DNA from: Terriglobia bacterium
GTDB taxonomy: Bacteria; Acidobacteriota; Terriglobia; JAIQFV01
DNA: 64,000 bases
Assembly: GCA_020073085.1 (NCBI GenBank)
Contig: JAIQFV010000013.1
Location: 62,001-126,000 of the forward strand
Direction: 5' to 3'
Positions within the stretch are counted from its first letter, which is position 1; each line of letters begins with the position of its first letter. Below, piece after piece: positions 1 through 64,000 of the stretch. The notes below the pieces were generated by a model. It saw nothing but the letters and a program-made list of their open reading frames with translations. It searched no databases and was not told where the DNA came from. The translations under genes were made by a program, and so were the position numbers.

Positions 1-18
1 CGGCTGTGCGCCCCTACA
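1..18. repeat. REP-like palindrome, truncated by window edge
   Basis: The first 18 bases are the right half of the dispersed palindrome seen complete at 12195-12220. They match the reverse complement of 12195-12212 exactly. The left arm lies outside the window. Confidence 0.6.
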
Positions 19-101
19 GCCCTCTTGAGACGGCGCTGAAAAAACGTTATCCTTAAACCTGCCGATCACAATTCCTTTCCCGACTGAAGAAAGATTGCTC
101 T

Positions 102-944
102 GTGACCCTTCAGACGCAACGAGAAAAAGCGGACTCTTTTCGCCGGCTTCATCAGGGCGGACCGATCCTGGTGCTCCCGAATGTGTGGGATGTGGCGAGC
201 GCGCGCATCGTTGAGCAGGCCGGCGCGCGGTCAATCGCTACCAGCAGCGCCGGAATCGCCTTCGCCCTGGGACATCCGGATGGACAGTACATCCGTTGCG
301 CCGAGATGGTGGAAGCGGTGGGCCGCATCGCCCGGGCGGTCGACTTGCCGGTGACGGGAGACTTTGAGGCGGGATACGGGAGGACGATCGAAGCCATCGT
401 TGAAAATGTCAGGGCTGTGATCGGGGCCGGGGCGGCGGGGATCAACTTTGAAGACGGGAAGGGAGAAACCATCCCCGAACTGGAAGATGTCAACCTCCAG
501 ACGGACAAGATCAAAGCGATACGCCAGTTGGCCGCGTCTATGGGCGTACCCATTGTAATCAATGCCCGCACGGATGTTTTCCTGGCGGGAATTGGGGATC
601 CGTCGGGCCGGTTCGATCACGCGGTCCGCCGGGCGAACGCGTACCGGAAGGCGGGTGCCGACTGCCTTTTTGTGCCGGGAGTGGTGGATGCCGATACCAT
701 CGCCCGTCTCGTCAAATTAATTGATGGGCCGCTGAATATCCTGGCGGGCCCGGGTTGCCCTGCAATCCCAAAACTGCAGGAGATGGGTGTCGCCCGCGTG
801 AGTGTCGGCTCTAAGCCGATGTGCGCGACGATGGGACTGGTCCAGCAAATCGCCCGCGAACTTCTGGAGAAGGGAACTTATACCTCCCTGGAAAGCCCTG
901 TTAATTACGCTTTCATGAACCAGCTTTTTGTGAAGCCTCATTAG
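102..944 (+). CDS. Isocitrate lyase/PEP mutase superfamily protein
   Basis: This 280-residue protein matches the PEP mutase / 2-methylisocitrate lyase-like superfamily of Mg-dependent C-C or P-C lyases. It shows the N-terminal LPNVWDVASAR segment, the metal-site block GDFEAGYG, INFEDG and the NARTDVF strand. I do not see the KKCGH loop of true isocitrate lyases. The substrate cannot be named; oxaloacetate decarboxylase-like or carboxyphosphonoenolpyruvate mutase-like activities are possible. The start is a GTG; no in-frame ATG fits the family N-terminus better. It ends with TAG, so TAG is a normal stop codon here. The TPR gene downstream is separated by 120 bp. The family is clear and the reaction is not. 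Confidence 0.85.
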   Translation: MTLQTQREKADSFRRLHQGGPILVLPNVWDVASARIVEQAGARSIATSSAGIAFALGHPDGQYIRCAEMVEAVGRIARAVDLPVTGDFEAGYGRTIEAIVENVRAVIGAGAAGINFEDGKGETIPELEDVNLQTDKIKAIRQLAASMGVPIVINARTDVFLAGIGDPSGRFDHAVRRANAYRKAGADCLFVPGVVDADTIARLVKLIDGPLNILAGPGCPAIPKLQEMGVARVSVGSKPMCATMGLVQQIARELLEKGTYTSLESPVNYAFMNQLFVKPH

Positions 945-1064
945 AGGCGTGCCTATCGACCCTGGATGGGTGCAAATTCGAAATGCAGTTCGGAGTTTTT
1001 GGCTCGGCGTTCATTCGCGTTCGTCTGTGTCCAATCGAACCTCAAGAATCCCTATAGAGTCATC

Positions 1065-1394
1065 ATGGAATCGGAATCCAAGATCAATGATTTCCTTGAG
1101 CTGGCAGAACTCACGCCCGAGGATGAACTGGTGCACTATGGTCTGGCGCAGGAGTACATGAAGGTCGGACAATTCCAGAAAGCAGTTGCTTCCCTCAGGC
1201 GCGTGATTGAACTCAAACCCGACTATGCCGCCGCCTACCGGGAGCTGGGAAAGGCCCTGGAAAGGGGTGGAAATCCCGAGGAGGCGAAGGACTCTTTCTT
1301 CGAGGGGCGTCGGCTGGCTGAACACCACGGTGATGGACAAACAGTCAAAGAGATCGATGTGTTCTTGAAAAGGCTGGAAAAGAAAAAGGATTAA
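1065..1394 (+). CDS. Small TPR protein
   Basis: This is a 109-residue soluble protein. It has about two and a half tetratricopeptide repeats, seen as LVHYGLAQEYMKVGQFQKA followed by VIELKPDYAAAYRELGKALE, and a lysine-rich C-terminus. TPRs are protein-protein scaffolds and no partner is visible. The frame is open upstream to 966. I chose the ATG at 1065 because the extra residues do not resemble a TPR and come from intergenic-looking DNA. The DinB-like gene follows 106 bp downstream on the same strand. Confidence 0.75.
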   Translation: MESESKINDFLELAELTPEDELVHYGLAQEYMKVGQFQKAVASLRRVIELKPDYAAAYRELGKALERGGNPEEAKDSFFEGRRLAEHHGDGQTVKEIDVFLKRLEKKKD

Positions 1395-1500
1395 GCACCC
1401 CGCCCGGTTCTGATCCGCGTCGGAGCAGGGTTCGTCTGTGATGATCTTCTCCCGGAACAGGAGATTGGATCTCGGACAGCAATTTCGAATGGAGGTTTCT

Positions 1501-2028
1501 GTGAGTGGACAATCAGAGGGCACCTACAATTTCTTGCTCGAGACCTACGAAACGGAGCTGCTGAAGATTCTTGGAATCTGGTCGTCTTTTCCTGAATCCA
1601 CCATGGATTTTCGGCCCCACCCCAAGTCGCGCACTGTCCTGGAACAAATGGAACATCAGGTTCAATCGGAGGGGCGCTGGATGAAAAACATGCTCGGGCT
1701 CGACACGGGCGACCCCAATCCGGCCCGGAGGAGCAAGACGGGCTTCATCGAGAAATACCATGCCGATGCCGGACGGCGGTTGGAGATGATGAAGGAGAAG
1801 TCAGACGCGTGGTGGCAGGGGATGACCACCTTCTTTGACGTGCCCCGGTCGCGGGCGTGGGTACTCACTCGAAGAATCACCCATTCCACCCACCATCGGG
1901 GGCAATTGGTGGTGTACCTTCGCCTGCTCAATATACTGGTGCCGTCAGTGTATGGACCGACAGCGGACACGGCGGATAAGGTAATCTATAGTTTTGCAGG
2001 GCCGGGGGAAGGGGTCGATCGAAAATGA
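1501..2028 (+). CDS. DinB-family four-helix protein
   Basis: This 175-residue protein is of the DinB/YfiT metal-binding four-helix type. The three expected metal ligands are visible: a histidine in EQMEHQV, and the HSTHHRGQ segment near the C-terminal helix. Members include thiol-dependent transferases, and many have no known function. The GTG at 1501 is chosen because GGAGG at 1491-1495 sits five bases upstream; the frame is open to 1438. The family is likely and the role is unknown. Confidence 0.75.
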   Translation: MSGQSEGTYNFLLETYETELLKILGIWSSFPESTMDFRPHPKSRTVLEQMEHQVQSEGRWMKNMLGLDTGDPNPARRSKTGFIEKYHADAGRRLEMMKEKSDAWWQGMTTFFDVPRSRAWVLTRRITHSTHHRGQLVVYLRLLNILVPSVYGPTADTADKVIYSFAGPGEGVDRK

Positions 2029-2103
2029 CGTCTCAGCGTCGGGCGTAGATCCAATACGATTGTTGGAAATAAAGTTAAAGGGGAAGCCTGTGAAATCTTC
2101 GCG

Positions 2104-2140
2104 GTAGGGGCGCATAGTCCGCCCGGGCGGGCGCCCCTAC
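2104..2140. repeat. REP-like palindrome between dinB-like gene and thiC
   Basis: A perfect 10-bp inverted repeat, GTAGGGGCGC at 2104-2113 and GCGCCCCTAC at 2131-2140, encloses a second small GC-rich palindrome. It belongs to the same family as the copies near 5338, 12195 and 12265. It lies between two converging genes and could also help end transcription, but there is no T-run. Confidence 0.7.
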
Positions 2141-2184
2141 GCTGAACAGTGCATCAATCTACAGCATTTTCAGTCACGTTCGTA

Positions 2185-4179
<1,995 letters not shown>

Positions 4180-4217
4180 TCACGCCGCCCTGGACGGGCT
4201 GAGGTGGGTATCCTCTT

Positions 4218-5318
4218 TCATTCCACCATGAGAATCAATTCGTTGAAAACCTCGTCAACCGTAAGTTGGGAGAGGGGGTTCTTCTGAAGGAATCGACAGC
4301 GGGCGCCCAGCGGCCGGTAGTGATCTGTGACTCCAATGCTGAACAGCCCCAGGGTCGGGGTTCCAACGGCGGCACTCAAATGCATGGGTCCGGTGTCGTT
4401 GCTTACGACCGCCGTGCAACGGTTCAACAACCCCGCGAGTTGCGGGATGGCTTCGGCACGGTCACCTGGCCCGATGGCGGCGACCGCGGTGTTTCCGTCC
4501 TCCTGCATGGCCCGAGTGATTTTTTGGCACAAGGCGGCCTCGTGGACAGCAGAAAAGTTCACGACGCCGGCACGACGCCCGTTTCTCCGGGCATGGCTTG
4601 AGATTCGACCGGCCAGATCGATGAAACGTTCCACCGGCCAGGTGCGAATCTCCCCGGAAGCCGACATCTGAAATCCGTACACCTCATCCAGCCCCTGCAA
4701 CCCATGTTCTTCCCAGAATTGAAGGGCCATGGCTTCAGCAGCCGGCGGCACTTTGAGACAGGGGATAACGGACTCGCGGGGGGGCAGACGTGAAAGATCA
4801 CCCCCTGCGGGGTCGGATGAGCGGAACCCCGCCACGGGTAAATGCAGGTTGTCCGGGGCAAGACTCTCGACCACCCTACGGAACATTTGAGCAACGAGAA
4901 GAGATTTATCTTCGGCCACCGGCGGGAGATTAAAGCAAAACCCCCAGTAGGGCTTTTGGAATCGCTTCAGGCCGACCCGCCACCGGGCCGCGGTCCAAAG
5001 GACGAGCAGCTCAGATTCGCGGAATCCGACCAGGTCAATCGCCAGATCAAATTTCCGCCTTCGCATTTCATTGGCAAACTGAAAAATTCTGCGAATCGAC
5101 GAAAACTTGCTTCCATCGCGCAGGGCCACCCGGTCCAAGGCGATGATCTCATCCACGGCCGGGATCATCTTCAGGACTGGCGCACAACGGTGTCCGGTAA
5201 GGTAGCTGATGTGCGCTTCGGGGAAAAGCTGGCGGCAAAGACGGACGGCAGGCTCTGAGAGAATGACATCCCCCAGACGCGCCCAGCGAACGATCAAAAT
5301 GGTTTTCGGTGAAATCAT
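4218..5318 (-). CDS. Glycosyltransferase family 9 (heptosyltransferase-like)
   Basis: This 366-residue protein is of the ADP-heptose:LPS heptosyltransferase fold (GT9). It has the N-terminal ILIVRWARLGDVILSEPAV segment, in which the GD precedes the acceptor helix. It also has the C-terminal nucleotide-sugar block VVSNDTGPMHLSAAVGTPT. Such enzymes add heptose or related sugars to lipopolysaccharide inner core at the cytoplasmic face. The presence of the gene supports a diderm cell. It lies 161 bp upstream of thiC on the same strand with no functional link. The donor sugar cannot be read from sequence. Confidence 0.9.
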   Translation of the reverse strand: MISPKTILIVRWARLGDVILSEPAVRLCRQLFPEAHISYLTGHRCAPVLKMIPAVDEIIALDRVALRDGSKFSSIRRIFQFANEMRRRKFDLAIDLVGFRESELLVLWTAARWRVGLKRFQKPYWGFCFNLPPVAEDKSLLVAQMFRRVVESLAPDNLHLPVAGFRSSDPAGGDLSRLPPRESVIPCLKVPPAAEAMALQFWEEHGLQGLDEVYGFQMSASGEIRTWPVERFIDLAGRISSHARRNGRRAGVVNFSAVHEAALCQKITRAMQEDGNTAVAAIGPGDRAEAIPQLAGLLNRCTAVVSNDTGPMHLSAAVGTPTLGLFSIGVTDHYRPLGARCRFLQKNPLSQLTVDEVFNELILMVE

Positions 5319-5337
5319 TCAGTTCAAGAAAAATGTT

Positions 5338-5363
5338 GTAGGGGCACACAGCCGTGTGCCCCT
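5338..5363. repeat. REP-like palindrome
   Basis: The stretch is GTAGGGGCACACAGCCGTGT followed by GCCCCT. The arms AGGGGCACAC and GTGTGCCCCT pair perfectly around AGCC. It is a variant of the copy at 12195. It sits in the 333-bp gap between the GT9 gene and the SPASM radical SAM gene, where I see no gene. Confidence 0.65.
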
Positions 5364-5651
5364 CAGTGGCTGAGTGATAGGGCGGTTTACAGACACCTCG
5401 AACTTGATCGACTGTCGGAAGGACGATCTGCATCCATCTTTCCCCTTGTGAACAGAGGCGCCACGAGGGCGCACGGTCCCTCCTGGCGGATGCCCATCCA
5501 GCCGGAGCCTTGATGTTAGGGAGAGGGAAAACTTTTGTCAAACGGCGGGGCGCCGGCGAGGGTCAAGAAATGGAACCGATGCGAGAACATTTAGACAAGC
5601 CCCGCGGTCAGGCATGGGAGGACTCTGTCGCGGTACAGGGGCTGGTAGAGC

Positions 5652-7292
5652 TTAATGCGAGGGGTTCGGACTGACCTTGGAGGGACGGCTCGAATCGACT
5701 GCCGGCATCTCTGGATGGGGATCCAGGCGCGACTCAGCGTCCATTGGAGAGGTCATTTTTGTTCGGCCACCCACGCCCACTTTTCGGGCTGTGGGTTCAT
5801 TCAAGATTCCCAATTCACGCTCGCCACGGGCGATGACCTCTTTCCACATATGCTCATTGTAGACGCACCCGGGGTCTCCCGCCTGGACATCTCCGGTATA
5901 GCTTTCAGCCCGGGCGCGGCAGCCACCGCAAAAGGAGCGGTAGTCACACACGCCGCAATGATCGCCGCGATCATCCCGGTCGCTCAAAATCGCTTCCAGG
6001 GGCTGGTTCCAGATTTCCGCGAAAGGGGTCTTGCGAAGGTCGCCGATCGTCCGCGTCGGCATGTAGACGCAGGGATTGACCTGGCCGTTGGGCTGGATCG
6101 AACAATAGCACCGATGAGCTCCGCAGCCCCCGATGTACTTGGAAACGACACGCGCCTGTTGGCCCCGGCCTGACCCGCCGTGCCCCATCGCCATCATGCC
6201 TTCGGGATCGCCGAACATCAGACAGGCCCGCCCGAATTGGGGCGCCGTCGACATGACGCTGATCCTTCCCTCGTTCAAGGTTTTTTGAAGGAGGATCAAG
6301 AGGGCTTCACGCTGTGCCGGCGACATGTCTTCATGGGCCATTTCGACGCCCCGTCCGACGGGAATGAAGTTGAAATGGACAAAAGTGTCCGCCCCGAGTG
6401 AAATGGCGAGGTCAATCATCTCCTGCGCATGCTCGACGGTATCGCGGGTGAAGCAGCAGGCAATTCCACATCGCATCCCCGCCGCACTCACATTCTTGAT
6501 ACCCTCAACGGACCGGGCCCAGGCCCCCTTCATCTGGCGAAAATCGTCATGGACGGCAGGATCAACGGAGTCTAACGAAACCTCCACGTATTTGACCCCG
6601 AGGGAAGCGAGACGTTCGCAGTTGCGGGGAGTGAGCAGGGTTCCATTGGTTGCGAGCGTCGCATACACCATCTTTTGTTGGGCTCGCTCCAATACCGCCC
6701 AGACATCGGGGTCGACCAGCGGCTCACCGCCCGCCAGGGCGATCAACGGAACGAGGTTTTCTGAAAGCTGGTCCACCACGCTCAATTTCTCGGCCCGGTT
6801 CAGCTCGTCGGAACCCCGCTTGTGAACCGCGTCCTGATAACAGTGCCGGCAAGACAGGTTACAGGCATTGGTGATGTTCCAGACCACCAGCAAGGGGGCG
6901 ATAAATCGCTGGGGGGCCAGCAGACCGTGAATGGCCACCGAACGCGCGGTGTTCAGGAGCGTCCGCGTCGTGGGCCTGTGATGAAAGACCTTCTCCACTG
7001 CCCGCTCGGGCGATATCCGGGTCCTGGCGATGAAGTAATCGATGGCTTTGTGGACCGGAGCATATTTGATCTTCTCATAAAGCGAGGCGTCAGGATTGCG
7101 GTAGGAATAGAAGATTTTTTCCATGGGCGTGTGCCCATTGGGACCCTGCGTCAAATGTTTCAGGATCCTCCGGGTAATGGGATGGCCGAGATACCCTTCA
7201 AATTCGTGGGGAGTGGCGGGCGCCGCCTGGGTCAGCTTGGAAACGGTTGGCCGCTTGGCGGTCTTGATACGAGTGCCGTCGGGGGTATACAT
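5652..7292 (-). CDS. Radical SAM/SPASM domain protein
   Basis: This is a 546-residue radical SAM protein. An approximately 135-residue helical N-terminal region precedes the radical SAM motif CNLSCRHC (Cys144, Cys148, Cys151), and the SAM-binding GGEPL follows. A cysteine-rich SPASM region (about residues 390-470: CGAHRCYC, CGVCDYRSFCGGC, DPGC) should hold auxiliary Fe-S clusters. SPASM proteins modify peptides or act in cofactor synthesis, for example the haem enzymes AhbC, AhbD and NirJ; the substrate here is unknown. It lies 111 bp downstream of the Tes-like gene on the same strand, so the two may be co-expressed and act in one pathway. The C-terminal ~50 residues are Pro/Ser-rich and look disordered. 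Confidence 0.85.
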   Translation of the reverse strand: MYTPDGTRIKTAKRPTVSKLTQAAPATPHEFEGYLGHPITRRILKHLTQGPNGHTPMEKIFYSYRNPDASLYEKIKYAPVHKAIDYFIARTRISPERAVEKVFHHRPTTRTLLNTARSVAIHGLLAPQRFIAPLLVVWNITNACNLSCRHCYQDAVHKRGSDELNRAEKLSVVDQLSENLVPLIALAGGEPLVDPDVWAVLERAQQKMVYATLATNGTLLTPRNCERLASLGVKYVEVSLDSVDPAVHDDFRQMKGAWARSVEGIKNVSAAGMRCGIACCFTRDTVEHAQEMIDLAISLGADTFVHFNFIPVGRGVEMAHEDMSPAQREALLILLQKTLNEGRISVMSTAPQFGRACLMFGDPEGMMAMGHGGSGRGQQARVVSKYIGGCGAHRCYCSIQPNGQVNPCVYMPTRTIGDLRKTPFAEIWNQPLEAILSDRDDRGDHCGVCDYRSFCGGCRARAESYTGDVQAGDPGCVYNEHMWKEVIARGERELGILNEPTARKVGVGGRTKMTSPMDAESRLDPHPEMPAVDSSRPSKVSPNPSH

Positions 7293-7365
7293 ATCGGGAA
7301 AATCCTTCTTCCATGTTGCTGTCTCGTGGGGGATTTTCTCGGGAGAGGCCCGTGTTTCTGTTGAG

Positions 7366-7390
7366 CAAGGCCGGCCAGTCGCCGGCCTTG
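7366..7390. other. Strong intercistronic hairpin between two radical SAM genes
   Basis: A perfect 10-bp inverted repeat, CAAGGCCGGC and GCCGGCCTTG, surrounds a five-base loop. It starts 13 bp past the stop of the Tes-like gene. No T-run follows on the minus strand, so it is not a standard terminator. It could protect or process the upstream transcript, giving unequal expression of the two genes. Confidence 0.6.
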
Positions 7391-7403
7391 ATAAATTCGC
7401 ATC

Positions 7404-9059
7404 TTAATGTGAGCCATTCTTTTTGAATGGCACCGAGTATTTCTTCTCGATCATTTCCCTGAACGTCGGCCCGGAATTGTACGCGCAGAACGGGTAAATG
7501 AGGCCGTTGGGCGCGGCATAGTGGATGATGCAGCGCTTCACGCGCTCGACATCGTAATTGTAAGCATCCATGAAGTGCATCCCGGCCACCATCAGCGTCC
7601 TGTATGTGAATGTGCCGTCATTGCCGCCGCGGCCGTATTTCTTGTCGGTCATCCCTTGCAGCGTCTGCAGGAACTTGGGGAAGGTCAACCCCTTGGGGGC
7701 GTACTCCGGTTTGAAGTACTTTTGCAGGGATTGCCACACCTTGATCTTGGTGAAGAACTTGAAGGTCGCTCGGGTCGTCTCGCGTGAGATGGCGTCGATC
7801 GCTTGCAGCATGGCGCCGATGTCGACAAAACGGGTGATGGGCACGGCTTCCTTGCGGTCTTCGCTGACGAACAAATACGTGCCGATGGAGCAGTGGGGAT
7901 GGCTGCTCAACTGGGTGGTCTCCTCGCCCTTGACGGCGCTGAGGAGCTTTGAAAACGGGGTGACGCAGGACAGCGGGAACCAGTCCTCGTAGCGATTCGC
8001 CAGGCCGGTCTGCTCCTCGACGCATCGGGCCACATCCGTCATTGTAAAACGCTTGGCTTCCCGTTCCCGCTTGGCAATGCGGCCGGTAAAGGCGACCGGC
8101 TGGAAGCTGATCGCACTCGTGCAATCCACGTTTTCGATGGCCAACTTGAGGATGTCGCCGATCTGGTGATCGTTCAGCCCCTTTACAATGGTGGGGACAA
8201 AGCAGATCTTCAATCCGGCTTTTCGGCAGTTTTCGATGACCTTGAGTTTCTGCTCATACAAGGACTCACCGCGCGTGCGCTTGTAAATGTCGTCGCAAAC
8301 CCCGTCGAACTGCAGATACAGGGTGTGCAAACCGGCTTCTTTGGCCGCCATGGCGAAATCTAAATCGAGGAACTTGATGCCATTGGTGGCCGCCTGGAGG
8401 TGGGAGAATCCCATTTCTTGCGCCATGCGCAGGATATCGAGGAACCGGGGGTGCAGCGTCGGCTCGCCGCCGGAGAACTGGACCACCCGGCAGGCGACCG
8501 GTCGTTCGTTGCGCAAGGACTGCAACATCTTCCGGATGTGCTCCAGGGAGGGTTCGTAAAGGTAGCCTGAAGCATTGGCATTGGCAAAGCAGACCGGACA
8601 GGTCAGATTGCAGCGGTTGGTGAGATCGACGTTTGCCAAACCGGTATGGGAGGTGTGCATCGAGCACAAACCGCACTGCTCGGGGCATCGGGTGGCGTTT
8701 GGGATTGCCGGATTGGATACGCCCCGGTTATCGCCAAAGTGCCAGCGCTCCATTTTGAGGTACATCTTCGCGTCGGAATAACAGACGTCCTTGACGTATC
8801 CGTGTTCGGGGCAGGTCTTCTCCATCATGACCTTGCCGTCCTCCTCGAATACCAGGGCGTCAATCAGCTGGGTGCACTCCGGGCAAATGGACTGAGTCAC
8901 CTTCGGCAGCCCCACATGGGGGGGGTCAATGCGCGCCCCCGTGTAGGTCGTCTTGGGTTGAATGACCTGGTGTTGTGCAAATTGAAACCGATCCTCTTTT
9001 TCCTCTGCCGATGGCAGGTCGATAGTCTGGGGTTGGTCCTGAATTGTCTGTGTACTCAC
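7404..9059 (-). CDS. Tes/MJ0619-like radical SAM enzyme (putative membrane-spanning lipid synthase)
   Basis: This 551-residue radical SAM protein has two CX3CX2C motifs: CPEQCGLC (Cys125, 129, 132) and CNLTCPVC (Cys150, 154, 157), followed by FSGGEPTLH. Ahead of them are Cys59, Cys62, Cys83 and Cys93 in a CPEC ... CPEHG ... C arrangement that fits a rubredoxin-like metal site. C-terminal cysteines (HCSIG, CIIHYAAPNGLIYPFC) could hold a third cluster. This layout is that of archaeal tetraether lipid synthase (Tes, MJ0619), which joins lipid tails by C-C bonds between methyl ends. Bacterial homologues are candidates for making membrane-spanning lipids such as iso-diabolic acid or branched GDGTs. 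The GTG start follows a GAGGAGGA ribosome site. The family is firm and the substrate is inferred. Confidence 0.82.
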   Translation of the reverse strand: MSTQTIQDQPQTIDLPSAEEKEDRFQFAQHQVIQPKTTYTGARIDPPHVGLPKVTQSICPECTQLIDALVFEEDGKVMMEKTCPEHGYVKDVCYSDAKMYLKMERWHFGDNRGVSNPAIPNATRCPEQCGLCSMHTSHTGLANVDLTNRCNLTCPVCFANANASGYLYEPSLEHIRKMLQSLRNERPVACRVVQFSGGEPTLHPRFLDILRMAQEMGFSHLQAATNGIKFLDLDFAMAAKEAGLHTLYLQFDGVCDDIYKRTRGESLYEQKLKVIENCRKAGLKICFVPTIVKGLNDHQIGDILKLAIENVDCTSAISFQPVAFTGRIAKREREAKRFTMTDVARCVEEQTGLANRYEDWFPLSCVTPFSKLLSAVKGEETTQLSSHPHCSIGTYLFVSEDRKEAVPITRFVDIGAMLQAIDAISRETTRATFKFFTKIKVWQSLQKYFKPEYAPKGLTFPKFLQTLQGMTDKKYGRGGNDGTFTYRTLMVAGMHFMDAYNYDVERVKRCIIHYAAPNGLIYPFCAYNSGPTFREMIEKKYSVPFKKNGSH

Positions 9060-9569
9060 TCACTCCTCCTCGAATTCGCATTCTGCGTGATCTGGATCGC
9101 ATCCCTGAGGGACCGCCTGAATCTAACCTGAGTTGAAGAAGAAGCCTCCCCCCGAGAATATGGAAGACTGGGTTTCGTTCAGATTTGGCAGCCGCCCGCT
9201 CGGCAACTGCGTGGCGATTTACGCCTAAAGTCAGCCGAAAGTTGGCTTGCGGTTTGGTCTCGAGACATCGTCTCCTTGGCCCCGATGGGGCAGGGCCCGA
9301 CCGAGGACTGAATTTTACAACGCCAGCGCGTGGTGTCAAGTGGTGAATTATCTTGAAGTTACAGCTAACGTCAACGTCAGCTTATGACATGATTCGTTGG
9401 CCACGTGATATAATTCTCAGTTTAGTTAGGTGGTGGAGAGTTGGTTCTACTTGCATTGGGGGAGAACGAGAAAACGTAAGAAGATGCCGCCGGCGTTTAC
9501 ATATTCGAGTAGCGTTCGTCTGTGCAAGTCCGTGTCCCAGAGAAATTTGAACCCCTTGGAGTCTTAAGA
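9060..9569. promoter_or_regulatory. 510-bp divergent intergenic region with a possible promoter
   Basis: The two flanking genes diverge, so promoters for both should lie here. On the plus strand a TATAAT box at 9409-9414 is preceded by ATGACA at 9384-9389 with a 19-bp spacer, about 155 bp upstream of the MBL hydrolase gene. I see no convincing matching pair for the minus strand and no gene in the gap. The segment 9508-9540 resembles short sequences near 1017-1035 and 12390-12418 (a CGT-rich, GTCCGTGTCC-like motif). Confidence 0.35.
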
Positions 9570-10301
9570 ATGATCTTCGAAACCTTCCCGGTAGGTCTAC
9601 TGCAATGCAACTGTGCCATCCTGGGGGATGAAGAAACGCGCGAAGCGATCGTCATTGATCCCGGCGACGAGGTCGAGCGTATCCTCGCGGCGCTGGAAAA
9701 GTATGACCTCAAGGCCCGCAAGATCATCAACACCCACACGCACATCGATCATGTGGGTGCCAACGCCGAATTGCGCGAGCGTACCGGTGCTGAGGTGTGC
9801 CTCCACAAGGCGGACGTATTTCTGCTCGACAACCTGAAAATGCAGGCAGCGATGATTGGCCTGCCGGCCCCACCCTCCTCAAAGGTCGATGCTTTCCTCG
9901 AATCGGGCGACGTGATTCAGTGCGGGTCAATTCGTTGTGGGGTGCTTCACACACCCGGACACACACCGGGCAGTCTTACCTTTGAAACAGAATGGATCGG
10001 CGGGAAAATGAAGGGAAGCGCATCCCTCGACCTTATCTTGTCAGAGTCGACGGGCGGATCGGGTGCTTCCAGAGGACGGATCGAAGTTCCCAGGCAGGTC
10101 CTCTTTACCGGCGACACGCTTTTCCAATCATCGATCGGCCGGACCGATTTGTGGCAAGGCTCATTCGAAACGATCATGGAATCGCTGGCCCGGATTCTGG
10201 GGAAATACGACGACTCTACCCTCGTCTACCCCGGCCATGGACCCCCAACCACGATCGGTCGGGAAAGGGAATCGAATCCGTTCCTAAAGGGGTTGGTCTA
10301 G
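9570..10301 (+). CDS. Metallo-beta-lactamase fold hydrolase (glyoxalase II-like)
   Basis: This 243-residue MBL-fold hydrolase shows the dinuclear metal motif THTHIDH (HxHxDH, residues 56-61). Later ligands are the His in TPGHTPGS, the Asp in FTGDTLF and the His in YPGHGP. The layout is that of the glyoxalase II/YcbL branch, which hydrolyses thioesters such as S-lactoylglutathione. The actual substrate is unknown. An insertion of about 20 residues rich in Gly/Ser lies between the TPGHTPGS and FTGDTLF motifs. The start is ATG 9570 behind TTGGAG. The convergent acyl-CoA dehydrogenase gene ends 19 bp away. Confidence 0.88.
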   Translation: MIFETFPVGLLQCNCAILGDEETREAIVIDPGDEVERILAALEKYDLKARKIINTHTHIDHVGANAELRERTGAEVCLHKADVFLLDNLKMQAAMIGLPAPPSSKVDAFLESGDVIQCGSIRCGVLHTPGHTPGSLTFETEWIGGKMKGSASLDLILSESTGGSGASRGRIEVPRQVLFTGDTLFQSSIGRTDLWQGSFETIMESLARILGKYDDSTLVYPGHGPPTTIGRERESNPFLKGLV

Positions 10302-10320
10302 GACCACTATCCCGGCTGCC

Positions 10321-12171
10321 CTATAGATTTTCCTGAATGTACTCCAGCGTGGTTCGATCCCCACTTCGAATTTGTGCGGCGAGGGATCGCGCGACGGACA
10401 ATCTTCGTTGCAGGTAGCGATCCGCCATGGTTGCTCGTTTTTCGTCGTCCGAATGATCGGCCAGGGCTTTCAGCAAACGGGCGCCATGAAAGAGGGAAAA
10501 CATCGTGGCGAGCCGCTCAGCATTCAACAAGGCATAGCTGAAGTGTCTTAGGTCCTCCCGTGAAAAGGCCGACTTTCCTTGCCGGATCAGATGGAACCAA
10601 CTCAAGTCCTTCCCGGCCCCCCTCGCGCTTTTCTTTTTTTCGCGAAGAATATCCATGACCAGGTATTGAATCGCGCCGGAGATTTCGTCCCGAATCGCCA
10701 GCAGGTTCTTGGTGGCGGCAGTGGCCCGCGACTTGGCCGCCTTCAGGGCCAGGCGGGCGCTTAAAAAGTCTTTCGGGCGGGACATGGCCCAATTGAGTTG
10801 ATCCTTGAGCGCCATGAGTGCTTGGATCTGCGAGGTCCCTTCATAAATGGCCGTAATAACCGAATTGCGCAGGTGCCGCTCCACTTCATATGATTCGAAA
10901 ATGCCATAGCCGCCATGAATCTGGAGGGCCTTCCGGGTGATCTCGACCGCCTTCTCCGCCCCCCAGTACTTGATCAAAGGGGTCAGCTCGCGGGCGTATC
11001 GTTCCATTTTTTTGACAAGCTGCTTCACCGTCCTGCCTTCAGCTTCACTTAACTTTCCTTCGGCCAGGAGTTTCTTCAGACCGACCCGCCGGTCCTCCGT
11101 CTGGGTGGCATCGTAAATCATGGCGCGAAGCGCCCGGATTTCCAGATCCATGTCCAACAGCATGTCCGCCACGAGTTCGTGCTGGGCAATGGGTTTCCCC
11201 ATTTGTCGGCGCTGCCGGGCATAGTCGTAGGCCTTTCGGTAAGCCGACTGACAAATCCCGAGGGACTGGATGCCGACCGCTACGCGCGCCTCGTTCATGA
11301 ACGACAGGATGTACTCCCAGCCCTTGCCCGGTTCTCCAATCAAGTACCCGATCGAGTTGTCGAAGTACTGTTCCAGGGTGGGCGAGCCGCGGAGCGACAA
11401 CTTGTGTTCCGGTTTCCCGATTTCAAAATTTTTCACGTGCTTGCCATCACGCTCAATAAAGCGCGGGACCAAATGCATAGAGAGCCCTTCCAGCCCCTTG
11501 GAGTTGGGATCCGTGCGGGTCAGCACCAGGGCGATGTCGCCGCAACCATTGGTGATGAACTGTTTTCGCCCGGTGATGCGCCAGGCGCCATCCCCAGCAT
11601 CGACCGCCGAAGTGGTAAGGGCGCCGACGTCGCTCCCGGCTTCCGGTTCCGTCATGGCGACCGACCCTGAAATTTCGCCGCTCGCCAATTTGGGGATGTA
11701 TCGTCTTTTCAATTCTTCATTTGCAAATCGAAGCAGCATCATGGCGGGGCTTTGATAAAAGGCGAGGAAACTGAGCGTGTTGGGACACGCGGTCGAGATC
11801 ATTTCAACCATCAGGGCATTGACGGTGTAGGGAAAGTTCCAGCCCCCCAGCTCTTTGGGCAGGCTGACCGCGAGGATCCCGAGTTGTTTCGCCGCCTCCA
11901 GATTTTCAACGAGACCGCCGGGGAGGATGACCTCTCCGTCCTTCCATTGAATCCCCGCCTGGTCGATTCCGGCTGCTCGAGGCGCCACTTCCCGGGCACA
12001 GAATTCACCGACCAGACTCAATGCTTCCTCGTATTGCTGCTTCGTTTCCTCGACGTTAAGCGGACCGTCACCCTCCTCGTGCCAGGCCGCACTGACCTGG
12101 TTCCAGTCAACGGCATGATGAAAGTGAAATTGGAGGTCGTCGTTCTCTGTGAAAAGGTTCTTGGAGGGCAT
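10321..12171 (-). CDS. Acyl-CoA dehydrogenase
   Basis: This 616-residue FAD-dependent acyl-CoA dehydrogenase has the signature MTEPEAGSDVGAL and the C-terminal block IHGGYGIFESYEVERHLRN. The catalytic-base region lies in the GTSQIQ helix. Length and the extended C-terminus (~150 residues beyond the core) resemble the long ACAD branch (FadE/AcdA-type, DUF1974-like tail). It should catalyse the first step of beta-oxidation with an ETF acceptor. It may serve the beta-oxidation block at 26-33 kb, although it stands apart from it. The start at 12171 is preferred over the open frame to 12237, because the extra residues are encoded by the REP-like repeat. Confidence 0.9.
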   Translation of the reverse strand: MPSKNLFTENDDLQFHFHHAVDWNQVSAAWHEEGDGPLNVEETKQQYEEALSLVGEFCAREVAPRAAGIDQAGIQWKDGEVILPGGLVENLEAAKQLGILAVSLPKELGGWNFPYTVNALMVEMISTACPNTLSFLAFYQSPAMMLLRFANEELKRRYIPKLASGEISGSVAMTEPEAGSDVGALTTSAVDAGDGAWRITGRKQFITNGCGDIALVLTRTDPNSKGLEGLSMHLVPRFIERDGKHVKNFEIGKPEHKLSLRGSPTLEQYFDNSIGYLIGEPGKGWEYILSFMNEARVAVGIQSLGICQSAYRKAYDYARQRRQMGKPIAQHELVADMLLDMDLEIRALRAMIYDATQTEDRRVGLKKLLAEGKLSEAEGRTVKQLVKKMERYARELTPLIKYWGAEKAVEITRKALQIHGGYGIFESYEVERHLRNSVITAIYEGTSQIQALMALKDQLNWAMSRPKDFLSARLALKAAKSRATAATKNLLAIRDEISGAIQYLVMDILREKKKSARGAGKDLSWFHLIRQGKSAFSREDLRHFSYALLNAERLATMFSLFHGARLLKALADHSDDEKRATMADRYLQRRLSVARSLAAQIRSGDRTTLEYIQENL

Positions 12172-12194
12172 GCGGGGATCCTCGTTATATGCCT

Positions 12195-12220
12195 TGTAGG
12201 GGCGCACAGCCGTGCGCCCC
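12195..12220. repeat. REP-like palindrome, complete copy
   Basis: The arms TAGGGGCGCAC and GTGCGCCCC flank AGCC in a near-perfect palindrome 23 bp upstream of the acyl-CoA dehydrogenase start. A partial, diverged copy follows at 12265-12285 with the TAGGGCGCATAGTCCGCC spelling of the 2104 copy. This 250-bp gap has no gene. Confidence 0.7.
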
Positions 12221-12422
12221 CATTGCGAGGATATCACATTCGGGTGATGCCCGCGCGCGCTGCCCCGGTAGGGCGCATAGTCCGCCGCAGATGCCCCCGC
12301 AGCGAAGATTTCGCAATTGCCTCAAGGAACTCTATTTTTGACATTCGTATTAGCGCATGCCCGTGCTGATTTGTCCGGAGGCCTTCATCCGCGTCACTCT
12401 GTGTGCGTCCGTGTCCAAGTGA

Positions 12423-13520
12423 TCACTTCCGAAAATTCTCCGGCGCCAGGGTGCGGTTGAGGATGACGCGCGTGAAGACGAGCGATTCCGCCAACTGGCC
12501 GGCGATGTAGCGATCGATCCGGAAGGGGAATTTGACGGTCGCTCCCGAGTCTGGGGCCTTGGCCGCCGGCTTTCCCGAAAACGGATCGGGGCTCGAGAGG
12601 GGGACGTCACGGTAGTTAGAGAACTCATAAACCTCGGTGAGTGCGACCGGTTGATTTGAAAACGGATCCGTCGCCGTATCGTAATCAAATTCCATGCGCG
12701 TGACCAGCGAAGTGGCGTCGTCAATGTAATAGCGCGTCGATTTCCCCGGCGCGCCGCCTTGAGGACCATGACCGTTTCCGGGTGAATCATCGACTTCAAT
12801 GACCTTCCTGTTCCTGGCGGCTTCAAAGGCCGGAGTAGGATGGGCTCGATCAAGGTGCCCACTCGCATTCCCATTTCCGTTGCTATTATCCGGAACTCCG
12901 CTGGCGCCCTGCCCCTGCGCAGTAAACCGGTCGGTGAGGTCGGCGAGGTTCTTGCCATGCTTACGGAAGTTGAACAACGCCTCCAGGGAACGTTCGGTTT
13001 GGGATTCGATAAAGCGCTGGACATGGCCTGCCGCCCTGGTGCTGAGAGGACCGGCCGAGTGCCACTGGTCATTGCCATCGGTTCCTTCGCGCGTGAGGAC
13101 CCTCTCAGGCGAGCGTGGGTTGACAAAAGACGATTGTAGTGGTGTAGACCCGTCTGGAGACGCATCGGGCGCCTTGAAAATGAGTCGCTGAAGCTTATCG
13201 CCCTTGGACCCGCCTCCCGCAAGATCGGCTTGGTGAATCACGGTCACCGGAAACGTCTGCTGGGATTGCTGACTGTCACTATTCACCGTGGATGGATCTG
13301 AAACATATCGATAGATCGTCACCGTCCCCTGAGCGACCCACGTCTTGACCGCCCCTTTCTGCCAGGCGCTCCCATGTGCGTTGGCAGCCCGATCCGCCTG
13401 TCCCGCGGCAGAATTGACCTGCGCCCAACAGGTCAGGGATGCGGACAGTAACAGAGCAATGATGCCGATCAAGTGACCACTCACCCCGATGACCTCTAAA
13501 ATGCTCTTCTTATTTCTCAT
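12423..13520 (-). CDS. Secreted protein of unknown function, paralogue A
   Basis: This 365-residue protein has an N-terminal signal-like hydrophobic stretch (about residues 14-31, LIGIIALLLSASLTCWAQ) and is otherwise soluble. I do not recognise the family. Conserved blocks shared with its paralogue at 15943 include QQTFPVTVIHQADLAGGG, TRYYIDDATSLVTRMEF and FPFRIDRYIAGQLAESL. The last two resemble lipoprotein-carrier-like outer-membrane beta-structures only loosely. The start has GAGGTG seven bases upstream. It is 237 bp downstream of a TPR gene on the same strand, the same pairing as for its paralogue. Nucleotide identity with the paralogue is high across the whole gene, so the duplication is recent. 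Confidence 0.75.
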   Translation of the reverse strand: MRNKKSILEVIGVSGHLIGIIALLLSASLTCWAQVNSAAGQADRAANAHGSAWQKGAVKTWVAQGTVTIYRYVSDPSTVNSDSQQSQQTFPVTVIHQADLAGGGSKGDKLQRLIFKAPDASPDGSTPLQSSFVNPRSPERVLTREGTDGNDQWHSAGPLSTRAAGHVQRFIESQTERSLEALFNFRKHGKNLADLTDRFTAQGQGASGVPDNSNGNGNASGHLDRAHPTPAFEAARNRKVIEVDDSPGNGHGPQGGAPGKSTRYYIDDATSLVTRMEFDYDTATDPFSNQPVALTEVYEFSNYRDVPLSSPDPFSGKPAAKAPDSGATVKFPFRIDRYIAGQLAESLVFTRVILNRTLAPENFRK

Positions 13521-13757
13521 GTTTCACCTCGCCATGGAGTTTTTTTCCAGATTTCTTTCCATTTGGATGAGGTCCTCTCGCCACTCGAAGGTCCTGGTCA
13601 AACTACACATCCCTGTCGTGTGCGGCGTCCTCTCGACCACCAGTCGCGGCCACCGCATTTCTCTCAAGATGCTTCCAAATTACTGAGAGAGCGGGTGATT
13701 CATTGAAGATCACGGGCTGGTCCTCCCTACCTTATGCATGAAACCGCAATTGCTCGC

Positions 13758-14489
13758 TTAATATTGCTTATTTGCCTTCTTCCGCATTTCAGACATCTTC
13801 TCGTCGGTTTCTGGTGTGTGAGGAAGAGTCTCATACCATTTGAGTGCCTCCCCGTAACGACCTCTATATGCTAATATATCGGCGAGTCTCCGCTTCCTGT
13901 CATTGGAGTCATCAGGGCCTCTTGTAAGCGAAATGGACTTCTCCATTAGGGTGATACCCTCTTGAAGGGTCGTGGACTTCTCAGATAGGGCTCTGCCCAA
14001 GACCCATACTGACTCTGAATAGTAATCGGCATAGCCCGATGACACTGTATCCAATTGCCGCTTTGGCATCTTTTCAAACAATTGCACTGCAGTTCTAAGT
14101 TCCTTTATAGCCCCCTGTCGGTCTTGACCAAGTGCGCCCGCGAGGTCAAAATGTATTATGGGATTATTGGGATCCAACCTTACCGCAAGCTTCAGCTCAT
14201 CCAAGGCTTCTGATTGATACTCCTCAAATTCTTCACCGCCTTTCTTGCCCGCAGCTAAGCACAGGTAAATCCTAGCGAGATAGTGATGGGCTTCTGCAGA
14301 TTGCGGGTCCGATACGACAGCTGCCTGCAACTCTTTAAGGGCCTCGCGCTTGCCCTCCTCTGTGGCTGCTACGCTGTCACTGCAGTTCCCCTCAAAAAGA
14401 CTCTTCCCTTTGTCAAGGTGTGACGGTGTCGCTCCCTCCAAACCACCCGGGCATAAGGTGATCGAGAATAAGGCAAAGTAGAGAAACAT
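13758..14489 (-). CDS. Secreted or anchored TPR protein
   Basis: This 243-residue protein begins with a hydrophobic signal-like segment (MFLYFALFSITLCPGG). TPR-like helices follow (EALKELQAAVVSDPQSAEAHHYLARI; ALDELKLAVRLDPNNPIIHFDLA). I chose ATG 14489 because GGGAGG precedes it at good spacing and a signal sequence follows at once. The open frame runs to 14591, overlapping DNA next to the RAYT gene. It lies upstream of secreted paralogue A. A longer TPR protein lies upstream of paralogue B, so TPR + secreted protein looks like a repeated module. Its AT-richer composition differs from the metabolic genes around it. Confidence 0.7.
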   Translation of the reverse strand: MFLYFALFSITLCPGGLEGATPSHLDKGKSLFEGNCSDSVAATEEGKREALKELQAAVVSDPQSAEAHHYLARIYLCLAAGKKGGEEFEEYQSEALDELKLAVRLDPNNPIIHFDLAGALGQDRQGAIKELRTAVQLFEKMPKRQLDTVSSGYADYYSESVWVLGRALSEKSTTLQEGITLMEKSISLTRGPDDSNDRKRRLADILAYRGRYGEALKWYETLPHTPETDEKMSEMRKKANKQY

Positions 14490-14612
14490 GGAACTGGCCC
14501 TCCCATATTCGATTTGGCGTCCATCAAGCATTGACGCTCCTAACATGAGCTGACGTCTTAAAATCCAAATAAATTGGGGTCGCATCTCCATAATCCATTT
14601 TTCGATTCGGCC

Positions 14613-15665
14613 TTAATTCTCGGCCAACGTTTTCAATAGGCGCGAGGCGCGGTCGACAAACGGGGCGATGGTCGGATCGGCCCGCATCAAAGCCTTGAAT
14701 CGTCGGATGGCTTCGCATACCGCCTTGTAGCGCATCCCTGCTGCCGCACGACCGAGGTCGTGCAGACTTAGCCCGCAATTCTCGTTGGCCAGATACAAGA
14801 CCAAATCCCTGCCCCAATCCCCGTAGTGGTCCAACATCTGGTTCCACGATTCTTCCCGCACGGTTTCCACCACCCGGATGACCTGCTCCACCGCCGGCCG
14901 TGGAATCCAATGGCGCACATTCCCCTGTTCCTGGACGTTGCCATGGACGCGGCCTTGCAGTTGGGTGACAAAGGCCGCGCTTCCCAAGACCACTTGGGCC
15001 GTCAATTGCTGCCAGGGTTGCTGCTTCAAGCCTTCGCGGAGCGCCGCCTCGACGTACTGTTGGTACGCTCGAGCCGGATCTGGCGTATCGGCCCCCATCC
15101 ATCCCAGCACTTGTTCGCACTCCAGCCAGGAAGGCTGGGGCACCCGGCCAACGTAAGCCCGGTAGGAGCTCCAGGGATAATTCCTCAAATACTCGAGCCG
15201 CTCCTGCCATTGGAGGTCGGTTCCTTCTCCTCCGGTTCCCCTTTGATTCCGCGCCCGACTGCGTTTTCCCAACTGAAAGCGTTCCACTCTGACGGGATTC
15301 AAATGGATATACCGGCTCAACTCCAGCCCCCACGCCTGCGGCTCCACGACGATCCCCTTGAATCGTCCCTGCAGCAGATGACCGCAGCGCCGGTGTCGGG
15401 CGTTGAACCACTGACTATACCCGCTGTTGAGCCATCGCATCGCGGCGCTGAGATTGGCCTCTAAGGTCTGTAACAGGAGATGATAATGATTCACCATCAA
15501 AGCGTAAACGTACAATCGTACCTGGAACCGCGAGGTCATTTCCCTCACCCGATTCAGAAATTCAGATCGATCCGCGTCGTCCAGGTAAATCGGTCGTCTC
15601 TCATTTCCACGGGACGTAATATGATACCAACACCCCTCCCATTCAATCCGTAGCGGGCGAGCCAT
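14613..15665 (-). CDS. REP-associated tyrosine transposase (RAYT, Y1/HUH type)
   Basis: This 350-residue protein is of the Transposase_17 (IS200-like, REP-associated) family. The HUH motif is NHYHLLL (His60, His62), and the likely nucleophile is Tyr83 in GYSQWFNARH. The family block HLLQGRFK and the ELSRYIHLNPVRV motif follow. The C-terminal part (about residues 265-310, LVLYLANENCGLSLHDLGRA) resembles the DnaA-like helix-turn-helix seen in long RAYTs. Such enzymes cut and join single-stranded REP hairpins and are usually single-copy, domesticated-looking genes. No IS ends are obvious at its borders. The GTAGGGGCGC palindromes of this window are candidate substrates. The start at 15665 lacks a clear ribosome site. 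Confidence 0.88.
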   Translation of the reverse strand: MARPLRIEWEGCWYHITSRGNERRPIYLDDADRSEFLNRVREMTSRFQVRLYVYALMVNHYHLLLQTLEANLSAAMRWLNSGYSQWFNARHRRCGHLLQGRFKGIVVEPQAWGLELSRYIHLNPVRVERFQLGKRSRARNQRGTGGEGTDLQWQERLEYLRNYPWSSYRAYVGRVPQPSWLECEQVLGWMGADTPDPARAYQQYVEAALREGLKQQPWQQLTAQVVLGSAAFVTQLQGRVHGNVQEQGNVRHWIPRPAVEQVIRVVETVREESWNQMLDHYGDWGRDLVLYLANENCGLSLHDLGRAAAGMRYKAVCEAIRRFKALMRADPTIAPFVDRASRLLKTLAEN

Positions 15666-15942
15666 AAGCGCACCATTCCGGGGGTCAATGAAGGGGGGCT
15701 CAGGGGGAGGAACCATGATACCGCACTCTGTGACCAAGAACACCATTAAGAAAAGGTGGTTTCTTGCAATAAGCGGGAGGTGGCGCGAAAAAAGGGCTTG
15801 TCGGTTCGACGGCGGCCGTTCATGTCCAAGCCTGACTCTTGGCCGGTGGCGACTTCGAATGGAACACCATTATCCGATTATCCCAGTTTTCCGCTGGAAA
15901 ATGGATTCTGGAGATGCGACCCTTCAAGCTGTGTCCCAGGGT

Positions 15943-17025
15943 CTATTTTCGAAAATTCTCCGGCGCCAGGGTGCGGTTGAGGATGACGCGCGTGAAGACG
16001 AGCGATTCCGCCAACTGGCCGGCGATGTAGCGATCGATCCGGAATGGGAATTTGACGGTCGCGCCGGGATCTGCTGCCTTGGCCGCAGGCTTTGCTGAAA
16101 ACGGGTCGGGGGTCGCGAGGGGAACGTCACGGTAGTCCGAAAACTCATAGACCTCGGTGAGCGCGACCGGTTGATTTGAAAACGGATCGGTCGCGGTGTC
16201 GTAGTCAAATTCCATGCGCGTGACCAGCGAAGTGGCGTCGTCAATGTAATAGCGCGTGGACTGAGACGGCGAGGCGCCTTGAGGACCATGACCGTTTCCG
16301 GGTGAATCATCGACTTCAATCACCTTCCTGTTCCTGGCGGCCTCAAAGGCCGGAGTGGGATGCGATCGATCGCGGTGGCCATTTGCATTCCCGTTTCCAT
16401 TGTCGTTGCCATTATCCGCAGCTCCGTTCGCCCCTTGCCCCTGTGCAGTAAACCTGTCGGTGAGGTCTGCGAGGGTCTTGCCATGCTTGCGGAAGTTGAA
16501 CAGGGCCTCGAGTGATCGTTCGGTTTGGGATTCGATGAAGCGCTGGACGTGGCCGGCTGCCTTGGTGCTGAGCGGGCCGGCCGAGTGCCACTGGTCTGTT
16601 CCGTCGGTCCCTTCGCGCGTGAGAATCCGATCAGGTGAGCGAGGATTGGCAAGAGAGGATTGAGGTACTGTGGATCCGTCGGGAGATCTATCGGGCGCCT
16701 TGAAAGTGAGTCGCTGCAGCTTATCGCCCTTGGACCCGCCTCCCGCAAGATCGGCTTGGTGAATCACGGTCACCGGAAACGTCTGCTGCGATTGCTGAGT
16801 CTCGTTATCGTAGCGATAGACGGACACCGTCCCGCTGGCCACCCACGTCTTAACGGCCCCCTTCTGCCAGCCGTCGCCATGTGCCTTCGCGGCCCGATCT
16901 GCATGTGCCGCGGCAGAATTGCCCTGTGCCCAACAGGTCATGGATGCGGACAAAAATAGAGCGATGATCCCGATCAAATGACCGCTCACCCTGATGACTC
17001 CGACAAAGCAGTTCTTATTTGTCAT
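15943..17025 (-). CDS. Secreted protein of unknown function, paralogue B
   Basis: This 360-residue secreted protein is closely similar to the one at 12423 across its length, including the signal region (HLIGIIALFLSASMTCWAQ) and the C-terminal LNRTLAPENFRK. The start is ATG 17025 after GGAGG at six bases; about 50 bp of upstream DNA also resembles the other copy. Small in-frame differences (a shorter segment near residue 75, a few extra Asn/Gly codons near residue 205) suggest that both copies remain under selection. The end of this gene is 278 bp from the RAYT start. The function is unknown. Confidence 0.75.
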   Translation of the reverse strand: MTNKNCFVGVIRVSGHLIGIIALFLSASMTCWAQGNSAAAHADRAAKAHGDGWQKGAVKTWVASGTVSVYRYDNETQQSQQTFPVTVIHQADLAGGGSKGDKLQRLTFKAPDRSPDGSTVPQSSLANPRSPDRILTREGTDGTDQWHSAGPLSTKAAGHVQRFIESQTERSLEALFNFRKHGKTLADLTDRFTAQGQGANGAADNGNDNGNGNANGHRDRSHPTPAFEAARNRKVIEVDDSPGNGHGPQGASPSQSTRYYIDDATSLVTRMEFDYDTATDPFSNQPVALTEVYEFSDYRDVPLATPDPFSAKPAAKAADPGATVKFPFRIDRYIAGQLAESLVFTRVILNRTLAPENFRK

Positions 17026-17040
17026 GTTCCGCCTCCACAT

Positions 17041-17425
17041 AAAGTCTTTTTCCTGATTTCTTTCGTTTCGATGAATTCCTCTAACCAGTCCCTATCGTTG
17101 GCTAAACCAATTCGTGCCTAGTGTGCCATCACCTCAACCGAGAATGCGCTCCACCGCACGCCTCCCGGGATGCAATCAAATCTCACAAAAACCGAGTGAT
17201 TTGTCGAATGTCAGTCTGCCCCGGGTTTTCATTTTGAGTGGCTCCTCAATCTCGTTGTCAATGGTCACATTTCTCCATGAGGAGCAGAGGACTTGATCGG
17301 TGATCCGCTCATGGTAAGATCCTCATCCCGCCGAGTCGTATTGCTGATGCTTGAAGCTCCACCCCGCGCGCGTCTCGACGAGCTAATGGTCAAGGCATCT
17401 CCCAACTGCCTAGGAACATTTTTTG
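17041..17425. other. 385-bp gap without a gene
   Basis: Apart from about 50 bp resembling the upstream region of paralogue A, I see no gene, repeat or clear promoter here. No short open frame in it has a credible ribosome site and protein-like composition. Confidence 0.4.
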
Positions 17426-18631
17426 TCAAGGAGAAATTTCTCTGGCAAACTTCTTCAACTCATCCAATTGACTGGATTCGATGATCTTGCGAACTTCCTC
17501 AGACCTGGATGAATCCAATTCCAGGGCCTTTTTGAAAAACTCCTGTGTCATTCCTGACAGATCCTGTGGTGGCTTCGAGGTGGCCAAAGATGCATCCTTC
17601 TTCGCACTGCGACTGTACGTCTGTTCTAGCGGAGAACCCAACCACTCCTGTTGCTTCTGTGCCGCCTTCGTGCCGACCCTTATTAGAAACTCTGCCAATT
17701 CTTTCCGATCGATGAGTGACACCAAGTTGAGGCTTGGCGTGTCACCAAACACTCGCGGTCGATACGGAGAAATCGCGAAAAGCACACGGTCAAAGTTCTG
17801 GCGCCGGGGTTCAACGTCAATGAGAATTAGATAACCTTTCAGAAGCCGTGAGTATTGTTTCGATTTCTGAGCTACGCGTTCGAGACAATCAATCACTTCG
17901 ACAGGTCCGACCTTCTCGGCAAAGGACTTTAAGTACTCTTCACTTGCGCTTTCCCAATCCTCCTTCATTTCGTAAGTTGATGCCAAGAAGCTATGAACAG
18001 TTGGATACTCTGGATTCAGCTTCTGGACGATGCGCAAGTTGCGAATCACTTCATCCAAATTGGAACTTGATGCTGTCCTTGCGATTCCGAAATAGGCGTC
18101 AGGGTTTGTCGGGTCAAGCTCGCGAGCTTTCTGATAAGTCTCCCACGCTTCTTTCTGGACCAAATGGAATTGCTCCGGTTGGTGCGTATTGCTTAAGCGA
18201 ATGCATTTCTCCCAGAGGATCCCACCCAAGACAAGATATGCTGCAGGGGAATTGGGGTTCAACTTAATCGCTTGTTTGATGTATTCCACTCCTTTGTCAA
18301 ATGCGAGTGCTCTGAGTTCTTCCGTCGGAGCCCCGTCATCAGACCACTCATATCCATTCCTGTTGCATAACCAGGTCCCCTTTAGGAAGAGCTCCAAGGC
18401 CTCTCCGCTCAGAGAAGGATAGAGTGCAGCAAGGGCTTTTATGACCTTTGGATCGCGCGCATGTTGTTCAGCTCGACGCTCCTGCTCCATTAACGCGCCT
18501 TGGCGATGCTCTGGGTTCGGATTCCGCGGCAGTGACAGTTGCCAAGCCAGAGTTGTCATTGTCAGGAGAGACAACGCTAGGACGCTAGGAAACAAAATAG
18601 TGCAGAGCTTTGGTTTTTCACAAGTCGGCAT
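17426..18631 (-). CDS. Membrane-anchored TPR protein
   Basis: This 401-residue protein has an N-terminal hydrophobic anchor (about residues 10-30, ILFPSVLALSLLTMTTLAW). A run of TPRs follows (ALAFDKGVEYIKQAIKLNPNS, YQKARELDPTNPDAYFGIAR, IVQKLNPEYPTVHSFLAS). The chosen ATG 18631 begins directly with the anchor; the frame is open to 18664. It starts 30 bp after the stop of the long secreted gene, so they were probably one operon with paralogue B downstream. The transposon and the in-frame stop upstream may now affect its expression. The partner is unknown. Confidence 0.75.
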   Translation of the reverse strand: MPTCEKPKLCTILFPSVLALSLLTMTTLAWQLSLPRNPNPEHRQGALMEQERRAEQHARDPKVIKALAALYPSLSGEALELFLKGTWLCNRNGYEWSDDGAPTEELRALAFDKGVEYIKQAIKLNPNSPAAYLVLGGILWEKCIRLSNTHQPEQFHLVQKEAWETYQKARELDPTNPDAYFGIARTASSSNLDEVIRNLRIVQKLNPEYPTVHSFLASTYEMKEDWESASEEYLKSFAEKVGPVEVIDCLERVAQKSKQYSRLLKGYLILIDVEPRRQNFDRVLFAISPYRPRVFGDTPSLNLVSLIDRKELAEFLIRVGTKAAQKQQEWLGSPLEQTYSRSAKKDASLATSKPPQDLSGMTQEFFKKALELDSSRSEEVRKIIESSQLDELKKFAREISP

Positions 18632-18660
18632 AAAGGCCCTCCATTCTAACGGTGCATAAT

Positions 18661-21600
18661 TCACCAGCTAATGTGGATATGGTTAGGAAGTCCCCTCTCA
18701 CCAGTGCATGGGATCGGGCCGGCCAGATTTTCACAGATTGCACTTGTACCTGGCCGAGCTTGTGCAGCCAATACGATTAAGCCCCACGTGTCAAGTTCAC
18801 TGAAGTTTACCGGAAAAGCGTCTGGTTTCAAGTCCAGTGCTCTGCCGAATTGATGGTTGCTATTGATAGTTGTGCTATAGATTTCGTTGTGCTCCGGGTT
18901 GCGAAATCCGGAATTTACATGCAGCCCGAAAGTCAAAGTTTGATCGTGAGCAAGATCGCGGATGAGAGAGATGTAATTTGCTAAGACCTGTTCTGCGACT
19001 GAGGCCATGCCTCTGTCGACGGCAAAGGCATAATCACCGCTATTGAGCTTATCGCAGAAGTGCTCGCTACAATCGACTGGGTAAAGTCCCAACTGACTAG
19101 GTATCTTGTCGACCTCAAGACTTCTGTACTCTCCGTGTTCAAGGTTTGTAATCACAGAGTGATTAATATACTCCTGAACAAAAATATCTTTGTATTCAGC
19201 CAATTGGGAAATGGTAACTGGATCACTATGGATTCCAGCAACACTGGCAGTAACATTATATAAATAGGAGATGGGACTGGGGCGCCCGCTCCCTCTTGAA
19301 TACCCGGGGTGACTTGGTGTGGGGTAGAAACTGGTGTTGGCTCCGGGATTAGGTGTCAGAGGGTTGCCGCTATTCGAAGGCTGGTCGCCCACGACCTGCC
19401 AGGTGATTGTCCCATCCCGTACATTCGTGCTGGCGCTTAGTTGAATCGGGTTGTTTGCCCCATTCAGGCGTAGAATTCCCTGACTGCTGACGTCCTGTTC
19501 AATGCCATTGATATTTGTGGCCACGAAGCTGAGGGTGTTGGGGTGATCGGGGGCTGTGATTCTTACGTAGGGGGTCAATACAGTGACCGTCGGATTGGCG
19601 TTGTGGTTGGGATCGACATTCGGTACCGGAGACGAAAAGAAATCCCTGAGTCCATTGACGGTTCCATTCACGGCGATGCTGTAACGAGCGGTCGCCGGGG
19701 GAAAATCCACCGTCGATCCCTCGGCGGGGCAGGCCGAGGCACAGTCGTAGACGGTGCTCACAATCCCGGCGATGTCCCGGCTTATGGTGGCATGGCTGAC
19801 GTGGATGGTGTTCCTTGCACTGTTGGCAATGCTCCAGGAAAGCGTGGTGGATTCGCCGGCTGCGATGGAGGTGGGACTGGCTTCCAGTTTGGCGCTTAGC
19901 GCGGGAGCCGTATTGACGCACTTGGTGCCCGATTTTGTGAATTCGAGACCAAGCAAAGGGATAGAGATGGTGAATCCACTCATCTCAGCGCAGAGCTGGT
20001 CATCAACAGGCAGATCAGTGATTGTGAATGTGTCCGTGCAATCATAATCCGAGGAGCCACAGTTAGGTGCTGTGCCCGGCAGGAAAAAGGCAGGTTTTAT
20101 CGTGTAACTCAGCGTCTTGGTTTTCCCGGGCCAAAAGCCAATTGCCTCACCTGTGATCCCCCCGAAATCGCAAATGATGGGTGTGCAGAAGTGCAAGTTT
20201 ATTTGGTCGTCCCGGATCGAGTACATGGACACCTCGATCTCTAATTCTCCCAAAATTCCCACGTAAGTGAATCGAAGGTTCTTGAGGTCTCCCAGTTTCA
20301 GTGTCTTGAAGCAGCTCTGATCGCCCAGAATCCCTCCGCAATCCAGAACGCGAAGAAGATATCCGCCACGGAGGATCGGGATGGAAGTGTTGCACCCGTC
20401 GTCGCACGAATAGCCCCCTACAGGAAAGAAGGGCACGGGGAAATTCGAGATGCGACCTTGTTTATGGCCCTTTGGTTTGGGTTTGAACTTGTGCATCTTC
20501 ACCGCCGCAAAGCGTTGAGTGAGAAGCTGGGTCGGCTGACCCGGCTTGATATTTTCGATAGCTCTCTTGGACTCGTCCAAGGAAGCGATCCGGAGTTGCA
20601 CTCGGTCGGATTCTTCTCCGGTGCCCACCTTCAGTGTAACGGGCGTATCCGGTGGAACATCAGGGTCCACGACCAGCACACCAACTATTGAATCGTTGTC
20701 AGAGGGTTTCTTCTCGGCCTGGGTTTCCAGTGAATTCAGATCGACGTGAACGCGCGGGTCATCCGACTCGATGGAGGCCCCCGTGAGATTATTTCCTTCA
20801 ATCTGGAAAAAATATGCTTTTCCAGCAACAGGAGTAGAAGGAGTGAAAGCTTCCACGCTCGGTCGGGTGGTCGAAGTTAGGACCCGCACGCGCACCCCAG
20901 TGGATTCAAATTCCGGAATCCCGACCACAATGAAATATGTCCCCTCGGCGGTCGAGGCTTCTGCCGTCAAAGTGAACTGAAGCTGAGCGTCACCCGAATG
21001 GATCAAGTCTGTGATTGTCAGGTCGGATCCACCATCGACCTCCGCGTTGGAGAGATTGCTTCCTGTGACGGTGAAGGTCTTTGTCGATCCCGCCAGGATC
21101 ATGGAGGATGAAACGGAGTCGACCACCGGTTTGCCCGCTGAATTCGGTGGGTTGATTGTAAAGTTTTTGGTCACGCTTCCCGTCGGGGTGGTGACGGACA
21201 AGGGAACATTGCCTAAGGGAGCTTCCGAGCCAATATACAGGATGGCCGTAATTTTTGTGGGATCGAGCACTTGCACATCAGCGATCGCAATCTTGGAATC
21301 CGTGGGCACGCTCAACGTTGCTCCCGTGAAGCCGGATCCGGTGATCTCAATCGGGAGGTCGTGTTGCTTCTGGTATCCTGAACTTGGAGTAACCGCAGTC
21401 ACCGTGGGCGGCGTACCGACCACAACGGCCCTGTTTTCGGACGGCATTCCGAACCACTGATTGGTGTCTTTCACCATCTGCCACTGAAAATTGTACGCCC
21501 CGATCGTGGTGGGTGCAGTGATATTGAAAGAGAACATCTTGGTCGCTCCCGGCGCCACGGTTTCACCCGCAGCGAGGGACACACGGGTAAGTCCCCAGAT

Positions 21601-21697
21601 GGTGTTATCGGGTGGCGATTGGGAGCCGAGGCGGTAGTTTCCACTCGACCTCCATGGTAGGGTTCCCGTGTTCTTGAAAGTTACTGATACCGGGTAG
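18661..21697 (-). pseudogene. 3' part of transposon-split secreted TIG/NBR1-Ig/M15-peptidase protein
   Basis: This is the downstream 1,012 codons of a long secreted protein whose 5' part lies at 23894-25845. In frame above the GTG at 21582 the code reads LSYPVSVTFKNTGTLPW, the missing start of an NBR1-like Ig domain, and then runs into the transposon end. Several TIG/IPT-like beta domains follow. The C-terminal ~180 residues look like an M15-type peptidase: GFRNPEHNEIY, HQFGRALDL and the final HIHISW supply the expected zinc-ligand His and Asp. Joining 23894 to 21697 keeps the frame exactly. A shorter protein could still be made from GTG 21582, but it would lack a signal peptide. Confidence 0.8.
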
Positions 21698-21705
21698 GAT
21701 AATCC
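21698..21705. repeat. Target site duplication, left copy (GATAATCC)
   Basis: The octamer GATAATCC occurs here and at 23894-23901, directly outside the inverted ends of the transposon. Keeping one copy restores the reading frame of the split gene through the codons for Gly-Leu-Ser. Confidence 0.85.
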
Positions 21706-21780
21706 GGTAGTGGGTCAGTTTGAAATCTGATTCCATCGAATTTTCTTGCATTCAACCCCGAAAAGTATTATGTTCCCAGC

Positions 21781-22029
21781 ATGCATAAACGCTCAAGCAC
21801 AACCACTGATATTAATCTTATCGCGGCAAGCATAGTTGATGCCGCCACGTCCGACAAACCAACCAAAACCCCAACCATGCCAGATGGAAAAAACGCCGCC
21901 GCCGTTCTATTGGGACGCCGTGGGGGTCTCATAGGTGGCAAAGCCAGGGCTAAGATACTCTCCCCAAGAAAACGAAAGGCAATCGCCAAACGCGCCGCAC
22001 TCGCAAGATGGGGCGCTGAAAAGTCGTAA
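21781..22029 (+). CDS. Small basic protein with GGxxGGKAR motif
   Basis: This 82-residue protein ends in a conserved-looking basic module, LGRRGGLIGGKARAKILS, then a KR-rich helix and an ARWG end. Similar tails occur in many small bacterial proteins that are often annotated hypothetical or histone-like, and nucleic-acid binding is plausible. It is the first gene inside the transposon, 57 bp past the insertion duplication's inner edge plus end sequence. The segment CGCTCAAGCACAA just inside its start recurs directly before the transposase gene (22601), which may be a shared regulatory or transposase-binding site. Confidence 0.6.
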   Translation: MHKRSSTTTDINLIAASIVDAATSDKPTKTPTMPDGKNAAAVLLGRRGGLIGGKARAKILSPRKRKAIAKRAALARWGAEKS

Positions 22030-22140
22030 TTCACTCATACAACCCTCACCCACCAGATCAAACACACGCCAGCCTTACAGAATAACAAACAAATACTCTA
22101 CTGATGTTGGAGTTGCGCTGATGGGGAGATGTGATAGAGT

Positions 22141-22226
22141 ACGCAGGGCGTCCGTAGCTCAATGAATAGAGCAGCTCTTTGTCGAGGGGCCAGATGTGGG
22201 TTGAACTCCCACCGGACGCCCTGCGT
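22141..22226 (+). tRNA. tRNA-like structure, anticodon GTC (Asp), with acceptor stem extended to 14 bp
   Basis: Bases 22148-22220 fold as a cloverleaf. It has acceptor GCGTCCG/CGGACGC, D stem GCTC/GAGC, anticodon stem GCTCT/GGGGC with loop TTGTCGA (anticodon GTC), a five-base variable loop, and T stem GTGGG/CCCAC with loop TTGAACT. The acceptor continues outward for seven more perfect pairs, ACGCAGG (22141-22147) with CCTGCGT (22220-22226), making 14 bp; base 22220 would serve either as discriminator or in the stem. There is no encoded CCA. The D loop has GA where GG is usual, and the T loop has G in place of C56, so the normal elbow contact is changed. It may be a tRNA mimic, a decayed tRNA or a functional odd tRNA. 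Confidence 0.6.
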
Positions 22227-22281
22227 CATGCTTTCTTTTTCTGGGGGTCGAATTTCATCCCCAGAGAAAGGGGGTGTCACG

Positions 22282-22350
22282 ATGAAGCCTAATTTCATCG
22301 TGGCGATTATCCAGTTTGGGGACACTGTAATTGTCCTCATCTGGATATAA
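22282..22350 (+). CDS. Possible 22-residue hydrophobic peptide
   Basis: An ATG preceded by AAGGGGG (eight bases away) opens a 22-codon frame, MKPNFIVAIIQFGDTVIVLI plus WI. The peptide is strongly hydrophobic. It lies between the tRNA-like structure and a terminator, so it is likely to be transcribed. Size and composition resemble small membrane peptides such as type I toxins, but nothing else supports that reading. It may be chance. Confidence 0.3.
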   Translation: MKPNFIVAIIQFGDTVIVLIWI

Positions 22351-22358
22351 GCCCCGCC

Positions 22359-22393
22359 GGGCTCCTGTCCTTCAAGGGGTGGGAGCCCTTTTT
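22359..22393 (+). terminator. Rho-independent terminator
   Basis: The stem GGGCTCC (22359-22365) pairs with GGAGCCC (22382-22388) and is followed by TTTTT. It ends the leftward passenger unit (small protein, tRNA-like structure, micro-ORF) before the transposase gene. Confidence 0.75.
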
Positions 22394-22401
22394 ACTGACA
22401 A

Positions 22402-22607
22402 ACAACCAATTCTGTTTGTTTGATTACAACCAACAAAATTGGTTGTCTACTACCGCACAATCTATATTTCTTGAGATGAATATGTCAAGACATATTCATG
22501 AACAATAATAGATTTCTCACCCATCCACCACCACCTCCCCCAAACAAGAGAAATCCTGAAATTCTAAATTTTACAAAAAACTTCTTGACAATTGCTTGAC
22601 CGCTCAA
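22402..22607 (+). promoter_or_regulatory. Palindrome-rich control region of the transposase
   Basis: Two perfect inverted repeats are present. ACAACCAATT pairs with AATTGGTTGT (about 22402-22446). ATGAATATGTC pairs with GACATATTCAT around AA (22476-22499). A TTGACA box lies at 22585-22590 and GCTTGA/TCAAGC at 22594-22607, just before the transposase ATG. The sites could bind a repressor or the transposase. No clear -10 box fits the short distance, so the TTGACA may be coincidental. Confidence 0.4.
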
Positions 22608-22620
22608 GCACAATCCAACC

Positions 22621-23451
22621 ATGAACACACTGACCACGCAAAAAAGAGCGCAAGTTATCGCGGCACTGGTTGAAGGAAACTCCATTCGCTCTACCGTAAG
22701 AATGACGGGGGTTGCCAAGAACACCGTGATTAAATTGCTCGTTGATCTTGGCGCGGCATGTGAACGCTATCAACGCGAGCACTTGAATGGATTGAATTGC
22801 CGCCATATTCAATGTGATGAAATTTGGTCGTTCTGTTATGCGAAAGGTAAGAACGTACCAAAAGAAAAAATCGGGCAATTTGGTTTTGGAGATGTTTGGA
22901 CTTGGGTCGCAATTGATGCCGACAGCAAATTGGCTATTTCCTGGCTCGTTGGAAAAAGAACCGCAGAATACGCCAAGGCATTCATTGACGATCTCTCGTC
23001 CCGACTTGCTCACCGCGTTCAACTCACAACTGACGGACTGAGGGTATACCTGACCGCCGTTGAAGGAGTGTTTGGGGCAGACATCGATTACGCCATGCTT
23101 ATAAAACTCTACGGCGAGGACAGGAGCGAGGACACGAAATACAGTCCGCCAAAGTGTATTGGATGTGAGAGTGCGGCCATAATCGGAAATCCCGACCCCA
23201 GGCACATCTCTACCAGTTTCGTCGAACGGCAAAACCTTAATATGCGTATGAGCATGAGAAGGTTTACTCGTTTGACTAATGCGTTCTCGAAAAAAATTGA
23301 AAACCTCGCTCATGCGGTCTCTCTCCATTTTTTCTATTATAACTACGGTCGTATCCATCAAACATTGCGCGTGACTCCCGCCATGCAAGCTGGCGTATCA
23401 GATCATGTCTGGACATTAGAAGAAATCGCATCCCTCCTTAATTCAGATTAA
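22621..23451 (+). CDS. DDE transposase, IS1/IS1595-like
   Basis: This 276-residue transposase has an N-terminal helix-turn-helix (NSIRSTVRMTGVAKNTVIKL) and a DDE core: Asp66 in QCDEIW, Asp138 in LTTDG and Glu202 in SFVERQN. The block RFTRLTNAFSKKIENL and the C-terminal NYGRIHQTLRVTPAM are typical of IS1-type transposases. The gene is intact and is not split by the programmed frameshift of classical IS1. It lies inside the 2,188-bp element whose ends it should recognise. No strong ribosome site precedes the ATG. Confidence 0.85.
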   Translation: MNTLTTQKRAQVIAALVEGNSIRSTVRMTGVAKNTVIKLLVDLGAACERYQREHLNGLNCRHIQCDEIWSFCYAKGKNVPKEKIGQFGFGDVWTWVAIDADSKLAISWLVGKRTAEYAKAFIDDLSSRLAHRVQLTTDGLRVYLTAVEGVFGADIDYAMLIKLYGEDRSEDTKYSPPKCIGCESAAIIGNPDPRHISTSFVERQNLNMRMSMRRFTRLTNAFSKKIENLAHAVSLHFFYYNYGRIHQTLRVTPAMQAGVSDHVWTLEEIASLLNSD

Positions 23452-23468
23452 CAAACTCGGTGATATAA

Positions 23469-23578
23469 TGAATGGCGAAGCGGGATACTTCCCGCTAGGA
23501 GGTTGATCCATGACTAAACTCATGGAATACCTAGTGCGAATACCCCGTCGCCATTCACGCAGACAGTGCGGGAAGTGA
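23469..23578 (+). other. Hairpins and possible 22-codon basic ORF downstream of the transposase
   Basis: GCGGGA/TCCCGC (23480-23495) forms a small hairpin, followed at once by the ribosome site AGGAGG (23497-23502). An ATG at 23510 opens a frame of 22 codons (MTKLMEYLVRIPRRHSRRQC, then GK, stop 23576-23578). TGAATGGCGA (23469-23478) pairs with TCGCCATTCA (23548-23557), so the ORF start could be folded away. The remaining 23579-23893 of the element holds no recognisable gene. Confidence 0.3.
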
Positions 23579-23893
23579 CCGCCGCCGAGCCACGGTCAAA
23601 CACTGTCTTGCCGCGTGTCGATCGCACGCGCACCGAAGACCACGGAGGACATTTCATGCAGAGAAGCATGCGTATTACACAAACCCATGACCTGCCGTGG
23701 CCGAAGTAACCGGCTGAGTGGTAAACTCGGACGTCGGACGCCGCTAGCCAAGTCGCGACAGGCAGAATCCGCCGTTAAGGGGCCGTGAGCATTTGTACGA
23801 TGCGATCGGCCCTGAAATCCATTTTTGCTATTTGTTCCCATGTGCTCTCGCTTCCGCTTTATTTCCTTGCGCCATTCAAACTGACCCATTGCC

Positions 23894-23901
23894 GATAATC
23901 C
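23894..23901. repeat. Target site duplication, right copy (GATAATCC)
   Basis: This is the second copy of the octamer at 21698-21705. It directly abuts the right inverted end of the transposon. Confidence 0.85.
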
Positions 23902-25845
23902 AGGCATCATCCCGCTTGGCACGGACTGGCTTATGTACTCGGCGTTGTTCGTATCCACATTGACGTATCCCGTGGTCTGGCCGCACGGGGTGCTCAGATG
24001 AAAGGCGTGCTGGCCGGCGGAAACGGTAGAGGCCACGGTGAAGGTAGCAGTGGCGGGACTGCCCGAGTAATCTGAATTCGGAGTGGGATCCACCGGGAAA
24101 GTAATGCCCGTCTCATCACTCCAAATGGTCATCGGCCCGCAGAGTTTATTCCCCGAGAGGGTCAGGGTGGCAGTAGTCCCCGCCACAACCGACCCCACGA
24201 CATTGGGAATGATCGCAGGAGTTCCGGGACAATTTACGAGGACCCCTGCATATTCATCTGACCAGGCAGAACTGGGAAGAAGCGTATTCCGCAGCCCGGT
24301 GTAGACATATTGACCGGTGGGAGTACACATGGAAGCGTTTATCGTGGCATACGCAAGTTCTCCCCCCGGGGGATTATTTGCAGCCCAACCGAAAATGGGC
24401 CAACCGATCTCCTCGAAGGGCCCCGTGTTGTTCAGCGTGTAGCGGGTGTCGGCTGCGACGCCGCCCATATTCCCAGCCGTCACCGTGAAAGTACTCGGAG
24501 GAGTGATGGGACTTGGCATCGAAAGAGTACCGGCAAACGGTCTTGGCGGCAAGATCGTCAAGGCAGGGTAGGGAGAAGAGAAATTCACCCAGTCCGTCGC
24601 GGCATAGTTCTTGATCGCATGATACCAGTAAGTGCCCGGGGCGTCATTGTGATTGATCTTGATGTTTCGGGCTTGACCCGAGCTGTCCAGGGTGGGTGTC
24701 CACTGGTCAACGGTTGTCACATAGCCGGGGTTGCCGGACCATTCATACTTCAAGCCGATGCTCATGTTGGCGCCACCCCCCACCGTCAGGGTATAGGCGT
24801 CATTGCCGGCGTTTCCTTGGGTGGGACTAAAGCTCATGGAGGTGGGTTGCGGGGGTGGAGGAGGGAGATTGACCGCGCCGACGAGATTGACCGTGGAACT
24901 CCCAAACCAGGCCACCCCGTCGCGCACCATCCGCCATTGATAATTGTAGTTGCCCGCCGTCGAGGGCGCCCTCACATTGAAGGTGAACGTCTTGCTCGCC
25001 CCGGGAGCGACGGTCTCCGTGGGCCCGAGAAACACCCGGCCCAACCCCCAGGTCACATTGTCCTGCGGGTTCTGTGAGCCCAGATGGTAACTCCCGGCCT
25101 CGCTCCATGTCGTCGTCCCCGTGTTTTTCATCGTGACGGAGAGCGGGTAGGAGGTGCCCGCCACCATGGGATTGGGCAGGGCGGTCTGGGTCACGAAGCT
25201 GGCGGCATCAACCTGGCTGTTGACATGAATGGTGTAAAAAGCCCTGGCGGACTGCCCGGAGTCGTTTTGCGCCGTCAGCACATATTGAGTTGTGGAGGTG
25301 GGACACATGTTTTCCCAACCTTCGGTCGCTACATCCTCTCCGCTCAGGTCCGCCGCCGTCGCATTCTGCGACCCCCAACGCAAATACGTGCATTGACCCC
25401 GGTTGATGGTGCTTTGGTCGGCATAGAAATAGGAAATGCTGGGTGGAGAGGGTTGGGGGTACAGGGTGATCGAGGTGGAAATGGTCTTCCATGGGCCGTT
25501 GGGACCGTTCAGGGAATTCCGGATGCCCACGAAGGTATAATATCCGGCAAAGGAATCGCTGTCGTAGTAGTTGTTGACACACCCGGCGGCATCAAAGGTC
25601 ACCCCATAATCGGTTTCATAGAGCACACCGTCCTAGTAGTATTTCACATCGACGGTCATGTTGGCGCCCCCGCCCGCACAGAACCGGATGGTGTCGGGCA
25701 TGGTAATGGTGCTGGGACCGGCCGTCAGCGAGTTGGGATTGGGCGCGGTGGCCTGCAGCAAAAGCGGGGAGTTGCAAAGAGAATACAAGAAGAGGAATGC
25801 ACACCATGATGGAGTGGGTTTCCGAAGAAGTCCCGATGCTAACAT
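23894..25845 (-). pseudogene. 5' part of transposon-split secreted protein, with in-frame TAG
   Basis: Translation should start at ATG 25845, five bases after AGGAGG, with a signal peptide (SWCAFLFLYSLCNSPLLLQA). After 70 codons an in-frame TAG (25633-25635) interrupts ANMTVDVKYY|DGVLYETDYG. The frame then stays open through an NBR1-like Ig domain (YPLSVTMKNTGTTTW, LGSQNPQDNVTWGLGRVFLG) to NAEYISQSVPSGMMPG, where the transposon begins. With the 18661-21697 part the gene would have 1,663 codons including the TAG and the stop. The protein was presumably a secreted or surface multi-domain protein ending in an M15-type peptidase. Both lesions suggest loss of function. Confidence 0.8.
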
Positions 25846-26172
25846 ACAAGCCTCCTGAGAGCAGCACAAGGAAACAGAGGGAAGGGAAGAATCTTCAGCG
25901 ATACACTTCTACTCTCAGTGACGGGGGGAAATTAGCAACGCCACCGTAGCACAAAAGAAAAGTGGAAGTCAAGAGAAATCTTTCACAAATGCATTCATCG
26001 AAGCCAAAATCGACCGGAAGGAGCGTAAGCGCCGCATCAGAACAAAGGGGGGGATACTCTTTATCAGTAAAACTTGATTCTCTCTTTATGTTTGAACGTG
26101 GGCACACGTCTGTGCCCCCCACAATCGATCAACTTGCCGTCATCCGGAACGATAAACGCGTTTGCTCTTAAC
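25846..26172. other. 327-bp gap with a REP-like hairpin
   Basis: GGGCACA (26100-26106) pairs with TGTGCCC (26111-26117) around CGTC. Flanking GTG...CAC makes it look like a diverged relative of the GTAGGGGCRCAC palindromes. I see no gene in the gap. It should contain the promoter of the split secreted gene, but no clear boxes are visible. Confidence 0.45.
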
Positions 26173-28320
26173 CTACGAATAGAACGATTTCTTTGAATCC
26201 GCCATCTGAACAATCAGTTCTGACGCCGTGAACCGGTCTCCCCATTTTTTCTGGAGTGATTCGAGCTGGCGCAATACATTCTCAAGGCCAAGCGTGTCCA
26301 TGTACCGGAATGGGCCGCCCCGAAAGGGCGGGAAGCCCAGGCCCATGACGGCGCCGATGTCCCCGTCTCGCGGCGAGCGAAGGATGCCTTCCTCCAGGCA
26401 ACGGGCGCATTCATTCAACATCGCCATGGAAAGCCGCGATTGCATGTCACTCGTGACAACTGGTTTTCGATTTCTTCCGCCGGGCAGCAGATCGTAGATC
26501 GTCGGGTCGACTCCCGATTTCTTGATTTCGCCCTTACGAGTGGTGACGTATAGATAGAACCCCTTCTTGCTCTTACGCCCGAGCCGGGCATCTTTTGCAA
26601 GCAACTCCATGCTGGAGGGTGGTTTCAGCCGTTCGCCAAACGCCTCCAGCAGAATCTTCCCCACCTTTGCCGCAACGTCGATGCCGACTTCATCGAGCAG
26701 GGTCATGGGCCCCACGGGAAATCCGAAATCGACCATGGCTTGGTCCAGGGCCTCCACTGGTGCGCCTTCCTCCAGGATGAATGACGCTTCGTTCATGTAG
26801 GGCGCTAAAATCCTGGAAGTATAGAACCCCACGCCGTCGTTGACGACGATGGGGAACTTCCCGATTTTTTTCCCATATTCCACGGAAGTGGCAATCGTCT
26901 GCTTGGAGGTCTGTCGGGTGATGATGATCTCAAGCAGAGGCATTCTGTGAACGGGCGAGAAGAAGTGCAACCCGATGAATTGCTCCGGACGCCGCGAGGC
27001 TTCCGCCAGCTTGGTGATCGAAATCGAGGAGGTGTTCGAGCCCCAGACGCACTCGTCCCGGAGATGGGGCTCGACTTCCTGGATTACCTGATGCTTGAGC
27101 TCAATGTCCTCGAAGACCGCCTCAATAATCAAACCGCAGGTCGAAAACCCGGTCAACCCCGTGGTGGCAGAAACTCGATCCTTCAATTCCTGCAGTTCCA
27201 ACCGTGAGATTGATTTCCGGCGAAAGCGATCCTCGAAGACTTTGAAACAGGTTGTGAGGCCCTTCAAGCAGGCCTCTTCCGAAACATCGCGCAGGCGCGC
27301 GCTCAAGCCGGCGCTGGAAGAAACCGCGGCGATGCCCGCTCCCATGAATCCGGCGCCCAGTATGCCTACCTTGCCGACTGCTTGCGGCTGGATGGAGAGG
27401 TCATCGATCCCCGGATCCTTTTTCACATCAGTGGTCGCAAAGAACAGGTGAATCAACTGCCGGCAGGTGCTGGTCATGGCGAGATCGCCAAATCCCTTGG
27501 ATTCCGCCACGTATCCTTTAACGGGCCCTTGCGAGAGGCCCACCCGGATCGCTTCCAAGGCGCGCAAAGGAGCGGGATAATGGCCATGCGTTTTCTCCCG
27601 AATCAATTTTTCGGCCTGCCGGAAGAGCAGCCATCGACCCACCGGATTGCGTTCCAGTGCCCAGGCAAGCAGTCCCTTGGGCCGATGCTTGCGCGGGTTG
27701 AGCTTCCCCTCGGCGAGTTCGCCGGCGCGTGTAAGTGCGATTTGGAGAAGCAAGGGACGGGGAACAACCTCGTCGACGATTCCTTTCCTGAGCGCCTGCT
27801 GAGGCCTGTAATTACGGCCGCTGGTCGCAATCTCGATGGCGTTCTGAAGTCCTACAAGAGGCGGCAGGCGTTGGGTTCCACCGGCTCCGGGGAGCAAACC
27901 CAGCTGCACTTCGGGTTGTCCAAGTTGAGTTTTCCTGTCATCGGCACAGATCCGGTAATGGCAGGCCAGCGCCACCTCCATGCCACCGCCCAGGCAGGCG
28001 CCATGGATGGCGGCCACGACGGGGATCTTCATATCCGCAATCTTTTGCAAGACTCTCTGACCGGCGTGGGACGCTTCAGCCGCCTGGCTCGCTGATTCGA
28101 ACTTCAGGAATTCGTGGATGTCGGCGCCAGCGATGAAGGTATCCTCCTTGTCGCTGATCATGACGATCGCCCGAAGGTCGGAGCGGCGTTTAAGATCCTC
28201 AAAAATTTCGTTGGCCTCTTGGACCACTGCGGCAGTGAGCTTGTTGACCTTCTCCCCTTCGAGGTCCAAGCGGAGAAGGGCTATTTGGTTCTCATCAATG
28301 GAAAGTTTGAATGCGGGCAT
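26173..28320 (-). CDS. fadJ: Fatty acid oxidation complex alpha subunit (enoyl-CoA hydratase / 3-hydroxyacyl-CoA dehydrogenase)
   Basis: This 715-residue bifunctional enzyme carries out steps two and three of beta-oxidation. The N-terminal crotonase domain shows the oxyanion-hole segments FIAGADIHEF and HGACLGGGMEVALAC, with the catalytic region QPEVQLGLLPGAGGTQRLP. The dehydrogenase domain begins near residue 315 (VGILGAGFMGAGIA, the NAD-binding GxGxxG). It has the catalytic His in GLHFFSPVHRMPLLEI and the C-terminal domain NDGVGFYTSRI. Length and layout are those of FadJ/FadB. It is the last gene of the four-gene minus-strand block FadD, thiolase, CaiB, FadJ. Confidence 0.93.
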   Translation of the reverse strand: MPAFKLSIDENQIALLRLDLEGEKVNKLTAAVVQEANEIFEDLKRRSDLRAIVMISDKEDTFIAGADIHEFLKFESASQAAEASHAGQRVLQKIADMKIPVVAAIHGACLGGGMEVALACHYRICADDRKTQLGQPEVQLGLLPGAGGTQRLPPLVGLQNAIEIATSGRNYRPQQALRKGIVDEVVPRPLLLQIALTRAGELAEGKLNPRKHRPKGLLAWALERNPVGRWLLFRQAEKLIREKTHGHYPAPLRALEAIRVGLSQGPVKGYVAESKGFGDLAMTSTCRQLIHLFFATTDVKKDPGIDDLSIQPQAVGKVGILGAGFMGAGIAAVSSSAGLSARLRDVSEEACLKGLTTCFKVFEDRFRRKSISRLELQELKDRVSATTGLTGFSTCGLIIEAVFEDIELKHQVIQEVEPHLRDECVWGSNTSSISITKLAEASRRPEQFIGLHFFSPVHRMPLLEIIITRQTSKQTIATSVEYGKKIGKFPIVVNDGVGFYTSRILAPYMNEASFILEEGAPVEALDQAMVDFGFPVGPMTLLDEVGIDVAAKVGKILLEAFGERLKPPSSMELLAKDARLGRKSKKGFYLYVTTRKGEIKKSGVDPTIYDLLPGGRNRKPVVTSDMQSRLSMAMLNECARCLEEGILRSPRDGDIGAVMGLGFPPFRGGPFRYMDTLGLENVLRQLESLQKKWGDRFTASELIVQMADSKKSFYS

Positions 28321-28411
28321 AGGATGTATGCAGGGTTGAATTGATCTGTAAAGGATGCGAAGGATTTTGAGATCTCAAGAGCGCTGTTCACGCACAACCA
28401 CTTCCGTGCCG

Positions 28412-29581
28412 CTAAATTGCTCCCTGACTTCTGAGAGATGAGATTTCAGGTTTTGAATATCCCAACCGAGCCAGAATCTCATCGGTGTGTTCCCCCAGCT
28501 TTGGCGCGGGATGATACACAGGGACCTCGTTACCTGAAAACTTCAACGCTGACCCCAGCTGCTTGATCATTTCCCCAGAAGGGTGGGCCGCCGCGTGAAC
28601 CATACCGCGCTGCTGGATTTGAGGGTCTGACAAAACTTCGTCCAGGGATTCCACCGGTTCGCAGCAGACGTCAAGTCCTTCGAATGCAGCCACCCATTCG
28701 GCTTGGGTGCGGGACGCCAGAGTCCCGGCAACCTGCCGGGTGACCTGCTCGCGCTCATCTCCCGCGGCAAACTGCTTCGATGTCAACTCGCGCCGGCCGA
28801 TCGCTCTGCAAAAATTCTCCCAGAACTTGGGTTCAATCGCCCCGAGGGCCAGGAACCTCCCATCCGCTGTCCGGTAGACGTTGTAAAAGGGAACCGATCC
28901 TGTGAGCTCCGTCTTTTCGCCCCGCTCCAGTGAATCGCCCGCCATGCTTCGAGAAAAGGCAACCGGGAGCAGCGCCAGGACCCCGTCCAGCATGGACACA
29001 TCGACATGTTTTCCCTCGCCTGATTTTTGTCTCGCGAAGAGGGCGATCAAGACACCTGCAAGACAAAGCATGGCGCCGGAGGCCAGGTCGGCTATTTGAA
29101 CGGGCGGGATGACGGGGGTTCCGCCGGCATCCGTATTCAATCCCAGCAATCCCGCACGGGCAATATAGTTGATGTCGTGTCCGGCCCGGTTGCGATACGG
29201 ACCGTCCTGACCATACCCGGAGATGGAGCAATAGATGAGTCGGGGGTTGATCTGTTTCAGACTGTCATAATCGATCCCCAACCGTGCTGTGACCCCGGGT
29301 CTAAAGCTCTCAACCAGGACGTCGGCCTTCCGGGCCAGCTTCAGAAAGACCTCCTTGGCCGGCGATGATTTCAGGTTTAGCGTCAACCCCTTCTTGTTGC
29401 GATTCAATTGGAGAAACAGGGCCGATGTCCCGTCCACAAAGGGGGGGCTCAGTCGAACCGGATCCCCCAGCGCCGGCTCTTCAATTTTGATGACCTGTGC
29501 TCCCCAATCTGCGAGCACCATGGTGGCATAAGGCCCCGGCAAGTGGCGGGAAAGGTCAAGGATAGTGAGGTCATTTAACAT
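28412..29581 (-). CDS. CaiB/BaiF family (class III) CoA-transferase
   Basis: This 389-residue class III CoA transferase has the N-terminal ILDLSRHLPGPYATMVLADWGA and the block KADVLVESFRPGVTARLGIDY. The likely catalytic Asp lies in QIADLASGAML. Relatives move CoA between carboxylic acids or racemise alpha-methylacyl-CoA. Its place between the thiolase and fadJ suggests activation of, or alpha-methyl racemisation in, fatty or branched acids. The ATG at 29581 matches the family start; a TTG at 29620 overlapping the thiolase stop is the alternative. Confidence 0.9.
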   Translation of the reverse strand: MLNDLTILDLSRHLPGPYATMVLADWGAQVIKIEEPALGDPVRLSPPFVDGTSALFLQLNRNKKGLTLNLKSSPAKEVFLKLARKADVLVESFRPGVTARLGIDYDSLKQINPRLIYCSISGYGQDGPYRNRAGHDINYIARAGLLGLNTDAGGTPVIPPVQIADLASGAMLCLAGVLIALFARQKSGEGKHVDVSMLDGVLALLPVAFSRSMAGDSLERGEKTELTGSVPFYNVYRTADGRFLALGAIEPKFWENFCRAIGRRELTSKQFAAGDEREQVTRQVAGTLASRTQAEWVAAFEGLDVCCEPVESLDEVLSDPQIQQRGMVHAAAHPSGEMIKQLGSALKFSGNEVPVYHPAPKLGEHTDEILARLGYSKPEISSLRSQGAI

Positions 29582-29616
29582 GTTGAGTTGTGTGGAGATG
29601 TCCCGCCAGGAAGCCT

Positions 29617-30921
29617 TCAAATGTTATTGTGTTCGAGGACCATTGCCCCTCCGTGTCCCCCCGCCGCACAGGCAGTCACCAGGCCGAATTCTGATTGGGT
29701 TCGCACCAGTTCGTTTGCCAGGGTCGTGACCATGCGCGCCCCCGTCGCCGCAAACGGATGACCGATGGCAATCGAGCCGCCATAGCGATTGAGCTTTTCA
29801 TAATCCACTTCTCCTATGGGCTCGCTGCGATTCAACTTCTCCTCCGCCCACTTCCTCGATTCAAACATTTTGATCGTCGACAAGACCGAGGCGGCGAATG
29901 CTTCATGCATTTCGATGGCGGAAAGATCATCCCACTTGATGCCGGCGCGGTCCAGCGCCACGGGGGTGGCATAGGCAGGGCCCATCAGCATTTGATCTTT
30001 AGGCGAGTGTGCAGAGAAGGCGTAGGATCGGACGAAAGCCAGCGGCTTCACTCCGAGGGACTGCGCCTTCTCCTCGCTCACTAGCATGACCGCGGCCGCG
30101 CCATCAGTCAGAGGGCTGGCATTAGCCGCTGTAATTGTTCCGTAGCGGCGATCGAAGACCGGCTCCAATCCCGCCATCGATTCCAGTGAGGCGTCGTGGC
30201 GAATCACATTGTCTTCCTGCACCACTTTCTTTTCTTCGACCAGGAAAGCGGGCGAGATCTCGCTTCTGAGAATCCCCTTGTGCTGCGCGGCCGAGGCGCG
30301 GATGTGACTGAGTAAGGCAAACTCATCTTGTTCCTGACGTGAGATCCCGTTAAGTTGCGCCATCTGTTCGGCCGACTGTCCCATGGTCAGCCCGGTCGAG
30401 GGTTCCTCGAGCGCCGGGGCATCGGGAATGAAATCCCGAAATTTGAATTTCAGCCCCGTCGAGAGCTTCTGTCTGAAGTTGCGCCCACGATTGAGTTCGA
30501 GAAACAGATCCCGGGCGCGCTTGCCGAAGGTCAAGGGGACATCGGACAAAGATTCCGCTCCTCCGGCCACTATGACATCAGCCAGTCCGGCCGCGATCTG
30601 ATCGACACCGTTGGCAATGGCCACCAAGGACGAAATGCAGGCCAGGGAAACCGTGTACGCCGGGACTCGAGGGGGAATTCCACAGCCCAGCGCGATCTCC
30701 CGCGCAATATTGGGCATCTTCAGTGCCTGGACGACCACGCCAAAGATCATTTGATCGATGTGAGGGGCGTCGATCCCGCTGCGCGCCAGCAGTTCAGTCA
30801 CCGCAATTTTTCCGAGGTCGACGGCGCCGAGGCGGTTGAAGTGAGTCCAGGCCTTAATGAACGGGGTCCGACATCCCGCCACGATCGCAGTACGTCGTCC
30901 GGGCGAAAGTGAAGGCGGCAT
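29617..30921 (-). CDS. Thiolase (3-ketoacyl-CoA thiolase / acetyl-CoA acyltransferase)
   Basis: This 434-residue thiolase has the nucleophilic Cys95 in VSLACISSL, the motif [10 protein letters not shown], the block [16 protein letters not shown], and the second active Cys in [10 protein letters not shown]. It cleaves 3-ketoacyl-CoA to acetyl-CoA at the end of each beta-oxidation round. Length is that of FadI-type enzymes. ATG 30921 is chosen because AGGAG lies eight bases upstream; a GTG at 30945 is open in frame. The CaiB gene follows with a 36-bp gap, which supports one transcript. Confidence 0.92.
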
Positions 30922-31101
30922 GAGGTGTTCTCCTGTGGTTGACACTCAGAAGCATAGGGGAAAGGGTTCGGGGTTTCAAGGGAGGAGTTTTCCTCCATCA
31001 GTGATGCGATGTGACGCTGCATTGTGAGGACGCATGTCCCGGCCATTGGGCCCGGGGATTTTTCTGGCCTGGTTGGCCTTCCGGGGTCGCCCGGCAAATC
31101 T

Positions 31102-32931
31102 TTATCGTCCTGCCGGTGCGGCCCGGGTTTCTTCGTAAAGGCTGCTGATCTCACGGGAGTATTTCTCAGCGATAAATTTCCGCCGGAGCTTGAGCGTGGG
31201 GGTCAGCTCGCCAGTCGCTTCAGAAAAGTCAACCGGGAGGATCCGAAATTTCTTGATCTGCTCAAAGCGCGCCAATTGCTGATTCACCCGGTTCACGATG
31301 TCGGCGACGCGTTCAATCACCCTCGGATGCTCCGTGAATTCACGATACGTCCCTTCGCCCGCACCCAACTGGCGCGCCACCGGGGGGAGTGTCTCCACGC
31401 TCAGCGTCAGAAGGGCCGTCAGGTAATTGCGCCGATCACCCACCACCATCGCCTGGCTGATGAGGGGATCGTGCTTCAAGAGATTTTCGATGTTTTGGGG
31501 AGAGATATTCTTTCCGGCCGAAGTAATAATCAGTTCCTTTTTCCGGTCCAGGATGGTGAGAAATCCTTCATCATCAATCCGCCCGATGTCGCCGGTCCGA
31601 TACCATCCGTCGACCAGGGCTTCCTGCGTGGTCCGGGGGTCTTTGAAATATCCCAGGAAGACATTACGGCCGCGGACCAGGATCTCGCCGTCATCGGCGA
31701 TCTTCACCTCCACTCCGGGCAAGGGCTTTCCCACCGTCCCGAACTTGAAATGGTCAAAATCGCTGACGGTGGTGGGGGAGGTCGTTTCGGTGGCTCCATA
31801 GGCCTCAAAGACCGGCAATCCCACCGCATGAAAGAACTCCATGATTTCCCTCGACAAGGGAGCCCCTCCGGACACAAAAAAACGGAGGCGGCCGCCCAAC
31901 CGCTTGCGCAGCTTCTGAAAGGCCAATCGGTCTGCCAGCCAGCGCTTAAAGCGAAGGCCCGCTGGCAGGGCGCGCTTCGAGATTTGATAGCGTGTCACCT
32001 CCCGTCCGACCTTGATCGCCCAATGAAATAGCGTCCGTTTGAACCCCGGGCTGGATGCCACCGCCGCCAGGATCCGCTCGTGGGTTTTTTCAAAGAAACG
32101 TGGAACTCCGGTGACCACCGTCGGCGCGACCTCCGCCAGGTTTTCCGGGACTGTCTCCATCCGTTCGGCGTATCCGACCTGGGCTCCCAGGTAGACGGGG
32201 AGATACAGACTGCCGAGCCGTTCCAGGGCGTGTGCTAGGGGGAGAAACGAGAAGAACACATCCCGGTCCGAAACCATGTTGAGGCTGGACACGGTCTCGC
32301 AAATAAACATCAGGTTGTCGTGGGCCAGCATGACCCCTTTGGGCGGCCCTGTCGTGCCGGACGTGTATATGATGATTGCGAGCTGATCAGAACGCAGGCC
32401 ACTGAGCGGAGGATCCAGATTCGCCGGTTGTAAGGCCGCGAGCCGCTCCCCCCTTTGGAGGAAGTCATCCCACGGGACAACGAACTCGTCTCCGCGACTC
32501 ACCCCGGTCGCATCAATGATGACAGCCCTCTGGAGGGATGGAACCTGGGCGCGCACGTCGTTGATCTTTTCAAGTTGCTTCCGATTCTCCACCACCACCA
32601 GCCTGGCCTCGGAATGACTGAGGATGTACGCCATGTCTTTCGGGACATTGGTGGCGTAAATTGAAACAGAAATGGCCCCCACGGCCAGGATGGCCAGATC
32701 GACCATCGCCCATTCAGGCCGATTGTTGGAGAGAATTGCAACGACATCGCCTGCCCGCACCCCCTGGTCCGTGAGAGCCGCCGCGAAATATTGGACCGAC
32801 CGGCCAAACTCACCCCAGGTGATATCCATGTAGCGACCCCCGCGCTTCACCCGGAGCGCAGTCCGGTCCGACCGGGTGCGCGCATGTTTCCAGAAGCAAT
32901 GGACAATGGTTGCTTCCGAGGGCATAGGCAA
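31102..32931 (-). CDS. Long-chain acyl-CoA synthetase (AMP-forming)
   Basis: This 609-residue ANL-superfamily ligase activates fatty acids to acyl-CoA with ATP. It has the P-loop-like IIIYTSGTTGPPKGVMLAH, the A5 motif YGATETTSPTT, the A7/A8 segment YRTGDIGRIDDEGFLTILDRKKELI and a C-terminal Lys region. It resembles the long eukaryote-like FadD15/FAA branch by length. It is the first gene of the beta-oxidation block; the gap to the thiolase is 180 bp. Its upstream region is the repeat-rich gap at 32.98-33.3 kb. Confidence 0.92.
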   Translation of the reverse strand: MPMPSEATIVHCFWKHARTRSDRTALRVKRGGRYMDITWGEFGRSVQYFAAALTDQGVRAGDVVAILSNNRPEWAMVDLAILAVGAISVSIYATNVPKDMAYILSHSEARLVVVENRKQLEKINDVRAQVPSLQRAVIIDATGVSRGDEFVVPWDDFLQRGERLAALQPANLDPPLSGLRSDQLAIIIYTSGTTGPPKGVMLAHDNLMFICETVSSLNMVSDRDVFFSFLPLAHALERLGSLYLPVYLGAQVGYAERMETVPENLAEVAPTVVTGVPRFFEKTHERILAAVASSPGFKRTLFHWAIKVGREVTRYQISKRALPAGLRFKRWLADRLAFQKLRKRLGGRLRFFVSGGAPLSREIMEFFHAVGLPVFEAYGATETTSPTTVSDFDHFKFGTVGKPLPGVEVKIADDGEILVRGRNVFLGYFKDPRTTQEALVDGWYRTGDIGRIDDEGFLTILDRKKELIITSAGKNISPQNIENLLKHDPLISQAMVVGDRRNYLTALLTLSVETLPPVARQLGAGEGTYREFTEHPRVIERVADIVNRVNQQLARFEQIKKFRILPVDFSEATGELTPTLKLRRKFIAEKYSREISSLYEETRAAPAGR

Positions 32932-32984
32932 TACTCAATTTCGATGGATAATAGGAGCCGGATCGAGAATGCAGTATATCAGAA

Positions 32985-33300
32985 AAATAAAGTCCAAAGT
33001 TCAAAGTCCAAAGTCTGGAACCCAGATCAAAGTTCCAAGTTCAAAGTTCAAAAAGGCAAGTCCAAAGTTCCAAGTCCAAGGTCCAAAAGAACCAGTTCAA
33101 AGTTCAAAGTTCCAAGTTCAAAGTGCAGTTCAACTCTGACTTCTGACCTCCGGCTTCCTGCGTCTGGCCACTGGCTTCCGGTTATTTCCTCTGAGAACTG
33201 GGAACTGACAACTGGTTCTCTGACTTCTGATTTCCGACTTCTTTCTTCGGATGATCTTCTCTGAGAACTGAGAACCGAGAACTGACAACTGCTCTTCTCA
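32985..33300. repeat. Degenerate intergenic repeat tract, inverted partner of 42105-42475
   Basis: Tandem variants of AAAGTTCAAAGTCC and CCAAGTTCAAAGTTC are followed by GGCTTCCTGCGTCTGGCCAC and CTGAGAACTGGGAACTGACA variants. The part 33105-33290 is nearly identical, in reverse complement, to about 42177-42370. There is no gene in the 475-bp gap. Confidence 0.8.
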
Positions 33301-33406
33301 AAAACCCTTTGTGATTTCATACATCCACCGAGTACAATCCCCGCATCGTTTTGCATGTTTCATCCAGAACAGATCGAATGATGAGTGAAGAATTCGAGAG
33401 GAGCCC

Positions 33407-33793
33407 ATGCCGATCAGCAAACAACTTACGGTGGTGTTAGAGAACAAGCCGGGGGCGCTGGCAGAGCTGTGCACGGAGCTCTCCAAACTCGCGGTCAATA
33501 TCACCGCGATCATGGCCCCTGAATCAAAATCGCAGACCCCCCTCCGCATGGTGACCAGCAGTCACGAGACCGCAAAACGTGTGCTCACATCGATGAACTT
33601 GAAATTTACCGAGGAGTCGGTGCTCACCCTGCGGGTTTCGGATCGTCCCGGCTCGCTGGGTCGTCTGACGCGCAAGCTGGCCGAAAACGAGATCAACATC
33701 GAGTACATCTATGGATCCATCGTGAAGGGAATGGGCAAGGCTCTGATTGTGGTCGCCGTATCGGACAACGAACGTGCGGCGAAGCTGGTATGA
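33407..33793 (+). CDS. Tandem ACT-domain protein
   Basis: This 128-residue protein consists of two ACT-type regulatory folds: residues 5-60 (LTVVLENKPGALAELCTELS) and 70-128 (LTLRVSDRPGSLGRLTRKLA). The conserved xxPGxL turns bind amino acids at the dimer interface in many enzymes. No catalytic domain is attached, so it may be a stand-alone sensor or regulator. The start has GAGAGGAG upstream. The PLP enzyme at 33929 follows after 135 bp and may belong to the same amino-acid function. Confidence 0.88.
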   Translation: MPISKQLTVVLENKPGALAELCTELSKLAVNITAIMAPESKSQTPLRMVTSSHETAKRVLTSMNLKFTEESVLTLRVSDRPGSLGRLTRKLAENEINIEYIYGSIVKGMGKALIVVAVSDNERAAKLV

Positions 33794-33928
33794 TCTCAAG
33801 AAGGCGGCCCAACCGCATGGCCGAGACGTCGGATCGAGACGCATTGAAGATGCACCCGGCTGGGGACACCAGAAACTCAAGTTCGCTGTGCTACCCCCTG
33901 AATTCAACTTAAATTGAGGAACGACTCC

Positions 33929-35098
33929 ATGAGTTCCCTTCTCCAATGGCGCAAGGAGTTTCCCATTCTGGAATCGACTTGCTACATGATTTCCAACTCG
34001 CTCGGCGCCATGCCGCGCAAGACCTACGATGACCTGCGCCAATATGCCGACACGTGGGCAAGGCGTGGTGTGCGGGCCTGGGAAGAAGCGTGGTGGATGA
34101 TTCCCGCTGAGGTCGGAGACTTGATGGCACCCCTCATCGGGGCCGGGAGCGGGGAAGTAATCATGCAAACCAACGTGACCTTGACTCAGGCCCAGATTCT
34201 TTCTTGCTTTGAGTTCAAGCCGCCCCGAGACAAGATCGTCTGCGAAGCCATGAATTTTCCCTCCGTGATGTACCTTTACCAGCAGGCCACCCGACGGGGG
34301 GCTCGCTTCGAAACGGTTCCCAGTCACGACGGCATCCACACCCCCACCGAGGCGATGCTCCAGGCGATCGACGAAGAGACCCTGCTGGTTCCGATGTCTC
34401 ATGTGATTTTTAAGAGTGCCTACGTCCAGGACGTTCAAAAAATAATCGATCACGCTCATCAGGTGGGCGCCCTGGTTATCCTGGATGTGTACCAATCCGC
34501 CGGCATCTTGCCCATCGATGTGAAAGCGCTCAATGTGGACGTGGTCATCGGCGGCTGCTTGAAATGGCTGTGTGGCGGACCCGGCAATGCGTTCCTTTAT
34601 GTCCGGCCCGATTTGTACGAGAAGCTGGAACCAGCCCTGACCGGCTGGCTGTCGCACGAATCGCCGTTTGATTTTGAGCCGCCCCCCATTCGGCGTCGTC
34701 ACGACGTCTGGAGGTTCTTATCGGGAACCCCCCCTATTCCGGCTCACTATGCAGCCCGGGCCGGCCTGGAGATTGTTAACCGGATTGGAGTGTCTGCCAT
34801 CCGAGAGAATTCCGTTCGTCAGACCGCCCGGCTGATAGCGCTGGCCGATGAAGCAGGTTTAACGGTGAATTCGCCGAGGGATCCTGACCAGCGCGGGGGG
34901 ACGGTCTCGGTTGATCTGCCCGGGGCCATGGAAGTGGCCCGCGAGCTGGTTCGCCGGGATTTTCTCGTGGATTATCGCCCCGGAGCCGGCATCCGTTTGT
35001 CACCTCACTTCTACAACACAGATGACGAGATCGACGCCGTCGTGGGTGAGATCAAGAAGGTTTCCAATTCGCAGGCGGTTTCCTCAGTGCGGAGATAA
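33929..35098 (+). CDS. Kynureninase-like / class V aminotransferase-fold PLP enzyme
   Basis: This 389-residue PLP-dependent enzyme is of the class V fold. The likely Schiff-base lysine lies in VIGGCLKWLCGGPGNAFLYV, and the cofactor Asp lies in LVILDVYQSAG. Kynureninase-type blocks are seen (FLSGTPPIPAHYAA, VDYRPGAGIRLSPHFYN). Kynureninase cleaves kynurenine to anthranilate and alanine; no other kynurenine gene is nearby, so the substrate remains open. ATG 33929 is preferred over the TTG at 33914 and is preceded by GAGGA. Confidence 0.83.
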   Translation: MSSLLQWRKEFPILESTCYMISNSLGAMPRKTYDDLRQYADTWARRGVRAWEEAWWMIPAEVGDLMAPLIGAGSGEVIMQTNVTLTQAQILSCFEFKPPRDKIVCEAMNFPSVMYLYQQATRRGARFETVPSHDGIHTPTEAMLQAIDEETLLVPMSHVIFKSAYVQDVQKIIDHAHQVGALVILDVYQSAGILPIDVKALNVDVVIGGCLKWLCGGPGNAFLYVRPDLYEKLEPALTGWLSHESPFDFEPPPIRRRHDVWRFLSGTPPIPAHYAARAGLEIVNRIGVSAIRENSVRQTARLIALADEAGLTVNSPRDPDQRGGTVSVDLPGAMEVARELVRRDFLVDYRPGAGIRLSPHFYNTDDEIDAVVGEIKKVSNSQAVSSVRR

Positions 35099-35305
35099 TC
35101 CGGGTTGTCCGCCGGACTCCGGGTTGGATTCGATCTTACCCTGGGGCTGCGGTCCTGTGACCCCGGCTTCGCGGGATGAACCGTCCGAATCAGGTTGAAT
35201 CACCCATCCTTAAGGAGTGGACAAAGACCAGGATCACCCGTGCGTCCCAGGGGTTTACAACGCCTCCATCGAGTTTCTGACTTCTTCTCCAACAAGGACA
35301 ACACC

Positions 35306-37312
35306 ATGATAAAGAGGATCATTGCAGCTGCGTTATTTCTAGTCGCCTCACCGCTCCACGCGCAGACGTTCCGCCCGGAAATCCGGGGTTCCCATGGGAT
35401 CGTCGGCTCCGGCCGCTACTATTCCGTGGCGGCGGGGATCCGGATGCTCGAACTCGGAGGCAATGCCATCGACGCGGGGGTGGCGACGGTATTTGCCTCT
35501 TCAGTGGTGGAGGTGTCCCACTTCGGTTTTGGCGGAGAAGTTCCCCTCATGATTTATGACGCGAGGTCGAAGAAAGTCATTGTGATTAACGGCCAGGGAA
35601 CAGCGCCCCGGGATCTGAAACCGGAATTCTTTAGGAAGATGACGGATGATGAAAAGAAGGCCGCCCATTTCAAAAACAGCGCCGGTGTGGAGCTTCCGCT
35701 CGCCGATATTGGGCAGGGAAAGATCCCCGGCAATGGGCCGCTCGCCGCCACCCTGCCCGCCGTGATGGATTCGCTGGCCCTTGCCCTGGAAAATTACGGC
35801 ACCATGTCCCTGGAACAGGTGATGCAGCCCGCCATCGAACTCGCCGACGGATTTCCTTTCGTTGAGGGATTGGAGCACTACTGGGAACAAAACCGGAAAT
35901 TCTGCGAGAAGTACCCGGATACGATGACCGCCTATTTTCCGGGCGGAAAGACGCCGGAGGTGGGGGAGATGTTCCGGCAATCCAACCTGGCAAAGACCTT
36001 CCGGGCGCTGGTGGCTGCTGAACGCCAGGAGTTTCGCCGTTCGCACGACCGCCGCAAAGCCATTGAGGCGGGGCGCGATGCGTTTTACAAGGGGGACATT
36101 GCGCGCCGCATTGCCGACGCTGATCTGAAGGCTGGCGGGGTTATCACATTCGAAGATCTCGCGCAGTACCACGGAAAGCTCGAGCAGCCCACCACGACCA
36201 ACTATCGCGGATACCAGATTTACAAGGCGGGTTTTTGGGATCAAGGCCCGGTTCTTTTGATGACCCTGAACATTCTTGAGGGATTCGACTTGGCCGATAT
36301 GGGACTCGACTCCACCGAGTTTATCCATACCGTGACGGAGGCCGTCAAATTGGCCTACGACGACCGCAATGCCTATTTTGGTGATCCTGACTTTGTGAAG
36401 GTGCCCGCAGAAGGCCTGCTGTCGAAGGAGTATGCCGCCACGCGCCGCGCTCTCATTAATCCCCGCAAGGCGGCGCTCGACCATCGACCGGGAGACCCCT
36501 GGAAATATGAAGGTGTTGCGGGCCGACGAGCTGACGCCTCGGGATCGCGGTACTTTGCCGATTCGGACCCGGGCCGGCAGATTTATGTTCCTCACGCCGA
36601 GGGCGATCCCACGGTCGGGTTTGTTTCCGGCGACACGACCTGTGTGAATGCAGTCGATAAGGACGGGAACCTGTTTTCTGCCTCCCCTTCTTCCGGGTGG
36701 ATTCTCGGAGGCGCGTTCATTGCCGGCGACACCGGCGTGCCGCTTTCTAATCGCGCCCAGGTTTTTTCGTTGGACGAGAAATCCCCGAATTATCTGGTCG
36801 GGGGAAAGCACCCGCGGACGACCCTGACTCCGACCCTCGTCCTGGTCCCGGATTCTGATGCACTCCCGGGTCCGGATCAGCCGACGGCACAGATCGGCAA
36901 AACAAATCCCAATGGCCCCGCGGGAGAGCCCCCGTCTGCACGGAAGCTGAAGCCTTACCTCGCCCTTTCGACCCCCGGGGGAGATAGCCAGGATCAGCAG
37001 GTGCTGAATGTCCTGCTGAATCTAATCGATTTTAAAATGCCCATCCAGCAGGCCATCGAAGCACCCCGGCTGAACACGGACCACCCTTTCAGTTCGTTTG
37101 ATAATCATCAGGACAAGCCGGGTGATTTGACCCTGGAAAGCCGAGTCGCCCCGGGAGTCATCGATGCCCTTCGAGCCAAGGGACACTTGGTGACCGTCCT
37201 CGGACCGTATGGGATGTATACAGGGATGACGGCGGTGGGGGTGGATCCGAAATTCGGGACTTTGTTCGGAGGCGCGGACGTGCGGCGAGAGCGTTACCTC
37301 ATGGGGTGGTAG
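35306..37312 (+). CDS. ggt: Gamma-glutamyltransferase
   Basis: This 668-residue N-terminal-nucleophile hydrolase is exported to the periplasm by a clear signal peptide (MIKRIIAAALFLVASPLHAQ). Self-cleavage should occur before Thr444 in GDTTCVNAVD, whose hydroxyl is the nucleophile for glutathione and other gamma-glutamyl compounds. N-terminal ANAIDAGVATVFASSVVEV-like and C-terminal QQAIEAPRLNTDH blocks are typical. It is longer than E. coli Ggt (580 residues) through insertions, including a Pro-rich stretch before KPYLALSTPGG. ATG 35306 is chosen for the signal peptide; the open frame extends to 35195. Confidence 0.92.
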   Translation: MIKRIIAAALFLVASPLHAQTFRPEIRGSHGIVGSGRYYSVAAGIRMLELGGNAIDAGVATVFASSVVEVSHFGFGGEVPLMIYDARSKKVIVINGQGTAPRDLKPEFFRKMTDDEKKAAHFKNSAGVELPLADIGQGKIPGNGPLAATLPAVMDSLALALENYGTMSLEQVMQPAIELADGFPFVEGLEHYWEQNRKFCEKYPDTMTAYFPGGKTPEVGEMFRQSNLAKTFRALVAAERQEFRRSHDRRKAIEAGRDAFYKGDIARRIADADLKAGGVITFEDLAQYHGKLEQPTTTNYRGYQIYKAGFWDQGPVLLMTLNILEGFDLADMGLDSTEFIHTVTEAVKLAYDDRNAYFGDPDFVKVPAEGLLSKEYAATRRALINPRKAALDHRPGDPWKYEGVAGRRADASGSRYFADSDPGRQIYVPHAEGDPTVGFVSGDTTCVNAVDKDGNLFSASPSSGWILGGAFIAGDTGVPLSNRAQVFSLDEKSPNYLVGGKHPRTTLTPTLVLVPDSDALPGPDQPTAQIGKTNPNGPAGEPPSARKLKPYLALSTPGGDSQDQQVLNVLLNLIDFKMPIQQAIEAPRLNTDHPFSSFDNHQDKPGDLTLESRVAPGVIDALRAKGHLVTVLGPYGMYTGMTAVGVDPKFGTLFGGADVRRERYLMGW

Positions 37313-37456
37313 AAGACCGCTCTGTCCGGTTCCATCGTTCCGGCCCATTTCAATATTTCATGCGGGAAGTGCGAAGGCGACCCGGGTATGAGCACTTCAC
37401 AATGGCTGGATCGATGCCCGGACTGGCAAGACAAGCATCTAAAGGAGCAGAGCAGA

Positions 37457-37774
37457 ATGGTTCCATGGCTGTTGTGGGCTCATGTTCTCGGCACGGTGCT
37501 CGTGATAGGGGGTGTTATTGCGGGATGGGTCTCGATGAGCCAGGCGGCGATTGCGGGCGAGGCGAAGGTGGTCTTTTTTGCACTCAAGGTCATGCACCGA
37601 ATGAACACCTGGACTCTACATCGGGGGGCCGCCCTGATTTTGATGAGCGGATTCTGGATGGCATTCGCCGGGCCAGTCCCCTTGAAGCTGAGCGCCAATC
37701 CCTGGTTGTTGTATTCGGTCATTGCTACACACGGGCAGACGAGACGTCTGCCCCACCACGGCTCTCGGCAATAG
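37457..37774 (+). CDS. Small DUF2269-like membrane protein, probably truncated
   Basis: This 105-residue protein has about three membrane segments (WLLWAHVLGTVLVIGGVIA; the WTLHRGAALILMSGFWMA region). It resembles the predicted integral membrane family DUF2269 by its LLWAHVLG start. The family is usually longer. Here the last ~16 residues (ATHGQTRRLPHHGSRQ) are encoded by a REP-like palindrome, so the gene appears truncated by it. The start at 37457 has AAGGAG ten bases upstream. Confidence 0.5.
   Translation: MVPWLLWAHVLGTVLVIGGVIAGWVSMSQAAIAGEAKVVFFALKVMHRMNTWTLHRGAALILMSGFWMAFAGPVPLKLSANPWLLYSVIATHGQTRRLPHHGSRQ
37733..37753. repeat. REP-like palindrome inside the 3' end of a membrane protein gene
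   Basis: GGGCAGACG pairs perfectly with CGTCTGCCC around AGA, with ACAC before and CACCACGG after. It encodes the odd C-terminus of the preceding small membrane protein and lies 31 bp before the AsmA-like gene. Confidence 0.6.
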
Positions 37775-37783
37775 AGATCAAAG

Positions 37784-40700
37784 ATGGTTGAGACAGAACA
37801 GAAAAAAACAGCATCCGGCGCCAAAGCGAAGGCCGTGGATTTCTGGCATCATCGCTCAAGGGCGACACGCCTGGAGCTTTTACTGCTGGTTCTTGTGTTT
37901 CTGTTCTTTGAATTCGTCGTCCCCATGCTCCTCGGCAGCCAGTACTCCAAGCGTTTCTTTGAAAAACACCTCAGCGACGCGCTCCGGTATCCCGTGACCT
38001 TCGATCGCCTTAATACGAACCTCTTCGGCCGTCCGGCGTTGTGGGTGGGAGGTATGAACATCCAGGATCACGAGGGTCATCCTTTCTTCAGAGGCGACGA
38101 GGTGAAAATGGAGTTGAGCCTCTGGGCGCTGCTGCGCGGACACATTGTGCTGAATCTCATCCGGGTGGTGGACGGCGATTTTCTGGCGGCCCGCCTCCCC
38201 GATGGGCGTTGGAACATCGCCGACCTCGTGTCAGCCGGAAATGATCCCGATCGGGCCATCGATCTCGAAAAGACCGCCGTCGAGATGAGGAACATGGTGG
38301 CCACCATCCAGGATCAGGCCCTGCCCCTCCCCCTGGTGCAACATATCCGCCTTCGAGATTTTTCCATCTCCACCCTGGACATCCGCCGCAAGACGCGCTT
38401 GCAAGTGGACGCCATCGATGACGACCATCCGGAATCCAGTCTCGAGGTCAAGGGAAATTTTGCCGTGTTTGTTCCGGATGACCTCAGCACCCTCAGCGGA
38501 AATCTCGATCTGGCCCTGAAACATTTCAACCTCCATATTTTGAATTCCTATCTGGAATCCACCCAGTTTCAGGTGAAAGGCTTCGAGGGTTTCTATGATT
38601 TGCAGTTGAAGATGGAAGGACAGGGATCTTCCCCCATCTCCATCAGTCTGCGGTCAAAGGCCGACCAGTTGAAAGTGGCGGTTGACACAACGTCGCCTGG
38701 AACCTTGGGCCCCGCAGGGTCGAGTCATCCCGGCCCGGAGGGCTTGAACCGTGGCAGAAAATGGATCGATCTAAAAACCGCTTCGCTGGAGGGACTGCTG
38801 GGTCTGGCCACCGGGGAAATTCGGTTCAATAAACTCAATGGAGAGCTGGCGTCCACTCATTTTGAGATGAACGGCCGGGTGTACAACCTCCACAGCATGA
38901 TGCCCCGCTTAGAGGCCACCGTTTCGACGGGGGAATTTGAGATTGTTGACCCCTTCCGGTCGTTGATCGATGCACAACTGGATGAGTTCGGAAGACGGAT
39001 CTTCGCGGGACTCACCGGGTCTGCTCAGGCACAATTGGTTTGGACCGGAAGGCTCGATGACCCGACATTCGACTGGAGGGCTGATCTGAAGAAAGGGCAA
39101 TATCGGAACGACCGGTATGACTTCCAATTGAAGGACATTGTTTCCGTGATGCGGTCCAGCGGCAAGAAGACCCAGATCGATTCGCTGGGAGCACAGTTCT
39201 TCGGCTCCCCACTGCAGGCCTCGGGCTGGGTCGATGAGAAGGACCGAATGAACTTGAAGGTCGCGATGCCAGCGATTCCGTTCGGCAAAATCTACCCCTA
39301 TCTGAAGCGGCTGAGAAGCGAGGGGTACCTGGACTTCGCGCGATGGTTGGATCGGGTCTCCAGCATGAGTGGTCAAGGGCACGCGGAGTTACTGGTGGCC
39401 GGGGGGCTGGATCACCCGGAGGTGGCTGGGACCATGAGTTTGGCCGGGACTCGCATACAGCTTGCAGGCCTCCCTTTCCCGCTCGAAAACGTGGGGGGCC
39501 AGGTGGTACTGAAGGACAGGATCGTTTGCACGCATCAGTTTTACCGCAGGGCCCTGTGCGCGGAGCAGATTTCCGGCTCCTTGGGGGACTCGCCCTTTGA
39601 ACTGGAGGCGGCACTGGATCCGGAGGATCTCTCCCTGTTGGCCTTGCACCTCAGGTCGCCGTCCATGAACTTGCGCCGATACGATGAATTGACGTCTTCG
39701 CGCTGGATTGATCGAGTGGATTTGCCGATAGTCGGGCAGGTCAAGGAAGCGGGCGGGGTCGCCGAGATTCAGCTGGATTATCCTGCGGGCGGTGCCCACC
39801 GTGCCGGTCCGATCCTGAGATCGAATGCTCCTGATTTGGCACGGGATGCCGTTCCTGACGCCGAGGACGATCCGGTCGCGCGGAAAGAAGATGGTCGAGT
39901 TCCGGATTTTTCCCTGCAGCTGCGAAATCTGCGAAATGGCAGTGCCGTGCTTTCCAACTTCGGTCTGCCGCTCAAGGGCTTCTCTGGCGGGCTCACCTAC
40001 AGCGGCGATAGGCTGAGGTTTCATCGCTTCATCGGATCCGTGGGGGACTCTTCTTTGTCGTTGGATGGGGGAATCGAACAGCTCAACGAGCTGGGTGAAC
40101 GATGGGATCTCAAAGCACAAATGAACGCCCTGTTTCCGCAAGCGTCCACATTGCTTCCGGCGGCATGGAAGAACCAGATTACTGCGGAAGGGCAGTTCCC
40201 GGTCATTCTTTCAATCCTGGGTGAACGACATGACCAGCTCGAGGTCCGAGCCGAGGTCCATTCTCCCGAATCGACTCAGCTCAAACTCGCCGGTTCGTTC
40301 GAAAAACCGGTGGGCACTTCGAGCCAACTAGCTCTTGAAGGCATCTGGAAAAACCAGATCTTTACCGTCAATGAAGGAAAAGTCACGCTCGACGAACTTC
40401 CTTTAACGGTCCATGGATACCTGGATTTTTCGGAGTCTCATGGGGTTGAGATGTCCCTGACCGCGGCGATGGCCCAGTTCGCTCCGGTGACAACGCTCGT
40501 GAAGTTCGTCAAGCTCCCAGCGACCCCGCTGAGAGTCCGCGGCGGCTCGGCGTCCGGCTCCATCACGCTGAAGGGGAGCCCGAGCGATCCCCAATTGAGC
40601 TCGACCTTAAGACTTGCAGACGTCTCGGTGGACGGAATGCCCTGGGGACCGACGAGTCTGACGGGAGATCTGACTGTGGGAACAGAGGGCGTTTCCGCCA

Positions 40701-41719
40701 GGGATTTTCTGGCCATTGTGAATAAACTTCCCATGCGCGTTACGGGCACGCTGAATCTGAAGGGACCCAACCCCAGCCTGACCGCCGAGGTGAACAACCT
40801 GAATCTCGATGCCCTGGTGACCACTCTGGCCCGTATGTCGCCGGGGGCTGGATCGCCTCCCTCCGTGGCCGCCGGCAAGGTGATAACCATCGATGTGAGA
40901 GCTTCGAGCGGGGTGTTTTTTCATCAGCCCATCAAGCAATTCGTGGCGCATGGAACCTGGGACTCCGCCATTATTCTGCTGAACCCGATGGAGGTGGCCG
41001 CGGGTGGCAGCACGAGCACCGCTACTGTCAGCTGGGATTCGCAATCGAATGAGGAGCATCTGAAGTTTGAGTCCAGGGATGTGCCCATGGGAACGTTCCT
41101 CGACGAGGTTCTCGATATTCAGATTCCGGTGGAAGGGAAGCTTACGGTCCGGGGGGACTTGACCACCCGGAACACCGATCCCCAGAATTTACTGGCGTCG
41201 CTCGCGGGCAATGCGCATTTTGAGGCCTCTCAGGGAAACCTGCATTATGCCGGTCTACCCCAGCGCCTCCTCTCCATGGCCACCCTCGTGCACGAGGGAT
41301 TGTTCGGATTTAACCTGGGACGCATTTTTCAAACCATCGATCCCCCCCAGTTCAAGCGTTTCAAATCCTGGTCTGCTGATGTCACCTTCTCGCCGGACGG
41401 TTCGGCGCGCCTGGAGCGAAGTGATTTCAAATCGGAGTTGTTCGATTTGACTGCCACCGGCACCGTGAACACCAAGACGGAGGATATGGTCATCAACGTC
41501 AAGGGGTCCCTGCCTGAGATTCCCCGAGGCTCGAATTTTCTCGCCCAAATCTTCGGGCGGATCTCCATCCGCGACCTCTACCGGAATGTCGCGGATATCA
41601 CACTCTTGATTGTGGGCCAGCGCAAAAGGATCAAGCCGCGCCGTTATAACTTTGAATTTAAATTGACGGGCAATCTAGAGGGGATCAAGTCGATTGAAGA
41701 TTTTCGTTTCGTCAGATGA
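37784..41719 (+). CDS. AsmA/YhdP-like large envelope protein
   Basis: This 1,311-residue protein has one N-terminal membrane anchor (about residues 27-46, LELLLLVLVFLFFEFVVPML). A very long beta-rich periplasmic part follows. The start of that part (FEKHLSDALRYPVTFDRLNT) and the repeated TGxLNLKGP- and VRGDLTT-like strands are typical of the AsmA/YhdP/TamB group, thought to form lipid-conducting grooves between inner and outer membranes. The end (YNFEFKLTGNLEGIKSIEDF) matches the AsmA C-terminal pattern. It implies a diderm envelope. The BamE-like gene follows after 84 bp. Confidence 0.85.
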   Translation: MVETEQKKTASGAKAKAVDFWHHRSRATRLELLLLVLVFLFFEFVVPMLLGSQYSKRFFEKHLSDALRYPVTFDRLNTNLFGRPALWVGGMNIQDHEGHPFFRGDEVKMELSLWALLRGHIVLNLIRVVDGDFLAARLPDGRWNIADLVSAGNDPDRAIDLEKTAVEMRNMVATIQDQALPLPLVQHIRLRDFSISTLDIRRKTRLQVDAIDDDHPESSLEVKGNFAVFVPDDLSTLSGNLDLALKHFNLHILNSYLESTQFQVKGFEGFYDLQLKMEGQGSSPISISLRSKADQLKVAVDTTSPGTLGPAGSSHPGPEGLNRGRKWIDLKTASLEGLLGLATGEIRFNKLNGELASTHFEMNGRVYNLHSMMPRLEATVSTGEFEIVDPFRSLIDAQLDEFGRRIFAGLTGSAQAQLVWTGRLDDPTFDWRADLKKGQYRNDRYDFQLKDIVSVMRSSGKKTQIDSLGAQFFGSPLQASGWVDEKDRMNLKVAMPAIPFGKIYPYLKRLRSEGYLDFARWLDRVSSMSGQGHAELLVAGGLDHPEVAGTMSLAGTRIQLAGLPFPLENVGGQVVLKDRIVCTHQFYRRALCAEQISGSLGDSPFELEAALDPEDLSLLALHLRSPSMNLRRYDELTSSRWIDRVDLPIVGQVKEAGGVAEIQLDYPAGGAHRAGPILRSNAPDLARDAVPDAEDDPVARKEDGRVPDFSLQLRNLRNGSAVLSNFGLPLKGFSGGLTYSGDRLRFHRFIGSVGDSSLSLDGGIEQLNELGERWDLKAQMNALFPQASTLLPAAWKNQITAEGQFPVILSILGERHDQLEVRAEVHSPESTQLKLAGSFEKPVGTSSQLALEGIWKNQIFTVNEGKVTLDELPLTVHGYLDFSESHGVEMSLTAAMAQFAPVTTLVKFVKLPATPLRVRGGSASGSITLKGSPSDPQLSSTLRLADVSVDGMPWGPTSLTGDLTVGTEGVSARDFLAIVNKLPMRVTGTLNLKGPNPSLTAEVNNLNLDALVTTLARMSPGAGSPPSVAAGKVITIDVRASSGVFFHQPIKQFVAHGTWDSAIILLNPMEVAAGGSTSTATVSWDSQSNEEHLKFESRDVPMGTFLDEVLDIQIPVEGKLTVRGDLTTRNTDPQNLLASLAGNAHFEASQGNLHYAGLPQRLLSMATLVHEGLFGFNLGRIFQTIDPPQFKRFKSWSADVTFSPDGSARLERSDFKSELFDLTATGTVNTKTEDMVINVKGSLPEIPRGSNFLAQIFGRISIRDLYRNVADITLLIVGQRKRIKPRRYNFEFKLTGNLEGIKSIEDFRFVR

Positions 41720-41803
41720 CCAACCTGAAGTGAGGCTGAGCAAATTGGGATGTCACAACGCCGGGGCGTGATTCGACATCCAAGCTAGAAACAGGAGGAG
41801 AGC

Positions 41804-42103
41804 ATGAAACGATTGAGGCAAAGAAATTGGCAGAGGGGTTGTTCACTGGTTATCTTTGTAGTGGTCGTGTTGAGCACCGTTCAGCTCTTCGCCGCCACCG
41901 AAGATGATCTGGCGCGGCTGAAGCCTGGGATGGCCAAGGACGATGTCATCCAGACCATGGGGAAACCGGATTCCAAGGGCGAGAAGAAAGGCGAAGATCC
42001 TTGTAGCTGGTTCATCTACAAAAATGTCGGTCACTACAAGTATGTCCAGATCTGGTTCGATTGCCAGGACAAGCTCGTGGGCATCGACAAGGCGTCGAAG
42101 TAG
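41804..42103 (+). CDS. BamE/OmlA-like small secreted protein
   Basis: This 99-residue protein has a signal peptide (VIFVVVVLSTVQLFAA) and the BamE/SmpA-like core LARLKPGMAKDDVIQTMGKP. No lipobox cysteine follows the signal, so it may be a free periplasmic relative rather than the BAM lipoprotein. AGGAGG lies ahead of the ATG. Its position after the AsmA-like gene suggests a shared envelope role. Confidence 0.75.
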   Translation: MKRLRQRNWQRGCSLVIFVVVVLSTVQLFAATEDDLARLKPGMAKDDVIQTMGKPDSKGEKKGEDPCSWFIYKNVGHYKYVQIWFDCQDKLVGIDKASK

Positions 42104-42104
42104 G

Positions 42105-42475
42105 ACCAGTTGTCAGTTCTCAGTTGCCAGTGAAGACATCCGGACGCCAGAGGCCGGAAGCCGGAGTTCAGAGAACCAGTTGTCAGTTCTCGGTTCTCAG
42201 ATTTCAGAGAAGACCATCAGAAGAATGAGGTCGGAAGTCAGAAGTCAGAGAACCAGTTGTCAGTTCCCAGTTCTCAGAGGAAATAACCGGAAGCCAGGAG
42301 CCAGACGCAGGAAGCCGGAGGTCAGAAGTCAGAGTTGAACTGCACTTTGAACTTGGAACTTTGAACTTGGAACTGGGTTTCAGACTTTGAGCTTGGAACT
42401 TTGAACTGGTTTTTTTGGATCTTGGACTTGGGACTGTGGACCTTGGACTTGGGACTTTGGACTTTGGACTAAATC
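42105..42475. repeat. Degenerate intergenic repeat tract, inverted partner of 32985-33300
   Basis: Variants of CCAGTTGTCAGTTCTCAG, GGAAGTCAGAAGTCAGAGAA and TTGAACTTGGAACTTTGAAC are repeated. About 190 bp (42177-42370) match the reverse complement of 33105-33290 nearly base for base. It fills the gap between the BamE-like gene and trmFO. Confidence 0.8.
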
Positions 42476-42487
42476 GGGTTGCTTTCC

Positions 42488-44017
42488 ATGCGAAGAATGA
42501 TCGTGGTGGGAGGCGGGCTCGCGGGATGCGAGGCCGCCTGGCAAATCGTCACGCAACTGGACGTGCGTGGGGCCGCATCCGATGCGGGTGTTGAGCTGTG
42601 GGAAATGCGTCCCTGCGTGAGGACGCCGGCGCATCGAACCGACCGTCTGGGCGAGCTGGTATGCAGTAATTCCCTCAAGAGCGACTCACAATTCTCTGCG
42701 CCGTGGCTGCTGAAGGAAGAGCTGCGGCGGCTGAATTCATTGCTGATGGCGGTGGCCGAGGAGACACGTGTCCCGAGCGGCCATGCCCTGTCGGTGGACC
42801 GCGATCGATTTGCGATCCTCCTGACGGAGCGGATCTCCGCTCACCCGCGCATTCGAATTCGGCGCGAGGAGTTCGTGGAGCTGCCGGAAGATGAGGATTC
42901 GATTGTGATTGTGGCCACGGGGCCTCTCACGTCGGCGGCCCTCTCCGAAAGTATTCGACGGGCAACGGGTCAGGATCATCTCTATTTCTTCGACGCCATC
43001 AGCCCGATTGTCGAGGCCGAAACGATTGACCTTGGGATCGCGTTCAAGGCCTCTCGCTACGGCAAAGGCGGAGAGGATTATGTGAATTGTCCCTTCTCGC
43101 GCATCGAATATGATGCATTCTATGATGCGCTCGTCACGGCGCAGTGCGTTCCGACCCATGAGTTCGAAAAGGAGATCCTGACCGGAGTTTCCGCTGAGAA
43201 GCTGGGCGGAGAAAAATTCCCTTTGAATATGACTGCAACAGAGGATGAAGCGAAGGGAGCCGCTTCGACCTTGGCGCTGTTGAGTAGTGCAGCACAGGAA
43301 GGGAAGGCGCCGGCCGAGGAAGAGATGCCAGCCGGAGAGATTCCCTACTTTGAAGGATGTCTGCCGATTGAAGAGTTGGCCCGGCGCGGGCGCGACACCT
43401 TGCGATTTGGACCCATGAAACCGGTGGGACTAGTCGATCCTCGGACCGGCCGCATGCCCTGGGCCTGTGTGCAGTTGCGCCAGGAAACTCTGCTGGCCGA
43501 CAGCTACAACCTGGTGGGTTTTCAAAACCACCTGCGCTTTGCGGAGCAGGAGCAGATCTTCCGCATGATCCCCGCTCTTGCCCAAGCGGAGTTCATCCGA
43601 TTCGGACAGATGCACCGGAACACCTACCTGAACTCGCCCCGCGTGCTTGTGGAGACGCTTCAAATGCGGACGCGGCCCAACCTCTTCTTTGTTGGCCAGC
43701 TGGTGGGAGTGGAAGGATACGTCTAGTCCATCATGACGGGTTTAATCGCCGGGCGGAACGCGGTGCGTCTGGCCCTCGGTCAAAACCCCAGCTCCCCCCC
43801 GGCCGGATCCGCATGCGGGGCGTTATTGCATTACATCACCCACGCCCCTCCACACAACTTCCAGCCCATGAACATCGTCTTCAGCCTCCTTCCTCCGGTT
43901 GAAATGCGCACGCCCAAGGGAACCAAGATCCCGAAGGCTGAGCGCCACCAACACCAGTGCGAGATCGCGCTCCACGAGTTTGAAGAATGGAAACGAAATC
44001 TGGATGATTCATCATAG
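42488..44017 (+). pseudogene. trmFO: tRNA (uracil-5-)-methyltransferase TrmFO with in-frame TAG
   Basis: TrmFO makes m5U54 in the tRNA T loop using methylenetetrahydrofolate and FAD. The N-terminal MIVVGGGLAGCEAAWQ is the FAD-binding GxGxxG. LGELVCSNSLKSD, GRMPWACVQLR and GQLVGVEGYV are family blocks. A TAG at 43724-43726 falls where the family has Glu in GVEGYVES, and the same frame continues SIMTGLIAGRNAVRLALGQ and ALLHYITHAPPHNFQPMNI, the expected C-terminus. A single GAG to TAG change explains it. Without readthrough the last ~97 residues, including part of the FAD domain, are lost. It may be a nonsense mutation, a sequence error or readthrough. Confidence 0.85.
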
Positions 44018-44121
44018 GCATTGCAGAGGCCTGGAGACACTTAGATTGTAGCCCCGTCTGAGCCCCGCGCTTTTTATCTTTGCGGCGCGAGGGCGGGGTC
44101 GTGGCGTGCACACTGTTCTCT

Positions 44122-44340
44122 TCAGAAGGGAGAGGAGAATCGAAAGTTTTGCTCTTTCGCGTTCATGACGTGGCTCCGAGGGCAGCCGCGATTCGCTTCC
44201 AACAGCAGAACCACGAACCACGGATAACGCACCGGCAGATGCAGCACCGCGCGACGCGCCGAGCGTTTCACCCACACGCCCAGCTTGAGCAATCGCTCTC
44301 GCAGGGTGCTGACCTGAGCTCGGGCCAGTTCGGTCCCGGC
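44122..44340 (-). pseudogene. Remnant of an IS1380-like transposase C-terminus
   Basis: On the minus strand the code ELARAQVSTLRERLLKLGVW and VKRSARRAVLHLPVRYPW resembles the C-terminal end of IS1380-type DDE transposases (a helix, then VRRVxxxLP). No catalytic part is present, and the ends of the element are not visible. It is probably an old, decayed insertion behind trmFO. Confidence 0.45.
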
Positions 44341-45244
44341 GGCACAGCGGCGCACCGGCTGCCACCGATGGGATTTGCTAAAGCAGCGGATGCCCAATCC
44401 ATAAAGGCTTCACTGAAGAACAGCGGACCCGCAATATCTCTGCCTCCCCAGTCCAAAACTTTTAACTAAAGTAAAACGGATTCCTGCCGATACATTTGGA
44501 GCAAGAACTTCGCACCCAATTCTCCCCTCCATTCTGGTGACATCTAGACGGTGCGTCGTCATTTCGCAAATTCAAATTCCTGATTAAAGGAATCCCTTTG
44601 TCCAAATCGTTCAAGGACGGTCGTCCGACTCAGAGAATCGTCGGGTTGCGCGGATTGAGGACGAAGAAACAGAGTCACAAGGATGAGAGTCGTGATTGAA
44701 ATCACATCAGGTGCTTCCATGCGGGGTCCTCTCGCCGGGCTTCAACAAGATCCCGCCATATTCGAGGTTCATCGAGAGTTAAATTGAGTGTAGATCCTAG
44801 AGATCTATCCTGTCTCTTGGTTGTTCGCGGGTCGAATTCTCAACCGGGGAATCCTGATATTTCAGCAGCATGAAGGTCGCCCATTGAGCTAGATGCAGCT
44901 GACGGCCCCCTCAGTCTTGCAGTCTTCGGCAAGAAGGCCACTGAAGTGCAAACATGGAGGCGACCGGTCTTATTCTGTGGTCTTAGGGAAGAAGCGCCAT
45001 AGATTGACGACCGGTGCTGCTTCAAGGAGGAGGCGGGCGATTAGTTTCAGAATCAGGGGCCGTTGACAATATTTGGAGAGATTTTAGGGTTGAAATCGCT
45101 TTGTTTTGACCGCCTCAGCATCCCGGCGGTCCCTCGGGATAAGGAAGTTGGGGCATGAAATCATCGGAACTGCCGCCCGTAGAATGGAGACTCCCCCCTA
45201 AATATATGGAGTCCATACCCTAGAGCAAGTTCCCCATTAGAGCC
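44341..45244. other. ~900-bp gene-poor stretch before the gas vesicle cluster
   Basis: I see no credible gene here. Open frames are short, lack ribosome sites and do not resemble proteins. The last ~150 bp should hold the promoter of the gas vesicle cluster. A TTGACA occurs at 45064-45069 without a fitting -10 box, and I found no good sigma-54 (GG-N10-GC) promoter. Confidence 0.4.
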
Positions 45245-45895
45245 ATGCCGAGAGGAACAATAGAAGCTGCCAGGGCAGCCCGCAGCGAGACGAATCCAAA
45301 GAGGACGCTCATTTACATTCCTATCGTTCACACACAGGCCGACATGGGTGCATTGGCCGAATCCATTAATCGCTTAAAGATCAAGAAGCTGGGCCGAAAG
45401 AGTTGGGAGCGCAACTTGGACCTCGTCGACAAATTGTGGAGCCAAATTGAACAGACCATCGAGAGTCTTGCTCTTGCTTATGAACAAGTTCGCCTCTACC
45501 AGGACGGTTTGCCGGTTTGCGGCAGGGAAGCCGAGATTGTCACCGATCTGGCAAAGGGAGGAAGTCGAAACTATCAATTGCTGGTGCGCCTGGGGCAAAA
45601 AGGGGCCACGTTGATGGGGACAGAATCTCCCGACCTCCTCGTTGAAGAGTATCAGCAAGCCAAACAGACATTTGCCACGGAGAAAACTGGAATTTCCCTC
45701 CAAGGAGAGATACGCCGGAAATCATCGAGAGATCCTTTGCTGGTGCGGCGCGATCAGTTTATTGCGCAACGCATCAACACGACTCTCCAACCCCTGGAAA
45801 CAGGACTGCTCTTCATAGGGATGCTCCATTCCGTCGGGCCCTGGCTTGACAGGGATATTCATGTTGTCCAACCGATTCATCCACTCCCTGCTTAA
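45245..45895 (+). CDS. Conserved-looking protein at the head of the gas vesicle cluster
   Basis: This is a 216-residue soluble protein of unknown function. It starts RTLIYIPIVHTQADMGALAE, has a long helical middle (KLWSQIEQTIESLALAYEQVRLYQDG), and ends GLLFIGMLHSVGPWLDRDIHV. The end pattern, hydrophobic strand then G-x-x-H, suggests a small alpha/beta hydrolase-like or nucleotide-binding fold, but I cannot name it. It is 15 bp upstream of the NtrC-type regulator and so probably in its operon. Confidence 0.65.
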   Translation: MPRGTIEAARAARSETNPKRTLIYIPIVHTQADMGALAESINRLKIKKLGRKSWERNLDLVDKLWSQIEQTIESLALAYEQVRLYQDGLPVCGREAEIVTDLAKGGSRNYQLLVRLGQKGATLMGTESPDLLVEEYQQAKQTFATEKTGISLQGEIRRKSSRDPLLVRRDQFIAQRINTTLQPLETGLLFIGMLHSVGPWLDRDIHVVQPIHPLPA

Positions 45896-45910
45896 AGAAG
45901 GATAACGACT

Positions 45911-47332
45911 GTGTCATCTGAGTCAACACCTGCCAGCAAGATTCTGATTGTGGACGATCAAAACGAAGTCTGTTCCGTTCTGTCCTGGTGTCTGGAGCGG
46001 GAGGGCATGATCCCGGTGGTGGCGCATACGGGAGAAGCTGGCTTGGAGAAGATACGCACGGAACATCCTGACGCCATGCTTCTGGACATACAGCTGCCGG
46101 ATAGCAATGGCCTGGAAATGTTGAAGCAGGTTAAAGGGCATGATGAAGATCTCCCGGTAATCCTCATCACCGGATATCCGGAGATCCGGACGGCGGTCGC
46201 GGCCATGCGTGCGGGGGCTCACGACTACCTTGCCAAACCCCTCAAGAACCATGAGGTGCTGCGAGTGGTCTTCCGGGCACTGAACGAACGAGCACTCAGG
46301 CGCAAGGTCCGACAACTCTCATCGCATGTCCTGGAAGGAGCCTCCTCATTGCTGGAATTCATGGGCCCGAGTGATGCGATCCGGCGGCTGGCCGCCGAGG
46401 TTGACCGGGTCGCCAAAACGAACTTCAGCGTCTTGATCTTGGGCGAGACCGGGGCCGGAAAAGAGCTGGTCGCCCACGCCATTCACCAGCTCAGTTCGAG
46501 AAGTGAAGGTCCGATTATGGCAGTGGATTGCGGGGCCATCCCTGAGCCGCTCCTGGAGAGCGAGCTGTTCGGGCACGAGAAAGGCGCCTACACAGGGGCC
46601 GATAAGCAGAAGATTGGCAGGTTCGAAATGGCGCACGGGGGAACGCTCTTTCTGGATGAAATCTCCAATATGCCGTGGGGCTCCCAGGCAAAGCTTTTGC
46701 GCGTGTTGCAGGAGAAGACCATTTACCGGATCGGCGGGAACCAACCGATTAAGACAGATGTGCGGGTCCTGGCGGCCAGCAATCGGGACCTGAACAAGTC
46801 GTCCGAGGAAGGGGCGTTCCGCCGTGATGTTTATTTTCGACTGAACGAATTTTCATTGGTGGTTCCATCCTTGCGTGAGCGTCAGGAGGATATTTTATAC
46901 CTCGCCAAGCGATTCATGGATTCCACCAACCTCGAGTTACAGAAGACGGTTCATGGTTTTACCCAATCGGCAGTTGACGCTTTGCTGGCCTATGAGTGGC
47001 CCGGAAACGTACGGCAGCTCCGCTCGATGATCCGCCGGGCCGTCCTGCTGGCGGACGAAAGTATTTCCGTGCAGCACCTGGGGATCAGAGCGCAGCCACA
47101 GGGGCCGAAAACGCCGGAGGCGGACAGCGAATCGACCGTCTTCGACTCATCCAAAGGGAGTCTTTCTCTGAGGGAAGTCATGGAGTGCAAGAAGGCGGCG
47201 ATTGAGCGGGAAATCCTGACTCAGGTCTTGCGCGAGACGGGCGGAAACAAAGCCAAGGCGGCCCGCTTGCTTCAGATCGATTACAAGACAATGCATTCGA
47301 AAGTCAAACAATACGGCATTTCGATCGACTAA
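45911..47332 (+). CDS. NtrC-type sigma-54 response regulator
   Basis: This 473-residue regulator has a receiver domain (residues 10-122, phospho-acceptor Asp59 in MLLDIQLPD and Lys in AKPLKN). The sigma-54 AAA+ domain has Walker A GETGAGKE from about residue 178 and the sigma-54 contact loop GAYTGA near 225, with FLDEISNM as Walker B. A C-terminal Fis-type helix-turn-helix (GGNKAKAARLLQIDYKTMHS) completes it. It should activate sigma-54 promoters when phosphorylated. A GTG start follows AAGGA. As the second gene of the gas vesicle cluster it is the likely switch for it; the kinase at 58003 may be its partner. GAFTGA is changed to GAYTGA, a known functional variant. Confidence 0.92.
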   Translation: MSSESTPASKILIVDDQNEVCSVLSWCLEREGMIPVVAHTGEAGLEKIRTEHPDAMLLDIQLPDSNGLEMLKQVKGHDEDLPVILITGYPEIRTAVAAMRAGAHDYLAKPLKNHEVLRVVFRALNERALRRKVRQLSSHVLEGASSLLEFMGPSDAIRRLAAEVDRVAKTNFSVLILGETGAGKELVAHAIHQLSSRSEGPIMAVDCGAIPEPLLESELFGHEKGAYTGADKQKIGRFEMAHGGTLFLDEISNMPWGSQAKLLRVLQEKTIYRIGGNQPIKTDVRVLAASNRDLNKSSEEGAFRRDVYFRLNEFSLVVPSLRERQEDILYLAKRFMDSTNLELQKTVHGFTQSAVDALLAYEWPGNVRQLRSMIRRAVLLADESISVQHLGIRAQPQGPKTPEADSESTVFDSSKGSLSLREVMECKKAAIEREILTQVLRETGGNKAKAARLLQIDYKTMHSKVKQYGISID

Positions 47333-47350
47333 AAAAGGAGAAGGAGGCTT

Positions 47351-47878
47351 ATGCAAGAAAGTCGAAGAGGGAAGAACTCGAGTACGGGATTAGAGGGGGG
47401 CCTGGGAGGGATGTTGAAAGGGCTGGGCGACCTGGTGGAAAAGCTGGGGGAACTTGCCGAAAACAACGGCGAACTTTCCAAGACCGGCGAAATCAACGAC
47501 GCCGGGAAAAAGCTCCGCGGAATTTACGGATTCACGGTCAAGGTGGGACTGGGTGACCAGGGGCCGCGTATCGAACCCTTTGGAAACATCCGTCGAGACA
47601 CGAAGTCGGGCCGGACCGAGGTCCGGGAAGTCCGCGAACCCATGTTGGACGTTTTTGAAGAAGAAGACCATGTCTTGATACTGGCGGAGTTACCGGGCAT
47701 CAGCAAGGAAGATCTTCGCGTCGATCTCAAGGACGATGTGCTCACCCTTTTTGCGGAGCGAGGAGACAAGAAATATCAGAAGGAAGTCCTCCTGCCGTGT
47801 GTTCTGTCCAAAGAGAAGATGCAGGTCAGCTGCAACAACGGGATCCTCGAGATCAAGTGCCCGAAGTCGTCGAAATGA
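47351..47878 (+). CDS. gvpH: Gas vesicle Hsp20-like protein GvpH
   Basis: This 175-residue protein has an alpha-crystallin/Hsp20 domain in its C-terminal half (residues ~95-172: PMLDVFEEEDHVLILAELPG; NNGILEIKCP). Its Gly/Leu/Glu-rich N-terminus (GGMLKGLGDLVEKLGELAEN) is typical of GvpH of gas vesicle clusters. GvpH is thought to act as a chaperone for aggregation-prone GvpA. It starts 18 bp after the regulator, with GGAGAAGGAGG upstream, and is followed 10 bp later by the CDC48-like ATPase, so these chaperone-type functions are joined. Confidence 0.85.
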   Translation: MQESRRGKNSSTGLEGGLGGMLKGLGDLVEKLGELAENNGELSKTGEINDAGKKLRGIYGFTVKVGLGDQGPRIEPFGNIRRDTKSGRTEVREVREPMLDVFEEEDHVLILAELPGISKEDLRVDLKDDVLTLFAERGDKKYQKEVLLPCVLSKEKMQVSCNNGILEIKCPKSSK

Positions 47879-47888
47879 AGGAGCAACC

Positions 47889-50012
47889 ATGGAAACAGCG
47901 GAAAAGCTGCTCAAGCTCAAAGTCAGTGAAGCGCTGAGCAAAGACGTAGGCCGGGCCTTCGCCCGCATGGGGCCGGAAGACATGGCCCGGTTGCAAGTCG
48001 AGGTCGGCGACATCGTCGAGGTGAATGGAAAGTCGAAGACGGTGTGCAAGGTCATGCCGGCCTATAAGGAGATACGAGACCAATCCCGAATTCAGTTGGA
48101 CGGTCTCACCCGGGAGAATGCCGGGACCGGGCTGGATGAGCATGTGGACGTGCGCCGGATCTCCTGTCCGCGCGCCCAGCGGATTGTGCTGGCTCCTACC
48201 AATATCACTCCTTCGGAACGGGATTTGGATTACATCGGGAGTCGCCTCGATGGCCTGCCCGTATTGGCGGACAATCGCATTCGCGCCACCCTCTTTGGAG
48301 CGCGCTGGGCGGACTTCAAGGTGGAGAGCACGGTTCCCAAGGGACCTGTTCTCATTGACCCAACCACTCAACTGGTCATCTCCAAAGGCGCAGCCGTCGA
48401 GGGGAAGGACCAGCGTGCCATTTCCTATGAAGACATTGGCGGTTTGAAGCCTCATCTGACGCGCATCCGTGAAATGATTGAACTGCCGCTGCGTTATCCG
48501 GAGGTGTTCGAGCGCCTGGGTATTGATCCTCCGAAGGGCGTGCTTCTTTACGGGCCTCCGGGATGCGGCAAAACGTTGATTGCCCGCGCCATTGCGCATG
48601 AAACCCAGGCGAATTTTTACGCCGTCAGCGGGCCCGAGATCATCCATAAGTTTTATGGTGAGAGTGAAGCGCATTTGCGCAAGATTTTCGAAGAGGCCAG
48701 CCAAAAGTCTCCCAGCATCATCTTTCTGGATGAGATTGATGCGATTGCCCCGAAGCGGGAGCAGGTTGTCGGAGAAGTGGAGAAGCGGGTGGTCGCTCAA
48801 CTGCTGGCGCTCATGGACGGGCTTTCGCAGCGGCGCAAGGTGATCGTCATCGCCGCAACGAACCTGCCTCAGGTCCTCGATCCTGCCCTGCGACGGCCGG
48901 GGCGTTTTGACCGGGAAATTGCTATCCCCATACCCGATCGTCACGGACGCGAGGACATCCTTGAAATCCACAGCCGGGGGATGCCCTTGGCCGAGAAGGT
49001 GGATCTGCCTCATCTGGCCGAAATCACCCACGGTTTTGTCGGGGCGGACCTCGAAGCATTGTGCCGGGAGGCCGCGATGATCTGTCTGCGGCGCATCATG
49101 CCTGATGTGGACTTTGGAATGGCCCACATCCCGTATGATCAGCTCTCCAAGCTCGAAGTGGTCATGGATGATTTTACCGAGGCCCTCCAAACCATCGAGC
49201 CTTCCGCCATGCGCGAGGTGTTCGTGGAAGTTCCCAATGTGCGCTGGGAGGATGTGGGCGGACTGGATGAGGTCAAAGCGCGCCTCGTGGAAGCCGTTGA
49301 GTGGCCGCTTCAGTTCCCTGACCTGTTTGCGCAGGCCGGGATCCGGCCTCCCAAGGGGATTCTGCTCAGCGGCCCACCCGGTTGCGGCAAGACCATGCTC
49401 GCCAAAGCCGTCGCCAGCGAGACCAAGGTAAATTTCATCTCGGTGAAAGGCCCGGAGTTGCTTTCCAAGTACATTGGTGAATCTGAAAAAGCCTTGCGGG
49501 AGATTTTTCGCAAGGCGCGGCAAGCGGCACCATGCATTGTGTTTTTCGATGAGATTGATGCGCTGGTTCCCAGCCGAGGCGCCGGGACCGCCGATTCGCA
49601 CGTCAGTGAGCGCGTCTTGAGCCAATTCCTCGCGGAACTGGATGGGGTGGAGGAGTTGAAGAAGGTCCTGGTGCTGGGGGCCACGAATCGGTTGGATATC
49701 CTGGATGCGGCCATTCTCCGGCCCGGCCGGTTTGACGAAATCCTGGAAATCCAGGTTCCGGACGAAGCCGGGCGTCGCGCGATCTTCAAGGTTCATTTGC
49801 GTGAAAAGCCCCTGGGGAAGGGGATCGACATCGAGGGGTTGGCGTCGCGCGCGGTGGATTTCAGCGGCGCGGACATCAGTTCCGTTTGCCACCATGCTGC
49901 CTTGCAGGCCATCCGCCGGGCGGTCAGTACAATTTCGGAATCAAATCCATCCGGTGTCCGGGTGGTGATTGAGGCGAGCGATTTGGAAGAGGCTTTCCTG
50001 CAGGTGCGTTGA
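47889..50012 (+). CDS. CDC48/p97-type double AAA+ ATPase in gas vesicle cluster
   Basis: This 707-residue protein has an N-terminal CDC48-N-like beta domain (residues 1-~180) and two AAA+ domains. D1 has Walker A GPPGCGKT at about 222 with Walker B IIFLDEIDAI. D2 has Walker A at about 495 with CIVFFDEIDAL. Both arginine-finger segments are present (RRPGRFDREI and LRPGRFDEIL). This is the archaeal VAT/eukaryotic p97 layout, a hexameric unfoldase or segregase. In bacteria it is uncommon and often found with gas vesicle genes. It probably remodels GvpA or vesicle assemblies; that role is inference. AAGGAG precedes ATG 47889. The gene is in tight order with gvpH and gvpF/L. Confidence 0.92.
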   Translation: METAEKLLKLKVSEALSKDVGRAFARMGPEDMARLQVEVGDIVEVNGKSKTVCKVMPAYKEIRDQSRIQLDGLTRENAGTGLDEHVDVRRISCPRAQRIVLAPTNITPSERDLDYIGSRLDGLPVLADNRIRATLFGARWADFKVESTVPKGPVLIDPTTQLVISKGAAVEGKDQRAISYEDIGGLKPHLTRIREMIELPLRYPEVFERLGIDPPKGVLLYGPPGCGKTLIARAIAHETQANFYAVSGPEIIHKFYGESEAHLRKIFEEASQKSPSIIFLDEIDAIAPKREQVVGEVEKRVVAQLLALMDGLSQRRKVIVIAATNLPQVLDPALRRPGRFDREIAIPIPDRHGREDILEIHSRGMPLAEKVDLPHLAEITHGFVGADLEALCREAAMICLRRIMPDVDFGMAHIPYDQLSKLEVVMDDFTEALQTIEPSAMREVFVEVPNVRWEDVGGLDEVKARLVEAVEWPLQFPDLFAQAGIRPPKGILLSGPPGCGKTMLAKAVASETKVNFISVKGPELLSKYIGESEKALREIFRKARQAAPCIVFFDEIDALVPSRGAGTADSHVSERVLSQFLAELDGVEELKKVLVLGATNRLDILDAAILRPGRFDEILEIQVPDEAGRRAIFKVHLREKPLGKGIDIEGLASRAVDFSGADISSVCHHAALQAIRRAVSTISESNPSGVRVVIEASDLEEAFLQVR

Positions 50013-50042
50013 TCGACCTACCGAAAGGGGGGGTTCCACAAA

Positions 50043-50861
50043 GTGGAAAAGAATGCCACGGGAGTCTATTTGTTCTGCATTGCCCGATCGAACCTTGTGG
50101 GGGAGCTCAACGCATCGGGCTTGGATGTTCAACACCCTCTTTCCGTATTTCGCCATTCACCCGACCTCTGTGCTGTGGTGAGCGAAGTGGCACTAAAGGA
50201 TTTCTGCGGCCCGGAGGCCGAACTCTGCTTGCAGGAACTCGGCTGGATCGGACCGCGCGCAGTCAATCACGAGGCCGTGGTCGAGGAAGTCATGGCCTGT
50301 TCCCCGGTGCTTCCGGCGCGTTTTGGCACGTTGTTCTCATCGCAAGAGAAGTTGAGAAAGTTCTTGGACGTTCATGGCGAAATCATAACCCACTATCTTG
50401 ACCGGATCAGGGGGCGAAGTGAATGGTCGGTCAAGGGCCTGCTTCATCGAAAGCAGGCCCAGCAGGCATTGTTGTCCAAAGGCCTGACGGATCGGCGCGA
50501 TGATCTCGCGGTCTTGCCTCCAGGGACCCGGTATTTTGAAGAACGGCGGATTCAGCAAGAGGCCGACAAGGAATTCACACACTGGCTCAACCAGACCTGC
50601 CGAGAGGTGGCGGGAGATCTCCAGAATCATGCGTCGGATTTTTGTGAGTGTGAAAAGGTGCCTCGGGAGCGGCAAGAGAACGGAGTCGAGGAGGTCTTGA
50701 ACTGGGCATTTCTTCTGCCGGAGGAGGCCCTTCCCGCATTTCGAGAGTCCATTCGGCGGATGAACTTCGAGCACGGGCCGCAAGGGTTGCGTTTTGAACT
50801 CTCCGGACCCTGGCCTCCCTATCGCTTTGTTCCTCCTCTTTCAATGGATGCCGTCGCATGA
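50043..50861 (+). CDS. gvpF/L: Gas vesicle protein GvpF/GvpL, copy 1
   Basis: This 272-residue protein is of the GvpF/GvpL family. Conserved features are the N-terminal TGVYLFCIAR, HEAVVEEVMACSPVLPARFGTLF, and the C-terminal hallmark LSGPWPPYRFV. GvpF binds GvpA and may keep it from premature polymerisation; GvpL is a minor or accessory factor. The GTG start follows a GGGGGG tract. Its end overlaps the start of the next gvpF/L by ATGA, so the two are translationally coupled. Confidence 0.9.
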   Translation: MEKNATGVYLFCIARSNLVGELNASGLDVQHPLSVFRHSPDLCAVVSEVALKDFCGPEAELCLQELGWIGPRAVNHEAVVEEVMACSPVLPARFGTLFSSQEKLRKFLDVHGEIITHYLDRIRGRSEWSVKGLLHRKQAQQALLSKGLTDRRDDLAVLPPGTRYFEERRIQQEADKEFTHWLNQTCREVAGDLQNHASDFCECEKVPRERQENGVEEVLNWAFLLPEEALPAFRESIRRMNFEHGPQGLRFELSGPWPPYRFVPPLSMDAVA

Positions 50862-51562
50862 GTTGTCTTCTTTATTGTGTCTTTCCCGGTGGGCTTCCTC
50901 CCGACCTCGAAATGCCCGCCGGGGTAGGGGGACCCCCGGTGTTTCTTGTGGAGCACAAAGGGTTATCCGCCGTGCTCTCTGAACTCCCCCCATCCGACTC
51001 TCCTCCGGGCATCTCCGAAATCCTCGCTTATGAACAAGTGGTTGAGTTCTTTCATCGCCAGCGGACGGTCATTCCCATGCGCTATGGATGTCGACCCCAG
51101 ACTGCTTCCGAGGCCATCAGGCTGTTAGAGGAACATTACAGCGAATATGAAGTTCTGCTTCGGAAACTCGAAGGGTCGGTCGAGATGGGTATTCAGGTCT
51201 TGTCTGAAAATTTGGGCGACCAAGCTGACCCGAACGGCTCCGGGGTGGCGGCCGAATCACTTCTCCCCGGTCTGTCCGGAACCGACTACCTGGCGGCGAA
51301 GCGGTTGCATTATCTCAGTATTGACCGTGGAACGCGGCAGCAGAGCAGGCTCGTGCAAACCCTGTGCAGTATGCTCGAGGGTTTGTATGCCGATCACAAA
51401 ATCGAAGCACGACCTTTGGCCAATGGCCGGCTTCAATCGATCTATTTCCTTGTTCCCCGCGACGCGATCGCATCGTTCCGTCAGACTGCGCAAGAAATTT
51501 TCAAAAAACAGAACGCCAAATTACTCCTGAGCGGTCCCTGGCCGCCGTACAACTTTGTTTAA
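50858..51562 (+). CDS. gvpF/L: Gas vesicle protein GvpF/GvpL, copy 2
   Basis: This 234-residue member is shorter than copies 1 and 3. It shows the family blocks FHRQRTVIPMRYG, IRLLEEHYSEYEVLLRKLEGSVEMGIQV and the C-terminal LLLSGPWPPYNFV. Its start overlaps copy 1 by four bases. The ~300 bp between it and gvpA hold the likely control elements of the structural gene. Confidence 0.9.
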   Translation: MSCLLYCVFPGGLPPDLEMPAGVGGPPVFLVEHKGLSAVLSELPPSDSPPGISEILAYEQVVEFFHRQRTVIPMRYGCRPQTASEAIRLLEEHYSEYEVLLRKLEGSVEMGIQVLSENLGDQADPNGSGVAAESLLPGLSGTDYLAAKRLHYLSIDRGTRQQSRLVQTLCSMLEGLYADHKIEARPLANGRLQSIYFLVPRDAIASFRQTAQEIFKKQNAKLLLSGPWPPYNFV

Positions 51563-51860
51563 TTCCCGCACGACAGTTCCGAGGAATCCTGAATGATACT
51601 GCCCGAGGTGATTCAGAATACAGGATTCATTGCCTCACCTGGCCCATTCCCGCTATGGAAAGAAATCCTCAATCCGTTTTGCGCCGCGAGGGGTGGTTCC
51701 GTCTCACTCGCGTTACTCCCTTGGATTCAAGGCCACGCACATAATCAGCAGATTGTCTTTCGATTGGCATCCGCCGTGCACTAACTAAGAACGAACACGG
51801 GCTACACAAAGGAGCCCGATCCAAACAGGGTAACAAGTTACCCGGAAAGGAATAAAACAG
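51563..51860 (+). promoter_or_regulatory. Leader region of gvpA with hairpin before the ribosome site
   Basis: No credible gene lies in this 298-bp gap. Just before gvpA, GGGTAA (51828-51833) pairs with TTACCC (51838-51843) around a CAAG tetraloop. The ribosome site GGAAAGGA follows directly. A 5' hairpin at this place could stabilise the message for the most abundant product. I could not identify a clear promoter. Confidence 0.45.
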
Positions 51861-52079
51861 ATGGCAAAGATTCAGAAGTCTACAGATTCTTCGAGCTTGG
51901 CGGAAGTGGTCGATCGGATTCTTGATAAGGGTATCGTGATTGACGCATGGGCAAAGGTGTCGTTGGTTGGAATCGAGCTGCTTTCAATCGAAGCCCGCGT
52001 TGTGATCGCTTCAGTTGAGACCTACCTGAAGTATGCCGAGGCCATCGGCCTCACAGCCAGTGCTGCCGTTCCGGCGTAG
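51861..52079 (+). CDS. gvpA: Gas vesicle structural protein GvpA
   Basis: GvpA (72 residues) is the small hydrophobic protein that forms the gas vesicle shell ribs. The sequence has the expected pattern [20 protein letters not shown], then [20 protein letters not shown] and [14 protein letters not shown]. The helix-beta-beta-helix core is complete and the C-terminal tail is short. The gene is isolated by ~300 bp upstream and ~115 bp downstream, each with a hairpin, which fits separate, high expression. Confidence 0.97.
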
Positions 52080-52119
52080 GATGCCAGAGCGTTGCGAGCG
52101 CTAAAGAAACTGTCAAGTG

Positions 52120-52142
52120 GGGGGGCCGAGATCCGGCCCTCC
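52120..52142 (+). other. Hairpin downstream of gvpA
   Basis: GGGGGGCCG (52120-52128) pairs with CGGCCCTCC (52134-52142) with one G-T wobble around AGATC, 41 bp after the gvpA stop. No T-run follows, so it may act as a 3' stabiliser or partial attenuator rather than a full terminator. The next gene starts 54 bp later. Confidence 0.5.
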
Positions 52143-52195
52143 TCTAGACAGAACAAATCAGGTACACCCAGCCAATAACTATAAGGAGGACGACA

Positions 52196-52486
52196 GTGGG
52201 AAGATTTGCAGAAGACATGAACCGATTGTGCGGAGAAATCCAGAACCTGAGAACAAACCGCCGGGAGTTCCGGAGTGAACTGAATGAACAAAAGAAAGCA
52301 CGTCGAACGGAAGTCGTCGAAATGTGCGTGGAGATTGCAGAAAATCTTGCCGGGAGAGCGAAACGTGCCCGCGGGAACCGCCTGGCATTCTTGAGAAATT
52401 TGAAGCAGGGAGTGGCCGAGCAAAAGCAGAATGTCAGGGCCGATCTCGCCATGGCCCGCCGCGTGTGGGTGGGTAAGGCGGCGTAG
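52196..52486 (+). CDS. Coiled-coil protein of the gas vesicle cluster, paralogue 1
   Basis: This 96-residue, highly charged, helical protein (RTNRREFRSELNEQKKARRT; KQGVAEQKQNVRADLAMARR) has no recognised domain. It aligns without gaps over ~80 residues with the first half of the next protein (52603). A GTG start lies six bases after AAGGAGG, a very strong ribosome site. Its place right after gvpA suggests a role in vesicle assembly, anchoring or clustering; this is inference. Confidence 0.7.
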   Translation: MGRFAEDMNRLCGEIQNLRTNRREFRSELNEQKKARRTEVVEMCVEIAENLAGRAKRARGNRLAFLRNLKQGVAEQKQNVRADLAMARRVWVGKAA

Positions 52487-52602
52487 TTGACGTTCCGTGC
52501 TGCGGGGCATCATCTCCCAGAATGAAAGTCGGGGCGCTCCGGCGGAATCAGACGCCACCCCGATTGGACCGCAAGGAATCACAGGAGAGGGCAAGGAGAA
52601 TC

Positions 52603-53088
52603 ATGATAAACGTATTGACAGAAGGCTTGACAAGAATTCACGACGAGATCCTGGCGTTGCGACAAGAACGCGGAGACCTGATCGGTGACTTGCACCAGGA
52701 GGCCACCGATCGGAAGTCAGCGGTGTCTCAGATGCTCGCGACGTTTTCAAAGGATCTTTCGGAAACGGTCCGGAGAAATAGAAAGAATCGAACGGACTTT
52801 ATGGCGAATCTCCGGGAAACGGTGTCCAACCTACAGCAGGAAGTGCGCCTTGAACTGGGAGAGGCCCAGCAGGCACTGGCAACCTTGCGAATGTCGGGAC
52901 CAAAGGGTTTGGAACCATCGAAGGCACGAAGGAACCAGGAAACCAGAACAACCCTGCAGGGCAAGGAAAACCGACCGGTGGGCCGCAACGAAGCGGTTGA
53001 GGGGCGTGACCATGAACCGGGAGGCCGGAAGGATGAGGCCACGCCAAAGAAATCCAAGCTCTCTGCGCTGAGGCGGAATCGAAAATGA
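52603..53088 (+). CDS. Coiled-coil protein of the gas vesicle cluster, paralogue 2
   Basis: This 161-residue protein has an N-terminal ~90-residue coiled coil (IHDEILALRQERGDLIGDLH; RRNRKNRTDFMANLRETVSN) that is paralogous to the preceding gene. A ~70-residue basic, Gly/Arg/Lys-rich, probably disordered tail follows. ATG 52603 follows AAGGAG; the frame is open to 52522. Its stop overlaps the gvpN start by ATGA, so it is translationally coupled to gvpN. Confidence 0.7.
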   Translation: MINVLTEGLTRIHDEILALRQERGDLIGDLHQEATDRKSAVSQMLATFSKDLSETVRRNRKNRTDFMANLRETVSNLQQEVRLELGEAQQALATLRMSGPKGLEPSKARRNQETRTTLQGKENRPVGRNEAVEGRDHEPGGRKDEATPKKSKLSALRRNRK

Positions 53089-54185
53089 ACCTCGCAGAGA
53101 AGCAATATGCGCATGAAAGCCTCCCCCCGGGCCCTTTTCAAGCCACGCTCCAACGAAGGGAAAAACGACCCATGAGTGTTGAAGCTTCCAATTTGATCGC
53201 CGAGCCGAGCCTGCAAATCCTGCCGGAAGAATCCAATGTCCAGCCCGAGCCCAGCGAGTCGTTTGTTTCTACGCCTTATATTCAAGCCTTAACGGCCCGC
53301 GGCATGACCTACCTCGATGCCGGATATGCGTTGCATTTCGCAGGTCCGGCCGGGGCGGGAAAGACGACTCTGGCCTTCCATGTGGCCGCGAAGCTCGGGC
53401 GCCCGGTCGTGCTGATCCATGGCGATGACGAGTTTGCGAGCTCGGACCTGGTGGGGAAAGACTCCGGCTATCATAAGTCCAAACTGGTCGACAACTACAT
53501 CCACTCCGTGGTCAAGACCGAAGAGAGCATGAGCACCCTGTGGCAGGACCACCGGTTGACCACCGCCTGCCTGAACGGATACACACTCATTTACGATGAA
53601 TTCAATCGTTCTCGCCCGGAGGCGAACAACGTGCTCCTCAGCGTGCTCGAGGGAAAGATTTTGAATCTGCCCAAGATGCGCCGCTCCGGAGAGGGATACC
53701 TGCGGGTTCACGAAGATTTTCATGCCATCCTGACCTCGAACCCTGAAGAGTACGCCGGCGTGCATAAAACGCAAGACGCCCTGCTGGATCGCATGATCAC
53801 GATTAACCTGAGTTACTTTGACCGGGAGACCGAGATTGAGGTGGCCATGGCGAAATCAGGCCTGGCCCGTCCCGATGTCGAGAGAATTGTCGATATCGTC
53901 AGAGAGCTCCGGGACGTGGGAGTCAATAATCATCGTCCCACCATCCGGGCGAGCATCGCCCTGGCCCGGATCCTTTCTCAAGCGAGCGCGTCTGCCCTGA
54001 TCGATGACCCGTCCTTTTCGGCCATCTGCCATGACGTGCTCAACACCGACACGGCAAAAGTCACGCGCGAAGGACAACCGCTCATGAGAGAGAAGGTGGA
54101 AGAGGCCATCCGGAAGGTCTGCGGAAACCAGCAGGGAAGACAGCGCAGGAACAATCATCGGGCCAGTTCAACCTCAAAGGAGTAA
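53085..54185 (+). CDS. gvpN: Gas vesicle AAA+ ATPase GvpN
   Basis: GvpN is a MoxR-type AAA+ ATPase needed for efficient vesicle growth. The 366-residue product has FVSTPYIQALTARGMTYLDAG, Walker A GPAGAGKT (from residue 87), Walker B LIYDEFNRSRPE (Asp171) and the sensor-like ILTSNPEEYAG. All are in the expected order. The ATG at 53085 overlaps the upstream stop; an ATG at 53172 is a credible alternative and nearer to the family start. The ~25-residue C-terminal tail is basic. Both a GvpN and a CDC48-like ATPase occur in this cluster. Confidence 0.95.
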   Translation: MNLAEKQYAHESLPPGPFQATLQRREKRPMSVEASNLIAEPSLQILPEESNVQPEPSESFVSTPYIQALTARGMTYLDAGYALHFAGPAGAGKTTLAFHVAAKLGRPVVLIHGDDEFASSDLVGKDSGYHKSKLVDNYIHSVVKTEESMSTLWQDHRLTTACLNGYTLIYDEFNRSRPEANNVLLSVLEGKILNLPKMRRSGEGYLRVHEDFHAILTSNPEEYAGVHKTQDALLDRMITINLSYFDRETEIEVAMAKSGLARPDVERIVDIVRELRDVGVNNHRPTIRASIALARILSQASASALIDDPSFSAICHDVLNTDTAKVTREGQPLMREKVEEAIRKVCGNQQGRQRRNNHRASSTSKE

Positions 54186-54187
54186 TC

Positions 54188-54502
54188 ATGCCTATTCCTA
54201 TCCGCGGTCTTAAGACAATTCGCACCTTCGCCGGGAAAACGAGCCGGACTTTTGTCCCCCATAAAGCCCATTTGCAGATCGCCTGCCTGGAGATCGAAAA
54301 GACGCGATGCGCCACGGAAAGAACAAACGAGTTGCGGCGATTGGCAGAGTTGGACTCCCGATTGCGGGAAATCGAAGCTGAACAGGCGGCCCTGATGCAA
54401 GCCTTGAGTGACCGAAGCAAGATGAAGCGCGGTGACGGACTGCCCGCAGGCTTCAGGACGCCACATCATCGGAGCGCGGTTCCTTTTAAGATCAAATATT
54501 GA
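54188..54502 (+). CDS. Small helical protein of the gas vesicle cluster
   Basis: This 104-residue protein has a basic N-terminus (RGLKTIRTFAGKTSRTFVPH) and a charged helical middle (ERTNELRRLAELDSRLREIE). I do not recognise it. AGGAG overlaps the gvpN stop, two bases before the ATG, so coupling to gvpN is likely. A GC-rich inverted repeat (CCCCCG...CGGGGG, ~54507-54533) follows its stop. Its role is unknown. Confidence 0.6.
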   Translation: MPIPIRGLKTIRTFAGKTSRTFVPHKAHLQIACLEIEKTRCATERTNELRRLAELDSRLREIEAEQAALMQALSDRSKMKRGDGLPAGFRTPHHRSAVPFKIKY

Positions 54503-54611
54503 ACCCCCCGTGTGCCACTTACCGGCGGGGGCTGGTCTCCAGGATGGGGACCAATTCGCATGAGCGGTGAATCAAGGTACCGGTTGAATTTAGACGTCGG
54601 GAGGAGAAACG

Positions 54612-54815
54612 ATGAGAATCAACTGTCTGTCCTGCGGACATATGGTGGACCTGGAAGACGACTATGACGATTATGAAGGCGAAGTCAAATGCTTCGTATG
54701 CAGCACGACCCTCGAAGTCCGCACGGAAGAAGGCCGGATCAAGAACGTCCGCCTGGCGAAAAAGATCCCACTCGTTCCAGTCGAGCAGGTCATTGAAGTT
54801 CCCTTTGTCCCTTGA
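54612..54815 (+). CDS. Small zinc-ribbon protein of the gas vesicle cluster
   Basis: This 67-residue protein has a CX2C...CX2C zinc-ribbon pattern: CLSCGHMV at the N-terminus and KCFVCSTT about 22 residues on. An acidic stretch (DLEDDYDDYEGE) lies between them. The rest is beta-like (IPLVPVEQVIEVPFV). GGGAGGAG precedes the start. No DNA-binding basic patch is evident. It may be an assembly or regulatory factor; the function is unknown. Confidence 0.7.
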   Translation: MRINCLSCGHMVDLEDDYDDYEGEVKCFVCSTTLEVRTEEGRIKNVRLAKKIPLVPVEQVIEVPFVP

Positions 54816-54827
54816 TGGAGGGCTGCT

Positions 54828-55202
54828 GTGTTCTTGCCACCTTTTTCTTCGCTGCATGTGCTAAACGAGGAGGGGAGCGGACGGATCGCACCTCTGGAGG
54901 CCAAATTCATGACGGATCAGTTTCGAGAGAGTGGAGCGGCGCCGTGGAACGGACAAACCCTGGAGGAGGTCTCGGGCCGCCCCGACCTTCAGGTTTCCGG
55001 GTTCATGGAACCCGGTCATTCCGGACCCTCCCAAGTGTTGCTGACGCGAATCCTTGAACTCCACAGCAGCGGGCTCAGCGCCGAGGAAATCGCCGGGGGG
55101 ATCCTGACCACCGAACCCGAAAACGTCCTGTTTCGCTCCAAGATTCTGATCGAGATCATTCTCCAATACGCCAACCGGCAGGCACTTGAAAGGATACTAT
55201 GA
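54828..55202 (+). CDS. Small protein of the gas vesicle cluster, unknown
   Basis: The frame has two plausible starts. GTG 54828 follows GGAGG by six bases (124 residues). ATG 54909 follows GGAGG by eight (97 residues). The C-terminal half is helical (LLTRILELHSSGLSAEEIAG; SKILIEIILQYANRQALERI) and could be a small helix-turn-helix-like or adaptor fold. Its stop overlaps the start of gvpF/L copy 3 by ATGA. I do not recognise the family. Confidence 0.6.
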   Translation: MFLPPFSSLHVLNEEGSGRIAPLEAKFMTDQFRESGAAPWNGQTLEEVSGRPDLQVSGFMEPGHSGPSQVLLTRILELHSSGLSAEEIAGGILTTEPENVLFRSKILIEIILQYANRQALERIL

Positions 55203-56002
55203 GCACCAGCCACACCACTTTGGCCAGGGCCGGAGAGAAGCATGCCATCCATCTGCCCACAGCGGCTGCGAGGACGTATCTGTACGCGGTGGTCGGAAAC
55301 ACCGGCGAGGAAAAATACGGGGAATTTGGGATCGATGGAAGCGACGTCTATTCCATCCCTTCGGGAAAGGTGGCGGCGGTGGTCAGCAACCTGGCAGTCG
55401 AGCGGGTTCGACCGGAACGTGCCCGCCTGGCAGCTCATCAGGAGGTTCTGAAACGGCTTTTGGTCCACACCACCCCCCTCCCCATGTCCTTTGGAGTCCT
55501 GGCGGACAGCCCTCAGGCGATTCGCAAGATGCTTTCCCGCAATCAGCAGATGCTGCTCGAACAACTCCGTCGGGTCGAAGGAAAGGTCGAAATGGGCTTG
55601 CGCATCAGCTGGGACGTCCCCAACATCTTTGAGTACTTCGTGATTACCCACGAGGAACTCCGGCAGGCGAGAGACCAACTATTGGGAGGTCCTCGAGAGC
55701 CGACCCAAGAAGACAAGATCGAAGTCGGGAGGCTGTTCGACCGGTTGCTCAATGATGATCGGCAATCTCATCTGGAGCTGGTGGATGAGATCCTCTCGCG
55801 GCGGGACACCGAAGTGATGCAGTTGAACTGCCGGAGCGAACGCGAGGTGTTAAACGTTGCCTGCCTGGTCAAACGGGAGTCCACGCCACAGTTCGAAGCC
55901 GACGTCTTTGAGGTGGCGAAACACTTTGATAACAATTTCGCACTGAACTACAACGGCCCGTGGGCGCCTCACAACTTCGTAGAGGCCTCGGTTCAGTTTT
56001 AG
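55199..56002 (+). CDS. gvpF/L: Gas vesicle protein GvpF/GvpL, copy 3
   Basis: This 267-residue protein is of the GvpF/L family, with TYLYAVVGNTG near the N-terminus, LLVHTTPLPMSFGVLADSPQ, RRVEGKVEMGLRISWD and the end NYNGPWAPHNFVE. Here the usual LSGPWPPY is replaced by YNGPWAPH. It is coupled to the upstream gene by a four-base overlap. Three diverged members in one cluster suggest separate roles. Confidence 0.92.
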   Translation: MSTSHTTLARAGEKHAIHLPTAAARTYLYAVVGNTGEEKYGEFGIDGSDVYSIPSGKVAAVVSNLAVERVRPERARLAAHQEVLKRLLVHTTPLPMSFGVLADSPQAIRKMLSRNQQMLLEQLRRVEGKVEMGLRISWDVPNIFEYFVITHEELRQARDQLLGGPREPTQEDKIEVGRLFDRLLNDDRQSHLELVDEILSRRDTEVMQLNCRSEREVLNVACLVKRESTPQFEADVFEVAKHFDNNFALNYNGPWAPHNFVEASVQF

Positions 56003-56025
56003 AATGGGCGAGCACTGAGAAGTTC

Positions 56026-56304
56026 ATGCTAGTCGTCGATGACATCGTTTTGTTTCCAGTCCATGGGATCCTCTGGGTCCTCAAGGAAATTCACAACGCC
56101 GCCATGGAAGAGATTGCCAGCGAAGCGCAATTTGCCGCGACGGAATTGAGCGAACTCTATATGGCCCTGGAGGCGGGCGGGATTACCGAGGAGGAATTCT
56201 CAGCACGGGAGAAAGTCCTTCTCGATCGACTGGAAGCAGCACAGAGTTCTGGAAGGGGCGGTGAAGAGGAGAGCGGCGATGAAGATCCAAGCCCAGTGGC
56301 CTGA
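56026..56304 (+). CDS. gvpG: Gas vesicle protein GvpG
   Basis: This is a 92-residue GvpG: LVVDDIVLFPVHGILWVLKE, then IHNAAMEEIASEA, LYMALEAGGITEEEFSARE and a Glu/Gly-rich tail. GvpG is a small accessory factor found with gvpF/L. The ATG at 56026 gives the standard family start; the frame is open upstream to 55960. Its end overlaps the next frame at 56279. Confidence 0.9.
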   Translation: MLVVDDIVLFPVHGILWVLKEIHNAAMEEIASEAQFAATELSELYMALEAGGITEEEFSAREKVLLDRLEAAQSSGRGGEEESGDEDPSPVA

Positions 56305-56674
56305 AAAACAACCTCAAGAAGAGGGTCGGGTGAGGGCCGCAGCAGAGGTAATAAAGGGATTGGAGCTCCAACCTTCCGGGAGCCCCGAGAAATGCAACGC
56401 CTTGTCAATGGGGGTTATGTGGAAGCCGGCCAGGGAAGAACCCGTCCGTAAGAACGCCACGCGACCAATCTTCAGAGGTCAGTGGGACTCCGGTAGGGCG
56501 GTGTGGGCTTGCGCCACAGCCTCTCATGGACAACGAATGCATCCGAAAAATAGACTCTCCTCTTTTCCGCCAGACCTGGTTTGTCCTGGTCCCCGACGCT
56601 TGACGCTTCGCTCGCTCCACGGTCAAGTCGTCGTGGGACATAACCGCAATGAATTGAGGGCCAATGCCTCGTAA
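56279..56674 (+). CDS. Doubtful ORF between gvpG and the gvpS/M-type gene
   Basis: The frame codes 131 residues, starting MKIQAQWPEKQPQEEGRVRA. The first ~40 residues look protein-like and helical. The remainder is Arg/Pro/Ser-rich with irregular composition (RHPKN-, CPGPRRLTLR-like stretches) and may be translated intergenic DNA. It overlaps both neighbours. It may be a small gvp gene that has decayed or been lengthened by an insertion near 56.42-56.65 kb. Confidence 0.3.
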   Translation: MKIQAQWPEKQPQEEGRVRAAAEVIKGLELQPSGSPEKCNALSMGVMWKPAREEPVRKNATRPIFRGQWDSGRAVWACATASHGQRMHPKNRLSSFPPDLVCPGPRRLTLRSLHGQVVVGHNRNELRANAS

Positions 56675-56951
56675 AAGCAGCAGCGGAAAACGACCCACGG
56701 GGATTTCTGACCTGGCGCTGAAAGACACCCAGAAAATCTCTCTGTGCGAGGTACTGGACCGGGTCCTGAACAAAGGTATTGTGTTGACGGGCGAAGCGAC
56801 CATCTCTGTCGCTGATATCGATCTCATTTATCTTGGACTGCAAATGGTCCTGACCTCCATTGAGGCGAGACAGCAAGGGTCGCACTCGCTGCCCCTGGCC
56901 CTTCCCACCTCAGCATGTCTCGGAGAGGAGAATCCGAATGCGGTTGCCTGA
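56664..56951 (+). CDS. GvpA-family accessory protein (GvpS/GvpM type)
   Basis: This 95-residue GvpA-family protein has a core ISLCEVLDRVLNKGIVLTGE followed by ATISVADIDLIYLGLQMVLT. The IADxDLIYL pattern is closer to GvpS/GvpM than to GvpA. It has basic N-terminal and Pro/Ser C-terminal extensions. Such proteins are thought to form or start the conical vesicle tips. It overlaps gvpK by 14 bp. Confidence 0.85.
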   Translation: MPRKSSSGKRPTGISDLALKDTQKISLCEVLDRVLNKGIVLTGEATISVADIDLIYLGLQMVLTSIEARQQGSHSLPLALPTSACLGEENPNAVA

Positions 56952-57315
56952 ATTCGGCCACGTGGAATCTGAATCCGTCGGCGATTTTGCCCGGGTGATG
57001 AAGATGGAGAATCTGCTGGGACCCCAACACTCCAATGTGGCCCTGGGCAAAGGTTCCCGGTGGAACCTGGATGCGAACAGTACCAAGAACGGGCTGGGAC
57101 AGCTGGTCCTGACTCTGGTGAAACTCCTGCATGAACTACTGGAACGCCAAGCCGTCCGTCGCGTGGAAAGCGGTTCCCTGAGCGACCAGCAGGTGGAAAG
57201 GCTCGGCCTGACGCTGATTAAACAGGCCCAGGAAATTGAACGGCTCCGGTGCGAATTTGGTCTCGAAGAAGAGGATCTCAATCTGGATCTTGGTCCGCTC
57301 GGAAGACTTCTTTAA
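56938..57315 (+). CDS. gvpK: Gas vesicle protein GvpK
   Basis: This is a 125-residue GvpK with the hallmark RWNLDANSTKNGLGQLVLTL, then VKLLHELLERQAVRRVESGS, LSDQQVERLGLTLIKQAQEI and the end EEDLNLDLGPLGRLL. GvpK is required for vesicle formation in several systems. ATG 56938 follows GGAGA and overlaps the previous gene. gvpJ follows after 11 bp. Confidence 0.95.
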   Translation: MRLPEFGHVESESVGDFARVMKMENLLGPQHSNVALGKGSRWNLDANSTKNGLGQLVLTLVKLLHELLERQAVRRVESGSLSDQQVERLGLTLIKQAQEIERLRCEFGLEEEDLNLDLGPLGRLL

Positions 57316-57326
57316 GAGGAGATAGC

Positions 57327-57683
57327 ATGCTTCAGCAGCAAGGTATGTCGCATTCGGTCCAAAGCTCCACTTTGTCGGATGTGCTGGAACGCGTTCTGGA
57401 CAAGGGGATCGTCATTGCCGGCGACATCAGAGTGAAACTGGTGGACATCGAACTCCTTTCGATCCAGATCCGGCTGGTCATTTGTTCGGTCGACAAGGCC
57501 AAGGAGATGGGGATGGACTGGTGGGTGAACAACCCGATCTTTCGCCGCGAGATGGATCAGAACGCGATTACATCTTCTCTGGCGAGCATTGAAGAACGGA
57601 TGGGGAAGCTGGAAGCTTCGTTCAGCCGATCTCCGGTCCAGGTCCCGCAAAGTTCCTCGGTCATTCCCTCCCCGGTGCTGTAA
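57327..57683 (+). CDS. gvpJ: Gas vesicle protein GvpJ
   Basis: This 118-residue GvpA-family protein of the GvpJ type has SSTLSDVLERVLDKGIVIAG, DIRVKLVDIELLSIQIRLVI and the GvpJ-specific CSVDKAKEMGMDWW. A coiled C-terminal tail follows (SSLASIEERMGKLEAS). GvpJ is a minor shell or tip protein. AAGAGGAG precedes the ATG. It is the last recognisable gvp gene. Confidence 0.9.
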   Translation: MLQQQGMSHSVQSSTLSDVLERVLDKGIVIAGDIRVKLVDIELLSIQIRLVICSVDKAKEMGMDWWVNNPIFRREMDQNAITSSLASIEERMGKLEASFSRSPVQVPQSSSVIPSPVL

Positions 57684-58002
57684 TCGGCGGATCGAAGGAA
57701 TCGAGGCCCTGGCCGATGAGACCCATTTCCCTTTTTCCTCCCCTGGGTGGCCCCATTATTTCCCCCCGAGAGAAAAAGCCCTATTCAAAGCCTGTGCACG
57801 GGAGTAGAGCGTTCGAATGACGGTCGACTCGGGGGATATCCTTCCCCGTCAGGCGACCACTGAGAAGAGAAAACTGAAGGGTCCGGAACGGAACGAGTCC
57901 GGTTGTTGATTTCAATCTGGAGTTCAATGCCACTCTTCTTGGTCGCCCGGCGTCGGCGCGCTCATGAGAGTGGCCCGATGAGGGAGAAGAGGGAGCGCGA
58001 GC
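57684..58002. other. 319-bp gap without a gene
   Basis: I see no gene, no clear terminator and no clear promoter between gvpJ and the hybrid kinase. The kinase has GAGGGAG nine bases upstream of its ATG. Confidence 0.4.
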
Positions 58003-60723
58003 ATGTCGGGGGCGCAAGAACGGCCGCAACTCTACGGCAGGGGTCACAACGAGGCGCTGGAGTACAAAGACTTTGCCAGCTACTTGGAATCCATCAGCGG
58101 GTACCTCAACGACCCTGTCCTGTTGGCATCGGTGGCCGGGAAAATCGTGAACGTGAATGACCGTGCGGTCGCCGCCTACGGATACGCCCGCGACGAACTG
58201 CTCCAGTTGGACCTGCGTGACTTGTGGTCCCCCGAAAAGAAAGACGAGATCGAGACCAGGTTTCGGGAGGCGGAACAGAGGGACGGGTTGTTGTTTGAGA
58301 CCGTGCATCGCCGGAAAAACGGGACCACTTTTCCGGTTGAATTGAGTGCCCGGATCAATCGGGCAGGAGGAACCGGACTCATTCATGCTGTTGTCCGTGA
58401 CATCACACAACATAAACAAGCCGAACAAGTGCTGAAGGACAGCGAGCGAAAGTTTCGTGAGCTGACGGAGTTGTTGCCGCAATCAGTGTTTGAGATCGAC
58501 GAAAAAGGGACTTTGACGTTCGCCAATCGCTATGCGCTCTCTTCGATGGGCTACTCCCAGGAGGATTTTGAAAGAGGGATCAATGCTCTGGAAACGATTG
58601 ATCCCAAGGATCGAGAAAAAGCTGAAGACAATATCCGCAGGCTGTTGGCCGGGGAGGAACGGAGGGAAGGGGAGTACGTCATCCACCGAAAGAACGGCAC
58701 CCCCTTTTCAGCAATTATCTGTTCCGGCCCAATCGTTCGCGCCAACAAGCGCGTCGGGGTGCGCGGGATCATCCTGGATATTACTGAGCGAAAGCGCGCC
58801 GGTGAGTCGTTACGAAAATCGGAATTCTGGCTGGAGGAATCCCAGCGGGCGGCTCAAATCGGCAGCTATCTAATTAATCTCGACAACAAGAAGTTTGAGA
58901 CCACGCCGGTGATGGATGAAATCTTCGGGATCGAGGCGTCGCACCCCAGAACCGTCAAGAGCTGGCTGAGCCTCCTACACCCCGAGGATCGCGAGGAGGT
59001 GAAAGTCTATCTTCGCGAAAAGGTTTTGGCTGAAAAAGTCCCTTTCGACCGGGAATATCGAATCATCCGGCCATCAGATCGGCAGGAACGCTGGCTTCAC
59101 GGCCGCGGAGAGCTTGTCTTCGACGAAAAGGGAACCCCCCTGAAGATGGTGGGGACCATCCAAGACGTCACCGAACGGAAGCACGCGGAAGAGGCGCTTC
59201 GGCGCTCCGAAGCGAGCTATCGGTCCCTGATTGAGGGGGCCACCTACGGGATTGCCATCTGGTCAGTGGAGGGGAAGTTTCTGGAGGTCAATCCCGCCCT
59301 CGTTGCCATGCTGGGCTATGATTCCAAAGTAGAACTTCTCGGGGTCGATATGGTCACCCACATTTATCGGCGTCCAAGCGATCGGGCGGAATTGATGGCT
59401 CCGTTTACCCAGAAGAGCCGGTTCGATCGATCGGCCGAGGAATGGAAGCGCAAGGACGGTTCACCGATCACCGTACACATCAGCGGCCGGCCCATTTCCG
59501 ATGAGAACGGCAAGGTGACGCATTTTGAAGCGATCATCGAGGATATCACCCGCAGCCACCTTCTGGAGGAACAGCTCCGTCAAGCCCAAAAAATGCAGGC
59601 GATGGGCCGTCTGGCGGGTGGCGTGGCCCATGACTTTAACAACCTGCTCGGGGTCATCATCGGGTATAGCGAGATGATGTTGCAGGAACTCAATCCGGCG
59701 GATCCCATCTATCAGAAGATTGAAGAAATAAGCAAGGCCGGCGACCGAGCCGCCGCATTGACCCGGCAGCTTTTGGCCTTCAGCAGGAAACAAACATTGC
59801 AGCTCTCATCGATCAATCTTAATGAGGTCGTCGAGGAAATGAAAGAGATGCTGCGACGCATGATTGTCGAGGACATTGCCTTGGAAACTCTCCTTGATCC
59901 TGATCTCAAGCTGGCCAAGGCGGACCCCGGCCAGATTGAACAGGTCATCATGAATCTGGTGGTCAATGCCCGGGACGCTATGCCCCGCGGTGGAAAATTG
60001 ATCGTAGAGACCTCCAACGTCGAACTGGACGAGCACTTTGCCGATGTCCATCCGGAAATGCAACCCGGCTTATACGTGATGTTGGCCGTCAGTGATACAG
60101 GAACGGGGATGGACCGGGAGACTCAATCCCACCTCTTCGAGCCTTTCTTTACGACCAAGGAAGAGGGTAAAGGGACGGGGCTGGGATTGGCGACGGTCTA
60201 TGGCATCGTGAAACAGTGCAATGGCTCCATCGGGGTTTACAGCGAACTGGGCGAAGGGACGACCTTCAGAATTTACCTGCCATGCTCGGAAGAGGATGTG
60301 GGCGGGGGAACCAAGGGCACGAAGTCTGTGGATGAGCTGCTCCGGGGCAACGAAACCATCCTGCTGGTCGAGGATGATGACCACCTCCGGCGGCTGACTC
60401 GAGAGATTTTGAAGAGTTGCGGATATATCGTCCTCGAATCCGCCAATCCGCAGGACGCGATTTCGTTCGCAGCAAACCACAAAGGACCGATTTCCGTGAT
60501 GGTCACCGATGTGGTGATGCCGGGAATGAGTGGGAGGGAACTCGCCGAACAATTGACCCTCACACGCCCCGCCGCCAGGGTGCTTTACATCTCCGGGTAT
60601 ACTGAGGAGGCGATTACACAGCGGGGGGTGCTTCCGTCCGGCGTGGATTTCCTGCAAAAACCGTTCACCAAACAAACCTTGGTCCGCAAGGTGCGTGACT
60701 TGATCGAGAGAGTCGAAACCTGA
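58003..60723 (+). CDS. Four-PAS hybrid histidine kinase with receiver domain
   Basis: This 906-residue cytoplasmic kinase has no membrane segment. About four PAS domains occupy residues ~20-520 (blocks AYGYARDELLQLDLRDLWSP, SMGYSQEDFERG, REYRIIRPSDRQERWLHG, AMLGYDSKVELLG). The dimerisation helix carries the phospho-acceptor His543 in GGVAHDFNNLL. The ATPase domain has ARDAMPRGG, DTGTGMD and GKGTGLGLATVYG. A C-terminal receiver domain has Asp836 in VTDVVMPGMSG. The HDFNNLL type usually pairs with a fused or separate receiver. Its place 319 bp after the gas vesicle genes makes it a candidate sensor for the NtrC-type regulator. The signal sensed is unknown. Confidence 0.9.
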   Translation: MSGAQERPQLYGRGHNEALEYKDFASYLESISGYLNDPVLLASVAGKIVNVNDRAVAAYGYARDELLQLDLRDLWSPEKKDEIETRFREAEQRDGLLFETVHRRKNGTTFPVELSARINRAGGTGLIHAVVRDITQHKQAEQVLKDSERKFRELTELLPQSVFEIDEKGTLTFANRYALSSMGYSQEDFERGINALETIDPKDREKAEDNIRRLLAGEERREGEYVIHRKNGTPFSAIICSGPIVRANKRVGVRGIILDITERKRAGESLRKSEFWLEESQRAAQIGSYLINLDNKKFETTPVMDEIFGIEASHPRTVKSWLSLLHPEDREEVKVYLREKVLAEKVPFDREYRIIRPSDRQERWLHGRGELVFDEKGTPLKMVGTIQDVTERKHAEEALRRSEASYRSLIEGATYGIAIWSVEGKFLEVNPALVAMLGYDSKVELLGVDMVTHIYRRPSDRAELMAPFTQKSRFDRSAEEWKRKDGSPITVHISGRPISDENGKVTHFEAIIEDITRSHLLEEQLRQAQKMQAMGRLAGGVAHDFNNLLGVIIGYSEMMLQELNPADPIYQKIEEISKAGDRAAALTRQLLAFSRKQTLQLSSINLNEVVEEMKEMLRRMIVEDIALETLLDPDLKLAKADPGQIEQVIMNLVVNARDAMPRGGKLIVETSNVELDEHFADVHPEMQPGLYVMLAVSDTGTGMDRETQSHLFEPFFTTKEEGKGTGLGLATVYGIVKQCNGSIGVYSELGEGTTFRIYLPCSEEDVGGGTKGTKSVDELLRGNETILLVEDDDHLRRLTREILKSCGYIVLESANPQDAISFAANHKGPISVMVTDVVMPGMSGRELAEQLTLTRPAARVLYISGYTEEAITQRGVLPSGVDFLQKPFTKQTLVRKVRDLIERVET

Positions 60724-60990
60724 GGCCATTTCTCATCAAGATTCCCCTTTGCCAGCACCAACAGGATCGGTCTTGGGCGCCAGCGTGAGTGGACGGCAGG
60801 GTCGCGGCTTCCCTGGCCATAGAACCGCCCTTGACGATTCCGGGAGTGGCGCTCGAAGGTTTTCCTCCGGGAAGACATTCACGGCGCCCCGATGGATCGG
60901 GGTGTCCACAACCCGCAGTCCGAATTTCGGGGTGCCCGCGAGGATCATATCCTCTCTGAACCTCAACATCCCTGTTATAATTCGCAAGGT

Positions 60991-61968
60991 ATGGAGGATT
61001 GGATACAGAAGTTCCTGACTTCTCTGCGGTTTGAACGCAACGCCTCGCCGCACACGGTGCGCAACTATGCCAGTGACCTCGCGCAGTTTCGCGACTTCTT
61101 GCTGCGGCAGGAAGGATCCGCAAAATCAACAGCGATGTCCGGCCCGGACGCCGGTGTGGAACAATCCGCCGGTCCGGATGTGAAGTCCATCGACAATCTT
61201 CGCATCCGGGAATTCCTCGGGTCCCTTTACCAGCGCGAAAACCAGAAGAGTTCTATCGCCCGTAAAACGGCTGCGATCCGGTCCTTCTTCCGTTTTCTTG
61301 AGCGGGAGGGCGCCATTGAGAAGAACCCGGCCCTGATGGTGGCCGGCCCGAAGATCCCGCGCAAACTGCCCCAGGTGATGACGGCTGAAACGGTGGGGAA
61401 TTTTCTGAATGCCCTCGATACACAAAGCGCGGAGGCGGGCCCGGACCCCCACTTTCTCCTTAAGCGCGATGTGGCCATGTTCGAGCTGTTGTATGCCGCG
61501 GGGCTGCGCGTCAGTGAATTAGTGGGACTCAATTTTGAGGACATTAATTTTGACGAGCGGATGTTGCGGGTACGGGGAAAAGGCAAAAAGGAGAGAATGG
61601 TTCCCTTTGGAACAAAGGCGGAGCAGGCCATGACGACCTACCTGGAACGGCGCGACCAGAAATTTGGTTCCCACCAGGTGGGAGGGAATCGCGCCCCGGT
61701 CTTTGTGAATTTTCGCGGGGGGCGTCTCACGGCCCGCTCGGTGGCCCGTCTCCTCGATGGCTACATCCGCCAATTTGATCGAAACCTGAAACTTTCGCCG
61801 CATGGTCTCCGCCACGCTTTTGCCTCGCACCTGCTATACGAGGGCGCGGACCTGCGGGCCATCCAGGAAATGCTGGGACACGAGTCCCTCTCGACAACGC
61901 AGAAATATACGCACACGTCCATCAAGCAGCTTCTCGAGGTCTACGACAAGACCCACCCCAAGGCTTAG
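60991..61968 (+). CDS. Tyrosine recombinase XerC/XerD
   Basis: This 325-residue tyrosine recombinase has an N-terminal SAM-like core-binding domain (residues 1-~115, with a ~25-residue insertion after FLLRQEG). The catalytic set is complete: Arg173 in GLRVSEL, His271 and Arg274 in HGLRHAFASHLL, His297 in LGHESLSTTQKY and the nucleophile Tyr306. Xer recombinases resolve chromosome dimers at dif. The gene is not next to a mobile element, so a housekeeping role is likely. ATG 60991 is chosen over the open frame to 60892. Confidence 0.93.
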   Translation: MEDWIQKFLTSLRFERNASPHTVRNYASDLAQFRDFLLRQEGSAKSTAMSGPDAGVEQSAGPDVKSIDNLRIREFLGSLYQRENQKSSIARKTAAIRSFFRFLEREGAIEKNPALMVAGPKIPRKLPQVMTAETVGNFLNALDTQSAEAGPDPHFLLKRDVAMFELLYAAGLRVSELVGLNFEDINFDERMLRVRGKGKKERMVPFGTKAEQAMTTYLERRDQKFGSHQVGGNRAPVFVNFRGGRLTARSVARLLDGYIRQFDRNLKLSPHGLRHAFASHLLYEGADLRAIQEMLGHESLSTTQKYTHTSIKQLLEVYDKTHPKA

Positions 61969-62067
61969 CGCCATGACTAGCGCGATTTTCCACTCCTTCG
62001 ACACCCTTGCGAGAACCATCGTCACCTCAAAAGATATTCTTCCAATTCCAGCCCGGAACGGTTGCAA

Positions 62068-63399
62068 ATGACGATCAAAACCCACATCCCACCTTCCTGC
62101 CCTCAATGCGGTCGACCCATGGAGGCAGGGATGGACGTTTGTGCGTGCGGCTTCGATTGGACCGCTATCCAGCCCATGGGGGAAACTACGGCGGGCGGCC
62201 TTTCTTCAGGACAGCCGATTGACGTTGCGTCGATGGCCCCACGACCCCGGGGAAGGCCGACCGTAACGTTCTTTTTGATCGCCCTCAGCGTCCTGATTTT
62301 TCTTCTGATGACAGTGATGGGCGGTTCGACTGACATCAACACCCTTCTAAAATTTGGGGCCATGTACCGTCCGTTGTTTGCAGCAGGAGAGTACTGGCGT
62401 TTGGTGACGCCTCTCTTCCTCCATATTGGTTTGCTGCACCTCATGTTCAACATGTACGCGCTTCTCATCCTCGGGAATGTCGTGGAACAGATCTACGGCT
62501 CGACGCGGTTTCTTTATCTCTATTTGATTTCCGGGATTGGGGGAGCGGTGGCCAGTGCCTTGTTCTCTACGGCCGTGTCTGCCGGGGCCTCGGGAGCGAT
62601 CTTTGGTGTTGCAGGAGTGGCGTTGATTGTCGGTTATCGCCACCGGGACCGCATCTCTTCCAACTTCAGAAGTGTCGTGGGACGGGGGATTGTGCCCTTT
62701 GTCCTGTTCAACCTTGCCTACGGGCTGCTCAACCGGGGGATTGACAATTATGCGCATCTCGGAGGTCTGATCACCGGTGCGGTCCTGGCCTTTCTAGTTC
62801 CTCCGGAACATGCAGGCTCTTCAATTGAGGATCGCAGGGTGCTCTCTTACGGTTTGCTGTTGCCATTCGCCGTCATCCTGGGGTCATTCTTCTTCCCTTT
62901 GAGGGCCCATTTTGAGATGAAGCGGGTGGAGGCTGACTTTAAGATGGCGCTCTCCCTTGAGAAAGAGAGGCGCTATGACGAGTCGGCGGCCCTGTATCAG
63001 CGCGCCCTCAAGGTGCGTCCGGATCTTCCTTCCATTCATAATAATCTCGCGGTCATCTATACCCGCCAGGGTAAATTTGAGGAGGCGGAACGGGAAGCCC
63101 GCGCGGCGGTGCGATTGGGTGATGGGGAGGCCATGTATCATCAAACGCTGGGAGCCGTGTTGTGGCATCAGCAGAGACTTCAGGACGCCGCGGATCAATA
63201 CCTCCGCGCCGCCGAGCTCGATCCGAAGAATGCGGAGTCACACGCCGCTTTAGCGGCGATCTACCAGGATCAGCAGAGACCTGGGGACGCCATTCGAGAA
63301 TGGTTGAAGGTCAAAGAGCTTCGCCCCGCCGATGTGCTGGCTGATAAACAGATTGAGGCGCTGCGCCATCATATTGCCCCGGAAATGTCCCTGCCTTGA
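62068..63399 (+). CDS. Rhomboid protease with N-terminal zinc ribbon and C-terminal TPRs
   Basis: This 443-residue protein has a short zinc-ribbon-like N-terminus (CPQCG ... CACG, residues 11-28) and a six-helix rhomboid domain (~65-250). The catalytic pair is Ser175 in GASGAIFG and His230 in NYAHLGG. A C-terminal TPR region (~295-440; SAALYQRALKVRPDLPSIHNNLA, YLRAAELDPKNAESHAALAA) follows. Rhomboids cut membrane proteins within the bilayer. The ribbon and TPRs probably recruit substrates. The start is ATG 62068. Confidence 0.92.
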   Translation: MTIKTHIPPSCPQCGRPMEAGMDVCACGFDWTAIQPMGETTAGGLSSGQPIDVASMAPRPRGRPTVTFFLIALSVLIFLLMTVMGGSTDINTLLKFGAMYRPLFAAGEYWRLVTPLFLHIGLLHLMFNMYALLILGNVVEQIYGSTRFLYLYLISGIGGAVASALFSTAVSAGASGAIFGVAGVALIVGYRHRDRISSNFRSVVGRGIVPFVLFNLAYGLLNRGIDNYAHLGGLITGAVLAFLVPPEHAGSSIEDRRVLSYGLLLPFAVILGSFFFPLRAHFEMKRVEADFKMALSLEKERRYDESAALYQRALKVRPDLPSIHNNLAVIYTRQGKFEEAEREARAAVRLGDGEAMYHQTLGAVLWHQQRLQDAADQYLRAAELDPKNAESHAALAAIYQDQQRPGDAIREWLKVKELRPADVLADKQIEALRHHIAPEMSLP

Positions 63400-63587
63400 G
63401 TGGGCATGGGGAGTGATGAACGGCACCTCTGGAATTCAGTCACCTTGATTTTTTGTTTTTGCCCCGCTAGAATCGAGTTCGATTGCGCACAGTCTGACAC
63501 TGGGTTCAGGCTGACTGCTTTTCCTGTTGGTTTCCGACCCACCACCCTCAGTAAAAGAAATTCCATTCCTGTCGGCGAGGTGTTGTG

Positions 63588-64000
63588 ATGGACGATGATC
63601 CTCGAGTGCCTTCTCCCCTCGAACCAAAGATCGATGAGTTGCTTCGGCGTCTTACTGACCTCGAAGAGATTGTGGCGCGACAGACACAACGCATCTTCGC
63701 CTTGGAATCCCAGCGGGGCGTTCCGACCTCGTCAAGCGTCAGGAGCGACCAGAGAACCAAACCGGCGGTTCCGGTTGAGCGAGGGCCTGGTCCTGCGCCG
63801 GCAAGCTTGGGGTCGCCCCGCCCGGGCGCAGGGCAGGGGACCACGGCCCCGATACCCCCTCCAGTTCCCGTACCGTTGTTCAGAGAGTCTATCCCATCGT
63901 CGGACAAATCAGCGACCAGCCTGGAGGCGCGCATCGGGGGGAACTGGCTGCTGTGGGTGGGCATTGTCGCAATTGTCCTGGGCACGGTCTATTTCCTGAA
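63588..64000 (+). CDS. DUF2339 membrane protein, N-terminal part
   Basis: The gene runs off the window after 137 codons. The N-terminus has a short coiled coil (PKIDELLRRLTDLEEIVARQ) and a long Pro/Gly/Ser linker. Then comes ARIGGNWLLWVGIVAIVLG, the first membrane helix typical of DUF2339 proteins, which have many membrane spans and unknown function. The start is ATG 63588, with GGCGAGG upstream. Confidence 0.75.
   Translation, partial: MDDDPRVPSPLEPKIDELLRRLTDLEEIVARQTQRIFALESQRGVPTSSSVRSDQRTKPAVPVERGPGPAPASLGSPRPGAGQGTTAPIPPPVPVPLFRESIPSSDKSATSLEARIGGNWLLWVGIVAIVLGTVYFL

Follow-up and report, generated by a model that had tools for sequence, protein, structure and literature searches.

A canonical Tes homologue and a Ger-type reductase as candidate enzymes of branched GDGT synthesis in Terriglobia

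Branched GDGTs (brGDGTs) from soils, peats and lakes serve to reconstruct past temperature and pH, and to our knowledge the bacteria that make them, together with the enzymes involved, are largely unknown. In archaea the tetraether synthase Tes joins the tails of two lipids, which yields lipids that span the membrane. Zeng et al. (2022) described 456 bacterial homologues of Tes, Acidobacteria included, and proposed that they act in brGDGT synthesis (PMC8941075). Halamka et al. (2022) proposed the same role for the Tes homologue of Solibacter usitatus, an organism that makes iso-C15 diethers and brGTGT, carries homologues of both Tes and PlsAR, and has been proposed to reach brGTGT/brGDGT by a diether route (PMC10087280). 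A second coupling enzyme, Mss, is reported to share its catalytic architecture with Tes (PMC13274423), and a 2025 survey listed the proposed activity of bacterial Tes as unconfirmed (PMC11868695). A role of bacterial Tes in brGDGT synthesis has therefore been on record since 2022 and is not new. What is new here is the pairing of Tes with the glycerol ester reductase Ger, the occurrence of tes-ger gene clusters, and the observation that the common acidobacterial Tes paralogue has lost the ligands of its N-terminal cluster; no earlier report of such clusters, of near-perfect Ger pairing or of the ligand loss was found in the open-access papers searched, and Sahonero-Canavesi et al. (2022) may hold some of this.

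The window, that is, the whole 64,000-nucleotide stretch of DNA that was analysed, comprises bases 62001-126000 of contig 13 (C13) in a 5.8 Mb genome (68 contigs, 98.7% complete) whose nearest named neighbours belong to Acidobacteriota, class Terriglobia; the organism is an acidobacterium from soil. An earlier note, made from the letters of the window, had described a 551-aa open reading frame with a GTG start at 7404-9059 of the minus strand, and the frame is present exactly as claimed. The features used below are as follows.

7404..9059, minus strand: tes-like gene, 551 aa, GTG start; predicted canonical tetraether lipid synthase (radical SAM)
9060..9072, minus strand: ribosome-binding-site-like sequence GAGGAGGAG, directly upstream of the tes GTG start
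8802..8885, minus strand: rubredoxin-like metal site, Cys59, Cys62, Cys83 and His86, mapped from MJ0619 C9/C12/C33/H36; invariant
8655..8687, minus strand: putative N-terminal auxiliary [Fe4S4] site, Cys125, Cys129, Cys132 and His135, from MJ0619 C73/C77/C80
8589..8612, minus strand: radical SAM motif CX3CX2C, Cys150, Cys154 and Cys157, from MJ0619 C98/C102/C105
7485..7892, minus strand: putative C-terminal auxiliary [Fe4S4] site, Cys390, Met494, Cys510, Tyr514 and Cys525; invariant in canonical Tes
5652..7292, minus strand: gene for a radical SAM/SPASM protein of 546 aa; follows tes in the same orientation after a gap of 111 bp

Compared with the 96% identical copy from the same genus (JAIQFY010000006.1, Terriglobia bacterium SRVP_39), the gene has a dN/dS of 0.046, and compared with a same-family copy in JAQUPQ010000007.1 a dN/dS of 0.063. 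Ratios this low (~0.05) point to strong purifying selection and mark tes as a working protein gene; the frame is real and did not arise by chance.

Family assignment and structure prediction agreed with each other. The protein scored 589 bits against the NCBIfam Tes equivalog NF045702 (cut-off 450), spanning positions 2-485 of the 486 in the model, while the best match to any non-Tes family, the TrsS model NF045646, gave 333 bits and stayed under its cut-off of 490. In the PDB, the tetraether synthase MJ0619 (7TOL) was by far the best sequence match, with 459 bits over residues 50-546 and 43.4% identity across 488 aligned residues. An AlphaFold2 model built with 25 bacterial homologues as input (mean pLDDT 79.7, pTM 0.85) placed 7TOM/7TOL at the top of a Foldseek search (E ~1e-50, TM-score 0.80 by query and 0.88 by target, 502 columns), with the third match at a TM-score of just 0.32; judged by the 7TOM match, the Tes fold is predicted over the whole length. 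The earlier note had likened the protein to archaeal MJ0619/Tes, had proposed comparing a predicted structure with Tes, and had allowed that the protein might instead group with MJ0619-like proteins of other function. Both the profile scores and the predicted model bear the likeness out, and the grouping is with Tes. By family, predicted fold and predicted cofactor sites, the window gene is a true bacterial Tes.

Residues named for MJ0619 (PMC9433317) were transferred to the window Tes through sequence alignment. The rubredoxin site of MJ0619 reads C9-X2-C12-X20-C33-X2-H36 (PMC9433317). For the corresponding site the earlier note had named Cys59, Cys62, Cys83 and Cys93; the first three stand and the last does not, because MJ0619 H36 maps to His86, which makes His86 the fourth ligand. 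Consistently, His86 is among the invariant columns of the 25 bacterial homologues and Cys93 lies outside them. The auxiliary CX3CX2C (125/129/132), the radical SAM CX3CX2C (150/154/157) and the extra C-terminal cysteines, all anticipated, were found, and the protein carries the radical SAM motif, the rubredoxin-like CX2C-X20-CX2H and both auxiliary [Fe4S4] sites expected of Tes. His135 is probably the residue that the structure paper calls a 'conserved histidine' (H83 in MJ0619), and conservation suggests C390, C510 and C525 as the most likely cysteine ligands of the C-terminal cluster. Across the 38 canonical bacterial Tes compared, all four metal-ligand sets are invariant. The labile Met439 of MJ0619 maps to Met494 and the active-site Tyr459 to Tyr514 (residues as in PMC9433317). 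The residues named for the MJ0619 mechanism are retained save for the Ser271 contact, the sole change in the SAM pocket, where the window Tes has Ala (Ala323) and the contact runs through the backbone.

A possible partner of the gene emerged from its genomic context in other genomes. Among contigs with flanking DNA, six genomes (assigned to Acidobacteriota, Gemmatimonadota and Glassbacteria) share one arrangement: the gene that comes after canonical tes has the same orientation and encodes a ~1040-aa protein in which PF01869 occurs twice and PF09989 is also present, and next comes the gene for a ~430-aa partner. Two PF01869 plus PF09989 is the domain set described for Ger/PlsA, the glycerol ester reductase that converts ester to ether (PMC13274423). 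In the count of six, locus L119 stops inside the first gene, and genome G286 represents the same contig as L116.

tes-ger clusters, Acidobacteriota: L115, L116, G233
tes-ger clusters, Glassbacteria: L119, L127
tes-ger cluster, Gemmatimonadales: L121

The host genome has a candidate Ger pair of its own on contig C4, with proteins of 1065 aa and 423 aa. Identity to the clustered protein is 54%, and in the C4 sequence PF01869 falls in two stretches and PF09989 scores 199 bits (L146:4863-8057). Here tes (C13) and ger (C4) lie on separate contigs. A further contig, C35, holds four genes (L148, 9094-13645) encoding two BcrAD-type activases and two ~425-aa proteins; they resemble the gene set of a benzoyl-CoA reductase or of a 2-hydroxyacyl-CoA dehydratase and probably have nothing to do with lipids.

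The two genes also tend to occur together. With the host's own Ger (C4) as query, Ger was present in 8/8 genomes of the class sample that carry canonical Tes and in 5/73 of those that do not (Fisher p = 4e-8). In a Bryobacteraceae-like family (f5, the family of genome G049; 200 genomes), 39 of 41 Tes-positive genomes had Ger; once three Tes fragments are counted the figures become 42/44 Tes-positive vs 7/156 Tes-negative genomes (odds ratio 447, p = 2e-33), and several of the discordant genomes are incomplete. Across a phylum sample of 297 genomes drawn evenly, the two-gene form of Ger was found in 15/33 Tes-positive vs 4/264 Tes-negative genomes (p = 5e-13); in every one of these p values, related genomes were counted as if independent. 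Counted by family in the same sample, two-gene Ger occurred in 8 of 15 Tes-positive families vs two other families (p ~5e-6, assuming 86 families). For the Bryobacteraceae-like family, an rpoB tree was built from 79 genomes, taking in just those in which Tes and Ger agree, so that it counts independent changes rather than concordance; on it the joint Tes-Ger state required seven changes (7-9 over bootstraps), at least four of them on supported branches. Ger is not strictly required, because 18 of the 33 Tes-positive genomes in the phylum sample are without two-gene Ger; a fused ~1400-aa Ger relative is present in 3 of those 18 and, in the phylum sample as a whole, is not associated with Tes (3/33 vs 26/264, p = 0.65).

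We consider it probable (roughly 70%) that the window gene encodes a lipid tail-to-tail coupling enzyme which acts with a Ger-type reductase on iso-C15 glycerol lipids to give branched GDGT or GTGT. The earlier note had offered the gene as a candidate for bacterial membrane-spanning lipids, and the co-occurrence with Ger and the tes-ger clusters speak for that candidacy. By analogy with the biochemistry of MJ0619, which consumes two SAM per bond (PMC9433317), a 5'-deoxyadenosyl radical would remove hydrogen from a lipid tail at its terminal (omega) carbon, and the resulting carbon would be parked on a sulfur of the C-terminal [Fe4S4] cluster, which has been proposed to carry the substrate radical. 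The terminal-carbon radical of a second tail would then attack the bound carbon, forming the C-C bond of a membrane-spanning chain. For the bacterial enzyme we infer a substrate, a product and an order of steps: the likely substrates would be iso-C15 glycerol lipids that are at least partly ether-linked (mono-/diethers) through the C4 Ger, the end product would be branched GDGT or GTGT, and ether formation would come first, with coupling second. Iso-C15 ethers are favoured as substrate because Ger is present. The pocket tolerates bacterial lipids, since MJ0619 binds bacterial phosphatidic acid after expression in E. coli (PMC9433317).

Canonical Tes is not the only Tes-like protein in this genome. 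Contigs C2 and C6 each encode a further one of ~700 aa; their scores, 324 and 312 bits, fall under the Tes cut-off.

L047, 9128-11212 (own contig C2): ~700-aa Tes-like paralogue
L048, 8787-10805 (own contig C6): ~700-aa Tes-like paralogue

Such long paralogues are near-universal in the class, whereas canonical Tes is rare and patchy: among 81 class genomes, 78 had a Tes-like match of some kind (E 1e-60 or better) and 8 had canonical Tes above the cut-off. The N-terminal auxiliary [Fe4S4] ligands are gone in 12/12 long paralogues and kept in every canonical bacterial Tes compared. In a quick tree with one archaeal sequence and the root unset, the long paralogues formed one fast-evolving clade (SH-aLRT 100) within the bacterial Tes radiation. 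Two kinds of putative coupling enzyme coexist, given that the near-universal ~700-aa paralogue has lost the N-terminal [Fe4S4] ligands. The kinds also occur close together on the DNA: on contig 84 of G412 (L269, 5683-9548) the long paralogue and canonical tes stand in tandem on one strand, the former ending ~280 bp short of the latter, and in G046 and G077 the two lie within 8 kb. A radical SAM gene directly downstream of the C2 paralogue was considered as a general feature and set aside, being limited to the two genomes of the host genus.

The presence of two kinds bears on the alternative that survives best, which we nevertheless hold to be unlikely, namely that the window enzyme couples ester-linked fatty tails, with iso-diabolic acid tetraesters as the main product and ethers arising later or incidentally. 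Iso-diabolic acid is abundant in most Acidobacteria studied (PMC10087280, PMC13274423), and in Bacillota it does not seem to matter for C-C coupling whether the bonds are esters or ethers (PMC13274423). Yet ester-bound iso-diabolic acid is common in the group, as the long paralogue is and canonical Tes is not, and canonical Tes tracks the ether enzyme. The earlier note had named both iso-diabolic acid and branched tetraethers as possible products; the context favours the ether-linked tetraethers, and ester-bound iso-diabolic acid less so. It is conceivable, at somewhat under even odds, that the ~700-aa kind makes the ester iso-diabolic acid lipids and that the canonical kind, gained and lost with Ger, is a dedicated brGDGT synthase, in which case tes plus ger would mark the true producers. 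The common ~700-aa paralogue could instead be the main brGDGT enzyme.

A different lipid or a different link, for example macrocyclic (tail-joined) diethers or an H-shaped brGMGT made together with the neighbouring SPASM enzyme, appears quite improbable. The second Tes of M. acetivorans, MA_1114, gave macrocyclic archaeol alone in a heterologous host (PMC8941075). The SPASM protein has an AhbD/NirJ2-like core (the nearest models, NirJ2/AhbD, were matched at half their cut-offs) and ~130 aa of helices at its N-terminus, a feature also described for GMGT synthase; archaeal Gms, itself a SPASM enzyme, has a helical domain at its N-terminus and is separated from AhbC/AhbD by network analysis alone (PMC11186832), and a role in making brGMGT has been suggested for its bacterial homologues (PMC11868695). 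Likened in this way to the description of Gms, the neighbour is possibly a Gms-like lipid enzyme, although its membership of the system is uncertain. The gene was found in 5/81 class genomes, every one of them Ger-positive (p = 5e-5), but its adjacency to tes is confined to the family of the window genome, and its six to seven N-terminal helices come from a low-confidence AlphaFold model (mean pLDDT 52.5). As a conserved partner of tes it was rejected, and it remains a lead.

The remaining alternatives can be dealt with briefly. A non-lipid function, whether pterin methylation, the role originally proposed, or a TrsS-type role, is very unlikely: the Pfam name of the N-terminal zinc ribbon does derive from an old HMPTM annotation, and TrsS is matched below threshold at 333 bits, but the protein lies far above the Tes cut-off, a pterin role is uncorroborated for MJ0619 and ill-suited to its hydrophobic pocket (PMC9433317), and the window Tes retains the N-terminal cluster and the counterparts of Met439 and Tyr459, all three of which a haloarchaeal plasmid relative is without. 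Least probable of all is the synthesis of archaeal isoprenoid GDGTs, the products of the closest characterised relatives (PMC8941075, PMC9433317), because the host genome gave no match to GGGPS/PcrB in a search that found the archaeal controls, and has bacterial-type ester reductases instead; like the pterin and TrsS roles, it was discarded.

Archaea are represented in our comparison by one Tes, MJ0619, read from the PDB alignment, and hence no conclusion is drawn on the direction of transfer. A search for archaeal Tes in viral contigs found none, and one in plasmids returned distant relatives alone, at ~30% identity or less. Two acidobacterial Tes from the same phylum (L158 in G310 and L159 in G322) branch near MJ0619, in genomes without two-gene Ger; L158 is 47.5% identical to MJ0619 and 40.8% to the window Tes. 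A separate transfer from archaea is possible for these two.

Elsewhere in the window, the conserved genes for fatty-acid oxidation beside tes (FadJ, FadI and acyl-CoA dehydrogenase) were rejected as functional evidence, since they follow the genome family and are absent near Tes elsewhere. A block of ~14 kb (12423-25900) has no counterpart in two sister genomes (L040, L041); the acyl-CoA dehydrogenase (10321-12237) and FadJ (26173-28320) genes that flank it here adjoin each other in those sisters. Two 365-aa paralogues that belong to no family sit in the block. It also contains a tyrosine transposase of the REP-associated type (14613-15746), a pair of large Ig/TIG-like proteins and, at 22148, a tRNA-Asp. 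At 47736-50012 the window encodes a double AAA ATPase that is CDC48/VAT-like and carries CDC48 N-terminal domains; such proteins are better known from archaea and eukaryotes.

Judged from sequence, the tes and ger pair are good, testable suspects for branched GDGT synthesis. If canonical Tes and Ger do constitute the bacterial tetraether pathway, a screen for these two genes could pick out real producers in genomes and metagenomes. Having both kinds of Tes in one genome also amounts to a natural experiment on the purpose of the N-terminal iron-sulfur cluster, a question left open by the MJ0619 structure paper (PMC9433317). As a gene the window tes is ordinary; its use lies in allowing brGDGT biosynthesis to be tested directly.

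Set beside the archaeal Tes/GDGT-MAS enzymes (MJ0619, PDB 7TOL/7TOM; MA_1486; Maeo_0574), the window Tes has the same predicted fold, length, four metal sites, labile Met and active-site Tyr. It differs in that its host is bacterial and without GGGPS, which makes archaeol an unlikely substrate, and in that its genomic partner is Ger, where the archaeal enzymes have a geranylgeranyl reductase. With the homologues of Zeng et al. and Halamka et al. (2022) it shares the family, by their definition, and the proposed brGDGT role; in the parts of those studies available to us, the canonical four-cofactor kind was not separated from the ~700-aa kind and tes-ger clusters were not reported. Mss (Sahonero-Canavesi et al. 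2022) carries out the same overall reaction as Tes, a likeness drawn from its description. The C4 protein, with its 423-aa partner, has the domain set of Ger/PlsA (PF01869 twice plus PF09989), encoded by two genes in the host genome and by a single chain of ~1400 aa in other Acidobacteriota.
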